64,000 bases of DNA from Macrocystis pyrifera (taxonomy: Eukaryota; Sar; Phaeophyceae; Laminariales; Laminariaceae), in assembly GCA_031763025.1 (NCBI GenBank), contig JASSKH010000038.1, positions 2,645,001 through 2,709,000 on the forward strand, written 5' to 3'. Under the pieces are notes generated by a model. It had not been told where the DNA came from and made no database searches. It worked only from the letters and a program-made list of their open reading frames with translations. Every line of letters starts with the position of its first letter. Position 1 is the stretch's first letter. The translations under genes and the position numbers were made by a program. This document shows positions 1 through 64,000 of this stretch, piece by piece.

Positions 1-393
1 ATGCCCCCCGTTATGCTACATCAATATTATAGATAACCTGGTATTATTGTTAAGGTCTTAGTCCGTTGGGCTAAAGGTAAAAGGTTAACCAATCGCCCAC
101 CCAATCTAAGCCTCATAACACTCTCCCCCCCTGGAACGGACCGGATATACGGGTCGACGCGTGACACCAACACGCGGTTCCAATTTCTGGGGTTCCAGAA
201 GTATTTTTTCAGGTTCTTGACATGAGGAAATTCACTTTTCTTTTTAAGAAGCGATTTCATGGTGGACGTGAGATTCGAACTCACGACCAACGACCCATGT
301 TCTGCCGTCGTCGCCATTTGTTAAGGTCTCAGTCCGTTGGGCTAAAGGTAAAAGGTTAACCAATCGCCCACCCAATCTAAGCCTCGTAACATA
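1..393. repeat. Direct 75 bp repeats with tRNA-like segment
   Basis: Positions 45-120 and 318-393 are near-identical direct copies of a block containing GTTGGGCTAAAGGTAAAAGG and GGTTAACCAATCGCCCACCC. Between them, at about 258-282, the minus strand reads GTGAGTTCGAATCTCAC, which matches an RNA polymerase III B box (GGTTCGANTCC type). The blocks resemble the ends of the TIR element at 6458-6682. This is probably a SINE or a small transposon relic. No coding potential is recognised. Confidence 0.5.
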
Positions 394-1564
394 ATAATAG
401 TGTTTTTATGATAGATTATGTCTCTCAAAAGCCCTATTAACAATTACTCCCAGCACGCACCACACGTATCGTAGATGCCCTCGTCCCAGTGAATGCACCA
501 GTGGCAGACTTGTCCACTTCTTTGAAACTACAGCAGTACTTATGTAAATATATGTGCATCTGGTTTTGATATCTGCTTGTTTGTGCATATATACGTATAT
601 ATATATGTATCATTATGTGTACCAGCAACGGCGTAAAATTGGCCAATCTGAAAACTGCTGGTACGAAATGTCTCTAGAGTACGTGCTCATCATTCCTGAA
701 CAATTGTTCCATCATCAAACATCAGCCAGCCCCTGTAGAGAGCTCTTCTACGATCAACTTCGTTGTGAGTATATGATAAGTTGAATAACTTGAACATACA
801 ATACCGACCGTATCTTGCGGAACAACGTCCTACTGTAAGTCGGAACACCCTGCTTGTGGGTTGTGTTGTCGTGTTCCATTTGTTATGTATGTGCAACAGA
901 TCGGGGCCCTTCGGCAACCCACTCGGCCGCCGGGGTACCCGGGTACCTGCATATTAAGGCGTCGCCTCCATCCGCCACGTGGGATCGGCAGATCGACGGG
1001 CCCCCTCTACACGAGTAGAAAAACCCATTTACCATCATCCACAAAACCCGTTCATTGGTCAAGTACTGATGTTTTCGAGGTGTTTCTATTGGTTGATACA
1101 CGTACACACATATTTTCTCCCACTTGACACCCTGATCCCAGGCCGACCTCATCCCACCTCGACCTGAGCCCTCCAAAGTGACTGACCCTGGGTATATAGT
1201 TGCTGTAGCCGCCGGCAGGTCCCATCAAGCACCCTGCTCCTACACCGATCGACCTACTGAAGAGGGCCGGCCACAGCCAGAAAATCATATTGTCGACTGA
1301 GCGATATTCTACCTTCCAGCACGCATGCAGCATCTCCAGGATGGTGGCCACAGCCCACGACTACTACATTATACCTGGTACAGTATATAAAGCCTACAAG
1401 TGCTAAGAAAATGGCCACCAAGAAAGGCGCGCGCTGATGGTTGCATCGAAAGAAGAAAATGCCACTCGGCTATGCTGAAGTTAGTGTCCAGCATAACTTT
1501 ATTCCCCGAATAAGAAACCCGGGCTGCTCTAGCCTGTCTGTTTCTTACGGCTAATAGGTCGACT

Positions 1565-1692
1565 ACTCTACTGTGCTCTACTGTGCTATACTGTGCTCTA
1601 CTCCACTCTAACCTGTTGTGCTCTACTGTGCTGTACTCTACGGCACTGTACTCTACTGTACCGCTTTGTACTGTACTCTACTGCTGTACTGT
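1565..1692. repeat. Degenerate 10 bp minisatellite (CTACTGTGCT)
   Basis: About a dozen imperfect units of CTACTGTGCT or CTACTGTACT in tandem. They create two spurious Tyr/Leu/Cys-rich open frames. The unit resembles the TACTG-containing words that recur across the window. Confidence 0.7.
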
Positions 1693-1849
1693 ACGAAATT
1701 CAAACCTATCCGTGCGTTGCTCTGTTGAGGGTTGTGCTTCCATCCTACCTACATACAGAGAGTATCGGTGATATCGCTTAACAGGAACAGGTGCAACCAG
1801 GGGGTTAGATTCGGCCTACTTCACAACACATAGCCAACATTCCGGGCGG

Positions 1850-2150
1850 GGTGTTGCTGAGAGCGGCTTGACGGGTCGGAATATCGGAAGGGGGGAGGGG
1901 GGGGGGTTGCCGAGTGAGACTGGGTGGGTTAGAAAAACGGAAGGGGGGGCGGGAAGGGGGTTGCCGAGACCGGGCTGGCGGGTGGGAATAGCGGAAGGGG
2001 AGTGGTGGGGAGGCAATAATAATGGAAGGCGGTTGGGGGGGGGGGGGGGTTGCTGAGAGCGACTCGATGGGTGGAATAGTGGAAGGTGGAGGGGCGGGGG
2101 ATATTGGAAGAGGCGAGGGGGGGGTAATAGTGGAAGAGAGGGCGGGGGGC
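1850..2150. repeat. G-rich minisatellite, about 60 bp units
   Basis: About five degenerate units, each reading roughly GTTGCCGAGAGCGGCTTG, then GGCGGGTGGGAATAGCGGAA, then a G run. The same array recurs at 4690-5020. The open frames here on both strands (Gly/Arg on plus, Pro/Ser on minus) are by-products of the repeat. Confidence 0.75.
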
Positions 2151-2154
2151 GGGC

Positions 2155-2800
2155 GTACTCATTTGTTGCTTGCCTTAGTCATTAGACCATTGACCACGCA
2201 TCCCTTTCGAGACGGAGCAAAGGGGGGGGGGGGGGGGGGGGGGGGGGTGTACTCATTATCGTGCATGGCCGTAGTCATATGACCATAGACCCTCGTATCC
2301 CTCCAATGCCGGGACGGAGCACGTCGGGTTTTCACCGACCAGGCAGACATTGCTTGCACCACGCGCGAAGCGCCGTGAGGTGTTGGGCGAGTCGCATGAG
2401 GGGTGAGCTGCATCCTACTACGAACCACTTTAGAGGCGAATTTTCTTGCATATGGCTGGCAGCTTCAATGAACTGATTTAATTTCTGGTGTGGCCACTTC
2501 CAGAGACAGCAATGGGTTTACTATGTAACTGCCTCGTGGGTGCCTCACCATATACACGCTACCTGGTACGTGATACGATCATCCCCCTTGTGCGGAGAGA
2601 AGGTTCTCCCCGCACAAAAATGATCTAACTTGACCGCCAGCCGCGGTAACCGCCAAAAACAAAAAAAGAAAAAGGTACCCTGGCTGTCTAGCTCACGCAG
2701 TGAGAGGCGTGTTTTGCAGCGTCGTCGCCAACCGACGCCAACCCAACCTATACATACCAGGTATACATTATAGGGGGGTGTGTGCTAATGTCAAGCTTGG
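2155..2800 (+). repeat. Dispersed repeat family A, copy 1
   Basis: A composite repeat. It has a short module containing CATTTGTTGCTTGCCTTAGT (also near 2928, with a diverged copy near 5015 and another at 59490), a run of 26 G (2222-2247), and a module containing GGCCGTAGTCATATGACCAT and GCCGGGACGGAGCACGTCGG. A tail at 2500-2750 matches 4270-4560. It is non-coding as far as can be seen. Confidence 0.7.
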
Positions 2801-2990
2801 CCGTAGTCGTATGGCCATGGACCCTCGCATCCCTACCATGCCGGGAGAGAGCACGTCGGATATTCACCGACCAGGCAGACATTGCTTGCACCAAGCGCGA
2901 AGAGAGGGGGGGGGGGAGGCGTGCTCATTTGTTGCTTGCCTTAGCCATTGCACCATTGACCACGCATACCTTTCGAGACGGAGCACCGTT
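2780..2990 (+). repeat. Family A, partial copy 2
   Basis: Carries the same GGCCGTAGTCGTATGGCCAT and CCGACCAGGCAGACATTGCT blocks as copy 1, followed by the CATTTGTTGCTTGCCTTAG module. The downstream stretch 2990-3790 is pyrimidine-rich and gives long but unremarkable plus-strand open frames; I see no domain in them. Confidence 0.65.
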
Positions 2991-3804
2991 CCTACTCCTA
3001 TTAGAAACACCTCCAAGATTTGGGCGCTCATTACGTCGTTTCCATATATTCCATAGAAACTTTGTGCAAATCTCATCTCCTTCCTGTTTCGCCGCCTGCG
3101 GCACCATCTATCTCCTATTATAGGAGCGATCGTTTTTCCTCGCTGATATCTATTGTAGTGTACCAAACTCCTCCATGTCACATTCGTCTATTTTCCTCAC
3201 CCCTTTTAACATATCCCATTCCTCCTTGCACTTTTCACATTCTCCTACTTCGTGAGTTCTACTGTGTATTGCTTTGCCACACAGGTACATCTGTGCATCT
3301 ACTTCCCTTTCCTCCCGCCTATTGGTATACCTCTTTCTTTTTTTTGGCGTGTCCAGGTCACCTACACGAAATCGCGGTTTCTGCGTTATCGCGAAATCCA
3401 TCGGGCTGTGCAAATACGTTTTCGTTCCTATTCCCTCGCTCAATACCCCGTATATCTCTTATTCAGTGTTTCTCCGATTTCATCTTGTTTCTTAGTGCTA
3501 GCATTAAATCCCTTCTTTCTATCCTTTCTTTTACTTCTTCCTTGTACCTCCCAAACTTCTCTGCGGACATCATCTCTTCTTGGTTACTCCCTATGTCCTT
3601 CCATACTTTCCCAACTACGCTATCCCACCTTATTCCAGCTCGTCCTTTTGTTACTTTATTCCATACAGCTCTATCAACTATGGCTGCCAACCTCTTTGTT
3701 ACTTACTGTTTCAACTTGCTCGTGTCTCTATTTGTGTTGAGTGGGTACATTCCAGTTCTGCTCTTAATACTGTATTTATAGTCGTACTTGAGCAGGGAGC
3801 GGGG

Positions 3805-4435
3805 GGGGGGTACTCGATATCATGCATTGCCGTAGTCATATGACCATAGACCCTCGCATGCCTACAATGCCGGGACGGAGCTCGTCGGGTCTTCACCCAC
3901 AAGGCAGACATTGCTTTTGGTGTAAACATCGTGAGGTGTTGGGCGAGTCGCATGAAGGGTGAGCTGCATCGTGCTAAAAACCACTTGTGAGGCGGACTTG
4001 CATGGCGACAACAGCTTCAATGACTCAATTTAATTTCCGGTGTGTGTTCTTCACGTTGAACCGTTCTTTCTACCCGTCGACATCCAGCACAACCAGTGTC
4101 CGTGCCGATTCTTCAATCCTATAGAGATGCAAGGTCACAAAAATTCGCCACAGAGATACTACATTGCCACGTGTGCAGTAAGCAGAGTAGACAATGCAAT
4201 GCCACCGTACTGGGTACGACAGGCACGACAGACACATTCTATGAAAGAGAGAAAACCAACGTAACAAAAAAACAGCCACTTCTAGAGACAGCAATGGGGG
4301 TCCTATGGGGCTGCCGCGTGGGTGCCTTACCATAAACACTACTGGTACGTGATACGATCATTCTCCTCGTGCGTAGTAAAGGTTCTTTACCCCGCACAAA
4401 TGATCTAACTCGATCGCCAGCTGTGACCGACCGCG

Positions 4436-4474
<39 letters not shown>

Positions 4475-4690
4475 GAAGAGAAAACAATCAAAACGGTACC
4501 TGGTTGCCTAGCTTCCGCTGTGAGTGGCATGTTTTCGGCGTCAGTGCCAACCGACGCCAACCCAAGCTAAATGGGGGGGGGGGGGGGGTGTGTACTCATT
4601 GTCATGCGTGGCCGTAGTCGTAGATGACCATAGACCCTCGCATCCCTACAAAGCCGGGACAGAGCGCGTTGGGTTTTCACCGACCAGGCA
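3805..4690 (+). repeat. Family A, copy 3, with start of copy 4
   Basis: 3808-3990 repeats 2250-2440, and 4270-4570 repeats 2500-2755, including a GCAATGGG block, a TGATACGATCAT block and a CAACCGACGCCAACCCAA block. A poly-A run of about 36 lies at 4437-4472. From about 4595 the GGCCGTAGTC module begins again. The arrangement indicates local duplication of a unit about 1.5-2 kb long. Confidence 0.65.
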
Positions 4691-5085
4691 AGGGGGGGGT
4701 TGTCAAAAGGGCGGCTTGGCGGGTTAGAACAGCGGAACATGCGGAGGAGCGGGGTGTCGCCGAGAGCGGTTCGGCGGGTGGGTATAGCGGAAGAGGGTGG
4801 GGGGGGAAGGTGTTGCCGAGAGCACTTTGGGATTTAGAAACAGTAGAAAGAGAGCGGCTTGGGGGGTGGGGATAGCGAAAGTGGCGGGGAGAGGGGGGTG
4901 TTGCCGAGAGCGACTTGTTGGTTGGGATTAGTGGAAGAGAAGGGGGAACGAGGTGTGCCCGAATGAGGCTTGACAGGTGGGAAGAGCGGGGCAGGGAGGA
5001 AGGAGTGGGGGTGCGTTCCCATTGGTTGCTTACCTTACCCTTAGTCCTTTTACCATTGACAACGCATGCATCCCTTGCGAGGGAA
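4690..5085. repeat. G-rich minisatellite, second array, plus family A module
   Basis: Units of the same type as 1850-2150 (TTGCCGAGAGCG, GGCGGGT, TAGCGGAAG), followed at about 5008-5080 by a diverged copy of the TTGCTTACCTTA / CCATTGACAACGCATGC module. Confidence 0.65.
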
Positions 5086-5159
5086 ACGGGGGGAAGAGTG
5101 TTGCCAAGAAAACATATTGTAAGCACAAACAATAAGGCACGCCTTAATGCCTTCATGCC

Positions 5160-6457
5160 CTAAGGGATGGTCCTCAGTTGGTAAGCCTACCAATAATAAT
5201 AATCAGTTAGGTTTTTAAGGCGAAAAAGTGCCATACCCTATCGTATCACGCGTCAAACAACTACTATTAATATATTATTACTATTAACACTACCCCTTAC
5301 TACTGTTGTACTTCGTATCATAGTGGTAGGCTTTGGTTTCGTTCTGAAAAGTCGGACCACGTTCTCACTAGCCACAGGTAGACCTACTGTGCTGTACCTA
5401 CGGATATAGTGCTACAGACAGATACGTCGCATCAATCTTATTGCGGCATGTTGTTGACGGATGGGTGTACTTTTCGTTTTAATCACCACACGACGTGGCA
5501 TTCACGCCGCACCTGCCCCTCCAAAGTAACAGAACAGTAAAACAGCAATAGATAAGTCAATGATGCTCCATTTCTCGCCGAATTTAGTTTGTAGTGCAGA
5601 TTTTCCCTTGCGCGTATAGACCTTAATAGGCAGGTACGTACGTAGGTGAGATGCCGCGTACCGGTTTGGTTTCTTGACAAAATAAGTATTCCCCCCCCCC
5701 CCGGTCGTGTCGGCGATGGAGAAATAATTTCTTCATGTCTTCCCTTGTCTCTGCTATTTACGCGCGCCCCCCCCCCCCCCCCCCCCCTGCCTGACTTGGA
5801 ATCCTAAGCCCTCGTTGGCTTGGCTCTTTCCCTTTTCCAGTTATGATTACGATAATTATATTTTTCCCGAATTTGATTTTGTTCGACATTCGGCAATTTG
5901 CTTCAACCTTAACAAAGACACGGGAGAACAGGAAACCCAAAATCCGCGGAGGGACGGTACGTAGCAGTAGTACGTATTGATATTTGAAAGCCTAAATTTA
6001 CAGCAAAGTAATCCCTTTCTGATATTTTTTTGCACCCGACCTCCCCCCCCCCCCCCCCGCGCGCGCTACGTCGGTCATGCATACTACGAAGGCGCGTTGT
6101 TGGCGCGCGATGGCGAGGTCCATGTCAGCTAGCCGGTCCCGGTTGGCGCTTTGATTTTACGCCAATGTTGTGGGAGGCGTTTAGTGTACCTGGTATGTAC
6201 TATGCCTACTTTTTGCTTGTGTTGCATACGATGTTTCACAACTTTGCCTCTCGTGGTCTTGATTTTCTGTGCCTTGATCACTGCCATGATCATCATGTTT
6301 ACCTTATTACCTTATTGCCGCTCGCGCTGCGCGTTGAAGGAAATGCTTGTATACAATCAGAGAGAGGATGCCCTGTGGACGGCATGATAATATTTTTAGT
6401 GTATGCGCAGCGCATGGTATGTACGGGGGTGGTTGCTGTTTGCAGTTGAGGTGTCGG
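5160..6457. other. No gene seen; homopolymer-rich spacer
   Basis: Contains C runs at about 5691-5702, 5768-5787 and 6043-6058. None of the open frames shows a recognisable domain or splice-phase continuity. Confidence 0.4.
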
Positions 6458-6682
6458 TGTGTTGGGCTAGCTACTGGTAGAAGGTTAACCGAGCGCCTAC
6501 CCAAACTAAGCATACTCTTGATAGGAGTGCCCTTCCCAGAAATTGGAATCGCGTGTTGTGGTAACACGTCGGCCCATATATATCCGGTTCGTTCCAGGGG
6601 GGGAAGACAGTTATAACTTCTAAAGCTTAGTTCAGGTATAGGCGATAGGTTAAACCTTTACCAGTAGCCCAACAGACTAATA
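6458..6682. mobile_element. Short TIR element (about 225 bp)
   Basis: The left end, GTTGGGCTAGCTACTGGTAG followed by AAGGTTAACCGAGCGCCTAC, is mirrored at the right end as an inverted imperfect copy (CTTTACCAGTAGCCCAAC on the plus strand). The internal sequence also resembles 120-200 in part. No transposase is present, so this is a non-autonomous element or MITE. Confidence 0.5.
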
Positions 6683-6719
6683 CTTTATCATTTATCTACG
6701 CGTCCTTTTGTGCGGAGAC

Positions 6720-6800
6720 GCCCCCCCCTCCGTCCCGGCTTTGTAGGGATATTTATGCGAGAGTCTATGGTCATGCGACCACGGCCATGCTTGTATGACT
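6720..6800 (-). repeat. Family A fragment, inverted
   Basis: The plus strand reads CGTCCCGGCTTTGTAGGGAT and then CATGCGACCACGGCCATGC. This is the reverse complement of the family A module at 2265-2325. Confidence 0.6.
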
Positions 6801-6979
6801 TGATGACTGCCCCCGCCTTCCTTTCTTCTACAGCGGCACTTGCAACAATAAATACTGTAGGTTTATAGTTTACTGGGTTGTGATACTTTTGTGTGATCTA
6901 CAGCATCTCATCTACTACTGCTGGTATGTCCATAAGTTATCCCATTTGTGTTGTAGTATCCTCTATCTACAAGGTATGA

Positions 6980-7066
6980 TATACCACTCTATCCCATAAT
7001 ATAAGAACTTTTTGTACACTAATTGTTAAACCAAACGGTGGTTATATTTCGGAACAGAGTGGTATA
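6980..7066. mobile_element. MITE, TATACCACTC family
   Basis: 87 bp with perfect outer inverted ends TATACCACTCT / AGAGTGGTATA and partial complementarity further in (CATAATATAAG against GGTTATATTTC). The terminal TA could be the target duplication, as in Tc1/mariner-type MITEs. Related copies lie at 23600, 36085 and 63607. Confidence 0.65.
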
Positions 7067-8100
7067 ACATACACAAGTCGATGTTCATATGTTTCCCGAG
7101 CAGTTATTTATACGAGTACGTGGTATTATGCTCTATTAATAGTATCTGTTTTGTAGATTATACGTAGTATACCAGACATACACATAGAGTAAGTCGATAT
7201 GTTTTCCCACTTCTTTTTTTGGGTTATGTTGCATTCATGATAGCTTTCCGTGCAGCAGCACGCAACACTGCTGCTGTAGTTCCGAGTTGTTAATAGATGT
7301 GATACTTCGTACCCGGTATTGCGCTACATCACTCACTGATCATGAACACAGTTGGTTTTTCTTGGTCTAATATGGGCGCGACTCTGTCTGGTATTAGTAG
7401 TACGAGAGGGAACCCATCTTACTTAGAAAAATAACATGTGCCAAATGTATGATTTAGTTGTAATCTGGAATAATAGGTCTTCAGTCTCTATTCGGTCGAT
7501 ATTACATGTAACAGCAATAGTAGTAGGTTCCCCTTTCCTGTTTCTGATGGAATCTCGAGTTGGACCGCACGTGGGCGGCATATACCTGGAGGAGGGGGGC
7601 CGTCGATAGAAGGCAGGCATAATAATAATAATAATAATATTAGATCCATACCAGTACACAACACCATCCAGTACACAACACCATCATCCAAGAACAAAGC
7701 TTAAACTTGTTTTGGTGCATCATTTTTCCTTTCCTCGTATGCGGGTGAGCTCTACCATGCTGGAAGATCCCTGCAGTAATTCTATAATACTACAGACTAC
7801 TCGTACTTGTGTATATATGATACCAGGTACGGCAGCGTCTGCTCAATGTATGCACTGCTTTGGTGATATTGTTGTTAATATATCAATGGTTCGTGTGGTA
7901 TTGTACGTATGTATGAATATATCACAGAGAAGACCGTGCGTGATATTGGCAGCAACTTCGTGCGTTTCTGCTAGAAAATGTTCCCGTCTCTGTTACAGTA
8001 CGCATATAAACAACAAGTATACTGCACTCGTAGTAACGCCCCACTTCACCATATACAGCTACTCTCTGTTTACTGCATACTGCGTGCTGCATAGCAATAT

Positions 8101-8552
<452 letters not shown>

Positions 8553-8594
8553 TCTGTAGAATCTCTGTGTCGTAGTTTTGTGACCTCAGAGACA

Positions 8595-8925
8595 CGGTCG
8601 CCCCGGCGGCTCAGTGGTACTTTTTCGAATACTGCTAGAAAAGAATTGATTCCGTGAGTTCGAATCCCATACCGTGCATGGTGATAATTTCTGTATTTGC
8701 GAAAATAAGAAAGGAATCAACCGCCACACACGTAACGTGGGTAGACGGCGACGAAAGAAATGGCTGACGGAAAAGCCTTCCCGCCATGAAAATAGGGCAG
8801 TAGAGCACCAACCGTAGTGGGGAGGGAGATGACAGAGAGAGAGAGGGAGGAGAGGAGAGACCCTATTGATACTACTAATACTATTAGTATGTCATCCCGG
8901 ATCTGAGCTACGTACGACTCCAGTA
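8595..8925 (+). mobile_element. tRNA-derived SINE (family G)
   Basis: The 5' part is tRNA-like, with GGCGGCTCAGTGGT as A-box-like sequence and GAGTTCGAATCCCAT as B box (8658-8672). The body includes CCGTAGTGGGGAGGGAG and ends near GGATCTGAGCTACG. Related bodies occur at 10610-11175 and 11540-11830 (minus) and at 40690-40815 and 41660-41912 (plus). Confidence 0.55.
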
Positions 8926-8929
8926 GGCG

Positions 8930-10480
8930 AGAGCAGGAGCAAGAAGAGCGGACATCATAAATGGAAAGAGAGAAAAAAGACGAAAAAAAAAAGAGCTTGT
9001 ACAAGAATCTCGGCACGGACACTGGTTGTGCTTTTGCTGTCGACGGGTACGTAGTTAATATGTGAAGAACACACACGACTATATTAACTACTGCTGTAGA
9101 GACGACTTGGTGGATGACTCACGTTGGAATGTACCTCGTAACCCTAACTATTAACATTAATATTCACGCAACGAATATGTATACCTATACCAGGTATGAA
9201 CAAATTTTAATGACAAACTGAGAATATTTTTTGTACCCTACAAACAAAAAAACTCGCATCCACGTACGTACGTATTGTATTCGTACGTGGTAATATTATT
9301 ATAGTTATTGTTGCGGTATTCTCCCACCCACCCATCATGTAAATGTACTCGCAGTCGATCTCTGTTCATACATTCGTTGCTGTGAGGGGAACGGAGATAC
9401 TTGCTCTGTGCTCTCGGCCTAAAGAAAAGCTGTTGTATTGGCGTAGAAACAGAGACGTCCGCCCGGTTTTATTGGTCGCTATGTCGCTATGATGTTGTAC
9501 CGTGTACACAGCAGTACCTGGTAAGTTATAGAGTTTTATTTGGTTGGTAGGCTGTAGGCTGTAGGCTGTGGGAATGAAACGCAACGTTGGGGCACTTTTT
9601 TGCTAAACTGTAAATGGGGACTTCGAACTCGTATACACCAAAACGATGTAACTACAAAAGCAGGATGTACTGACACTGCTGCTGCTGTAGTATTATTATT
9701 ACAATAATAGTATTGCTGTACCGGTACATATAATAAATGAAATATAGCGTAGGCTGTGGTGACAAAAGGGGGCAACAGCAGTCTAGCTCGTAGTCTACAG
9801 CGGGTAAATGAAGTAAATGCCACGTATAGTATGTGTAATAACATGTTGTTATCCACACACAGCAGCAGCAGTTCGTTTTGAAACCTCCGCCAACTCATCA
9901 TGTATGTGTGTGTTTTCTTCACATTAAACCGTTATTCCTATATCCAACTACTATGCATATGCACCAGGAGTACACCCAGTGTCCGTCCTGATTCCTTATC
10001 GTACACCTGGTATTAATAAGACACTAACCATTATGTTGTACATAAAATCCTCGCACGAGAGATCGAGCACGTACAGCAGTAGTAGCACTTGTCAATAATT
10101 TTTTATTTGAAAACTTGTGCAGAATCATGCACAAGCCCCCTCGCATTTGCCTATCAATAGTTTACTATTAATATGAATATTATTACTCTATTTTGTGAGA
10201 TGTGTGACGTATTTATGTAGTTATAATGTTATGCAGTTGTTGGACCACCCCTTCAACCAAGGTTACCCGCGTTTGGCATTTATTTTGCGGTCCCGTCGAT
10301 GGGTCTGTTTTGGTACCATGCTCAATCTCCTGAAAATAATCATGAAATAACAAAAAAAAAATACATAAATTTTGAAATACGTCAATTCTAGCGAACGTTT
10401 TTTTTTTATTTCTTCTCGATGTCCATGCAAGAAAAGCGAGTTTTTTCATACTTGTACTGCTGTATTAGATTTGTTTTTTG
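8930..10480. other. No gene seen; short-motif-rich spacer
   Basis: Contains several of the recurring words, notably TACACAGCAGTACCTGGTA at 9505-9523 and ATACCAGGTATG at 9187-9198. A fragment of a dispersed sequence (TTCTTCACATTAAACCGTTA, then CCAGTGTCCGT) at about 9915-9990 recurs near 4045-4105, 39310-39385 and 41395-41470. No coding exon is recognised. Confidence 0.4.
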
Positions 10481-10487
10481 TACACCG

Positions 10488-10527
<40 letters not shown>
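10488..10527. repeat. Poly-C tract, 40 bases
   Basis: A pure run of 40 C. It is flanked by family G SINE-like sequence downstream. Confidence 0.9.
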
Positions 10528-10609
10528 ATGTCTGGGTCTCGTGGATTCCTGGTCCATCCCAAATATTGCATTCATTCATTCGCCCTTATTTATTACTCTC
10601 CTTCCTCTG

Positions 10610-11175
10610 TACTATCAGTAGTCGAAACTCAGACGAGGGGCCACACAGCAGGCTCTCCTCCCCCCCACTACGACGGTTCGTGCCTTGCTTTTGGCGCGTT
10701 CTACGATAGAGGCAATGTCACATTTATTTCCGCCGATTTGTTTTCTGAATGACGACGGTGTTTCTTCACCCAAAATCGTCGGAATACCAATCTTGTTTCG
10801 AAAAATGAAGTTTTTATATACTTGGGGCCATGGATTATTCATCGAGATGCAATTTGGTTTTTGCAGTTTTCGGGTGATGTATGGAACTCCTAAACTGAGG
10901 AGCCTCAGAAAAATTAGGGTGAATCTCTATCGTGGACAGCCTCTTTTTCATCGCGAGAAGATTTCATACTGCCCTTTCTTCTCTCGTTGACTCGGGTCGA
11001 ATTGCACCGATACCCATGCTATGCGCTCTCAGCTCTCTGCATCAAATATTTGGTTGATATATTTTTTCGCGAATGACGTCAAAATCTCACACGGTGGGAT
11101 TTGAACTCATTTATCAATGTGAGTAGCATTTATTTGGAGGGCAATCACCAAACCATCAGGGCGACCGTTGTCCGA
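10610..11175 (-). mobile_element. SINE family G copy, inverted
   Basis: Contains the reverse complement of the family G body (ACTACGACGGTTCGTGCC near 10667) and a minus-strand tRNA-like segment, plus strand CGGTGGGATTTGAACTCAT at 11093-11111. The middle is diverged, so it may be two fragments. Confidence 0.4.
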
Positions 11176-11539
11176 TCCTTATTCGGAGGATTTTCATACC
11201 TGGTGCACACAATAATACTCGTAGTGGTTGCTGATGCTGTGGGTGCAGCTATTAAATGAGTGAAATACAGAACACGACTATTATGGGGTGGAACTCCCCA
11301 GGCATGCAGGCTATTATTTCACCTTCCTTCCCTTGGGCCTAGGTGTGGTTGGGGTTTGGAGGTGCGGACACGCCCCGAAGTTGTGGTGGTGGTAAAGTAG
11401 AGACACGGGTCAAATTTTGGGGGCACCATAGAAGGGATGACCTACGTCGACATTGGGCCCGGAGGGAAGACAACTGCTGAACTGTATTTTTCATCCCATT
11501 CAATATGTTGTCTTGTAACAGTTCTCTTCTCTCTCCCTC

Positions 11540-11830
11540 CAGTCGTACAACTCAGATCCGCGTGGTCACGCAACAGCCCCTCTTCCCCCCCTCCCCCCTC
11601 CCCGCTGCGGCTCGTGCCTTCTTTACCGCGAGAGACAATACTTCAGCCCTTGCTTCCCTCGTCGACTCGAGTCGAACTGCGCCTGCTTACCCACCCTATG
11701 CGCTTTCAGCAGTAGTTGGTTTCTTTAATTTTCGAAAATAAAGAAGTCAAAGTCACACGACGGTGGGAGTTGAACTCAAGTATCAACGTACTGTAAGTAG
11801 CATTCGAGTGTAGCCACTAGACCACCGGGG
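11540..11830 (-). mobile_element. SINE family G copy, inverted
   Basis: The plus strand reads CTGCGGCTCGTGCCTTC, then CGTCGACTCGAGTCGAACTG, then GGTGGGAGTTGAACTCAAG (minus-strand B box, about 11763-11781), then CCACTAGACCACCGGGG (A-box side). The order matches the plus-strand copy at 41660-41912 reversed. Confidence 0.6.
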
Positions 11831-11857
11831 TCTACAAACAAAAAGTGGCTTGACTCC

Positions 11858-12070
11858 TTCAAGGAGGCGGTACGGGTACACTCTGTCAAGGAGGCGGTAT
11901 GTGGGTGTACTCCTATTAATACAAGGCGACGGCATGGGTGTCTCATCAAGGAGGCGGTATAGGTGTACTCCTACAAGAAGGCGGTACGGGTGTACTCGTG
12001 CAATGAGGCGGTACGGGCGCACACGTAAAAGGAGGCGGTATGGGTGTACTCGTGCAATGAGGCGGTGCGT
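11858..12070. repeat. 27 bp minisatellite, 8 units
   Basis: Eight units averaging 27 bp, each with AAGGAGGCGGTACGGGTGTA and a variable end. Because 27 is a multiple of three, the plus strand stays open (11850-12275) and would encode repeats such as RRRYGCTRA. No flanking domain supports a real gene. Confidence 0.8.
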
Positions 12071-12914
12071 GCGACACGATGGGTGTCCACTATTAATAAC
12101 ATCACGTGCTCATAAAAAAAAAGTAGACCCGGTACGTAGGTATCCTACAGTGAGTGCTCATCACAATGCGAGTAGACACGGTGCGTATCCATTACACAGG
12201 TGCTTCTCAATAACCTCAATAACAACAGCACCAGGTGCGAAAAGTGATCTACCTGCTAGTGTTGATCTCAAGTAAGATACCGGTAGGTGCTGTGTACTTG
12301 GTAGAGACTACTCACTCCTACACAGCAGTACAGTCCTTCCAACGACCAACGATATACCAGTACCAGCTACGCCTACTCTTGAGCAATACGTATAAACAGT
12401 AAAAGGAGATCGATCTTTTTCCAGAATACGACCGAGCCTGGGCAACGCAAGCAAGTGCTGCCTCTTTTTGCCGCATGCGCTCAGTAAACCGTATCATAGA
12501 CTGCCTGCTACGCAAGAATCACTCAACAATAACCTCAGTACAAGTAGATGTCTATGTTGACCTGCGCTGTGCTGTGCGGCTATGGTCGGGCCTCCAACAC
12601 TGCCAGGCCAGCGGGGCTCCGATCTTGATGTTCGCACCAACACAATAATGGAGCAGTAGAGCTCAATTTGTTTACAGGTTCCGACGTGTGTTGTCAGATC
12701 TCAGATCAAGACAGCCGTCGTGGCCCGTCGCCAACAAACGAGAATTTTCTTCAAACGCAACCCCAAAAGCTTCCACACCACATGATACCAGCAACGCTAA
12801 AATCCACCGACCCCGGAGCACCATAACCCACAATAGCCCGTCACACTACAAAACAGTACGGATACAGCAGTACTGCTACGATACGTTGTCACACCTCCGA
12901 GTGCAATTATGTCG

Positions 12915-13016
12915 CTATCTATTGTAGCGAGCTCTCGGGTCTCGGGACTTGATATCTGCCGGGTTATTGGTACCCCAGCTGCTTGTAGGCTGGGGGGGGG
13001 GCTGCAACTGCTGCTG

Positions 13017-13047
<31 letters not shown>

Positions 13048-13082
13048 GGTGGTGGTGGTGGTGGTGGCCGAAGCGGCACAAC
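12915..13082 (-). CDS. CSTF2: CstF-64 terminal exon: Pro7-Gln13 tract and stop
   Basis: 56 codons including the TAG stop at 12915-12917. After acceptor GTAGCAG it reads VVPLR, seven Pro, thirteen Gln, [16 protein letters not shown], then [14 protein letters not shown]. The poly-Gln is coded by CAG with CAA interruptions, the poly-Pro by CCA. The ten-C run here keeps frame. The Asp/Arg-rich tail is not the usual CstF-64 C-terminal helical domain. Confidence 0.72.
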
Positions 13083-16000
13083 CTGCTACGGTGCAAGCAA
13101 GGGGGGGGGGGGTGAAAGGAAGGAAACAACAAAACACGCTTTGAGGCATCATATACCTGGCAACAGGTAACTTACAGTAAAGCAGTATCAAACTGTATCC
13201 CAGGTAGGAAGCAAATGCAAGGCAACAAGAAAACACGCTTTGAGAAGACGGAAACACGCTCTGACCAACTTCGAAGTGGCATAGGAAGGGGCTGTCAGCA
13301 AACCAGGTATTAATAACAATTGAGATATCATACTGCTGTATTGATAGGAAGGAAAGCCCGCGAAGGAACCAGACAGACAAAACAACTATTCACACTACTG
13401 TCGTAATACGTAAAGGGCACCGCTACACTGGTACAGAAAGGCGTTCACAACACAGAAACAGATACTAAACCATAACCGACGAGTGGGACTGAAGGACGTC
13501 TGGCAGTTGAACACTGCCATGCTACAGCAGTACACCGCCACGCTCGTCAGCAACACTGAGAATACCAAACCACCAGGTACGAGTAGAGCAGTACCACTTT
13601 CCACCGTCACGCTTCTACAGCAGTATCTGAATTCGTACGAGTATACCATGGTACTATTGCGGGGGTCCATAGTTAATAGGACCTATGGTATATACATAAA
13701 AACCTATATATTTACGTATTTTTACTAACAATATTTGGTCCTGTTAACTATGGACCCTCGTAATAACCAATCTATTCTGTCCGGAACAGTAAGGACCACT
13801 TGGATATGAATATGAATATGAATATGAATATCGAAATGTTGAGTGGTTCACGAGAGGGACCGGACAAGTCCGCCTGGTACAACAGTTGAGTATGGCCATG
13901 AAAAAAACATGCAATACACCGTTACGCTGGTAGAGCAATGCAGTGCAACACTACTATTAATAAGCAACTAACAACTCCACGCCGTCACGATCGTACAACA
14001 AGACTGTTCAAACCTCTTTTAACCACTTCGTACGAAATGCAAGAACCGTTTGGATGTAAAAAACAGTACCCAAATGTCTTGACATCCCAGACAGATAGTC
14101 TGATAGTTGAGGTTGCCGATCGGAGTGGTTCTGGACTTCATTCCAATACACTATATATACCAGGTACAGCACCAGACTTGTACTACTATACGTACCAGTA
14201 GCTTCGGGTGTGTTGGTGCATCTATAATCTGCACCAGGGATAATAAAAGGTGGAACAGCAGGTACCAATCTGGACGGAACTACTAGGACGACTGGAACAC
14301 TAATATGAATGCTCAAACGTTCCTCATGTTCGTTTATAAAGGTTAAACTACTGAGCTACTCAGTCAGATCAGCGCTGCCTGAGTAGCTCAGTGGTATATT
14401 CTTTATATATTACGAACAAAAGAATTACATTTGTAGCTCGATACGGCCTCCCGCCGACAACATCCTCCGGGGTTGATCAAGCCCCTAATCAGCGCCTGGT
14501 TTTTCCTTCATATGGTCCCCCTCCCTAGTCGTGCGTTCTTTTACTCAAGCGGTTCACTCCACCTTCGACTCTCTGGTCGAGTGTTCTTTTATCGTGGTTC
14601 TCTCCACTTGATTTCCCTTTTTTTCTACCCACGGCAGAAAAAGTGGAAATACGACGTCTGGCGGGACTCGAACCCCGGACTTCTTTCGTTCGAAATGTGA
14701 AGGATAGATCACTGAGCTACTCAGTCAGCAGTAGCCCAGTGGTCTATCCTTTACAAACAAACAAAAGTCACTTCCGTCGAGAGTAAAGCAACTGCTGTAG
14801 TACGGCATACCTGCGTTTGTAGCTGCGGCTGCTGGAAGTGTCCCTGAGGTGCGTTTGTTGGAATAGCCTTAGCCGGATTCCCTTGACCCCACCTGCCAAG
14901 AAACAGGGTGAAAAGCACGGGATGCCGACAGGGTGTCGCCCTTTCTGTACATGCGAGAAATCGTAAATCATCGGCTGAGAACCTGCAAATACCTTTCTCG
15001 GGACCTCCCTGCCTGCAGACCAAGACACTGCACACTCGCATACCAGGACAAGACACCTCTGTAAACTCTATCCTTCCTTCAACGTGGGGAGTGGGAGGGG
15101 AGAGCCTGGTGACGAGACCTACCGAGTGTCGCTTGCTTTTGTTTCGCCCTATCATACACGAACGCCAACTGAAGACAAGTCAAGACACGCCTGTAAGCTG
15201 TGACCTCCATTTCTTCACCCTTCATTCTTCCTTCAACGTGTGGAGATCAGAGGAGACTTGCCGGGTGTCGCTTGTTCTTCTGCCGCCCCATCAGACAGTA
15301 CCATACTATCATACTATCGATATCATACCATCATACCCTATGTGATACACGACGCGTTCTACGAAAGGGAGCGAGTACGTCCACGCCTCCCTTCACGCAC
15401 CATTTGCAGGTAATCATTCCAGCGAGCTGCACAAGGAACTATTATCCTTATTATTTCTAACATGCGTTCAGTCTGCACAAAGTGCTCAAGTACACGGTGT
15501 GCTTCTTTCTTTAATACCATTACATGTTCCATCCTGCTCCTTCATCGAAAGGACACCGTGGTTTCCATTTCACCCCATCACCCTCTCTTCACCATACCGA
15601 CAAAAAAGACAAAAAAAAAAGCTCTTCGGAAACAGTGCGCGATCCTTATCACCCCGCGTACAGCAGTCCATTGGTAACATGCCGTCAACCTGCACAAATC
15701 GCTGCCTGCACATTGCACGTACGTGAGGAGCGACCGTTGCCGTCTCGTCGTAAAGAAAATAAGACAAGGCTCCAGAAGTCTCATTTCATACAGTCAGTAC
15801 ATTATATAACATTCCTGTAGCTTCCGTCGGAGATGGGCCCGAGGACAAGAACGTAGTACGTATTATCACCCCACCACATACACTTTTGATTTCGTTTCCC
15901 TTTCGTTGGTTTCCTTCTTCATTCTTCTTTCCGCGTGTGGATTATTCCAAGTATTCAACATTGAAGCTCATACTGCACAGCACGTAGCCGGACGGCAAAG

Positions 16001-19000
16001 ATAACACATCAAACGAAAAATGACTATAATTTCTGCCTACACCACTCAGCGCTCATCGCACATTCCGCCAGAGCATGCGACACTCACCCCACGGCTTGGG
16101 TTGATAAAGCTGGAGGACCAGGAGGGGGTTGTAAAGTGGGAGGGTACGCCGCGGGAGGGCCAACCTGTTGAAACTGCGCCGGGGCCTGTACGCAGATGGC
16201 GAACAAACGCAAAAACAGCGAGCGGCGCCGAGACAGAAGCGGATGATATAAGCCACGAATCGAGCGGATCAACTCTCATTATTTGTCACATTTGTGCATT
16301 TTGAGGCTATTTGTGCGGCGCGCACGGTTCGAAAAAACAGACGCAACAGACGCCCCTCAACCCTTCGGGAGCCAGGTACCAGGTACCTTCATGGCGGAAT
16401 ATATTCATTATACTCTGGCAACCGATAACACGAGAATGAGCGCGATCGCATGAACCTCTATTCGTAAGAAGAGCGTGCAGCAAGCATACACATCACCATG
16501 CCGAGCGCGTGCCGTACACCTCGCCCAGTGGCACTCGTTGTGGCATACGCCCCTGCCCTACATAGCACTTGCAAGCCTGACCCTAAGGCGGCTCCATGTG
16601 GCAGACGCTGCAGTCGCCATTCGTTGTTCCACACTTTGCCCGTTTCAACTCCCAGGGGGGGGGGTAACACCTCATGTACCTCATATTCCCTGTAATAAGC
16701 TTCGGCCAACGCCTTTCGTGTTCGTCTTTCAAGTGATTCATCGACGTCGATCCTCAATATGCCTCAACATGTCTCAACATGAAACACAGAATGTTTGGGC
16801 CCAGAAAAGCACCCCCGACGTGCGTCGCTGACGCGCTACATACCAGAGGGTACCAACATCTGGGAGATGCTGATACTCACAGAGGTAGGGACTAGAAGAG
16901 GAAGCTGAGCACCCTTCCCGAGCATGATCGCTCCTCCCACTACCGGAGGTGGGGGGGGGTTTGCAACGACGGCACATCGTCCGCCTTTAGCATTCCCAGC
17001 CGGACTTGCATGTGCAGCAAAGCTTCCGCCACCTGCAGCAGGGCACGAGGGAATTGGTGTAAGGCCAATCTTAAGTTAGTGGCAATGTCTCCTTCACAAA
17101 TTCAAACAGAGAGGCAGAGTAGTAGATGCGAAGTTGCTCGGATTTTCTTCGCGACTTTTTTGACGTCCGCGAGCTGAAGGCGACAGGCCTTGTACACCGA
17201 TGTAAATACTGGTATAAGATTAGCGCTCGTGAGCAGAAGGTGTTTTATGTACGAATGGACCAGACCAAAGCCTTCTTTAGCCAGATGGACTATGAAAATA
17301 AAATCTGACGTGATAAAATAGGACGGGGGGGGTTCGGTGGTCTATGGGTTCAATGGCGGCAGCGAGCAGCACCCCAGTCTCATGCCTAAGCTGCACTCTA
17401 GAGCGTTGGCAAATACGCCGGGCCCTTCGGGGTCCAGGTACAGCAAAAGACGGCAGCATCCGTACTACTACACATTATCCGTACATGGTTATACCATTAA
17501 TAGAGTTTAGATTCGTGTCTGATACTCGTATTGAAAAATACTGTACATCGACTGGTGGAACGGAATAAAAAACAAAATAATACAGGGCGCTGATTGGATG
17601 GTGATTGCATGGAAAAACCCGAATGTAAAAAGCGGAAGGACAGAGGCATCGGGTAAACAATAATATGTTGTTGGGAGACCCAATAGGTCGACCGAGTGGC
17701 AATGAAAGCGGAAGGACTCTGGAGAAACCCTCCGGAGGCGACTCTTACTTCGGACAGACCCCACACTTCATCACACATTCACGCTACTACTACAGCAGCA
17801 GAGGAGCGCCGCTATACCAGGACAGCAGTCTATATCAAGTACTCGTATTATACTTGTAGTGCATTGCAGTAGTAGAAATAGTGTGCCCCCCCAACGGGAA
17901 GCAGCGAGACGGGCGATATATGTCGACGATGAATTGATTTCAGCCTCGGGCCCTGCCGAGCGGGAGCAACAACTCGCGCCGGGGACCGGCACATGCTTCA
18001 AGCGCACGTGATGTGGAAGGAGCCGCAACCAAACAACAAGACTAGCAACAACCTGCAGCGGCTCGCTCGTGTGACCCCCTCCACCCCTGCCGGGCATGGG
18101 CTACCATGGTGTACTGGTGTACTGGTGTACTGGTATACTGGTGTACTGGTGTACTGGTGTACTGGTATACCCTTCTGCCACGCCGGCGTCCCCCGAGCGT
18201 AATGCTACTTGTTATGAAATATTTCTGGTATATCACGTCTGTGCTGTAGTGCTGCTTTCGCGTGCTTGACGCAACTTTCCTTACAGACCCGAATGTATGA
18301 CGTAGAGCAGTACCGGTTAGTCTTCGATAAGGTAGTAGGAAGCACGTCATGCGTCATGAAGGGTGGCTTGTATGCCTTGTTGTCGACGTAAGTCACCCCC
18401 CGATGGAACAATGGAACAGGTTATGGTCCCATTCCAACTTTTGTTTCGTTGCTATTTGTTCCTTTTTGAGACACGCCCTGCCCTCTCGGCAGTTTGGAGT
18501 ACTTGTAGACAGCGCACACTGGTATTGCTAGCCTTTCCTTGTTGAGTGAAAGCGTGAGAGCTACTGTAGCCGCGCGGGAGGCGGTATCTATCTACCAAGC
18601 ACGATAACCTATCGTGCAAAGCGGGCAACGGGATCGCAACCAACAATTTAGTGCTCATCAGATTGGCATTGGATGCCATTAAAAGCATGCTAGAAGCAGA
18701 AAGGAACACCAGATATGCCCGCCGACAATAATCACGTACCGGGCAGTATTACAGTAGCAACATTATTAACACACTAAACACTAAGTACCACCACCACCAC
18801 TGGTAGCGTATTACCATCTATTGGCGTACATAGATAAAGCAACATTGATTGTACGACCGTGGGCGATACAGAGTGCCCTCACCTGAGGATGGCTAACAAA
18901 CATCTGCTTCGCCTTGTCTGGCTCCGTCTCCACAAGTTGCTTCATGTTCGACACCACATCGTACACCTCGTGGGCTCCCATCTGCATCACCACCCCTTTC

Positions 19001-19986
19001 ACCGTGCGCTCCTGTATCAACATATCAACATGGTAACATCATAACACCATAATCATGCATCGTTCCTGCCACCCACAACCCACAACAAACAGCACACCAA
19101 TGGTTAGTCGACAGCTCTTGTCAACGGCTGCAGTAATATGAGACCGAACATTTGTCCATCCATATCTCTCACGAGCATGCAGGACGACCGCGCCCCTCAT
19201 GTATCTGGCATGTACAAGACATACACGCCTCCAACGCATAACTCCGTGAGGATACGATAGAAGGCGTGCGGACAGAACAACGTGCGGACAGCGACAAGAA
19301 CCTAGCAATTGAATGGGTCATTTCCGTTGTGCGGGGAACGACCATGAACAATAATCAACGAGCTCACACGAGTGTACCTTGGTGTACCTTGGTATGGTAT
19401 GTTGGTATGTTGGTATGTTGATATGACCATACCCGTGGCAAGCACAGGGGCTGCACCGCCCGCCCGGCCAGCCAGTATAATGGCATCACCGCATATACAA
19501 CAATCACGTCACTATTAAATCATACGAGTACGAGTATAGACTATTGGGTATTACGACTTATCATACTGATGGGATGGTCGTGATGAGATATGTCATGACG
19601 AATCACTGGTGAGTCACCTGCTGAGGAGCCTTTTCCCCGCGTTGTTGCTCAGCGCCCAGAGAGCTGTTGTTCGAAAAATTAACTCGAAGCTTGTTCACCA
19701 AAATATTCACCAGAAATCGGGTATCAGGTTATCCCAAGCCATGAAGCAGACAAACAGACAAAGGCGAACAGAGGGCCAGTCAAAACTCTTCCACCATTAC
19801 CAGGGATGTTTGTATAATATAACACGGCCGCAAAAGTATTTATACACAGCAGTACAGAATTATAGTAGTACCTGGTATTTACATACCACGTGTCCAACGA
19901 TATTATACCAATTACTGGTGCATATTATACGTGCACGTGCACGTGTATACGGCGTTGGAATGCAGATTTACACCAGATTGGTTGAT

Positions 19987-20022
<36 letters not shown>

Positions 20023-23000
20023 CATCACTTTTACTTTCCAGCCCACTCGTAGGAGGTTTTACCCTCGACGATCTTCTGGACAAGCCGTGGTCACAGGTGT
20101 CGTCCCTTCTCCCCCCCGGTACGTGCCTTTTATTTTTGTCGCGCATAGGGTTCAGCATTCCCACTGCTCGTCGATTTTCATCGAATGTAGCCAACTCACG
20201 CTTTCGCGCTTTCCGCTTATCAATTTTTTATGCAAGAAAAAGTCCCTATGAGCATGTGCACTCGGTGGGACTTGAACCCACGAAATTGATCTTGACAGGC
20301 ACGCGGACCACCTACCAAGCCACCGGGTACGCCGGCTGGACTAGTAACACTAACAGTTGACACCAACTTAAATGTCTAAGATGTAACATCGTCTTCTCTG
20401 TGAGTCGTTGCTCCAATTTTTCCGTCACAAATAACATCAAGGGTAACCCCCGTCCCACTCGGAACTTTGCCCAAAATACCATACCATAGGGCATGGCATG
20501 GCATGGCATGGCATGGCATGTATCATAAATTATTATTTCTAACTTTACCGTTGCCATTATGGAGGGGTGGGGTGCATGCACCACACGGACGGTATTTCGT
20601 TACAGCAGTATACTCAAGCAATGCAATTTGCTAGTGCTATCTGCTCTTTACATTGTATATTCTCATCGCGATCGACATACTACTGCTGCTGTACTGCAGT
20701 CTTCGAGAGAACTGCGTCCTATTGCTCGAATTGTTCAGCTATTCTTGCCGAGAACAAAAGAGATACGTACTGTCGCTGCCGAAAATCGAGCACATGACTG
20801 AGACGACCTCGAGCTGGTCCAGCCTTGAAACAGATTTTCGCTCGATCGGAGAGTTTCGCACCCGTTTGGAAATACAATGACTCCTTAATTTTGAAGTAGT
20901 CAGTCTTCTCGGGCTTGAAGCGTATTTGCAGACGTTAGCATTTTTCGAATCCGAGTTGTTTGCGTCGAGAAAAGTCAAGTCACCTGAATCCCGGATATTT
21001 CGATACCGAAAGAAATCTATACAAATGTTCGAAAAATCTGCACTGCCGATGACGCTGATTATCGGTGTGGACATTCCTTGAAGCATGACGAAACGATCGA
21101 TACTCTCACAATCGCCCAATTTGTTGTTTATCAAGAAACATGATGTGCATACTATTACTAATAATATCCGTAATAAAATTTAATAGATTGCAACGAGCGA
21201 CACAAAATCCTGACTTCCCAGCTCAATTTATCGTTTCTTTTTGTCTGAGTTTTTTAGTTGTGATTCGCATCTCTCGCGTCTACCAGGTACGTTACCGGTG
21301 GCATTTGTTTTTTCCGACATTTTTTCCGTCATTTGTTTTGCTAAAATACACACAGTTTGTTTTTTAATCGGTCATAAAATCCTCCCTCTTGAAAACAAAA
21401 AATGCCATAGGCAAGCGATTCGTTTTAGTCTGAGAAGGGTCTACCCAATTGTTCAGATCGAAATAGCAAAACCGAGCTGGGGAAAACGCCGGCAAGTACC
21501 GCCTCGTGATCCCAGCTGGGGCAGCTCGTTATACCAGGTATACATAAACTTGTTGGTATGTAGGAGAATGAATATTTACAATAACGACTACGTGAACGCT
21601 TCTCACCTACTCGTATACTCGAATACAGGTTTCGAGGATGCTATGGTATTAGGTTATGATATTATTTGGGCGGCGGTGGCTGAATCGGGATCACCCACGC
21701 ATGCAAAAACATCATACTGGTAACATGTACCGACACGTACATATGATTCGAGGTACGAGACGTATTGATGAACAGAGCATGTTCCACCAGACCAGACTTC
21801 AGAACAAGCATGGGTGTGTCCCGTGCGCCGCGCTCTATAGATCGGAGTCAAAAGTGACCAATGGCCAACGGCAGCGTAAAAGAGCACCCCGAGGTAGGCC
21901 AAAACTAGCGCGCTGGCACCCAAGCGTCCCCTGGTTCCCGGGTATACGGGCACTCTAGTATCTAGATGTTTTATCGGAACACAAAAACACATCGCTAGTT
22001 TAACACGCTGCGTTTACAACTTCGGCTGGTTCGTGCTTACCAGAGAGCGACGGTGACTTGAAAGAAGTTCATCACAGCAGCGTGTGTTTCTTTCGAGATT
22101 GACCTGCCGCCCGTTCTCAACAGAGGTCTACATCTCGGCTTAGAGGTGCTGCAGTGGTCGAAATTGGTCGAAATTTGAGGTACACAAAATGAGACAAAAA
22201 ACACCTCCCAACTGAACGTTTGCACCTCACTCGCTGACAGCTATACAGCTCCTAACAGGATACTACAGCCCGCGAAATTGAGGGATGCTCTTGGTGGGAT
22301 GTGTGAGGGTATCGGGTGCGCCCCAGGCGGCAGTTGTAGGCACCCAGAAGCGACTCACGAGGTGTTTTCGTGCACTCGAAGTTGCGAGCGAGTAGCACAA
22401 AAAGCTCGCAAACACGCTATTACGGGGGACCATAGTAAATAGGACCAAATATTGTTGGTAAAAATAGGTAAATATATAGGTTTTTGTGTGTACCGTAGGT
22501 CCTGTTTACTATGGTCCCCCTAAGTAATATGTTTAGTTTTACGCAAGGGAGCATTTTACAATGGCCATATCACTGATGAAGCAATGGCCTTCACTACAAT
22601 GTTGCCATTCTCCAGGGGGGGTGGATGATATATTTCTTAGAGAGTCGCCGTCGAAGATGGGGCGGGAGGAAAAACTTCGTTGCCATGATGGGTACGAGTA
22701 GGTTCTTGGGCCCTAAAAAGGGCAAAAAAGGGCAAACAAGCTCAGGGTTCTTGTGAGTTCGCATCAACTATTCTACAACTACGAAATATGGATCTTGGTT
22801 GCAAATCCCTTACTCTAATTCCAAGTCGTATGTTGGTGTATGCTGCCGCAACGCCTACGCGCGGGCACTTGACGACGCATTCCTGAGGGTGCCAGCGAGC
22901 GTCCCTTCAACTACCTGTGTACAGATTGCTCTTATCCCGACACTGGAGTACACGAGTACAGCAGTGATCTTATTCCGGGGCAAAAGAAAAAAACGCTCTT

Positions 23001-25324
23001 GAAAAGTCTAGCGATACTGAACATTTACAACGCGGATACAGCAGTACATCATAGTATTATAGTATAAGAACTATACACACCGGTCGTCCGTTACACTCGA
23101 AGCCGTTAAGATTCCGGATTGCACTGAGGGCCGTGGCAGCGTCTTCGTACTCCACGAAAGCGAATCCTTTCGGCTTGCCAGTCTCAAAGTCCGACACCAG
23201 ACGGATGTTCACCACACCGCCAGCTTCCTGAATCATTGACAAAACGATTAAACAGGAGCGAGCAAGACAGCAGAGAAAGACGTCTAATTTATTAATTCGA
23301 TATTCAAACGAAGGCTGCAGCCGCGCCTCCCAGCATGATGCTACAGACAACATTCCATATGACACAAGTAATGATACAACGAGAATATCATCATCATCAA
23401 TCATCATCAGCGGCAGGGAAATACTAGCTAGCGCTACGAAAAGATAATATCACACAACCAGGTCCTGCTGCTGTACCAGATATCACCCACAGGTACCACA
23501 GGTACCTCGTGCTACGAGTACGTATATATATACGTAAAGACAGTTCTATGCTCTGAACCGATAAAAACTTGTCAAAGTATTATAATAATAGTCATACACT
23601 TTATCACTCTGTCCGGAAATGTAAAGAACGTTTCGTCACTAATATTAATACAAACACGGTCCTTATTTACGGACGGTGTGGTATGCAGAAAATCGCATCT
23701 ATTGCACTTGTACGTACAGCACTCGGCACTCGGCACTCGGCACTCGATGTATATACTCGTACATAGTGTAGGGCGCCTCTGCCGTTCAACAACTCAAGAG
23801 GCACAGAGGACGAATGTTTTCTTCTCACCTTTTCAGTGCGGTATACGAAGCTGGCGGCAATCACACATGCACATTTATACAGCAGCACAGCAGTGTGTAC
23901 GTGGAGCCTACGACGTGTATCAGTACATGTAGCATAGGATACGTCGTACCACCCAGAGCGTAATTCGTTGGCGTAGCGCCTAGTCTATAACCAGGCATTC
24001 GTACGTACGTACGTATCCGATCCCCAAAGATATTTTCGAATGTGCAAAGTTTTCTTGGTTGCCGAGGTTATTCTCCGTACAATGACAAGTAATGTTCGAC
24101 AATCGACGACCCTCTGCACAAAACAGCAAAAACGGTGGAAATGAGGAACGTGACGAATGCCCTTTACTGGTCAAACTCCTAACCGCCTTAAGCTACTGCG
24201 TTGGCGGTTGTTCTATTGGACATGCATATATAATATGCGTTGTATTTATAGTGCAGTTGGGAGCATAAAGCATGATCAGTTAGGAGCATCAGTCATGCTC
24301 TTCATTCCCACCGTCCTTGTATCAATATTGCTCAGCCTCAGCAACCATATGGGCCAACACCAACAAGACAAAACCACCACAATTAACAACACCAACTACA
24401 GCAGTCGTTACGAGCCAGCGTCGACATCAAAGACAAAAATAACGGCAGCAGGTGTGCCGTAGGCAAGCACCAGCAGATTCCTCCACCACCAACAATAACG
24501 ACAGCAGCAACAGCAACAACAGCAAACAACTCGGTGGAGGGTGCTGTAGGAAAGCAGTAGCAGCAGCAGTAGTAGCAGCAGCAGAAGAGCACCACACATA
24601 GAGCCCTAGGAGGTGTACCCGCTGGTATCGACCCCCCCCCGATAATGTGATAGGGGACCCCTGCACGTTTGTTGGTAGACAAAAGGCCTGCACACGCAGC
24701 TGCCGCTGTGGAAAAATAGGCACCATTGAGAGACTGCTGCTGTTTGGCTATGCCTAACGTCCTCGCCGTGGATAAGATTCCATTTAGAGACGGAGACATC
24801 GGTCTCTCGGCGAATGCAGCACGGCTTTGGACTCGAGCAACACAAGATAGAGCTGTTGTTCATCAATAGGTTCATAGGTTCATAAGTTCTTTCTTCCATG
24901 TAACCCGTTAGGGTAGTGTCTAAATCGGTCCCGTGTGCGTCTCGCGCGGTGAAAAGAAACTCTATTCTAGATCGAACGAACAAACGACAAAAGTCAGAAA
25001 GTCCAATTTCGATAAATAACACCACGCAGCAGCAAAATTTAGAATTATCACACCCCCACACGTTCGACGAAAGAGGATTGCGAAATTCTCGTCGCGCTTA
25101 GCGCTCCTCGGACTTCGGTCCTCAGTACAAAACGGCGGGATTCCACCCTAAAAAATAGTAAATAACACCACCCAGCAGCAAAAATCGGGAATATTACACC
25201 TCCGTACACACGACGATCATTGAAAAGGATTTCTGCTCCTCATTACCAGTCGGGAATTGTCGACCACTCACCGAAAAAATGGTGTGAAGTTGCTCTTCCG
25301 TTGTCCCGAAGGGGATGTTACCAA
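12915..25324 (-). CDS. CSTF2: CstF-64 (CSTF2-like) 3'-end processing factor, multi-exon
   Basis: Cleavage stimulation factor 64 kDa subunit. It acts in the nucleus, binding the U/GU-rich element downstream of the poly(A) site. Exons run in minus-strand order at 25272-25324, 23081-23227, possibly 22041-22103, 18883-19011, 16881-17032, 16088-16185, 14811-14892 and 12915-13082. Seen: RNP2 core [15 protein letters not shown]1 core [11 protein letters not shown] followed by [17 protein letters not shown], then the hinge ([20 protein letters not shown], then [20 protein letters not shown]), then Pro/Gln-rich sequence to a stop at 12915-12917. Exon phases agree except at 16951-16959, where one C appears to be missing. 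The first exon, which should end with one base of a Val or Phe codon, was not found. The C-terminal helical domain usual in the family was not found either. Identification rests on RRM plus hinge order and is strong. Confidence 0.85.
13654..13766. mobile_element. MITE, GGGGGACCATAG family, copy 1
   Basis: Ends CTATTGCGGGGGTCCATAG and CTATGGACCCTCGTAATA are inverted, with a long hairpin (AATAGGACC against GGTCC; ACCTATATATTTAC inside). It lies in the last intron of the CstF-64 gene. Copies lie at 22417, 25927 and 53692. Confidence 0.75.
14345..14760. repeat. Pair of tRNA-like segments, inverted
   Basis: GAGTAGCTCAGTGGTATATT (14382-14401) matches a tRNA A-box arm on plus. TGGCGGGACTCGAACCCCGG (14652-14671) is a minus-strand B box, followed by CACTGAGCTACTCAGTCAG. 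The copies face in different directions and neither folds into a convincing tRNA with paired acceptor ends. They are probably tRNA-derived SINE fragments inside a CstF-64 intron. Confidence 0.45.
14811..14892 (-). CDS. CSTF2: CstF-64 exon: Gln-rich linker
   Basis: 82 nt from acceptor TTGGCAG to donor GTATGC, reading [19 protein letters not shown] and QQPQLQTQ. It enters in the phase left by the previous exon and ends in phase 0. Confidence 0.72.
16088..16185 (-). CDS. CSTF2: CstF-64 exon: Pro-rich linker
   Basis: 98 nt from acceptor GTACAG to donor GTGAGTG, reading [16 protein letters not shown] and then [16 protein letters not shown]. It ends in phase 2, and the following exon supplies the matching single base. 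This is the low-complexity Pro/Gly/Gln region that follows the hinge in CstF-64 proteins. Confidence 0.75.
16881..17032 (-). CDS. CSTF2: CstF-64 exon: hinge end, with 1-base deletion in a C run
   Basis: Starts [20 protein letters not shown] in phase 0. The nine-C run at 16951-16959 then throws the frame into a TAG. Ten C would keep it open through a Pro run and [17 protein letters not shown] to the GTGAGT donor in phase 0, which matches the phase-0 start of the next exon. A sequencing or assembly deletion is the simplest explanation; a true frameshift would truncate the protein after the hinge. Confidence 0.8.
18109..18172. repeat. 10 bp minisatellite GTACTGGTGT
   Basis: Six tandem units of GTACTGGTGT or GTACTGGTAT, in a CstF-64 intron. 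Confidence 0.85.
18883..19011 (-). CDS. CSTF2: CstF-64 exon: hinge domain, first part
   Basis: 43 codons in phase 0, from acceptor ATACAG to donor GTGAGG. Contains [20 protein letters not shown] and [10 protein letters not shown]. In the family the hinge (YDVLSQLKALVDSNPEQARQ type) binds CstF-77 or symplekin. The next exon begins VAEALLHMQ, completing the helix. Confidence 0.93.
19375..19425. repeat. Short TTGGTATG tandem repeat
   Basis: Imperfect units TTGGTGTACC and TTGGTATG in tandem, in a CstF-64 intron. Confidence 0.55.
19990..20345 (-). mobile_element. tRNA-derived SINE (family F), copy 1, with poly-T end
   Basis: On the minus strand a tRNA-like head has A box TGGCTTGGTAGGTGG and B box GGTTCAAGTCCCACC (plus strand GGTGGGACTTGAACC at 20263-20277). 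A body of about 200 bp follows, and the plus strand ends at a 29-base T run (19990-20018), i.e. a poly-A tail on the SINE strand. A second copy in the opposite orientation is at 47955-48262 and a tail fragment at 40920-41028. Confidence 0.75.
20485..20522. repeat. (GGCAT)n microsatellite
   Basis: About six GGCAT units in a CstF-64 intron. Confidence 0.8.
22041..22103 (-). CDS. CSTF2: Possible CstF-64 exon: end of RRM
   Basis: A 63 nt stretch between GGCAG and a GTAAGC donor, in phase 0 at both ends, reading [20 protein letters not shown] and one more Leu. It fits the place where RRM strand 5 (RVDxAE type) is expected, but similarity is weak and another exon could fill the gap. Confidence 0.35.
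22417..22527. mobile_element. MITE, GGGGGACCATAG family, copy 2
   Basis: CTATTACGGGGGACCATAG at the left and CTATGGTCCCCC at the right, about 110 bp. The internal part (AATATTGTTGGTAAAAATAG, TAAATATATAGGTTTTTG) matches the copy at 25927 in the same orientation. Confidence 0.8.
23081..23227 (-). CDS. CSTF2: CstF-64 exon: RRM core (RNP1)
   Basis: 49 codons in phase 0 at both ends, from acceptor ATTCAG to donor GTGTGT. Reads [19 protein letters not shown], then [20 protein letters not shown], then [19 protein letters not shown] continues the preceding exon exactly as in the family (IFSEVGPVV type). The RNP1 aromatic residues (F, F) are present. Confidence 0.93.
23600..23684. mobile_element. MITE, TATACCACTC family, diverged copy
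   Basis: TTATCACTCTGTCCGGAAAT at the left and GGACGGTGTGGTAT at the right form imperfect inverted ends. The interior (GTAAAGAACGTTT) matches the copy at 36085. Confidence 0.5.
23718..23746. repeat. 7 bp tandem repeat ACTCGGC
   Basis: Four tandem units of GCACTCG / ACTCGGC in spacer or intron DNA. Confidence 0.75.
25272..25324 (-). CDS. CSTF2: CstF-64 exon: RRM start (RNP2)
   Basis: Reads [17 protein letters not shown] and ends at a GTGAGTGG donor in phase 0. It enters with two bases (TT), so the previous exon must supply one base; GTT would give the expected VGNIP. The acceptor is AG at 25325-25326, preceded by a poor pyrimidine tract, so this boundary is less certain. Confidence 0.8.
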
Positions 25325-25349
25325 CTTTTTTAACGTATACAGGTAACAC

Positions 25350-25500
25350 AGATTGCAGCAGCGGTATCGGAGAGAGGGCAGGGATGGAAGGGAGAGTGTC
25401 AAAACGTCGAGACCAAAGTGTGATGTTTCGTACCAGGCATACTGCTGTACTAGTGAACATGAAAAAATATCTGTGGTACAAGGTGCGCAGGTAAAAGACC
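25350..25500 (+). repeat. Dispersed repeat shared with 33300-33440
   Basis: GGATGGAAGGGAGAGTGTCA, AAACGTCG and GTACCAGGCATACT here match GGATGGAAGGGAGAGTGTCA, AAACGTCG and GTACCAGGTATACT at 33345-33415, in the same orientation, and both end in ACAAGGTGCG. The element is about 150 bp, with no coding content. Confidence 0.65.
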
Positions 25501-25926
25501 AAACTCGGAGCATGCCAGCAAAGAGCAGACCAAACAAGGAGCACGCCAGCAAAGAGCACATAACACACATACAGCACACAACACCAGATACAGCATACTA
25601 AATCATACCCGGGACAATATGAGCCTACGCGAGGTATGCTGGTATTGCACCGCTGATGCTGCTGTACTGCGCGGGTGCTTTTGAAATTTAAACGAAGCGT
25701 GGGTTGGAATCGTTCAGCTCCTTGTGTTCAGGATGGCACGCTCACAAAATACGTACACACCCGCATACACAAAAGAAGCAACGCACGCACAAACTAAACA
25801 CCTTGGAGTAAAGCTATTAACTGTTGTACCATGGCTGCCACAACGTAACTACTAATAAAAGGTGTGATACAGGTACAAAGCAGCAACTAGCAGATATGGC
25901 ACAAAAACTAGAAGACAAGAGCTGAA

Positions 25927-26037
25927 CTATTACGGGGGACCATAGTTAATAGGACCAAATATTGTTAGTAAAAATAGGGAAATATATAGGCTTTTGTGTG
26001 TACCATATGTCCTATTTACTCTGGTCCCCCGTAATAG
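25927..26037. mobile_element. MITE, GGGGGACCATAG family, copy 3
   Basis: 111 bp, the best-preserved copy. Its ends CTATTACGGGGGACCATAG and its complement (GGTCCCCCGTAATAG) are almost perfect inverted repeats. It lies just upstream of the first recognised CstF-64 exon, so it may be in its first intron or promoter. Confidence 0.85.
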
Positions 26038-26274
26038 CACCTCTCTCGTTCAAACTGACTGTGTTCCTGCTTCCTACTGCTGTAGCATCCTAGGATGACT
26101 TACCCACACACGCACGCTCACGCACGCTCACGCACACAAACGCAGAAACGTTCGTGGCTTTCATAAAAGGGAAAAGCTTAAAGCGTGGCTGCTGTTGAGG
26201 GAGGGGCTGCCTAGCCTTCACGGGCTGCTGCGGTAGTTCAAAAACAGAAGCACAGGAGGTCAATAAAAAAAAAG

Positions 26275-26500
26275 ACAGCATGGGGCTTCCATGGACCTGC
26301 TTGATTATGGCTGGGCGGAAACCGATCCCGCGATTTTGAGCGCCCAAAGCACGCGCGCCGGAACGCGGCCGGGGCCCAAACTTGCGATATAGTGTACTCA
26401 CGGGGCCACGGGGGGGGGCCTTGCGTACCTCGCAGCCGAGAGGGCGACAAAATATCCGCGACCGAAAGAGCAGAGGTTGCCGATGTGCAAAAAAATGGAA
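26275..26500. repeat. Dispersed GC-rich repeat (family I), copy 1
   Basis: Contains CTTCCATGGACCTGCTTG, CGATCCCG, GGCCGGGGCCCA and TAGTGTACTCACGGG, paralleling 27715-27925 (CTCCATGGTCCTGCTTG, CGATCCCG, GCCGGGGCCCA, TAGTGTACACGCGGG). About 220 bp; origin unknown. Confidence 0.55.
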
Positions 26501-26929
26501 TATTGTACAAAACTTCCTTACTCAGATGTCGCTTCGGAGCACACCCTAGGCAATTCTCTCGCCTCTGAGGACCTGCCCAGCTCGTGATTGCCGACGGCAG
26601 AAATCGTTTTTCACCCTCGAGATTTTTTACGCTATTGTTTCATTCTATCTTAGAAGAAGAGCCTTCTTTGCCCATATTTGTTGTGGGGCTTTTCTTCCTA
26701 CATACCACAAGCATGCTGTCGTCGAGCATCTATCGCAAGCACAGACTATCAGGCCTGCACAAAGCAGCAAGCAAGTACGTGCCGACCAGAGCGCGACAAC
26801 GCAAGCTAGCAGACAAAGTTGGCGAGAGCCAGCACGTCATCGAACATTTACACAGCTCGCTGAGTTTTCAAAACGAACGAAGACAAGAACACCAGCCTGG
26901 CCGACAAAAAAAAGGGTGTTTTCGTACTC

Positions 26930-27095
26930 GTACGAGCTCTTGGCATTCGCAAGTCGTCAGTTTGCATCTACAATCGTGGGCTTTCCCCTCTCTCCACTTG
27001 CTTCACTCGCAATTTGTTTTCTTCCTTGTCCTTGTGAGCGAGCGTAGCGGGCGGCGGAAGCCGTCCGTGGAGCGAAGCTCCTTTTACACATACAA
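26930..27095 (+). repeat. Family H repeat, 3' end only
   Basis: CTCTTGGCATTCGCAAGTCG and GTGAGCGAGCGTAGCGGGCG match the 3' parts of the copies at 29740-30775 and 31940-32895. Confidence 0.6.
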
Positions 27096-27377
27096 AAACC
27101 CCTTCGGGATGTGGTTGACTTGAAATCCCGGCGGTGCTTCAAGAGGAAAACGGGGGAAATCATCAGGCGTTCCTTTTTATATGACGGGATAGGTTCGACG
27201 ATGTGCGGTTGATTATAAAATTGGACGTGAAAATGTGGTCACCGTTTAGCATCTCCTGCTGAACACTGCACACACAAACACGAAGCCACCGTGGCTGTCA
27301 CCAAGGCCAGAACGTGACGCGCGCGGGCGCTGTTGTACCACTGCTGTTGGAATGTTGCTGCTGTTGTACTGCTGTTG

Positions 27378-27424
27378 TATCGTTGCATTCGTTGCATTCG
27401 TTGCATTCGTTGCATTCGTTGTAC
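27378..27424. repeat. 9 bp tandem repeat GTTGCATTC
   Basis: Five units of CGTTGCATT. They give an NECNECNEC-type frame on minus, which is repeat-derived. Confidence 0.8.
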
Positions 27425-27714
27425 CAGTAGTGCATCCCGTGGCTGCGCGGTTGCTTTGTAATTCCGAGGAAGTGTGGTTTTATATCGCCCTGCCCCAGCA
27501 ATTGCACCGATCTTGAGATTGTATGTTCGTTCCGATTTCCTAGGACGACAGGAATCATTACATAAACACGCACACGCACAGAACCACCTCCTGTGATCGT
27601 CGCAAAGGGAATAACTTGATGTGTGATTGCTGTTGTATTGTGGCTACCACAAAGTAGAAAACTTGAGAGCTGGGAGGACGACGTGATACAGTAGCAGCAG
27701 ATCGAACAACTGAA

Positions 27715-27925
27715 TTGGGAGGTCTCCATGGTCCTGCTTGGCTCAGGCTCGGCGGAACGCGATCCCGTGGCTACTTGCCAGCTCGCGCGACTTTGAACGC
27801 TCACAGCACGTGCCACGGAGCCCCGCCGGGGCCCACACTTTACGCCGTAGTGTACACGCGGGCCTCCTGCGTGCCCCGCAGCCGCAAGCGCGAGAAAAGA
27901 CCCACGGCCGGGAGAGAATTCCATG
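27715..27925. repeat. Family I repeat, copy 2
   Basis: See copy 1 for shared blocks. The two copies are in the same orientation, 1.4 kb apart. Confidence 0.55.
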
Positions 27926-28039
27926 GCCATGAGCAAAAAAAGCGCAATTCATACATAGATCAATATATAATATACCAGGTAAACATCTAAAATTGATCTA
28001 TCCGCCTTTTGCTGCTGATGCCTTGGACAATAGACCCGA

Positions 28040-28700
28040 CAATTGCTGCTGGACTTACGACAATGGAGTCCCAAACTCTACATAAAAACTTTGAATTTCG
28101 AAGATACCCGGCGGAATTTTTTTAGTGCAGCTTGCTATGAGCACGATTCTTCAAACGAAAAGTTCCAAACTTTTGGAAAATCCCGAAAAAAAACAATTCT
28201 GGGGCCGGTGCTGTGCCAAGATTGGCTTCAGAAAAACCCAGGCGGATGTTCAGTTCGAAGCGGCGAGATTCCGAGTCCTCGACAGACATCGATCGACAAA
28301 ACAAACGACTGCGTCATGAACTCTGAACGAGGTGCGCTCGTTAGGGGCTCCGACCCACCCTAGGCTCACCATGTTCACAATGGCCGGTGATGTGCGGCGG
28401 GCGCTGGCCATGAGGAAGATGAAAAACAATTGGCCGCTGATGTGCAGAAAACAAATGACAATATTTCTCGATCCGTCTCGAACAGCATTTTTTTTTTTTT
28501 TTTTTTAGGTTCGGGAGAAGAGCGCAAGACACCGCCGGCAAGCTCTCGCCCCCTAGACAACGGATCTACCTGTTACCTTCCAGGCCGTCATCTAACTCGT
28601 TGGCCTTGCCCGACAGACACCAACCGGGTCGACCGTGGGATGAGTCTAGTGGGGATCGAAGGTCTATCGTCGCACGAGCTGATTTCATGAGCGTGTTGAC
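28040..28700 (+). repeat. Family B repeat, single arm
   Basis: Shares blocks in order with 38030-38690: GAAGATACCCGGCGGAA, AGTTCCAAACTTTTGGAAAA, GACAGACATCGATCGACAAA, CGACCCACCCTAGG, CGGGCGCTGGCCA, CTCTCGCCCCCT and GTCGCACGAGCTGATTT. It also matches the inverted arm at 39030-39760. No open frame spans it. Confidence 0.75.
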
Positions 28701-29740
28701 AACCGACAACGATAATTATTTAGCGGTACGAATTTAGTGGTGACCGAAAACCTTAGAGTAACTCTTACGGACGCCGTTGGGTCCCCGGATTTTTTCGGAT
28801 TTATCACTCTTACCGGTGGCCGGGTACCTGCTTCTTTAGGAACACACGCCCGGGTAGTGCGGGTACCCGGACAGCATACAGAGCAGTATACGTGCACTAA
28901 AGCGGACGGACATGCACACGGAAAAGAGCGGAGAAAAAACATGAAATACACCGTATTCATCCTGTTGCGGCGATGACGAGACGATCTTCATGTGCTTCGT
29001 GTTCGCTCTCCTCTCCTCCCGTTTCTTTTTTTTCGGCGTTCCGCCATGTACGTAATATGTAAGATGTCGTGTTCCTTGGGCGTATAATAGGAGATATACG
29101 ATACACAATGTCAATACGTCATGCCCAACGTTACCCACCGGGCATTTAGTATTACCTGTCGGGTATTTAGACCCGGTGGTTAACGTGTCTCCGGTGCGGT
29201 ATCCCTCACCATACCTCCCAGAAACCCCATACAATATGTCAAAATAGGCTGTCAGGGTTTCCAACACACATAGTGTACTTGGAGTCAGGTACCAGGGTAC
29301 CCGGTGATTTAAGTGTCCCTGGTGCGATATCCCTCACTATAAAGCTACATACATCTATCTTTCTCTCTGAGCGTGCTCGGTTGGTACATCTCTGGCCTCT
29401 CAGGGCGTGTCTTAACGAATCAAATATTATTTTTCGCATGAATTGGTGCTGATTGGTTGTGGGAAACGAAGAGATCCAGTGCAGCCCGAGAAAAATAGTA
29501 TATCTAGGAAGAGGAAGAAGTGTTGCATCCCTGTTTCTTGTTTGGGAGGACCGAACGGCCCCACCGAACGGGAACAGATAGTATGTTATTTGATGTAGAT
29601 GGACACCACCGAAGATGGATGTGGACACCAATTTGCCGTAGCATGTACAAAATATACCGTTCGTACTGATTCGGCTGGCGAGGCCCAGGATTCTGCATGG
29701 CCCCACACATGTTTTTTTAGATAGGAACGGAACGAATGAC
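28700..29740. other. No gene seen; GGTACCCGG-rich spacer
   Basis: Contains several GGGTACCCGG-like palindromes (near 28822, 28858, 29291) of the kind repeated at 30860-30955. Minus-strand open frames up to 168 codons here show no recognisable domain or splice continuity. Confidence 0.35.
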
Positions 29741-30775
29741 CACAAGCAGCCTCGTTCCGTTCCGCTCGTTCCCGTGCTCCTTGGAGGGAGTTAAGACACG
29801 CCCTCAGAGCTCCCACTTCGACACCGCCTCCTTCGATTACTTGCCGGACCTTTCCAGTGGTTCTATGTTTTCTTATTTTTTTTAGCACTTTCAGTTCTTT
29901 TTTTTCTTTTTCTTCTTTCGTTTCGTGTGCGTGCGTGTACTCGGAGCACGGCACCCCGGGCAAGCCTGGCGCCGTCGCGGGTGTCAGTGGGTGCTGACGG
30001 GTAGAAGGAGCGCGGTGGCCGTTTTCGTGGCTAAGCGTCGCGTGTGCCGCGAGACACGAGGGAAGCATGGATGGGCTCTGTCTGGTTTCCATTTGTGGAA
30101 TTGGATAGAATATGTACGAGTCTATTAAGGGTCGTTCGGGATTGCAAAAAAAAAATCAAGCGGTGCTTATTTATTGCGACCAAGCTGAAATTCACAGAGG
30201 GAGCTACGCAGTCTGGCGAACGAGGGCCACGGTGAGCACAGGGCTTCACACGAGGCGGGCGACGGAGTTCATCGTGGTAGAGAGGGAGGAAAGCTTTACC
30301 CGGACCGAATCAGTGGCGAGGTGGTCGCGAGAGGAGCGGGCGGCATACGAGGCTGAGAGAGAAGCTCTGCTGTTCGATTTTTTCTTTTTGACCTTTGCAA
30401 GGTGTTCCAATTAGGCAGAAAGATATCACATGGGAGGGGACGGAATTTTTTTTCTTCTTTCCGAAATTCCCGGTTTCATTTTCATTGTTTTTGCGGTGCT
30501 GCTGTGCCGTGCTGTGCTCTCTTTCGTACATACAGCATACCAAAAGCAGAAAATAAGTACTCCACCTGGGTTATGTACGTACGTACGGCATGCGACGTTC
30601 GGGTTGCTTTCCTGGATGGAGCGTGGAGCTCTTGGCATTTGCAAATCGCCTGTTTGCATCTAATTGTTTGGACCGTCTGTTCCGTTCCATTCTTCCTCCT
30701 CGTGAGCGAGCGTAGCGGGTGGAACCGCGCGCGACGCGAAGCGCTTGTATCTCATATTATAGAGGAGTGCATATT
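29740..30775 (+). repeat. Family H repeat, copy 1 (about 1 kb)
   Basis: Blocks shared in order with 31940-32895: GAGCTCCCACTTCGA / GAGCTCCTACTTGAA, TGTGTGCGTGCGTGTACTCG / TGTGTGCGTACGTGTACCCA, GAGCACGG, GCCTGGCGCCGTCGCGGGTG, CGAGACACGAGGGAA, GGCCACGGTGAGCACAGGGCTTCA (split here only in spelling), GGTCGCGAGAGGAGCGGGC, CTCTTGGCATTTGCAA. A long open frame is present on each strand but differs between copies, so coding is doubtful. Possibly a retroelement remnant. Confidence 0.65.
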
Positions 30776-31939
30776 GGAGGCCATGACAGCTTTTTCTGAG
30801 ACGTTTAAAAGAGGGTTTCTGGGAAAAATGGTGATGGATATCGCACCGGTCACACGTAAATCACCGGGTACCCGTGCATGTCGGATACCCAGGTACCCGG
30901 TCCCAAATATCCGGCGGGTAGTGACAGGTCCGGGTAGTACCCGTCTGGTACCCGCGAAGTAGACGAACGGGTACAACTCTAACGCACAGCTAACCCTAGG
31001 TGTGTACGTGTCTCGAACAACATATTTCGTGGGGATCTACAAAAAAGAATGACCAGGACAATAATAGGCCTTGTGCGGATGCCCCGCCCATGTCGGGAGG
31101 ATGCCCCGGGCAGGTTTATCTCCATTACGGTTGTGGTGAGGAGTACACGTCGAGGTGGGTAGATACAGATACCTCGGGTCTACACGGAACGGAGTGACAA
31201 GAACGGAGAAGGACCTTGTATGCACACTTCGCCAACGACTAAAATTGTGGGCGACCTCTGAGATCAATTTTGTGGACAACTCCAGTCGCCGAACCAATCG
31301 CCCGGACAATCCCAATTCATTGACAGCATCTGAAATCAATTGAGGGGGGGTTCGTCGCTGTTGGACGGATGAGAGATAGGGGCGTTGGGTTCAAGAGGCT
31401 TTTTTCGCGTCAAATTGGTTTGGTATACATACATCGTTTGTTCACGCCCCTTCCTCTTTCTTTTTCTGTTTATAAATTGTTTGCGACTCTCATACTCTGC
31501 ACGTATATACAATTGTCGGACGGCGAACATGCTAGTGTTTGTTGTGTGGGACGGTAGTCCCGTACGAGTAGCAGGTAATCTCTTTATTCAGGTTTGGGTG
31601 TGGAGACTCACCGATGCGCGTTTGTGTTGTGTGGCGTTACCACACTCTCGGGGGGTCAGCAACTAATAACATTAATCTAAAGAAAGAGGTAACCTCGGAG
31701 TGCCCCCGAGGAGCCAGGATGGCCTTGAAGGGTTACAATGATACTATGATGAGGCGGTACGACCTACTAAGTATGGGATAGGACCTGGTACGTATCCGCA
31801 AACAGTTGGACAATTCCGATTCCAATTATCAATAGAGGCCGCATGCAAAACCAATTGTCCGAACAATTCCAGTAACATACCGTCTCCGAAATCAACGGTT
31901 TAGATAATTCCTATCAACAGACTTGACCACTTTTGTCTT

Positions 31940-32895
31940 TTTCCTGAGCGTGCTCGGTTGGCACATTCCTGGCCTCTCAGAGCTCCTACTTGAATACCGT
32001 CTCCTTCTATTACTTGCTGGCGAGAGCCTTTTTTCCTTTTATATTTTGTTTTGTGTGCGTACGTGTACCCAGAGCACGGTACCGCGGGCGAGCCTGGCGC
32101 CGTCGCGGGTGTCGGCGGGCACTGCCGGGTAGCGGGGAGGTTGGAAAGAGCGCAGTCATCGTTTTCGTGGATAGGCATCGCGTGTCCATCGAGACACGAG
32201 GGAAACATGAATGGTGTCGGTCTGGCCTCCTTATGTCGGATTGGAGATGATAAAGTTGTCTAAATGGGTCGTTTTGGGTTGCAAAAGAAGATTCAAGCCT
32301 GTTCAAGCGGCGCTTTTTTGCGACCAAGCTGAACTTCAGAGAGAGAGCATGGCAGTCTGAGCACCAACATTGTCGAGCTGGCGAGCGAGGGCCACGGTGA
32401 GCACAGGGCTTCACGCGAGGCGCGCGACGTGGGGTCACTGGGGCAGAGAGGGAGGTAATCTTTACCTGGACCGAATCGGTGGTGAGGTGGTCGCGAGAGG
32501 AGCGGGCAGCGTACGAGGCTGAGAGAAGCTCTGCTGTTCGATTTGGTTTTTTGACCGGCGCAAGGATGATCCAACCAGGAGGGAAATAATTACCTCAGAG
32601 GGGACGTTTTTTTTTTCTTCAAATTTTCCATTCAATTTTCATTGTTGTTGCGGTGCGTTGCCGTGCTGTGTTATTTCTGACGTACACATTAAATGAAGAA
32701 AATAACTATGTAGGTGAATCCATGCGGCGTCCGGGTTGTTTTCGTGGATGGAGGATGGAGCTCTTGGCATTTGCAAGTCGCCTGTCTGCACCTAATTGTT
32801 TGGAGCATCTGTTCCGTTCCATTGTTCCTGGTGAGCGAGCAGCGCAGGCGGAACCGCCCGCTGCGCGAAGCGCCTTCCTACACTACAAGATAATC
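31940..32895 (+). repeat. Family H repeat, copy 2
   Basis: Same orientation as copy 1, about 2.2 kb downstream, with several small indels. Shares CGCGAAGCGC-type ends (TGCGCGAAGCGCCTTC against ACGCGAAGCGCTTGTA). Confidence 0.65.
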
Positions 32896-32899
32896 CTGC

Positions 32900-35800
32900 C
32901 GTTGTGAGAGGTTGTCCTGGATCTGCAAATGTATGCAAACCTACTGTTGTAGGAAACATGTACTATTGTAGATCGTGGAGGTTATGCCGGTCCCACCGCG
33001 CAACACGACGAGCAAGAGTAAATCATACAAGGTCGGGAATATAGATCTGCCTTTTAGTCGAAAAGATCTACAGCTGTAGATCATCAAGTGGGAATCGATG
33101 ATCTGTGCGACATATGGCTCGAGACCGATCGTTCAGACAATTCCAAGAGGTGATAAGACAGTAGTGAAATCCATTGTCCGCACAATTGACTGGATAATTC
33201 CCAAAATCATTTGTCCGGACAATTCCAATCAATTGACAGCCTCCAAAATCAATTGCAGACACAATACAAGATTATTGAGATAGGGATTGTCCAGGGTGAG
33301 AGCATATAACAGTACAGAAGCAGCGGTGTCGGAAAGTGGAAGGGGATGGAAGGGAGAGTGTCAAAACGTCGTGACAAAATGTGATGATATTGTCTTGTAC
33401 CAGGTATACTCCTGTATGTACAATACAAGGTGCGGGTGAAATACAAACCAAAGAAAAAACAACCCACCGAATACATCGTTCTTGTCGCGTCGTCCCTGCT
33501 CAGGCATCCTCCCTCCTACCAGCAACGCCTCGAGGATGCAACGTCTGCCTCGGAGGTTGTACTTCTTCCACAGGAGACACTCTCTTCTATCACTTTCACT
33601 ATTGTCCCACAACATTCCGACAAACGAAGGGTTTGCATAGGAACGGATCACGATTACGGGGGGGTAGGGGTGTTTCTTTCGTTTTTGACACCGCCCCGAA
33701 TCGCGGTGTCACGTTGCGCCATCTTCCAGGCTGCTCCACCTGTCCAGAAACGGGTTAACAGGGAAGCCCAGCCGCTCTCAAGCTCGCAGAGTAACCCATT
33801 AGCTCTACGAGGTGAGTTAAGACATGCATCCGCTACCATGACCATCGATTGTTTGAGGCTTTGTATACGTTTCTCAGGAGTCCGTCTGCCGGACAGAAAG
33901 AAGGGCGTGGTTCGGGAATGCCGCTACGCAATGCTTCATCGCGATTTTGCGGTGGCGGAGGATCGTGGGTCTCTTGACAACGAGTATAGGGGAGGCGCTT
34001 AATTCGCAACCAGCGGGCCGCCGAGGCGCTGTATAGAGACTTCCGATGGTGGGGGGCTCGTTGGTAAAGAGTCGGAGACCGGAGACACAAAGACAAAGAC
34101 AAATTACAGGAAACACGCCGCGATTCCGTGGGCTGCATTGCGCCTCCGTCCGGCGTTGCTCTCAAACAATACATCGCCGAATAGAGGTGCTGCTGAGACG
34201 CCCGGGCACAGCAGCAGTCTCGTAGCTGCTTTCCGAATGCGTCGTCGCGAAATACGTATTTGATCGCCGTTTGCTCATACTCCTACCGGAGGAGTTAACA
34301 GCTCTTGCCGCCATGCCGTGCAGGCCTGCAGGTGACTGGTGAGGTCAGGACTTACCTCTTCGTAGACTCCACAAGCAAATATATTTCTTAACGTTATTTT
34401 AGTATCGAATTATTTTACCTCGAAGGAATAGTGTGACCCCCACATCTCTCATCTGCACCAACCCGTGGGAGTGAGACCGGACGATGATATGAGTCTCTCA
34501 TTGCGTCGTCTCACGGCGCTGCCTCAGCGAAGAGAGACTGCGAGTACCAGCACCACTGCTCGTACAGCAGTCAGTACCTCTTGGCCGCCAGTGATGCTAC
34601 GCGCTTTCAATGTTTCGCCGGCCTCTCTCTGACCCGCGCCCCGCGTCCTCTTCGTACCGTAATTTTATTTTTGGCTTGGAAATGCGCTTGCACCTCTTGG
34701 CCGCGACCGAGTCGTCCGATGGGGCGCCAACATTTATGTCAGATACCCTTGACTCATGAGTGGTATAATAAATGTTACGAAAAGTTCAGGCATGGTAGAA
34801 TCGAAGGACGACGTTCACTACGCTTTGGCGGGGCTCTCTTGATCCAGTTTGTGGCTGGCACGAGTTTGCTCCCAAATTAGGGCGTTGGTGTCCGTCTGCT
34901 CTCTGCCATGTCTGCGTGTCTGCTGTCTACCTCTTCAGACAGTTTTCTGCTTTTCGGTATCTTTTCGTTTCACCCTGGAAAAATGAAAAAAGTGAAAAGT
35001 TGAAAGTTCTCCGTCGATCTCCCGTTTTTTTCTTCATTATTATTATTAATAATCATCAAGTGATGTACTTTATTTACTATGGGGAAGACTACTACCTGGT
35101 ATTAATATAATATCAGTACCACTCCGTACTTCTGTCATCAGGTAATCTGAAAGGGCAGGAACGGAGCGTCCGATGTCCATTGACTATGGCTCTGCTGCTG
35201 CTGCTGCTGCTGCTGCTGCTATACCTTTGTACCCCGCAACCCCGTGTGTATACCCTTTTTTATATCATGATATTATACCATGTTGTCCTGCTGCCTGGTC
35301 CCTCAGCTATCCCTCTCCACCTCGTTCCTTCCCCCTCCTCTTCCTACTCCCCCGTCTTCCCGCCAGCAAACACTAATCGAGGCACGTGAGAGGACTTTTC
35401 GACTCTCGTCATAGTTGGACGTGAAAGAAAAAAACGCGACTTGTCGTATTCCTGTCACCCAAAGTTGCCGCCTTGTGCCACTTCTGCGGCCATCGCCGCG
35501 AAGGTGCTGTGTGCTGTGTGCACGACTCGACTCGTAGTCGGCCACGGAAAAGGAGAGACGGAAAACGAGGGAGACTATATTTGTTTGCTGACGAAACCCT
35601 CGCACTTGCGGCAGCTTTCTTCATCGGCAGACAGACTGCAGACTGCTGCCGAGAATTTCGCCGCGACGGTACATTGTACTGTCACGAGTGGGAGGGTTTC
35701 TGTATCGCTTGGAACTGCAGAGAGCTAACTGCAGACAGCAGACAGAGGGATTAGCAGGGAGAGGTGCTGGAGACTTGCTTGCTTTGTGGAAGCGTATGGC

Positions 35801-36084
35801 GTCAACCGACCGGAGGCTGGAAGAAGAGATTTCCTTCGTAACTGCTAGAATTGAGGTGGGCACGATCATGTTTGTAAATTTGTATAATATTTATACTAAC
35901 TGCTGTAGTACCTCTTGGGTAACTGCTTGGTTCGCTGTTTTTTCTGCCTGGTATTACACGGGAGGCCACCGATAGTCTCAAGCAGATGTCCCCAGGTCGG
36001 GGACACATGTCCACAAGCGACCCTGGTTGACTGGTTATATAATACCTGGTACCAGCGATTACTTCTGCTGTAGTAGATATCATA
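32900..36084. other. No gene confirmed; scattered open frames
   Basis: Contains the repeat at 33300-33440 and a (GCT)n run at 35191-35220. A plus-strand frame of 190 codons at 33430-34002 has no recognised domain. A short plus-strand stretch at about 35766-35853 reads GDLLALWKRMASTDRRLEEE before a GTGGGC donor. It looks exon-like but has no partner, so I leave it unassigned. Confidence 0.3.
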
Positions 36085-36171
36085 TATACCACTCTGTCCG
36101 GAAATGTAAGAACCGTTTGATTGTTACATGAATTCCGACATGACGCTTAAATTTCCGGAGAGAGTGGTATA
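36085..36171. mobile_element. MITE, TATACCACTC family
   Basis: 87 bp. Left end TATACCACTCTGTCCGGAAA and right end TTTCCGGAGAGAGTGGTATA are inverted over about 20 bp. Same length as the 6980 copy. Confidence 0.8.
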
Positions 36172-37010
36172 TTTCTCTGTTTTCCTCTTCCATTCAATTC
36201 TTGTCGACTTGTGCATTGCTGTGAGTTCGTACCCAGTACGTTTGGCTTGTGATGTTTTTTTTTGTGTCGTAGTTTATGACGACAAACGTGGTATCTCTGA
36301 ATGAGTAAAATATTCAGCACGGGCGCTGGGTGTGCTGGACTCTGTAGGTAGAATGAGCACACACAAATTATGTATATATTGTTTTCAATATAGTACCTGG
36401 TATTATTTTATACCAGGTACCAGGTATAGGTGTCGCTAGGAACTCGCGCAGCAGGATATGTGTAACTTACGTTATCTTGTTTGCCTTGGTGGACGGTACT
36501 CGTAGACGGTGGGAGTAGTTGGTGTATGAAAAATCAACTGTTTAATCAAGTACAATAAGGTGCGATCGGACGGATGGAAACCCAAGGGACTGCTGCATTT
36601 TGATTTTAGAACGAGTCCCTTCAGAAAACAGTGCGTGCAATTAACTCACGTATTAAACGGCAGTATCGCTACATACGATCTATGCCAGGTACTAGGTATA
36701 TACGAGTTGACTATATTCGTATACAAGTCTCGTCTCGTACTGGTAAATAATTGACTGCTGTACCGGTACGTATATAAACTCATTTCGACGCATGCTTTAT
36801 TAATAGTGTGATACTGCTGTACCTGGTACCCTATTATTAATACACAGCAAAGACACGAGCACCAACAGCAGCGCAGATGTGAACAGGCGTGGCCCCAATA
36901 CTCTATTAATAATTTGAATTTGCATTTTTTCAATCGTATTCGTCTGATACAAATTTAGTTGTTGACGTGTAAGCACTTTCTTCGTAGAACATAACGCTTC
37001 GCACAACATT

Positions 37011-37821
37011 AGGGCCCGTCTTGACGAGAAACCTTTCTCATGATAATCAAATAGGAAAAAATGAATTTGATTTGATATGAATAGAATTTCATGAAAAATA
37101 TGCCTTTGGGTCCTATCGAGGAATAGCGGATTTGAAAAAAAATCTCATAGCGCTCAAGGATCAACGAACACCCGAGGGCAACCAACGAGGCGGGCGACGA
37201 CCTGCGTCCTCCCCGGGGCGCCGCGTTCAGCGGCCGATTGTTGCTGCCGGCACCGCCGAAGAGGCTATCGCTCTTGGGACGTCTTGAGTGGCTGGCCCAG
37301 CCCCGAAGCCCTACGCAGGCAGCAGCGACGGGGATACAGCGATCGAGCTTCTGAGCGAAGTCGTGACCTGGTCGGTGCGTGTGTGGTTCGCGAGGCAAAA
37401 GAGGGACGAAAAACTGGGTTTGCGACAGCCTTGTACTTTTTTGAGCCGCCGCGGATGGTCTACTCTGTGCTTGGGACCGTCGGACCTCGCGCTGCGGCTG
37501 CTCCGGTGGCCCTGTCTCTCGGGAATGGTGCATCTCACCTGTGCAGCAGTCGACGACACGGCTCAAGTTTTCGTGGCTTGCTTCGCTTTCAGGGACATGC
37601 CACGTCGAGTTGGACATACTCCCCTAATTGAGAACAAGCAGAGCAAAAGAAGTTCCCAAAGACTTGTTGTCGAACTCGTTTTTTTTTCGTTTTATTCGAA
37701 TCGAACGGTAAAATGCCTGCGTGGTGATTCACTTTCCGACCAATCAGATGCAAATCAAATCAAACGAAAAAAATATTGTTGGGTTATCATGAAAAAAAAG
37801 TTTCTCGTTAAGATGGGCCCT
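37011..37821. mobile_element. TIR DNA transposon, 811 bp, GC-rich interior
   Basis: The left end AGGGCCCGTCTTGACGAGAA continues ACCTTTCTCATGATAA. The right end, read in reverse complement, is AGGGCCCATCTTAACGAGAA and continues ACTTTTTTTTCATGATAA, giving TIRs of at least 36 bp. AT-rich subterminal DNA (TTGATTTGAT on both sides) encloses a GC-rich core at about 37180-37620 with overlapping open frames of about 200 codons on both strands. No transposase motif is visible. A CAACATT directly precedes the left end and recurs 8 bp after the right end, so the target duplication is unclear. Confidence 0.75.
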
Positions 37822-38015
37822 TTCACATGCAACATTATATATTACACCCTCAAGGTCTCGGGGTACTCGTACAGCGTAGAGGCACAGCAGTATAACTTTT
37901 TTTGGGTATAAAACGTTTTTTTTTTAGTCGCCTTTTTCTTGAGTAAATATAAGGAGCGGTGATTTGGCACTACAGCAGTAGTAGGTACAGAGTAAGTGAC
38001 CAACCATTTATTTTC

Positions 38016-39770
38016 GGACTAAGACCTATGCCAATGGGGACGCGACGTGTCAATAAAAGTTTGAATTCCAAAGATACCCGCCAAAAAAATTTAGAACACG
38101 CTTACTATGGGCACGTTTAGAAAAAAAAAGTTCCCAACTTTTGGAAAAACCCGAAAAAAGCAAATCTGAGGCCGATGTTGGGCCAAGATCGACTTGAGAA
38201 AAACTCAGGCCGATCTTTGGTTCGAAGCGGCGAGATTCCAAATCCGCGACAGACATCGATCGACAAAACCAACGAATGCGTCATGAATTCTGAACGGAGT
38301 GGCTCCGACCCACCCTTGGGTCACCGTCTTCACACAATGGCCAGTGACGTGTGGCGGGCGCTGGCCAGGCGTACGACAAAAAACAATTAGCCGCTGGTGT
38401 GTACCAAACAGAAGACAAAATTTCTCGATCCGCCTCGAATGGCAAAAAACAGGCTTTTTTTCAGGTTTGGGAGGATACCGCAGGACGCCGCCGGGAAGCT
38501 CTCGCCCCCTGGAGCATTTATCCACTTTCTATCTTGGATGCCGTCATCTATACTCATTGGCCTTGCCCGACACCAAGCGGGTTGGCCGTGGGCTGAGTCT
38601 ATATCGAGATCGAGCATCTATCGTCGCACGAGCTGATTTTTATCAGCGTGTTGACAATTTGCAACGAGAGAGTACAAATTGCGGCGCCTGCAGCCGTTAG
38701 AAAAAAAAAAAGGAAAAATCAAACATTTTTTTCCCTTTTTTCCCACAGCGGCGGTACGAGGATATTTTCGGCTGTTTTTTTGAAGCAATTTTTTAAATAC
38801 AATTTTTGAATTTCGCGTTGCCATTGGCATAGGTCTAAGACTAATGGGAACTCGAATTTGGAAAGTTTTCGTGTAATTATACTGCTTTCAAGAAACAGCT
38901 GAAAATATTCTCGTACCTCCGCTGTGGAAGAAAGGAAAATAGCGCTTGATGTGTGGTTAGTTTTTCCACGCGGGTGCAAGCGCCGCAATTTGTTTTTTCT
39001 CGTCGTAAATTGTCAACACGCGGATAAGAATCAGCTCGTGCGACGATAGACCTTCGATCTGGACATTGGACTAACTAGCCCACGGCCAACCCGCTTGGTG
39101 TCGGGCAAAGCCAACGAGTGTAGAGGACGACCGCTAAGATTTCAGGTGGATCCATGGTCTACTGCTGTAGGGGGCAAGAGTTCGCCGGCGGCGTCCTTCG
39201 CTCTTCTTCCAAACCTGGAAAAACAGCCTATGCTTTGCCATTCGAGACGGATTGAGAATTTTTGTCATTTGTTTTTGCACACACCTGCGGCCATTTGCTT
39301 TTTTTCATCATGTTTGTGTGTGTTTTCGTCACTGTTAACCGCTCTTTCTACCCGTCAAGATCCAGCACAACCAGTGTCCGTGCCGGTCATTCAATCCTAC
39401 AGCAGTAGATAGGGATCATACACCTGGCCAGCGCCCGCCACATATCACCGGCGATTGTGTGAACACGGGACCCTAGGGTGGGTCGGAGCCCCTAACGAGC
39501 GCACCCTTCAGACTTGATACAGTGGTTTGTTTTCTCGATCGATGTCCATTGAGACTTCGGAATCTCGCCGCTTCGAACTAAACTTCCGCCCGAGTTTGTT
39601 TTTAGCCGATATTTTGGCCCATCATCTGCCCCATTTATTTATTTTTGACGGTTTTCCGAAAGTTTGGAACTTTTCGTTTTGAAGAATCGTGTGCATAGCA
39701 AAGGTGTACTGAAAAAACCCGGCGAGTATCTTCGAAATTCAAAGCTTTTATGGAACCATTATCATATATA
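38016..39770. mobile_element. Foldback element (large inverted repeat)
   Basis: The left arm, about 38016-38790, is repeated in reverse complement at about 38880-39760. Paired landmarks include GACTAAGACCTATGCCAATG (38023) with CATTGGCATAGGTCTAAGAC at the centre (38823), CGAGGATATTTTCGGCTGTT against AACAGCTGAAAATATTCTCG, GTCGCACGAGCTGATTT against AATCAGCTCGTGCGAC, and CGATCGACAAAAC against its inverse near 39535. The arms are family B (single copy at 28040-28700). The arms differ by small indels, so it is not a simple assembly artefact. No transposase. Confidence 0.7.
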
Positions 39771-40690
39771 TACGTATAGGTCTCATAGTCGTTTCCTTGA
39801 AGTGCCGACTCTCCGACTTATTCAGTTTCAAGACATGTAGGAAGGCTTGATGAATGCGGGATACTTTTCTTTTTTGGGGGCGGGCCCCTTTCGGCAGGTG
39901 ATGTACCTCCGCGGTCTATGGTGCCGAGCACGATGATTTTGATGTTGAGTCTAATTCCGGGGTTGCTACTTTTTTTTTATGCATCCGACGATTTTTGACC
40001 GTTCGACGATTCGCGACCGTTTGCGGTTCGCGCTTCGCGCTCACGGCCTCCGGCGGCTCCTTATATGCCTGCACTTTTGTGGGTGGGAGCAGGGTGCCTC
40101 CTGGGATTTACATCCGGGTGGGATCAGGAGAGCCAAGCATGGGCCTTTTTTGTTTTCCCGCTTTTTATTGAGAATATCCCTGGAAACTTATTTATCTACA
40201 GCATGGATAACTCTACTGCTGATTTGGCTTTCTTTACTCGCCTGCATTCAGTTGGCATAGCCGACTGGCTGGCCATCAGCTCGCTTCGCCAGCCGACTCG
40301 CCGACTAAATTCAGCTATTAATAGCTGGCTAACTGCACCTACCGATTATTAGTAAGTACGTACGTATATAGTGGTGAATTTCTGCCGACTCCCAGCTCTG
40401 TAATTGGTGAAATTGCGGTCCTGCTGTTGTGCTTGTATGGTACCGTAATGTTGGTGAACGCCCCCCGGGGCGTTGCTATTGTGCAAGCGTGAAAAGGCGA
40501 CCCGGGGTGTTTACCTGTATGGCCGGGGCATTTTCCTCATTGTTGTCAAATACTTTGCTCCGAATTATGCTCGTTTTCGCTGAAAATAGCGCCCCGGGGC
40601 GTCTACCAGCGTTATGAATGATATTTTATGTACGTACCACGTCATATTATGCGTTGTATGATCTAATACCGGGTGAAATCGTAAATTAGA
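39770..40690. other. No gene seen
   Basis: Spacer with GCTGGC and CCGACT repeats near 40250-40310 and two CCCGGGGCG blocks (40461, 40594). No supported feature. Confidence 0.3.
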
Positions 40691-41028
40691 AGCTATAATA
40701 GTCGACGACGGAAGAAAGGGCTGTTTGAGTCTTCTCTCGATAAAAGTGTCGATGAAGGCACGAACCGACGTGGACAGGAGGGAGGAGAGCCTGTCATGTG
40801 GCTCCGGACCTGAGTTACGATTATTAATATTAATAATTGATAGTCGTACTTCTGATATATACTCGTAGGAGAGAAAAGTAGGGCGAAAATAGTAAATAGG
40901 ATGAGAAACAAAACGAAAAATCATCCCTTTTACTTTCCAGCCTAACCTGTCGTAACTCGTAGGAGGTTTTACCCTCGGCGATCTTCTGGACAAGCCGTGG
41001 CCAAAGGTGTCGCCCCTTCTCCCCCCCG
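40690..41028. mobile_element. SINE fragments: family G body and family F tail
   Basis: 40695-40815 matches the family G body (GACGGAAGAAAGGGCTG, GAAGGCACGAACCG, GGAGGAGAGCC, CCTGAGTTACGA). 40920-41028 matches the plus-strand form of inverted SINE F copy 1 (TTTTACTTTCCAGCC, CTCGTAGGAGGTTTTACCCT, GATCTTCTGGACAAGCCGTG, GGTGTCG, CCTTCTCCCCCC) and lacks the tRNA head. Confidence 0.65.
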
Positions 41029-41659
41029 TCGTACTATTACTTTCAATAATATTAATAGTATACGAAGTTCACCACCAGGTACGTATATACGTACATACGA
41101 GCAACGTGTTCGGGATGTCCTTCCACCTCCCACTTCATGGTCCCGTCGACACAGGGACTAACCACGTACAGCAGCAGCCGTCTCATGATCAACATTATAA
41201 TATGGACACGCCCTCTTTTCTTTCTTCACACGCCTCTTGCGAGTTTCCCTCTGCGTCATCTTCCCATAAAAATAGACCGGCGTGTACCAGGACTCGACCG
41301 CTACATACCAGTATGCATTACAATGATGCCTCTGACAAGCAGATTATTGCCTGGACCATTTGTCAAGTCTGTGAGTATCGGGTATCACAGACATTCGCTC
41401 GAAACCGTTCTTTCTTCATGCACCCATCGACATCCAGCACCATCGACATCCAGCACCTCCAGAGTCCGTTCTGATCAGTATACGTGAGACTACTCCTTAT
41501 CTATACCAGGTACATGTATGGCCCATGGCCCTGAAGTACATGTCAAAGTCATTCATGTACATCATACATAGTACCCTTGTAGCCCATACCGGTAGGACCT
41601 GATTGTTCATCCAGGAATATACATACGTTTCCAGCATTTGATCTAATGGCTACGATGTA

Positions 41660-41912
41660 TAAGTAGTGGTACTCTCGAATGCTGCTTCAGTTGGTTTCGT
41701 GAGTACAAGTCCCACCGTGGTGGACGAAGAATATTTTCGAAAACAAAAAAGGAATGGACTGCTGAGAGTGCGTAGCGTGGGTAGGCCCAATTCGACGCGC
41801 GTCGACGAGGGAAGAAAGAGCTGAAGTCTCCAAAACGAAGGCACGAACCGTAGCGAGGACGGGGGAGGAGAGCCGTCTGTGTGACCCCGCACCTGAATTA
41901 CGACTAAAATGG
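41660..41912 (+). mobile_element. SINE family G copy
   Basis: tRNA-like B box GAGTACAAGTCCCACCG (41701-41717), then GGAAGAAAGAGCTGAAGTCT, GAAGGCACGAACCGTAGCGA, GGGGGAGGAGAGCCG and CACCTGAATTACGAC. Confidence 0.6.
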
Positions 41913-44900
41913 GAAGCAGAGATATAATGACGGGTGATAATTTAATACACCCCCTTTGTCGAACATGCCGTGAGGGGGGCACACAAAGGAAAATGGTGGC
42001 TTTGCAGTTTGGAAAGACCTCGACGAGATCATCGCTCGGCGTTGGGAGCTTGACCGTTGTCGAGAAAATCAACTTCGAAACGTTCGGGGGGGTGTGTCAT
42101 CATCCGTGTTATGCGGCAAGTCAAGCTCTGTGGTCGCAAACTACGAAAACGGACGAAAATATACCGCAAACGAGGACACTACACCGCGAACGAGCAAATT
42201 GGACATTGAAATGCCATGCCAACGTTTTGGAGAGTGGAGACGATCATTACATATCAAGCGAGCAAACCAGGCAAATTGCAGGACCGAAAGAGAACGACAG
42301 AAATAAAACAGAAAGACGAAACGAAAAGAAAATAAAACGAACGAGAAACGATTCTCTCGTAGGCCTATAAATATTACCCGGTTGTACGATACCAGGTATG
42401 TATTTGCGTATTTCGTACATGGAAGAATCGGCTCGGGCAGTGGTTGGCTTGCTCGAAGGGTAGAAAGAACAGCAACGTAATTTGAAGAAGACACAATCTA
42501 TTCGTAGACCTGGTGTTTCTGTATTCCTCGATTTGTTGACCGAGCGAACGTTGCCGAAAAGCACGTATAACTAGGGTGGAAGATGGAAGACGGATATGTA
42601 GACCTGAAGAATGTACCCTAGATTTTGCTACTTTCGTTGTACCTGCTGGTAACTTGTACCAAGGATGTATATACTCGTACTCGTATTAGTATGAATATAG
42701 GTTATGTAGACTTAGTAGTCAGGTAGTCAGCCCTGATGAAATCGCTCCTCGCTAGCTACGACAGCACATCATCATGATCATATCTTTCATTCGAGTACGT
42801 ACTATTGATAGTTGAACAGATAATGATGAACGATGAGGTTTTCGTAGCAGTCGGATACTGCTACGATATAGTCTGATGTTTCAATTTTAAACAACTATAG
42901 TAGTATCTACGTATCTACTACTGCTGCTGTAGTATCGGTACCTGGAGTTGAGAATAGATCGGGGAGCCATCAGCTGTCCATACGAACCAGTCCTTTCGTG
43001 CTACTTACGCTTTGAGTGTGGTAATTAACTTATTCGCGCCTTATAATATGTATGTAGCACTCTGTACTTCTTATCGTTGTACGAGTATGGCAGCAGTATC
43101 AAGGGCGGGGGGTTGGGTAAGGGGCTTTGCATATTAATAGTAGAGGCATGCCTTTTTTTTTGTTTTGGTTCGTGAACCTCCCTGCAATATTGTTGCGATT
43201 CTCGTAGTGCTGCCAAAAAATGTGGCTACGGATAAACAGATACCTGGTACTGGTATATCAATACGACCAAGTACGAAGCAAGAAAAAACAGCTCTTAATA
43301 CTACGGTACTGCTGTATACCCGGTACCAATACATAATATACAGGTACGAGCACACGAGTACGTGACTACAACATGTGGTTATTGGGGAGTTTTGAGTTTG
43401 GGGTAATTTATTAGGTACATCAGGTACACAGGAAGCTGAGAAAGTCGACGCGTTCGTCAAGTGACACACCATCGAACCGTCCGATGTGTTGAATCAGGAC
43501 AACAGCCAGCTTTTACCCGAAGATCAGCTTTCGAGGAGTTGCGTGCTGGGATGGCACCGCCGCGAAGAAGGGTTTCCGTGTGTCGAGATGAGGGGAAATT
43601 TGAACAGCAAGAGCTCACTCACGCTCAAGCTTCCAACTGCGAGATCCGCTTGTAGAACCACAACACGGCGCCGATTTCAGCGCCATGCCCCACACAGCAC
43701 ACACTATACGAGCGTGGGCGGTGTTGCGGAGATGATCAGGGTCGATTCCATGGTGTGGAGGCCGCCGTGAGATCGACTCATTGTGGCATTCTCCGAACTT
43801 ACGTGTACATTTTGGCTTCTACGAAACGCCACTCAACAAACGATAGCTCCTGCGGTATACATGAGCCCACGAGATGAGATACTTCGGTTGAACCTCACTT
43901 GTTTAACACGCCGACTTATCTAAATACCCTCTCTATTCTGGAATCTGAAGTTGGCCAATTGCTGGCACGTCCAACTCGATTCTAGGTGATGGCCATTTTT
44001 TTCAAACAAGACCACCAAAGCTACATTATGTACCAAAGAGGACGCTGGTTATCGTAATTTCCATTGCTGCCATGGCGCCGTAGGGCAAGATTTCGAGATA
44101 TCTCCTTTTCGGCTCAAATATCAAGTGTGTCATCAGGTTGAAACCGGTGCGATTTTAAGCTGAAATTTATTAATAGCAAGCATTCTGATTAAACAGACAT
44201 CTCATTGGTCCTGGCCTCCGGCGGCATGAACAACTATTTTGCAGTCGAAACATGAAATGAAAAAACGGGGATGGGGAAAGAGTGATTACCCCTCCCCCTA
44301 AGAAACGGCATCGATCATTTTAGGAAAAGGAAAAAATTGACGACAAAGAAACGATTACAACATCGTCCACTACTTGGGTGTTGTTCGGGGGATGACACAT
44401 TTTTGTATCCAAAGTACTATTCGAGGACTCGTAATTCATGTACGTGTACTCCGTGCTCCGAGCTTTTGCCGTTGACGACCGCATGGGGGGGGGGGGGGGA
44501 GTTCGGGCGGTGTACGGCTGGGCTCACCCTCAAGGAGCGATTCCTTATTGTCGCTGACCCTGCCTATCGTATAGGCTGAGTAAGTGGTAGAGAGCTGGGT
44601 CAATGGCGGTGCGTCAGACACAGCGCGCCCCTGATTCGCGGACTTGGTATTGAGCAGTACCTTCGACTTCGTCTGGATGTTGTATGTGCGGAGGCAGGTC
44701 GACACCGTCACGGAAAGCCGGTAAGTGCCGCCTGGATTGAACCAACGCCCACCCAAGGGGTATGCTGCACGCATTCGGCAGCGAGATGGGATTGGAGACC
44801 GATCGTCGACGAGCGGGGATGGGCTATAGGTTGAACCTTTCCCGCAAGAGAAAACTTAGTTGCAACCAGGTCAGGGGAGGCGCTATGATGGAGTTTTTTT

Positions 44901-45090
44901 CTTGCGTTGTACGCTTGAAAGAGAAGGGAAACCACTGGGAAGGGGCGGCGACATATCGTGCGAGGCGCGGAGCGAACTGACGGAGCTGGGGACTGCATGT
45001 CACCCGGAATAGTACCGGCACCAAGATGAGGTCGGCCTAGCGCACTAAAGTCTCTGCCCTCCCCCGGGCGGATTAGTAGGCAGCTGCTAC
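41913..45090. other. No gene confirmed
   Basis: A plus-strand frame at 41909-42370 (153 codons) has a lysine/arginine-rich end and no recognised domain. Around 43640-43700 a minus-strand stretch ending EIGAVLWFYKRISQLEA then stop looks protein-like but I could not link it by splice sites. The rest is spacer with recurring short motifs (42910-42950, 43240-43345). Confidence 0.3.
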
Positions 45091-45094
45091 TGAC

Positions 45095-45220
45095 CTTGGG
45101 TATATCAATTTCCTGTAGTCCGTTGAGGTTGGCGGCGGTTTGCGCATGCAAAATGTCGGGCAGCAACGGGTTACCGTGATCGCCTTTATCGCCGAGAGGA
45201 GTAACGGGCTCGATTGGCAT
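45095..45220 (-). CDS. Possible first exon, uncharacterised protein
   Basis: An ATG at 45220 opens MPIEPVTPLGDKGDHGNPLL, then PDILHAQTAANLNGLQEID and IPK, ending at a GTCAGTAG donor. The composition looks coding, but the frame also stays open past the donor to 44708 (170 codons), and I could not link a second exon. Function unknown. Confidence 0.3.
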
Positions 45221-45299
45221 AGATTAAGGTAGGTCCGCTCTACTTTAGTTGTCAAGGGGGGGAGGGATTGTGTTAGCGTTTCCTTCTCATTGTTTACCT

Positions 45300-47400
45300 T
45301 TCGTCTTGTTTTCACTTCGATGTGGCTGGAGCCATCCGGGCAGAGCCACTTGGGACCGCTATTTATTTATTATCGCTTTCGCTCTTCAGTAGATACGAGC
45401 AGCACGTCAGGCAGTGTAGGTGTACGAACAGTGTATCTGTAGAAGTATACAAATAGTGGTGTCAGGCAATTCTTGGCTTTTTGGGTACCGACAGCATCCA
45501 GGCAGCAACGCTGTAGGCAATAACCCTAAGTACTATCATGCAGCAGGAACAGTGCAGACGCGGGGGCTGTTTTCAGCTGTAGCCTGAATAGCGCTATTAA
45601 TTGCGCGCTCTTGGGCAGTTCTCATGTCAGCTTTGTTTCTATTTTTTTGTTGTCCGACGTGACACGTGCCTCTTTTCTTCGTGTTTACACAAAATGGGTC
45701 GTGGAAGTGGCTGCCATGCTGTCATCCTGGTTTACCCCCCCACGACTGAGTTTTGTTTGGTTTTGTTTCCCATTTACCTGTAGACTCCTTTTGCCTTTCG
45801 TGACCACGGGCTAGATTAATTGATTAGAGCACTGAGCTAACGTAGACCCAACAGCAACAACTGCTCGCTGCGCGTAGACGGTTGGTAAGGCACAGGTACC
45901 ATTTTTCATCGCTTTTCTCTGGTACGTACGTCGATGTACCTGGGAACTCAAAAGGGTTAACGGGGTAACAAATTGCACTGACTGTGCAAGTGTAAGCAAC
46001 GTCGATTCCAGACCTTGCTCTTTCAGTGGTCGAGCCTGGCACGTTAGAGAGCCACCAAATCAGATTCGCAATCAAGTGCAAGCTGACGCTTGTCTTGCTT
46101 CGATTTGTCGTGCACTCTTGTTATTTTTCCATTCCCAATCGCTTGAGCTTGGAGTTGGCTGGCCCTCACGGCTACTGCACAGTACCAATACATATTAGTT
46201 GGGTGGCGAAGTAAACCAACTAATAATCATCAATGAGATACATACGTCCAACCACAGACGCGCCAAGTCAGATAAAAAAGAGAACCCATAAAAAAAAAAA
46301 ACCGCACTCAACTATCTGTATACCCTAGCCAACTAGTGCCAACTAGTAATCAGTCGGCGACTTATAATCAGCCAACTCACTGCCCTACCATTCGCCATTC
46401 GTGCCGTCCGACTCCTCCATGTGAACGGCCGGGCGCGGCGGCTACAGGTGTGGCTTGCGCTTATTTCACAATTCAAACAAGAGTGACGGGACTTTATTTA
46501 CAGTAGTATTTGTTGCTCCTTTTGGGGGTGAGTCCGACCTTTTAGGCCTCTAGTCTTTGACCATGACGGGCGAGAGGAGAAATGGCGGGATGGGCATGGC
46601 GGAAATCCATCCTTACACCGAAATAACTAACGCAATCATAGCCAAGCGAATTTGCTGTAGCTGTACCGCTGTATCGTTTTGGTGGTGCTATTGCGGAGGC
46701 GGGGCTGACAAGGAAAGGGCCTCTAGTTCTTGAAAATTGGAGTCGAGACTCTTCGCCGTGTTCGCAGCTGAAATATTCAGATCCAGTTTCGCAGAGGTAC
46801 GATGGCCAGTCTCAAGGCCACTCACTGCCTGTCACACTACAGCAACGTTTTTTAGAGTTTTGCGAACCCCGCAGTTTTGTCTTGGACGTCTTGAATACGC
46901 ATGTATACATTGTTGGTCAGGCCTTGTGAGTCCTGTGGGTCCATCTAACATACAAGAAAGATAGACCCAAAACAGCGTCCTGTCTGGCAATCTATTTATC
47001 GTGTTTTCATTTGTTGTCGTCGTGTGTCGGCGAATGTAAACTACCAGGAAGACTGATCCACAACAGCGACCTGGCTGCCATTATGTTTCTAGTTGTGGAC
47101 GCCGTTTATTGCGGCCTTCTGACCATGCATCCAATGACCTACCGTTTGCACTTCGTGTTTCCATGTTTCTCGGCGTCATTCTTAGGCTCTTCGCATGGCG
47201 GGTACGAGAGCAGCTGCGGAGGAAACGTTGGCGACCGGGGTAGAGGGACCTGGATTGGGGTCACAGGGAGCGAGTCATCCTGCCACAGGCACGCCCGCGG
47301 CTTGTAAGGATATAAACTAAAGCATATCCCGATCCGTCATGTTTTTGTTACGTTTGTTTTTACCATGAAACGCCCCCGTCGGAGTTTAAACTTTCGCCGC
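45300..47400. other. No gene confirmed
   Basis: Minus strand near 45845-45945 contains TYVPEKSDEKWYLCLTNRL after a TTCCCAG acceptor-like site, possibly a terminal exon of an unknown gene. No partner exon was found. Otherwise spacer. Confidence 0.25.
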
Positions 47401-47429
47401 AAGCATTCTATCTCGGCAGATGTAGTTGC

Positions 47430-47640
47430 CAGGGCTGATTTGCGGTTCCTCGCAACTGTTCGGTTTGGTTCGGTTTCGCGGAACCGAATCGCACCGTGGA
47501 GATTTTCGCTGTCGGATTAAGAACCGAACCGAACCGTAGGAATGGTGCATGTGCGGTTCCGAACCGACCCGATTCGTAGGAACGTGCAAGGAGAAATATC
47601 GAAACCGTGGTGTGGGTTGGAACCGTAAAAAACCCGGGCT
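47430..47640. repeat. GAACCGAACCG array, possible hAT-like relic
   Basis: Starts CAGGGCTGATTTGCGGTTCC and ends GGAACCGTAAAAAACCCGGG, with repeats of GGTTCGGTT / GAACCGAACCG between. The layout (CAGGG end, short subterminal repeats in both orientations) resembles the element at 50725-51529. The right end is not a clean inverse and no target duplication is clear. Confidence 0.4.
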
Positions 47641-47954
47641 ATAACCACCTTCGGTCGTGGTACGCGAGCCCGGCCTCGTGGAGGTAGGGCAGACCGGTTG
47701 GTGTTGGTCGACAATCACTGGACACCCTCGGCGGCTCTACGTACAATGATATCTTATACCGTGCAATAATGAACCATACCGTAGCTCTATACGAGTATCA
47801 CTGGTGACTTGTCGTTAGTTTTGGATATGCACCGTGCTATCAATATCCACCGAATTGATGCTCCCTCTTGCCACATGCGTCGTAAGTACATGGCCTTGTT
47901 CATAAGACGCAGTGAACCAAAGCTACTGGGCACTATTAATGGGTTATATACCCC

Positions 47955-48262
47955 GGTGGCTTGGTAGGTGGTCCGCGTGCCTGTCAAGATCAATTTCGTG
48001 AGTTCGAATCTCATCGAGTGCATGCTCGTACTGTAGGGGCTTTTTCTTGTGTAAAAAATTGACTAGCGGAAAGCACGAGAGCGCGAGTTATATAGCTACA
48101 TTCGATGAAAATCGACGAGCAGTGGGAATGCTGAACCCCATGCGCGACAAAAAATATAGCCACGTACCGGGGGGAAGGGACGACACCTGTGACCACGGCT
48201 TGTCCAGAAGATCGCTGAGGGTAAAACCTTCTACGAGTGAGTTAGGCTGGAACGTAGAAGTG
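47955..48262 (+). mobile_element. tRNA-derived SINE (family F), copy 2
   Basis: Head with A box TGGCTTGGTAGGTGG (47958-47972) and B box GAGTTCGAATCTCATCG (about 48000-48016). The body matches copy 1: GAAAATCGACGAGCAGTGGG, AATGCTGAACCCCATGCGCG, GACCACGGCTTGTCCAGAAG, GGTAAAACC. It ends near GCTGGAACGTAGAAGTGAAG. Confidence 0.78.
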
Positions 48263-48269
48263 AAGAAAA

Positions 48270-50430
48270 AAATACCCCAATTCGTCGCGCGGGATTACCT
48301 CGAGTTCCTTCCTGGGCAGGAGCTGGGCTGGATGAAATGGTTGGCTGCTCACTAGGCATTTCGCCTGCTGTCGCAACCGTGGAGTGATCTGGAGTGATCC
48401 TTGCTGACTGTTGCCTTGCCACCCCCACCCGTGCATACCGTCACCTCTCGCTTCTTCAGACGAGGATGACGGCCAAGGGTCTCCGATCGCTCTTCTGGGA
48501 GATAGCGATGGGGCAGGGGCAAAAGGTGGGTGCATACTACAGCAGGCAGCAGGATATTGCGAACAGACTCGGCAGATGGTCAGCTTCGAGGGGTGCTTTT
48601 TCGTGGCTCTAAACCCTTGACTGGTCAACACTTGGCTTTGGCGGTTATTGCTTGCCTCTCGATTTGTGTGCTTCATTTTTGGCAGTCGCTGACGCGTGCT
48701 TTTTTTTCATCACTTGCAGAAGGTCAATTGCTTGTGGCCGTGGCGTTTATTGCTTTATTGCAACTCGCTGGACCAAGGTATCGGAGTAGGGGGCTGTCCT
48801 ACGACTTCGCTGTTGTGTCGTGGGTCATGTTTTTGTGGCCATCCTGCCCGGTGCTGTTGGGCTCTACTATATGTTCGGCATCCATTCGACTGCTGTGCCT
48901 GCCTACATGCATTCGATCACCGCGCCACCGAGGTTGGAAGTGTGCTTATTTTCATCCGATTGGGACGTATTGTTGCATGTTCGCTTGGCGATGAACATCA
49001 GCAGGGAAGGGGGAGGAGGAAGCAGGGGAAAGCGACGAGCCGGATCTAACCGCCAGCGCCGACCTGGAGGATAGCAGGTGATGGATGTGACTGGATGTGA
49101 CTGAATGATTTATGGATGTGATGGATATGACTGAAGATGGATATGTGTGGTAGATGTGAATGAAATAATGAAATGCTGGGTGTGACTGAAAATATGGTTG
49201 TGATTGAAGTGATCGATGTGGTTGATACCTTGCTGTTTGCGCCGCCGGTATGGAATCATGCGATTGTGTTTTCGAGCTGTCGTATTGTCGGCGCTGCGTG
49301 GCTTCACCCTAAAGGGGTTATTGCTGCCATGCACAGCTGCCGATTTCCTATGTGTGTAGTAACGCGGTGATACATAGTTGATGCAGGCTCTATTTACCAG
49401 GAGTCGCTACGTGACGATTTACGTGTTTTCCTTCCTATAAGAGTACAAGGTAATGCTTTAGTTGGTGCCCTGTTGGTGCTTCGCCCAAAAGGTTGTATCA
49501 AGTATTACAATAGCAGACAGGGCCCTTGGTGTGTATTCGTAACATTGATTATTGACTATTAATACCACCCGCGTTTTTTCCTGGCAACGCCCTTGCTTCG
49601 TCCGGCTCGATTCTTGATCACTGTATTGCTGGAAAAATGAACCCCCACTAATTCCAAGTATGCTTTCCACAAAACCGTCGGTGTGTGGTTTTTAAGGGAT
49701 GACGGTGGTGACACCGAGGCGTGTAAACATCTGCCTGCTACGAGGTATGCCGTTTTTGCTGTCCTCCTCTTTGATCCCCACGAATGTTGCATCATCCTTT
49801 CTCTCAGACCGTAGAGTAGTAGCTCCACAGAGGGAACATGCCGTGCTCGAGCGTGGCCTTCGCTTGCCGTCATTCGTGTGTTGTAGTGGCCATTTTTCCG
49901 GTTTGCGTTCATCTGACGGCGTTTTCGTCGGGGAAGGCGTTTTACTGTTGCACTGTCATTTTCGATCTCACCCTTACAACTGAGAGGTTATCAGGCGCCC
50001 ATGGGGCTAGCTCGGAGTTGGCAAATGGGATGGGACGAAGATCAACAAGCTGTATGTACTATGTATCTGGTACAGCCTTGCAACAGAAGGGTGTCACTGG
50101 ACGGTTTCGGTGCGCCTTGTGTTGCTTATAATATCCTTATCCTTGAGTATGTGTAGCCTTGAGTTGTCATCAGAAAATATGTCGAGCGCTGTGAATTCGT
50201 CGCTACGTGTGTTGTTGCTATTTTTTTGTTTTGTTGGGTTAGGGTAAGGGTTATAGGGGTAGCCTGTCGAGGAGATAGACGGTGCAGGCATGCATCTCTT
50301 TGCCGAGAATTGATACGACGACGCAAACACCTATTTTCCAATACCAGTACATGATAAAAAGTGGGTGCCCGCCTGCTAGTGCTACTCACCCTTAGAGGAC
50401 CCTTGCAAGACCCTAACACTCCAATACTCT
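48270..50430. other. No gene confirmed; minisatellite at 49080-49235
   Basis: 49080-49235 holds degenerate repeats of GGATGTGACT and GGATATGACT. 48696-48770 has an exon-like stretch (acceptor ACTTGCAG, donor GTATCG) that is open in all three frames, so the frame cannot be chosen. No family recognised. Confidence 0.3.
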
Positions 50431-50438
50431 CCCGTGTC

Positions 50439-50534
50439 ATGTTGCTGTGTCGCAGTGAGCTCTCCGCGTCAGACGAGGATAGTACCTGGATTTCGTGGTT
50501 TGTCTCGCTTAGAGGCAACGAGTTCTTCTGCGAG
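50439..50534 (+). CDS. CSNK2B: CK2 beta exon 1 (N-terminal)
   Basis: Reads [19 protein letters not shown], then [13 protein letters not shown], and ends at a GTGCGA donor. The conserved WISWF...LRGNEFFCE core fixes the frame. The frame is also open upstream to an ATG at 50361, and an intron acceptor within the first codons is possible. Confidence 0.85.
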
Positions 50535-53500
50535 GTGCGAGCGTGTACGGTTGTTGTGGTGGTGTTCATACACCGTCTCATTTTGTTGCTTCTCGTTGTT
50601 TCGTCGGCCCACTAAAATTGCCTGTCCGCAACAGCTTTTGCTGTGATCTGTGGGATCGATGTTGAAACGATCTCCAGTCAATAAACAGGGGCAGGTATGA
50701 TTGGAGGTCAGAGCACCTTTTTTTCAGGGCTTTTCGCGGGTCAGGTCAAATCTCACGGGTCGGGTCGGGTCGGGTCGGGTCGGGTGGGATCGGGTCAGCT
50801 GACCCGACCCGACCTGCGAGATTTTGAAAGCCTCTTGACCCGACCCGACCCGACCCGCGAGATTTAAAAAGTTGTTGACCCGACCCGACCCGACCCGTGA
50901 GATTTGAAAATATCCAGACCCGACCTGACCCGACCCGACCCGACCCGCCCCCTTCGGATTGACCCGTGAGACACGGGTTTCGTGCGGATCGGGTCACCTT
51001 GACCCGTGAGACTATTTATCTTGACCGGCAGGTCCGATCTGCGGATCCGGCCCGTGGGTCGACACTTCAAAAACAATTTTATATCCATTTTTGTGTCCAC
51101 AAGCGATATGTGGCCTGGCTGCAGTGGGAATAGATGGATGCGGGCATGCGTATATTGATTTGGCAGTGTTTTAATGTTTGAATAAGATACCAAAGGAGTA
51201 TTATTAAGTATTTGTACGAGAAAAGCCTTGGAGTAAGAAAGCGGGAAGTGTTTTGAGTGTCGGATCCGCGGGCCGGATGCGCGGGTCCGACCCGCGGGTC
51301 AGCAGGAAAGGACTCGCGGGTGATGCTGGCCCGACCCGCGAGTGATCCGTTTCTCGCGGATCATGACCTGACTCGACCCGTGAGCTTTTCATCACCTCTG
51401 GACCCGACCCGACCCGACCCGACCCGTGAGATTTTGAACACTTCCTGACCCGACCCGACCCGACCCGTGACATTTTTAACACTTCGTGACCCGACCCGCG
51501 GGTCGGGTCATGACCCGCGAAAAGCCCTGCTTTTTTTAATGAATAGGGCCACTAATCGAACCAGTGGCACTGCCGATATCTCCTCGCATTTTATTCGGAT
51601 TGACGCCTGTTCTCCGGAGTTCCGGGCCGATGTTGGTGCTATGGCTGATTTGCTCTGCATGAATGGAACGGTTGTTGGACCTCGTTACAGGTGGACGAGG
51701 ATTACATCCAGGACGACTTCAACTTGACAGGACTGTCGACGATGGTGCCATATTATGAGTACGCCCTCGATATGATTCTCGATGTCGAGATGCCTGTGGG
51801 CCAAACGCTGACGGAAGAGCAACAGGTAAGGAAACCACTACAGTAGACGTCATGGCCGTATGACACGACTGGATTTTGTCTGCTAGTAATAGAACTGTTC
51901 TGTTCACATACCAGCGCACGCAATATTTAAACGGGTGATAGGGGTGAACGCTCGTGATGTTGCGCACGCACATGCAAGAGTTCTACAGGTTCCCGCGCGT
52001 ACCCCTGGTTCGCTTTGGTGTGCAGTCATTTTTCCTCACGGCAAGAAATTAATGTCCAGGAAGATGCAGTAGACATTTTACACTTGAAGGTTTTTAACGC
52101 ATTGAGCTTTCAACTCGCAGTTATCTCGCATTTCACCCAATGCATTGTGTCCGTCGCTTGACCCACCGCTACCTTGCCGTGCTCTTACGTTGGTATGTTC
52201 GCTGTCGTGCTTTATTGTTTTCGTTTTGCAGGAGGTGGTAGAAAGCGCCGCAGAGATCCTGTATGGCCTCATCCACGCGCGTTATATCCTCACTAACCGA
52301 GGGATGCAGGGGATGGTGAGCGCAGCGGGTGATGGACGATGGGGCCATATTACCGGTGTCGGCCTGCTTGTGCATGTAAAAATGTTGGAAAGTCTCAAAA
52401 AAGTGTTGGCGTGTCTTGTATCCAGATGATTTTCATGTGATGGTCTATTCAAGCCGCGCTGTAGGCCTCCCGATGACTCATGCTGCCGGTACCTGCCTGT
52501 CTGTACTGTCATGTATAGATTTTTCAGTAGTGTTTGGCCACTCTGCCGGTATCTGGCTGCCTGTGCGCATGTGCGTGTGCGTGTGCGTGTGTGTCAAGTG
52601 TGAATAAATCAGCGTCGTTGGCGTGCTTGACCAGATGAAACCTCCGCCGTGCAGTCGATGTTTCTACGCACCGTGGTGCCAGGCTTAATCAATTGCATTA
52701 CTTGTTTCGCCGTTGTATGTGCCGTGCCCCTTTCGAATAAACCGCGCTGACTGACTCCTTCCTTCCTTCCTGTCACCCATCCTCACCGACCCTCCCCTCC
52801 CGCCAGTTGGAAAAATTTCAAGTCGGCGCTTTCGGCCGGTGCCCGCGAGTGTACTGTCAAGGCCAGAACGTCCTTCCTGCGGGACTGTCGGACGTCCCAC
52901 GCAACTGCACTGTGGCAGTGTATTGCCCGAAGTGCCAGGTGGGGAAGGCATGTCCAGTAGCTATTTACTTTTGAAATTCTTCAGTATCGAATTAATGAGT
53001 TGTGGGCTCCAGAGCCAGATTGGGTTACTAAAAATGGAATTTTACGCGAAAATAGTCGAAAAGCGGAGAATTTTGGGAGAGTCTGGAACTATTCGACAGG
53101 ACCCAGTAGCCACCCTCACTGCATCTGGCACCGCCTATTCGTGACTTTTGGTTCGCCTAAATTGAGTTGTTTTTACCCGTACAGTAGTGATGACATATCG
53201 TACGTGGCTTGAACGTAAGATGCCCAGAAGATGCATTTTGCTAGTCTCCGCCATGTAATGTTCGTGATGTCGATTGACTAAACGTGCGAAACATCAAGCC
53301 CGTTCGCACCTCCCGTGCACAATTAGAGCTTTTGATTAGGTGGGGCCGTCCTTTCGCTCACATGGGGTTACATGGAAGGTATTCTCTGAAATGCTGCCCT
53401 TTGTGTTGTTTTTTCTTTGCAGGACATTTTCACACCCCAAGAGTACCCGACAGGCCAACATCGATGGCGCGTACTTTGGGACAACTTTCTCGCACCTTTT

Positions 53501-53543
53501 CCTCCTCGCGCATCCGGAGCTCATCCCATCTAGACCGAATCAG
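50439..53543 (+). CDS. CSNK2B: Casein kinase 2 regulatory (beta) subunit, 5 exons seen
   Basis: The regulatory subunit of the CK2 tetramer: it dimerises through a zinc ribbon and docks the catalytic alpha subunits in nucleus and cytoplasm. Exons: 50439-50534, 51691-51825, 52232-52315, 52807-52938, 53423-53543, all phase 0 except the last. Landmarks: [79 protein letters not shown]. The four zinc cysteines have the family spacing (5, 23 and 3 residues; C117, C122, C145, C148 if the ATG at 50439 is used). The last exon is 121 nt where 120 keeps frame, with an extra C in the run 53435-53438. The final exon (FVPRxYGF type) was not found downstream. The start is uncertain: GTCGCAG just before the TGAGCTC at 50456 could be an acceptor. 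Confidence 0.92.
50725..51529 (+). mobile_element. Non-autonomous hAT-like element, copy 1 (805 bp)
   Basis: Inverted ends CAGGGCTTTTCGCGGGTCA and TGACCCGCGAAAAGCCCTG. It is flanked by an 8 bp direct duplication CTTTTTTT (50717-50724 and 51530-51537), the hAT signature. The subterminal parts are arrays of GGGTCGGGTC / GACCCGACCC separated by TCTCACGG and TTTTGAAA-type spacers, in both orientations. The core at about 51060-51250 is AT-rich. It sits in intron 1 of CK2 beta and encodes no transposase. Confidence 0.85.
51691..51825 (+). CDS. CSNK2B: CK2 beta exon 2 (acidic loop region)
   Basis: 45 codons from acceptor GTTACAG to donor GTAAGG, reading [35 protein letters not shown] and [10 protein letters not shown]. 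The stretch [15 protein letters not shown] is shorter and less acidic than the animal protein's DLEPDEELED loop. Confidence 0.95.
52232..52315 (+). CDS. CSNK2B: CK2 beta exon 3
   Basis: 28 codons from acceptor TTTTGCAG to donor GTGAGC, reading [20 protein letters not shown] and TNRGMQGM. This is the most conserved helix of the family. Confidence 0.96.
52807..52938 (+). CDS. CSNK2B: CK2 beta exon 4 (zinc ribbon)
   Basis: 44 codons from acceptor CGCCAG to donor GTGGGG, reading [35 protein letters not shown] and VAVYCPKCQ. All four zinc-binding Cys are present. [11 protein letters not shown] replaces the usual MVKLYCPKC. Confidence 0.96.
53423..53543 (+). CDS. CSNK2B: CK2 beta exon 5, with 1-base insertion in a C run
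   Basis: Begins DIFTP (family DVYTP), then loses frame at CCCC (53435-53438). In the next frame it continues [20 protein letters not shown] and [15 protein letters not shown] to a GTGAGG donor. With three C the exon would be 120 nt and in frame. The donor context ACCGAATCAGGTG is duplicated 55 bp downstream (53589). Confidence 0.85.
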
Positions 53544-53691
53544 GTGAGGAGTTCTTTCCGGTCGGGGACTTAGAAGGAGTCAATTTACACCGAATCAGGT
53601 GGGGAGTTGGCTTCGATCGGACTCTCAAGAAGTGCTTTAAGTTGTAAGTGTACCATGCTTTTCGACACTGTTGCATGCTTGGTGGGCAGTA

Positions 53692-53801
53692 CTATTACGG
53701 GGGACCATAGTCAACAAGACTTATGGTTTACATAAAAACCTATATATTTACCTATTTTTACTATCAATATTTGGTCCTATTAACTATGGCCTCCCGTAAT
53801 A
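53692..53801. mobile_element. MITE, GGGGGACCATAG family, copy 4
   Basis: CTATTACGGGGGACCATAG at the left and CTATGGCCTCCCGTAATA at the right. Orientation of the interior matches the 13654 copy and is opposite to the 22417 and 25927 copies. It lies downstream of CK2 beta exon 5. Confidence 0.8.
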
Positions 53802-53809
53802 ATATGTCA

Positions 53810-55200
53810 GCCAATGTTTGCGGTCGCGACAATTTCATCTTCACAAGCAGTACATACTCGCATACTTACATTACAGTACGGACACAACATGCAGTACTAT
53901 TAATAGTGGCGTCGCCCGAGTGTGGTCGATTGACGTTGTCGTGCTAGTGTTTTGTAGTTCTTGTGTTATTCGAGTTATATGCACCTGCTCCTCTCGGGGG
54001 TCAGGTCGGGTCAACGTGCCCAAACTCCAGGGGTAACAACAGCCTGTTCTGATGTTACAACGGGAGCTATGGGCTGAATTTACACACGACACGAAATTGA
54101 AACGTGGAAGTGTGGTGAGCTCAAGCTTTATTTTACCAATCCGCCGGAGGATAAAAAAAAAAGAAAATGAGTTATACGTGGTGATGTCGGATACGTTCCC
54201 TATCCAACGCAAACCATCCGAGCAGCGCCCAGCAGTCTTTCCTCCCAACGACTCGCGACTGACTGACTGTAGGACTGTAGGAACTGTGCATGTTCTTCAT
54301 TCATACTTGATGTCTAGCGAAAGGTGTCTTGAGCCCAGCTCTTGCTGTTGGATGACCCCATGACCCCACCCCGCCTTCTTTACTCTGTATCTCTGCGCCT
54401 CTGAAACTTGAAACCGCACAAAAATCGTCCCTCAGGCGTACGTATCGAGGATATACGGGTTTAAGATCCACCAGACGAGTGCGTACCACCGCAACAATAA
54501 AGAGGCGGGAGCAAACGGGGAAGCGGGAAGCGCACGAGCTTCGCGAAGGAAAAACAGCAAAAAGGATAAAGCACGCCACACCGCGCGTTAGGGTGCGTTG
54601 GCCTTCCAACTCTCGTTGCGTATGACGGCGAATACTCGGCTTCCTTTGACATGTTGTAGATTTCGTTGTTGTATTGCCGTTGGACCAGGATCTTCGGTTC
54701 ACAACTCAATCGGGGTTTGGGGGCGAGTCGATGTTTTTGAGCTCGTCGAATTCTGGATGTTTCCTCGTTTGTAACGTACACTAGCACTAGATGTGCCGCG
54801 CCAGATGCTTGAGTCAGCGCTTCACGCCGTGTTGGTGCGATTGCTCTCAACAGTGAAGTGTACCGGGTATCATACATCTCAGCCTATAGATCGCTTGTTG
54901 AACGACCTTCGCAGCACACACAGGATGGGAAGTAGTACCGTATGATACAAAGTTCGTTGATGGGCACGTTGCGAAAGCACTGCGAAATGACGAAACAATC
55001 CTATAGGCGTAACACATTCGCCAGCAACCCACCGCATGCGCGATGTGCAGTGCATGTGTGCATGTGCCCGCCACGGACGCACGGACGCACGTACTGTACG
55101 CCTCTTGCCTCTTGCCATGCTACAGTAAGCAATTACCGAGTAAAATGTTGTACGATTAAACTCAATAGGGGATACCGCTGTCGGCTCATTCAGGAGCAGT
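53810..55200. other. Convergent intergenic or 3' region, CK2 beta / EF-hand
   Basis: The CK2 beta terminal exon and both 3' UTRs should lie here. I scanned the plus strand for an acceptor followed by the F[VT]P[KR]xYGF motif and found none. Open frames present have no recognisable content. Confidence 0.4.
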
Positions 55201-55205
55201 GCGCT

Positions 55206-55327
55206 TCATTTGGGAGTTGGTGTTGTTGCTGTCGCTGATGCTGGCGCCACAGGCACGCTTTTTGTGAGCGCTTCCACATACACTTGTCGCTTTTTAGGGT
55301 TCAGGAAGTATTCCTTTAGCCCCATCA
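55206..55327 (-). CDS. EF-hand protein exon 8 and stop
   Basis: Acceptor CTTTCAG. Two bases (TG) complete the codon begun by exon 7 (GTG, Val), then MGLKEYFLNPKKRQVYVEAL, TKSVPVAPASATATTPTPK and TGA. The phase fit supports the linkage. Confidence 0.82.
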
Positions 55328-58300
55328 CTGAAAGCAGACGAGAGCAAGCAGGGTCCATCGGCATGAGGGGGTGAGGCGAGGGGTTGCGCTGTGTAAGGGT
55401 TGTGTTGGCGTTGTGTTGGCTTGGTTCCACTGGGGGAAGCTACAGAGTGAGTGCTGCTCAAGTAAATTTATGTTTTACATGCTTGCTTTACTCCCTGTTT
55501 CTGTTTCTACAGTACTTGAGTTTCTTTTTAAGCTTGTTGGCTCCGAACAATGAGATGCGAGGCGCGCGTTGGTTTAGGCGGAAACGGAGAGTGTGCACCT
55601 TTTCGAATCTGGGCATCTCGTTGTCTCTTCCGGTTCTTGGCTTCTTTCAACTTCTCCATCTGCTCCACGTGCTGCCTGTTCACTCGCCAGTAATCCAGCT
55701 CGTTGATCTGGATGTTGCGTTTTCATTTTTGCGGTGACCCACGCAGCCGGAAAAAAACAAGCACGGGTGAAGGCAAACTCGTGAGCAATGTTCCATGCGA
55801 GTGATCGGGTAGGCCAGGACTTTTGACTTTGATCTCCTTATCTTCCTGTGGGTGTAAGAAGTGGTGCTGGTATTTATAGTGTCCACTACACTCTCCGGCG
55901 CAAATTGCCAGCGCATGCCATGCGACTACTGACTCTGGCGGTCCTGGTGGGCGCTGCTGATGCCGAGTGCACCCTCTGTGGCTCTGTCGTGGCAGCATAG
56001 GCTTATCCTAACGAAGCTGTGAATCAGTAGTTGCATCGACACAGAAATGCTGGCTGCATTCTGACTCTACCGGCGGGGCTTACGGTGCGCGATTCCCATA
56101 CTCCACCTCGCCCAGAACACGGTTGGTTGGTGATTTTTGCCTAGGTCTTTTCAGTTTATTGGAAAGTCGAATATAGATTCATATTATATTTAGCTTCGTA
56201 CCAGGTACGTGTTACTGTACTGCGTTTTGCCACCTTTTGTTTCCACCACTTGGTGCCGAGTATGCTTCGTTGCGTCGATTGCTGGAGTCGAAAGACAGGA
56301 TAAAGCACTTGAGGAAAGTCTTTGTTCATGATCTGCGGGACAAGGTACACGATCGAGCAGTAGCAGCAGTCGGGCCGGGCGGGGCACCGGGGTCAACATT
56401 TATTAATAGTGCAAAGTAACATTCCAGTGAAGCATCGATCGGCGTGACGGTAATCAATATTTGTACTCGTGTAATCTATTCATGTCCATCAAGTTGGCCT
56501 GATGTTGCTCTCTCACATCACAAGGTATAATCTGGCTTTGCCGCATCATTGGGCTGCGCTGTCGATATCGTACTCTAAACCAAGGCCGATAGTACTGATA
56601 GCTGATATCGCGTTCATATCGAGGCGGCTAATGCTGTCACGCTCATTCAAAGGGTAGGATCGCTTGCATCACAGCAGTGCATACCTCGTGGCAGAATTTT
56701 AATTAGGCGGCCGGGGCGTGGTGCGGACCCCCGCCAGGGCCCAACGGAAAACAAACGCCGGAGGCAAAACATTGGACATAAAAGGCGTACCTATACACAA
56801 AAGTGCGTGTTACCCACTCCTTGTACTGCACCGTCTCGTAGTAACAGTAGGCGGCCGTCAGGCTCGTGCTTGGTGCAAAGAAGCACAAAGTTAAGATAAA
56901 CCGTATCTGGTAAGCATATCGACTATAGTAGTAAGCATGTGTAACGTCTTCGGTCGATGAAGAAACGTTTTTTTTTTGCCTTCGGCGAAAAGGTCCCCAA
57001 AAATTGTTTTTCGCCTGCGGCAAAAAGTGAGGAACAATATTTTTATTTCGAATATATACCGGTATTATTCGAAAAAGGGTGCGGCCCTTGAAATTACCAA
57101 TGCCGCAAGCCGCACATTGCCTCCAGGGCGTGGTGCGCTAAGCGAAATCTGACGAAAAAAAGTGCATCGCCACACCCCCTATTGTTGACCCTGCCTGGTG
57201 GAAGATTCCAAGGCTTTTCACGGGTCATGACCCGACCCGCGGGTCGGGCCATAGGGTGTTCAAAATGTCATGGGTCGGGTCGGGTCAGGAATTGTTCAAA
57301 ATCTCACGGGTCGGGTCGGGTCGGATCAAGACGTTTTCAATCTCGCGGGTCGGGTCAGGTCGGATCAAGAGTTTTTCAAACCTCGCGAATCGGGTCAGGT
57401 CGGCTCAAGAATTTTTCAACTCTCACGGGTCGGGTCAGGTTGGATCAAGAGGTGACGAAAAGCTCACGGGTCGGGTCAGGTCATGACCCGCGAGAAACGG
57501 ATCACACGCGGGTCGGACCAGCATGAACTGCGAGTTGTTTTTGGCTGACCCGCGGGTTGGACCCGCGCATCTGGCTCGCGGACCCGACGCTTCAAACACT
57601 TCCCGCTCTTACCCAAAGGCTTCTCTGGTACTAATACTCAATATGACTTCTTTGGCATAATAATGTTCAAACATTAAAACATCGCCAAATCCATATACGC
57701 ATGTCCGCATCCATCAATACCCACTACAGCGAGGCCACATAACATATTTATAGCTACGGGGCACAAAATGAGTACTGTACCAGGTATATAATAGTTTTTG
57801 AAGCGTCGACCCACGGGCTGGATCCACGGGTCGAACCCGCGGGTCAAGATAGATGGTCTCGCGGGTCAAGGTGACCCGACCCGCATGAAACCCGTCTCGC
57901 GGGTCAATCGAAAGGTGGCGGGTCGGGTCGGGTCGGGTCAGGAGGTTTTCAAATCTCACGGGTCGGGTCGGATCGGGCCAGCAGTTTTTGAAGTCTCGCG
58001 GGTCGAGTCGGGTCGGGTCAAGAGGCTTTCAAAATCTCGCGGGTCGGGTCGGGTCAAAAATCAACACACCTCAAATTTTTCGCGGGTGGGGTCGGGTCAG
58101 CTGACCCGACCCGACCCGACCCGTGAGGTTTGACCTGACACGCGAAAAGCCCTGGCAGTTCCTATGGTATGTATTCACCCCTCTCCTGTCTACACACACG
58201 CTCCATCGCTTAATCCGTGATATCGTAACACTGACACAACGATGCGCTGTAGTTTTTTTTATGTTAATAGTATACCTGTTGTATAGGCAGATTACCAGAG

Positions 58301-59442
58301 AACGAAGGGGGCGATATGGGGCAGGCCCGACTACTGTAATGTAGGTCGAGCTAGACGCGTGCAGTTACTCACAGAGAGTGATGTCTTATCTTGATGTCCC
58401 ACTTTCCTCGCTCTCAGAGGGTTCTGAAACAGGGGGGTTTTACATGTATTATTTGTTTGGCGCGTTTCATCAGAAACGCGCCTCTTCGACAATGGAGAGG
58501 GAAGGGGGTCATGAATACCATGACACAAGCCCACCTTTATGGCTCGTATGTGCAGATGCATAAAAATCAGGAGGGTACAAAATCCATCCAGAAAATTCTG
58601 AGAAATGGATCGAAGATACGACGCTTCACAACTCACTCTCACACCTCTATAATTTGCAAGGTGAAAGCCGGTTGAACCAACAAAAATCTGCATCCTAGGG
58701 CAGGAAGCAGGTTTGTCCCGAAAGAGACGGGGGGAATCGAAAGATGCGCGGCATGCAACGTGGCAAGAAAAGGGTCGCGAAGAACAGAAACAATGAAAAC
58801 AGAACGGCTCGAATTCGAGAGACGTAATATGTGCTAGCACGTACGTATGGACTCCGACCTACCATAGGGGGGAGACCGAGAAAAAAATAGAAAAACAAAA
58901 CCGATGTACGCAGGTCAAGTGCCAAAAGGGGAACGGAGGCAAAACACTAGAAGGGGCACGGTAGTCCAGACCCAAGGATGATACGCAACGGGTGATCCCA
59001 AAATCGGTGGTCTGGTGGAACGGTGCAAAGCGGTAGAGAACGATGCACATGGGCGACGAGAACACACGGCCCAAGTGGGAAAGAGAAGGGCGCTCGATAG
59101 TCGAGAGGTAGCCAAACAGTTTCGGGAACGACTTGCAGCACACCCAACCGAGGGTGGCGCGGAGGAACCCAAAACTCAAGTCCGAAAAAAAAATCAGAAG
59201 AAGGGGGGGTTCGTTCCGAGGCAGAGAGGACGAAGAAGACACACCCAATACGTACGTGAAGATCAACCTTATGGCCCTACATCAGAGGGGAAGCCGGGGG
59301 CGTGGAATGCCACATATCATGCTGAAATGAGAACGAATACGAAGCGGAAAAAAAAAAAAAAATAATAAAGAGGACGAGAAGACGGTGCTCCCAAAACGGG
59401 GATATAGGGCACGCTTTGCCTGCTACTCCTTAGCGATAAAGG

Positions 59443-59482
<40 letters not shown>

Positions 59483-62400
59483 CGTACTCATTTGTTGCTT
59501 GCCTTAGTCATTTGACCATTAGCCACGCATCCCTTTCGAGATGGAGCACATGGGGGGGGGGGGGGGGGGCAGGGGGGTAGAAAAGCCGAAAAACAAAATT
59601 CCCGGAAAAAAAAAAAACGTCGGCCAGCAGGAATATCAAAATTCGCAACGTTGTGACTAGTCCAAAATGGCTCAAAGCAGAGTGCAAACTAAGCCGAGAG
59701 AAAAACATTGGCCCGAACAAAAGTCGTCACAGAGGTGACGCGTAGCATGCTGAAACAAAAATGAGAACACAGGCGGGCAACCGAGGAGAAGAACGCGGTA
59801 GCCGAAGAAAAAAAACGGGAGGAAGCGTTCGCGGGGGTGCATAGTCCCACAACTGCAACGCTCCAAGTGTCGGCAGACAGCCGGTCATACGCTGAAATAA
59901 ATCACCAATACGAGTACGGGGGCGTCGAGTATCACGAGGTAAAAAACGCGATACGCAGCGCAAGAAAAAAAAAAAAAAAAAAAGGGAAAGAAAGAAAGAA
60001 AGAGGTCAGTGGTGAGCTGCCCGGCGGATTCGACGCTTGACGGTCGCCCTCTGACCGCCAAGCTCCTTTACCTCGACCTTCCCAACGACATGCCGGGCGC
60101 GGACGCGCCCTGCTTAGTGTCGGTGGTTTGCTGCAAGCCTTGCGCAAACCCCCACGACAGCTCCGACCTTCCGTGGTTTCTCCCCGCGGGACTAACACCG
60201 TATGTCCTCAACAACTGCACCTCAAAATCCCCTCCTTACCACGCCACCGAGGACGACAATACCGGGTCCATCGACCGCCTAAAAGTCGAGAAAATCACTA
60301 GCCACCGGTCGGTACGTGGGGGCATGGACGGCAGGGTGGATGACGGGCTCCTCCGGCGTGTCGTCGCCGGACCCTTCGAAGTCGACCACGGCGTCCATGG
60401 GGTGGGGAAGAATCGTAGACATCTTGGAAGAGGAGACGATGTCTGAAGGGTCGAAGAGCGGAAGGGGAAAGCGACTGGACGTAGCGGCAAAATAGGTTTC
60501 TCGGGAAGCTTCCTCTTCCAGGCGTTGTCGGTGTAGGCGCGCCTCCTCGTCCAGGGTATGCACTTTTTTTTACGGTCAGGGGGGCCTTCATGGCTATATC
60601 CCCGCGGAGCGCCGCAGTTAACGCCGCCCATCGGGCGCGTGTGATGGCGGCCAAGTAGACGGCAGGGACAGAGCCGGCAAGCGTCGCGGCCGGATCATCT
60701 GGTTCTGCTGGAAAGAGGGTACTGGCCGCGATGGTAGTGGTGCTGGCGGTACGACACCTGCAGCAGTTTGCCTGTCTGCATTTGGATCAAATTTGTGGCA
60801 CGTGTCGAAATTCCCACCGGTACACCACCGCTTGTTTGCCCCCCCCCTCGGCCCCTGACTCGTTCGACCTCACCTTGACCCCTCCCTCGAGCGCTCACGC
60901 TGCTGCTGACGCGTTTCACCCCAGCCTGATCTCTTCCCCAGCCCCGAGTGCTGCTGTAGCTTCCCCAGCCCCGTGTGTTGCTGTAGCTTCCTCAGCCCCG
61001 TGTGCTGACATAGCTCCAGGCCTGTATGCTGGTTGTGGTCCAAGGAAAACTGCTGCAGGCGTCATACCGCCAGCATCGCTACCATCGCGGCCAGTGCCCT
61101 CTGGGGCTGGGACCTCGACCATGTCTACAAGACTCGTGGGTGAGTGGGAAGGTCCCCGCACGGGCTGTTGGCAGAGCCGGTGAAGAACTCTCTGAAAGAC
61201 TTATGCAAACAGAGTGCAATAAAAATCAGGGAAAAAGGAAAGAGAAAAGGAAAACGAGAAAGCAACCAACAACACTCGCCGAAGCTATCGTAGCCTTGGC
61301 TCGTGAAAGAGAGCGGGTACACGCGATCTAGGTCTACGTGTCCTGCCGACGACGCCATGTTTGATAGTATACCTGCTGTATAGGCAGATTACTGGATAAC
61401 AAACGGAGCAGTATGGGGCAGGCCCGACTGCTGTGATACAGATCGAGCTAGACGCGTGCAGTTACTCACAGAAATTGATGTCTTATCTTGATGATTCCCA
61501 CTTTCCTGGCTCTCAGAGAGTTCTGATAGTAGGGGGGGGTTATATATACTATTTGTTTGGCGCATTTAATCAGAAACATGCCTCCTTGACAATAGAGGGG
61601 GAACGGGGGCATGAATACCATGACATTTTCCGCACACCCGATGACACTCATGGGTCAAGACTGTGACTAGGCTCAACTTTCAGACGCTCTACCGTGCGCA
61701 TAGTATCATACCTCAAAACTGGCGAATGGAAGCCTGCCATGGTCGTCCAGGTGCAACTGATTTAAGGCGCTCTGTACGTTATTCGAGACGTTTGAGATGT
61801 GGAGGACCTGCTCAAGACGTGATACGTTCGGTAAAATCACAAGAGAGTGTTAATGTCCCCTGCCGAGAGATTGACCGATATCTTCGTTTCACGGTGCGCG
61901 TGAAGCGATGTTCCCTGATGAAACATTGACATGTGTTCGCTTCACGGTGCCCGTCAAACCTGAGTTCACCACTCAACACGTTAGCAACTTGACGCGAGAC
62001 AACGAAAGAGGAATAAATAACCCAAACCGACGCTTGTCGTCGTGCAGTGCATGCTATGCGCTCTTGACTGCGAAACCTGACACGAAGGAGCTTGTAAGGT
62101 ACCCGTTCCCCTACCGAGGGGCACTTAGCACTTGCCTTGATGAAGTGGTGAAGTTCTTCCATTTCCATCAGCCCAGAACGGTCTTTATCGTAAACCATGA
62201 AGCAAAACTTGAGCATATCCGTAACGCAAAGGCAGCAGAATGTGCACACAGCCTGGACGAATTCGCTGAGCGGTGCCGATCATGAGAGATAGCACAAGCG
62301 AGCAAGATGATCGGTCGTGAAAGTCAATATCAGCACTTGTGTACGAATTATACTAATATATACCTGGTAGAGGCTAAAACGGAATGATGTGCGTAGTTGT

Positions 62401-63408
62401 CGTCGTTGTCGTTGTCGTTGTCAGAAGTGGTGTGGTTTCATTTTCATTTTTATTTTTAGTAGCACAATAGAACGATGGCCCGCCTGGATTCTATAGATAA
62501 TTTGCGATATATATATTGGACTACAGCAGTATCGTTTCCTTCATCGGGGCCAGGAATCCGGCAAGGCAAACACTGCCCCTCCTTCTCCCAGTCAGCGCCA
62601 ACGTGCCAACTCACCCAAATTCAAGGGTCTCTTCGTCCTCAGGATCCACGAGCGAAAATATGGCGTTCCCGAACTCATTCCGTTCTTCCCGAATGATGCA
62701 TTCAAAAAACGCCTGTCTGCTGATTAGCCCTTCGCGCCTGAAACACTCAATGGAATAAAAAGTTCACGATCTGGCCTGTAAATGAATCGCTGCATACACT
62801 TCAGAAATAGGCCAGGTACCCTGGTATATTTTATCGGCTTGATTTTAACTGAGTCAAACAGCGGCAGGCGCGGCTTAATCCGCGTGGTGACATCTGTTGG
62901 AGGTTTGGGGTTCTACATTAGACAAGCGCTAGCTTGCGAGTGGTCGCGTATTGTTCTGCAGTTCGTAAACCTGCCACTCGGCGAGAGCGTTGGATAATTC
63001 ACTAACTGTACGAGTATGTGCTGTGTAGAATGCGCCTGCGTACTCCATGTACGCTGTGAAGATTCAAGGCAAGTGGAGCGACATTCGAGGTGGCGATCAA
63101 CACTCACTTGAGGTCAAACTGCTTGAAGATCTCCCAAAACACTTCAATGTCCTCCTTCTTGACTGTACACGCAAAATGCGGTCAACGAGGGCAACGCGGT
63201 TAGCCTCGTATGCGTGTTTAATTGCTCATGAAACTCATATATCGATCATACAAGCTAAACTGCAGCAATGCTGTAAAAAAACTCGCGTTTATTTGCATGT
63301 GTAAAATGTGTGTTTTGCAGAAAATCTCGGCTCACGCATAAAAAGCTCCTTGCACCGAACAATTCTGCCCCCTGAAGGAGGTGGAGGGCCAGTGGGGGCA
63401 TTACCCAT
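55206..63408 (-). CDS. EF-hand protein with MGN start, 8 exons, 256 residues
   Basis: A probable calcium-responsive membrane-associated protein. Exons (minus order): 63336-63408, 63108-63162, 62615-62737, 62136-62265, 61712-61771, 56234-56332, 55599-55707, 55206-55327; 771 nt with all phases agreeing and a TGA at 55206-55208. MGNAPT fits an N-myristoylation site (Gly2, Thr6). EF-hand regions: about 41-53 degenerate; 74-85 acidic (DPEDEETLEFGE, no Gly6); 110-121 canonical (DKDRSGLMEMEE); about 134-146 degenerate (LDDHGRLPFASF). The C-terminal third has FPQVLYPVFRLQQ, a Lys/Arg-rich helix (EKLKEAKNRKRQRDAQIRK) and NPKKRQVYVEAL. The order resembles four-EF-hand proteins of calcineurin-B or CBL type with an extended tail. 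A small exon may be missing between 61771 and 62136. Intron 4 has a GC donor (AAG|GCAAGT). The 5.4 kb intron 5 holds an hAT-like element and other insertions. Confidence 0.85.
55599..55707 (-). CDS. EF-hand protein exon 7 (basic helix)
   Basis: 36 codons plus one base, from acceptor ATCCAG to donor GTGCAC, reading INELDYWRVNRQHVEQMEKL and KEAKNRKRQRDAQIRK. A strongly charged, probably helical segment. Confidence 0.8.
56234..56332 (-). CDS. EF-hand protein exon 6
   Basis: 33 codons in phase 0, from acceptor CCCGCAG to donor GTGGCA, reading IMNKDFPQVLYPVFRLQQST and QRSILGTKWWKQK. FE-IMNKDFPQVLYPVFRLQ is the stretch after the last EF-hand in related proteins (FPALLFPAFRLQ type), which ties this exon to exons 1-5 despite the long intron. 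Confidence 0.82.
57209..58154 (-). mobile_element. Non-autonomous hAT-like element, copy 2 (946 bp)
   Basis: Ends CAAGGCTTTTCACGGGTCAT and CGCGAAAAGCCCTG, with arrays of GGGTCGGGTC separated by TTTTCAAA/TCTCACGG spacers. The core at about 57600-57790 matches 51060-51250 in reverse complement (ATATACGCATGTCCGCATCC against GGATGCGGGCATGCGTATAT). The flanks GAAGATTC and GCAGTTCC match at 5 of 8 bases, so the duplication, if any, is decayed. Confidence 0.78.
58262..58530 (+). repeat. Direct repeat, left copy (pairs with 61363-61630)
   Basis: Shares TAGTATACCTG, GGCAGATTA, GGGGCAGGCCCGACT, GTCGAGCTAGACGCGTGCAG (ATCGAGCTAGACGCGTGCAG in the other copy), TTACTCACAGA, GATGTCTTATCTTGATG, TATTTGTTTGGCGC and CATGAATACCATGACA with the right copy. 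The two copies are 3.1 kb apart and about 80 percent alike by eye. Confidence 0.75.
59444..59555 (+). repeat. 39-G run and family A module
   Basis: A pure G run (59444-59482) is followed by GCGTACTCATTTGTTGCTTG, CCTTAGTCATTTGACCATTA and CACGCATCCCTTTCGAGATG, the same module that follows G runs at 2150-2215 and 2920-2980. A second G run of about 18 lies near 59551-59568. Confidence 0.8.
60279..60900 (-). pseudogene. Degenerate open frame, function unknown
   Basis: Minus-strand frame from about 60654 (MAAITRARWAALTAALRGDI, AMKAPLTVKK) appears to continue after an A8 run (60564-60571) in another frame as HTLDEEARLHRQRLEEEASR, ETYFAATSSRFPLPLFDPSD, and on to SDFLDF then stop at 60279. This pattern suggests a decayed gene, perhaps the gag-like part of a retroelement between the direct repeats at 58.3 and 61.4 kb. 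I recognise no domain. Plus-strand frames at 60009-60446 and 60731-61183 overlap it. Confidence 0.3.
60713..61101. repeat. 57 bp inverted repeat and 30 bp tandem repeat
   Basis: 60713-60769 and 61045-61101 are inverted copies (plus strand at the right: CTGCTGCAGGCGTCATACCG, then ATCGCGGCCAGTGCCCTCT). Between them, 60935-61010 has about three 30 bp units containing CCCCGTGTGCTG and GCTGTAGCTTCC. Confidence 0.65.
61363..61630 (+). repeat. Direct repeat, right copy
   Basis: See the left copy at 58262-58530. It lies just downstream (on plus) of the degenerate frames and 80 bp from EF-hand exon 5. Confidence 0.75.
61712..61771 (-). CDS. EF-hand protein exon 5 (degenerate EF-hand 4)
   Basis: 20 codons in phase 0, from acceptor GTACAG to donor GTATGAT, reading SALNQLHLDDHGRLPFASFE. 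It lines up with LDADGDGELDMEEF-type loops but has lost the residues at positions 1, 9 and 12. Confidence 0.75.
62136..62265 (-). CDS. EF-hand protein exon 4 (canonical EF-hand 3)
   Basis: From acceptor GCTCAG, reading EFVQAVCTFCCLCVTDML, KFCFMVYDKDRSGLMEMEEL and HHFIK, ending at a GC donor AAG|GCAAGT. The loop has D1, D3, S5, G6, E9 and E12, so it should bind calcium. It is followed by an unusual Cys-rich helix composition. Confidence 0.93.
62399..62423. repeat. (GTCGTT)n microsatellite
   Basis: Four GTCGTT/GTCGTC units in intron 3 of the EF-hand gene. Confidence 0.7.
62615..62737 (-). CDS. EF-hand protein exon 3
   Basis: From acceptor TTTCAG to donor GTGAGTTGG, reading REGLISRQAFFECIIREERN, EFGNAIFSLVDPEDE and ETLEF. 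It completes the degenerate EF-hand 1 and opens EF-hand 2. Confidence 0.9.
63108..63162 (-). CDS. EF-hand protein exon 2
   Basis: From acceptor GTACAG to donor GTGAGTG, reading (L)KKEDIEVFWEIFKQFDL. This is the first EF-hand entering helix (family type: EVLRFWEVFKKFD). Confidence 0.88.
63336..63408 (-). CDS. EF-hand protein exon 1 (myristoylation-type start)
   Basis: MGNAPTGPPPPSGGRIVRCK then ELFM plus one base, with donor GTGAGC. This start was chosen because MGN plus Thr6 fits the family and the donor gives the phase that exon 2 needs. Confidence 0.75.
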
Positions 63409-63606
63409 GCCAATGGTCTTCGCTCATCGCTGAAGGTGCCCACTGCCTCACGGCACAGGATCACGTCGTGTCTGCGACTTCGTCACTTTGTCGAATGGAC
63501 ACGTTCAATGACACACGGAAAATGATTTGAAACCGTCAATCCATCAAAAAGCGCGTGTTGTATCTTTGATCTGGTCTTGGCCAGATACCCAGGTACCAGG
63601 TATCTG

Positions 63607-63697
63607 ATACCACTCTGACCGGTAATATAAGCTACCATTTAATTTTCATATCAGACTCCAAATGGTTGTTATATAACCGGTCATAGTTGTACCTTAT
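63607..63697. mobile_element. MITE-like, TATACCACTC family, diverged
   Basis: ATACCACTCTGACCGGTAAT at the left and TATATAACCGGTCATAGTTG at the right are imperfect inverted ends. It lies about 200 bp upstream of the EF-hand gene's start codon, in the likely promoter or 5' UTR region. Confidence 0.5.
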
Positions 63698-64000
63698 ACA
63701 GACACTGTACCTGGTATCCGATACCAGCCGGTATAACAGAATCTGTGGCAGCGAGTTGTTAGTTGCTGGCGCTTGAGTCACATTGCCATGGAGAGCAAAG
63801 CAAGCGGTCGGGCGTTCTGCGCAGATGCTGGTGACGGTGAGTCTCGACGATGCAGTTCATATCTTCTGCGTGTCTGCCTTGACTGAGACGCTGCGATCTG
63901 CCGTTGGGGACACACGACCCTGCACGTTGCACGTATGATACATACATATTGGCATGTTGAATTTTACCAAGTACGAGTACTATAATAGGATTTCGAATTG

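Follow-up and report, generated by a model that had tools for sequence, protein, structure and literature searches.

The giant kelp Macrocystis pyrifera harbours an abundant family of DNA elements with precise 16-bp inverted ends, an AT-rich core and subterminal arrays built on the pentamer GGGTC. A non-autonomous cut-and-paste element making 8-bp target-site duplications is well supported. By analogy with kelp elements encoding a hAT dimerisation domain, the copies are probably non-autonomous hAT-type DNA transposons that a hAT transposase of the kelp mobilises in trans.

Two Array-Rich Elements in the Window

The initial annotation had described a pair of array-rich elements in the window, the 64,000-nucleotide stretch of one contig analysed here, and this observation mostly holds. 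Both copies lie where it had placed them (Table 1), and copy 1 indeed has perfect 16-bp ends (CAGGGCTTTTCGCGGG) within a perfect 8-bp duplication (CTTTTTTT on both flanks). The ends of copy 2 carry two and one mismatches, and its flanks (GAAGATTC / GCAGTTCC) agree at 5/8 positions, leaving no intact duplication. The opposite orientation of the copies was also correct, the two being homologous (78.4% over 818 aligned columns), as was the AT-rich core, with a G+C content of 0.39 in copy 1 and 0.44 in copy 2 against 0.59–0.64 in the arms. Allowing up to three mismatches, the 16-mer matches the window five times versus 0.49 expected, the fifth match being a three-mismatch stray at 32404. Exact GGGTCGGGTC occurs 43 times versus 0.09 expected, every time within copies 1 and 2.

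Table 1. Coordinates of the two copies, their parts and the host intron in the window.
Feature	Position	Strand	Remark
CK2-beta (casein kinase II regulatory subunit) intron holding copy 1	50535..51690	+	By eye
Copy 1, complete non-autonomous element, 805 bp	50725..51529	+	Among the 40 copies with both ends
Left 16-bp terminal inverted repeat, copy 1	50725..50740	+	0 mismatches
Right 16-bp terminal inverted repeat, copy 1	51514..51529	-	0 mismatches
Left target-site duplication, copy 1	50717..50724	.	Perfect 8 bp
Right target-site duplication, copy 1	51530..51537	.	Perfect 8 bp
AT-rich core of copy 1, common to the family	51062..51262	+	Genome search
Left subterminal array, copy 1	50748..50951	-	40–41-bp units
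Right subterminal array, copy 1	51365..51498	-	Unit and orientation as in left array
Copy 2, decayed, 946 bp, opposite orientation to copy 1	57209..58154	-	
Subterminal array, copy 2, right arm in core orientation	57272..57482	+	Period 40
Subterminal array, copy 2, left arm in core orientation	57918..58055	+	Period 40

Both copies had been assigned to introns, which stands for copy 1 and is unconfirmed for copy 2. By reading, the last base of one CK2-beta exon is 50534 and the first of the following one is 51691, with GTGCGA as donor and TTACAG as acceptor (read by eye). Matches to PF01214 follow one another in profile order in five open stretches, the first match falling below the curated cut-off; those astride copy 1 cover profile positions 1–19 (E 0.03, under the cut-off) and 16–63 (E 5.8e-10). 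Two open frames cross copy 1 and neither has a Pfam match. Copy 2 resides between the last CK2-beta stretch (ORF 53340–53570, + strand) and an EF-hand-like exon (61815–62279, - strand).

The array unit of the family is 40–41 bp long, and in the left array of copy 1 it combines GACCC pentamers with CGYGAGATTT and a spacer that varies. The arrays had been described as running in both orientations. This is true of GGGTC runs near the very ends of the copies, which are flipped, including the outermost run of the left array of copy 1; otherwise the arrays are mainly polar: over 40 copies, 329 unit anchors point the same way as the core and 66 the opposite way. The proposal that arrays make up most of the element was too strong, exact pentamers covering 28% of copy 1 and 25% of copy 2, and the tandem arrays, as delimited, 40% and 37%. 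Further tandem arrays are present elsewhere in the window.

A Large Family With AT-Rich Target Sites

The genome search with ends and core that the initial annotation had suggested returned 1278 exact 16-mers (643 + 635; control, 0), and a related end pattern occurs at 950 places. The core query gave 1495 first-look candidates, and all 40 that were scored are matches. Among 40 copies with both ends, 24 are flanked by an exact 8-bp duplication and 33 by flanks matching at 7 or more of 8 positions, compared with means of 0.8 and 1.8 when flanks were permuted (1000 permutations). Other genomic copies with 8-bp duplications, the absence of which had been named as speaking against the proposal, thus exist. 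A single copy shows an exact 7-bp match in place of 8, and an exact 9-bp duplication was found in 0 of the 40. One further copy, L050, has paralogous empty sites, at 4108 and 7085.

An alternative without transposition, in which a satellite-like or G-quadruplex-forming repeat was spread by recombination, could draw on the other tandem arrays of the window and on the G4-type motifs, of which the copies hold a mean of 4.8 each on one strand, versus 12 in 50.7 kb of the window with both strands counted. We regard it as highly improbable, because precise ends, 8-bp duplications and empty sites need transposase-like insertion.

The ends and the duplication length agree with hAT elements. Terminal inverted repeats of hAT elements are short and of the YARNG type, which the CAGGG ends of the family fit, and the 8-bp duplication is itself a hAT trait. 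The duplicated target is strongly AT-biased, roughly RWAATTWY. The classic hAT target motif, nTnnnnAn, is not clearly visible in the 24 exact duplications, of which 16 have T at position 2 and 11 have A at position 7.

A non-autonomous Mutator-like element (MULE) is an improbable origin. Muta1-type MULEs of Aedes aegypti resemble the kelp family in their subterminal tandem repeats and many non-autonomous derivatives, and 9–15-bp subterminal tandem repeats are reported for 10 of 12 long-TIR Muta families and 8–9-bp duplications for 14 of 14 families (PMC5225508). However, those repeats lie inside long inverted repeats, whereas the arms of the kelp family repeat each other largely in direct orientation, and the mixture of 8- and 9-bp duplications has no counterpart among the 40 kelp copies. 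Muta1 is moreover reported to have little or no target preference (PMC5225508), unlike the AT-biased kelp family.

Kelp hAT Elements With Similar Arrays

The hAT dimerisation domain PF05699 is abundant in the genome: among 317 candidates, all 150 that were scored match. One match (E 3.4e-5, over the cut-off) is located within a 1512-bp element, L174, which has the ends CAAGGTTGTGTTCGGTAAGGTAC (CAAGG) and the duplication GAAAATAT. Each arm bears an array of 41-bp units, 7.3 copies in one and 4.4 in the other, and the units share a single orientation (9 of 9). L173 and L174 belong to one family, hereafter family A, whose 26-base end has eight exact places in the genome, four of which have a PF05699 match no more than about 1 kb away. 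For a 498-residue stretch of the family A gene (P0001, from L175), Pfam gave no match.

Family A has CA...TG inverted ends like the array family, and L174 also shares an exact AT-rich 8-bp duplication and units of about 41 bp in one orientation in both arms. In contrast to the array family, family A contains at least part of a hAT transposase gene, its units are based on CGGTAC instead of GGGTC, and its exact ends are far rarer (8 places for the 26-base end versus 1278 for the 16-mer). This layout, common to a hAT-coding kelp element and the array family, suggests what moves the copies, an analogy leaning mainly on the single element L174.

Arrays also accompany other kelp hAT genes. L160 and L165 are two further families, with PF05699 matches at E 7.3e-12 and 6.1e-11 and transposases that are homologous to each other (29% identity, E 1e-34). 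On the 3' side of the gene, both have 42-bp arrays, unrelated in sequence to those of the GGGTC family. The 5404-bp element L054, which includes a PF05699 match, has the ends TAGAGGTCGGTATCA, the duplication ATCTCAGC and pentamer arrays at both ends. The duplications of L078 (GCAGCAGG) and L054 are not AT-only. With automatic end-finding, clear ends emerged for L078 among 30 loci, L054 among 14 extended loci and L174 among 4; the ends of L160 and L165 and the far end of L173 were not located. Tandem arrays with a period of 28–75 occur in 9 of 50 hAT 3' flanks, counting L173 and L174 separately although they are one family, versus 2 of 50 control stretches; for arrays of at least four copies the numbers are 5 and 0 of 50. 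Five of the nine depart from the 41-bp period: L057 (30 and 43, AT-rich), L060 (33), L062 (29), L167 (35) and L170 (47).

Search for an Autonomous Partner

Examination of 50 hAT loci and 42 lone-end places, a minority of the 317 hAT candidates and of the 1278 ends, turned up no transposase gene with CAGGGCTTTTCGCG ends, and the hAT origin, still the best reading, is therefore argued by analogy. Thirty of the hAT loci were covered for 1.5 kb on each side, 14 of them with an extra 2.5 kb upstream, and 20 more for 1.2 kb downstream. Within these stretches, the array was the locus's own flank at 0 of 50; upstream of L059 lies a separate, closed 193-bp relative. The ordinary core was present at 40 of the 42 lone-end places. 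At L135, other sequence neighbours an end (1.2 kb read).

Variant ends were considered as a sign of an autonomous partner and dismissed: 30 exact ends lack the following T, 77 places have a base other than G after CAGGGCTTTTCGC, and none of the listed places adjoins a PF05699 match (compared by eye). L050 (7060 bp, 8/8 duplication) was likewise rejected as an autonomous candidate, its core being split by two tandem copies of a flanking repeat; five of its ten ORFs of at least 100 residues were scanned, none with a Pfam match. Six viral contigs with the exact 16-mer and 16 GTDB contigs with an exact 19-base pattern were taken as chance matches, because no locus has more than one GGGTCGGGTC and the unit is missing from all of them.

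Other superfamilies also make 8-bp duplications, among them Sola-1 transposons, and a non-autonomous KDZ (Kyakuja-Dileera-Zisupton) or Sola-1 element is an unlikely, though the least unlikely, alternative. Duplications of 8 bp are reported for Zisupton and the Dileera element Zisupton-1_PGr (PMC12730594), and giant elements of the KDZ and Sola-1 types for Ectocarpus, which is likewise a brown alga (PMC12477816). On the other hand, the layout recurs, together with an AT-rich duplication, on an element with a hAT domain, and the KDZ profile PF18758 had 0 matches in the genome in a search in which no control gave a signal. The P-type profile PF21787 also had 0 matches, again with no control signal, as did the Merlin profile (IS1595-type DDE, PF12762) in a six-frame search that did not handle introns and in which the control gave a signal in 1 of 14 genomes.

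Discussion

We propose that the arrays of short sites recruit a kelp hAT transposase, probably multimeric and bearing N-terminal BED fingers, to the ends of the elements, and would thus serve as its binding sites. A unit of 40–41 bp is about four helical turns, so successive sites would face the same side of the DNA. The enzyme would then cut at the CAGGG ends and insert the element at an AT-rich 8-bp target, duplicating it. By presenting many such sites, non-autonomous copies may gain an advantage in attracting the shared enzyme.

Hermes and Ac/Ds, known hAT systems, make 8-bp duplications, have trans-mobilised copies and, like the kelp family, bear short subterminal repeats near their inverted ends, which in Ac/Ds are bound by the transposase. 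Plant hAT MITEs have CGGGTCGGGT-like subterminal pentamer arrays near CAGGG/TAGGG ends, resembling those of the kelp family. For Hermes, structural work explains the hAT multimer and the use of long ends, with BED domains reading short subterminal repeats (PMC10368747). These repeats are of the AAGT type and interspersed in the ends (PMC10368747), whereas the kelp family has tandem units of about 40 bp.

Family size, AT-rich target preference and a period of about 41 bp across families with unrelated motifs are new relative to the initial annotation. The unit length is 40–42 bp across families with the motifs GGGTC, CGGTAC, TAGCTCA and CAACTAG, and the units are mostly in one orientation in the two families of about 41 bp in which both arms were read. 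A tentative interpretation is that transposases of one kelp hAT lineage read helically phased arrays, the period being conserved while the motif acts as a lock and key, with non-autonomous copies spreading because they bear arrays suited to the enzyme of a partner. As part of such phased reading, the array sequence might have turned over wholly between families as the period stayed.

Transposable elements in the giant kelp genome paper were annotated with RepeatModeler, and its text contains 0 occurrences of the words hAT and transposon. What emerges here is an abundant family of mobile DNA in giant kelp, one copy of which sits inside the intron of a gene. Families with a spacing of about 41 bp and a changed motif would make binding geometry and specificity separable by comparison.

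The two window copies and their setting

The initial annotation described the two copies as sharing their ends and copy 1 as carrying a perfect 8-bp duplication, which inspection of copy 1 bears out (see the table). The two window copies share 78.4% identity over 818 aligned columns, and all 43 exact occurrences of GGGTCGGGTC in the window lie inside them (expected, 0.09). Five open frames crossing the copies gave no Pfam family above cut-off, the one weak match having an E-value of 0.04. Both copies had been placed in introns of neighboring genes; this holds for copy 1, located in an intron of a casein kinase II regulatory subunit (CK2-beta) gene, and no intron placement was achieved for copy 2. 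Five open stretches matched the CK2-beta profile PF01214 in order (profile 1-19, 16-63, 60-98, 89-132, and 131-172), the first with an E-value of 0.03, below the curated cut-off.

Features of the window and of genomic loci (L) on contigs (C) of the same assembly
Feature	Location	Size	Observation
Copy 1	window 50725-51529	805 bp	16-bp inverted ends, both perfect; duplication CTTTTTTT
Copy 2	window 57209-58154	946 bp	orientation opposite to copy 1; ends mismatched; flanks agree at only 5/8 bases
CK2-beta intron	window 50535-51690		read by eye; contains copy 1
Repeat beside copy 2	window 58264-58525 and 61361-61625		two pieces with 87% and 84% similarity, separated by 3.1 kb
EF-hand-like exon	window 61815-62279, minus strand		PF13405, E 2.3e-4, below cut-off
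Open frame	window 62614-62763		weak resemblance to PF08414, E 0.014, below cut-off
(TAC)n microsatellite	window 8102-8551	450 bp	150 copies, 96% matches
L050	C128:603003-611262, about 990-7310		core interrupted by a tandem pair of host-repeat copies, empty site included
L140	C131:1071193-1072403		277-bp deletion copy, an even shorter GGGTC-family form; far end with one mismatch; duplication 8/8
L135	C128:3453634-3454844, about 740-960		recurring GGCCGGGCC-type stretches with CGCGAGATTCC (read by eye)

A genome-wide family with 8-bp duplications

We searched the assembly (537,376,219 bases, 223 contigs) with the 16-bp ends and the AT-rich core, as the initial annotation had proposed. The exact 16-mer end occurs at 643 + 635 places (control, 0), and the core search yielded 1495 candidates at first look; the 40 that were scored all matched. 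A T directly follows the end in all but 30 of the 1278 exact occurrences, and the first GGGTC is therefore most likely part of the end. A related end pattern was found at 474 + 476 places (control, 1 + 0), among those listed mostly as CAGGGCTGTTC or CAGGGCTCTTC, then RCGGGTC; the first 100 places listed include at least four facing pairs 148–224 bp apart and at least one each of 952 bp and 62 bp.

Insertion sites were compared in 41 stretches containing the core. Of these, 19 were taken for having two exact ends and 20 for the best core match; the window copies make up the rest. The L050 locus was kept outside this set, and one stretch without a left end (L098) was set aside, resulting in 40 copies. 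Further insertions with 8-bp duplications, whose absence would have refuted the initial annotation, were found: the duplication is exact in 24 of the 40, all 24 different, and agrees at 7/8 bases in nine, 6/8 in three, and fewer in four. Picking the ends blind to the flanks gave the same 24 exact and 33 at ≥7/8, whereas permuting the right flanks 1000 times gave means of 0.8 and 1.8 (maxima 5 and 8), respectively. An exact 9-bp duplication occurs in none of the 40 copies, and an exact 7-bp match in place of 8 bp in one. The consensus of the 24 exact duplications is roughly RWAATTWY, positions 2–7 being all A/T except for two bases. Three loci (L032-L034) have common flanks and seem to be duplicates of a single insertion; another (L031) is apparently nested inside another copy, judging from its left flank.

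The L050 insertion lies within one unit of a repeat; at the same locus, two more units of this repeat are uninterrupted, showing the empty site GTTCGAAAATATAA with GAAAATAT present once. The repeat copies splitting the core of the element are possibly filler taken from the neighborhood during gap repair.

Array anatomy

The 40 copies contain 329 units anchored on CCCGYGAGATTT, each with a conserved pentamer block followed by a variable spacer. Successive anchors lie 40 or 41 bp apart in 168 of 289 cases (89 and 79, respectively); 329 anchors are oriented as the core and 66 opposite. There are three to five units in 34/40 left arms and four or five in 31/40 right arms. The cores of the other 39 copies are 82–96% identical to that of copy 1.

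Search for the transposase

With the hAT dimerization profile PF05699, all 150 scored candidates matched, out of 317. KDZ, P-type, and Merlin profiles each gave no genome match, the control being positive for Merlin only. No GGGTC-family array was found as the own flank of a hAT gene at 50 hAT loci, within the stretches viewed (1.2 kb downstream only for 20 loci). The expected transposase gene carrying GGGTC-family ends was found neither there nor at 42 lone-end places, several of which resemble one another as copies. Among the latter, 40 contain the core, one is a deletion copy (L140), and one has a disrupted end (L135), where the layout is like the GGGTC unit with another motif, possibly a diverged sister family.

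A hAT transposase about 79–84% identical to that of family A, a kelp hAT family (see below), recurs on C3, C61, C76, C182, C138, C200, and C223. For the genes on C3, C61, and C76, the distance to a GGGTC-family end is about 44–48 kb, perhaps reflecting a large duplicated segment.

Comparison with hAT elements of the same genome

The GGGTC family probably belongs to the hAT superfamily, by analogy with elements of the same genome. The family A element L174 (1512 bp, inverted ends CAAGGTTGTGTTCGGTAAGGTAC) carries 41-bp arrays in both arms, with nine units one way and none the other, and its duplication is GAAAATAT, the identical eight bases found at L050. It resembles the GGGTC family in its arrays and contains a PF05699 match. 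Searching by ends can work, because four of the eight genomic places of the 26-base end of L174 are near a PF05699 match. Two other hAT families (L160 and L165) have 42-bp arrays 3' of transposases homologous to each other; the array sequences are unrelated. The regularity of about 41 bp is based on these four families, with both arms read for the GGGTC family and family A only; other array-bearing hAT 3' flanks have periods of 29, 30/43, 33, 35, and 47. A 5404-bp hAT (L054) has GATAT/ATATC pentamer arrays at both ends, and a 1487-bp hAT (L078) has the ends TAGGGATGTAC. In the parts of the open-licence literature consulted, neither a GGGTC-family element nor a shared hAT array period was found described.

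The hAT transposase Hermes forms multimers, which bring together BED domains recognizing short subterminal repeats at its left end (PMC10368747). Units phased at about four helical turns would place successive sites on one face, offered to a Hermes-like multimer, and many units per non-autonomous copy may confer an advantage in competing for the enzyme.
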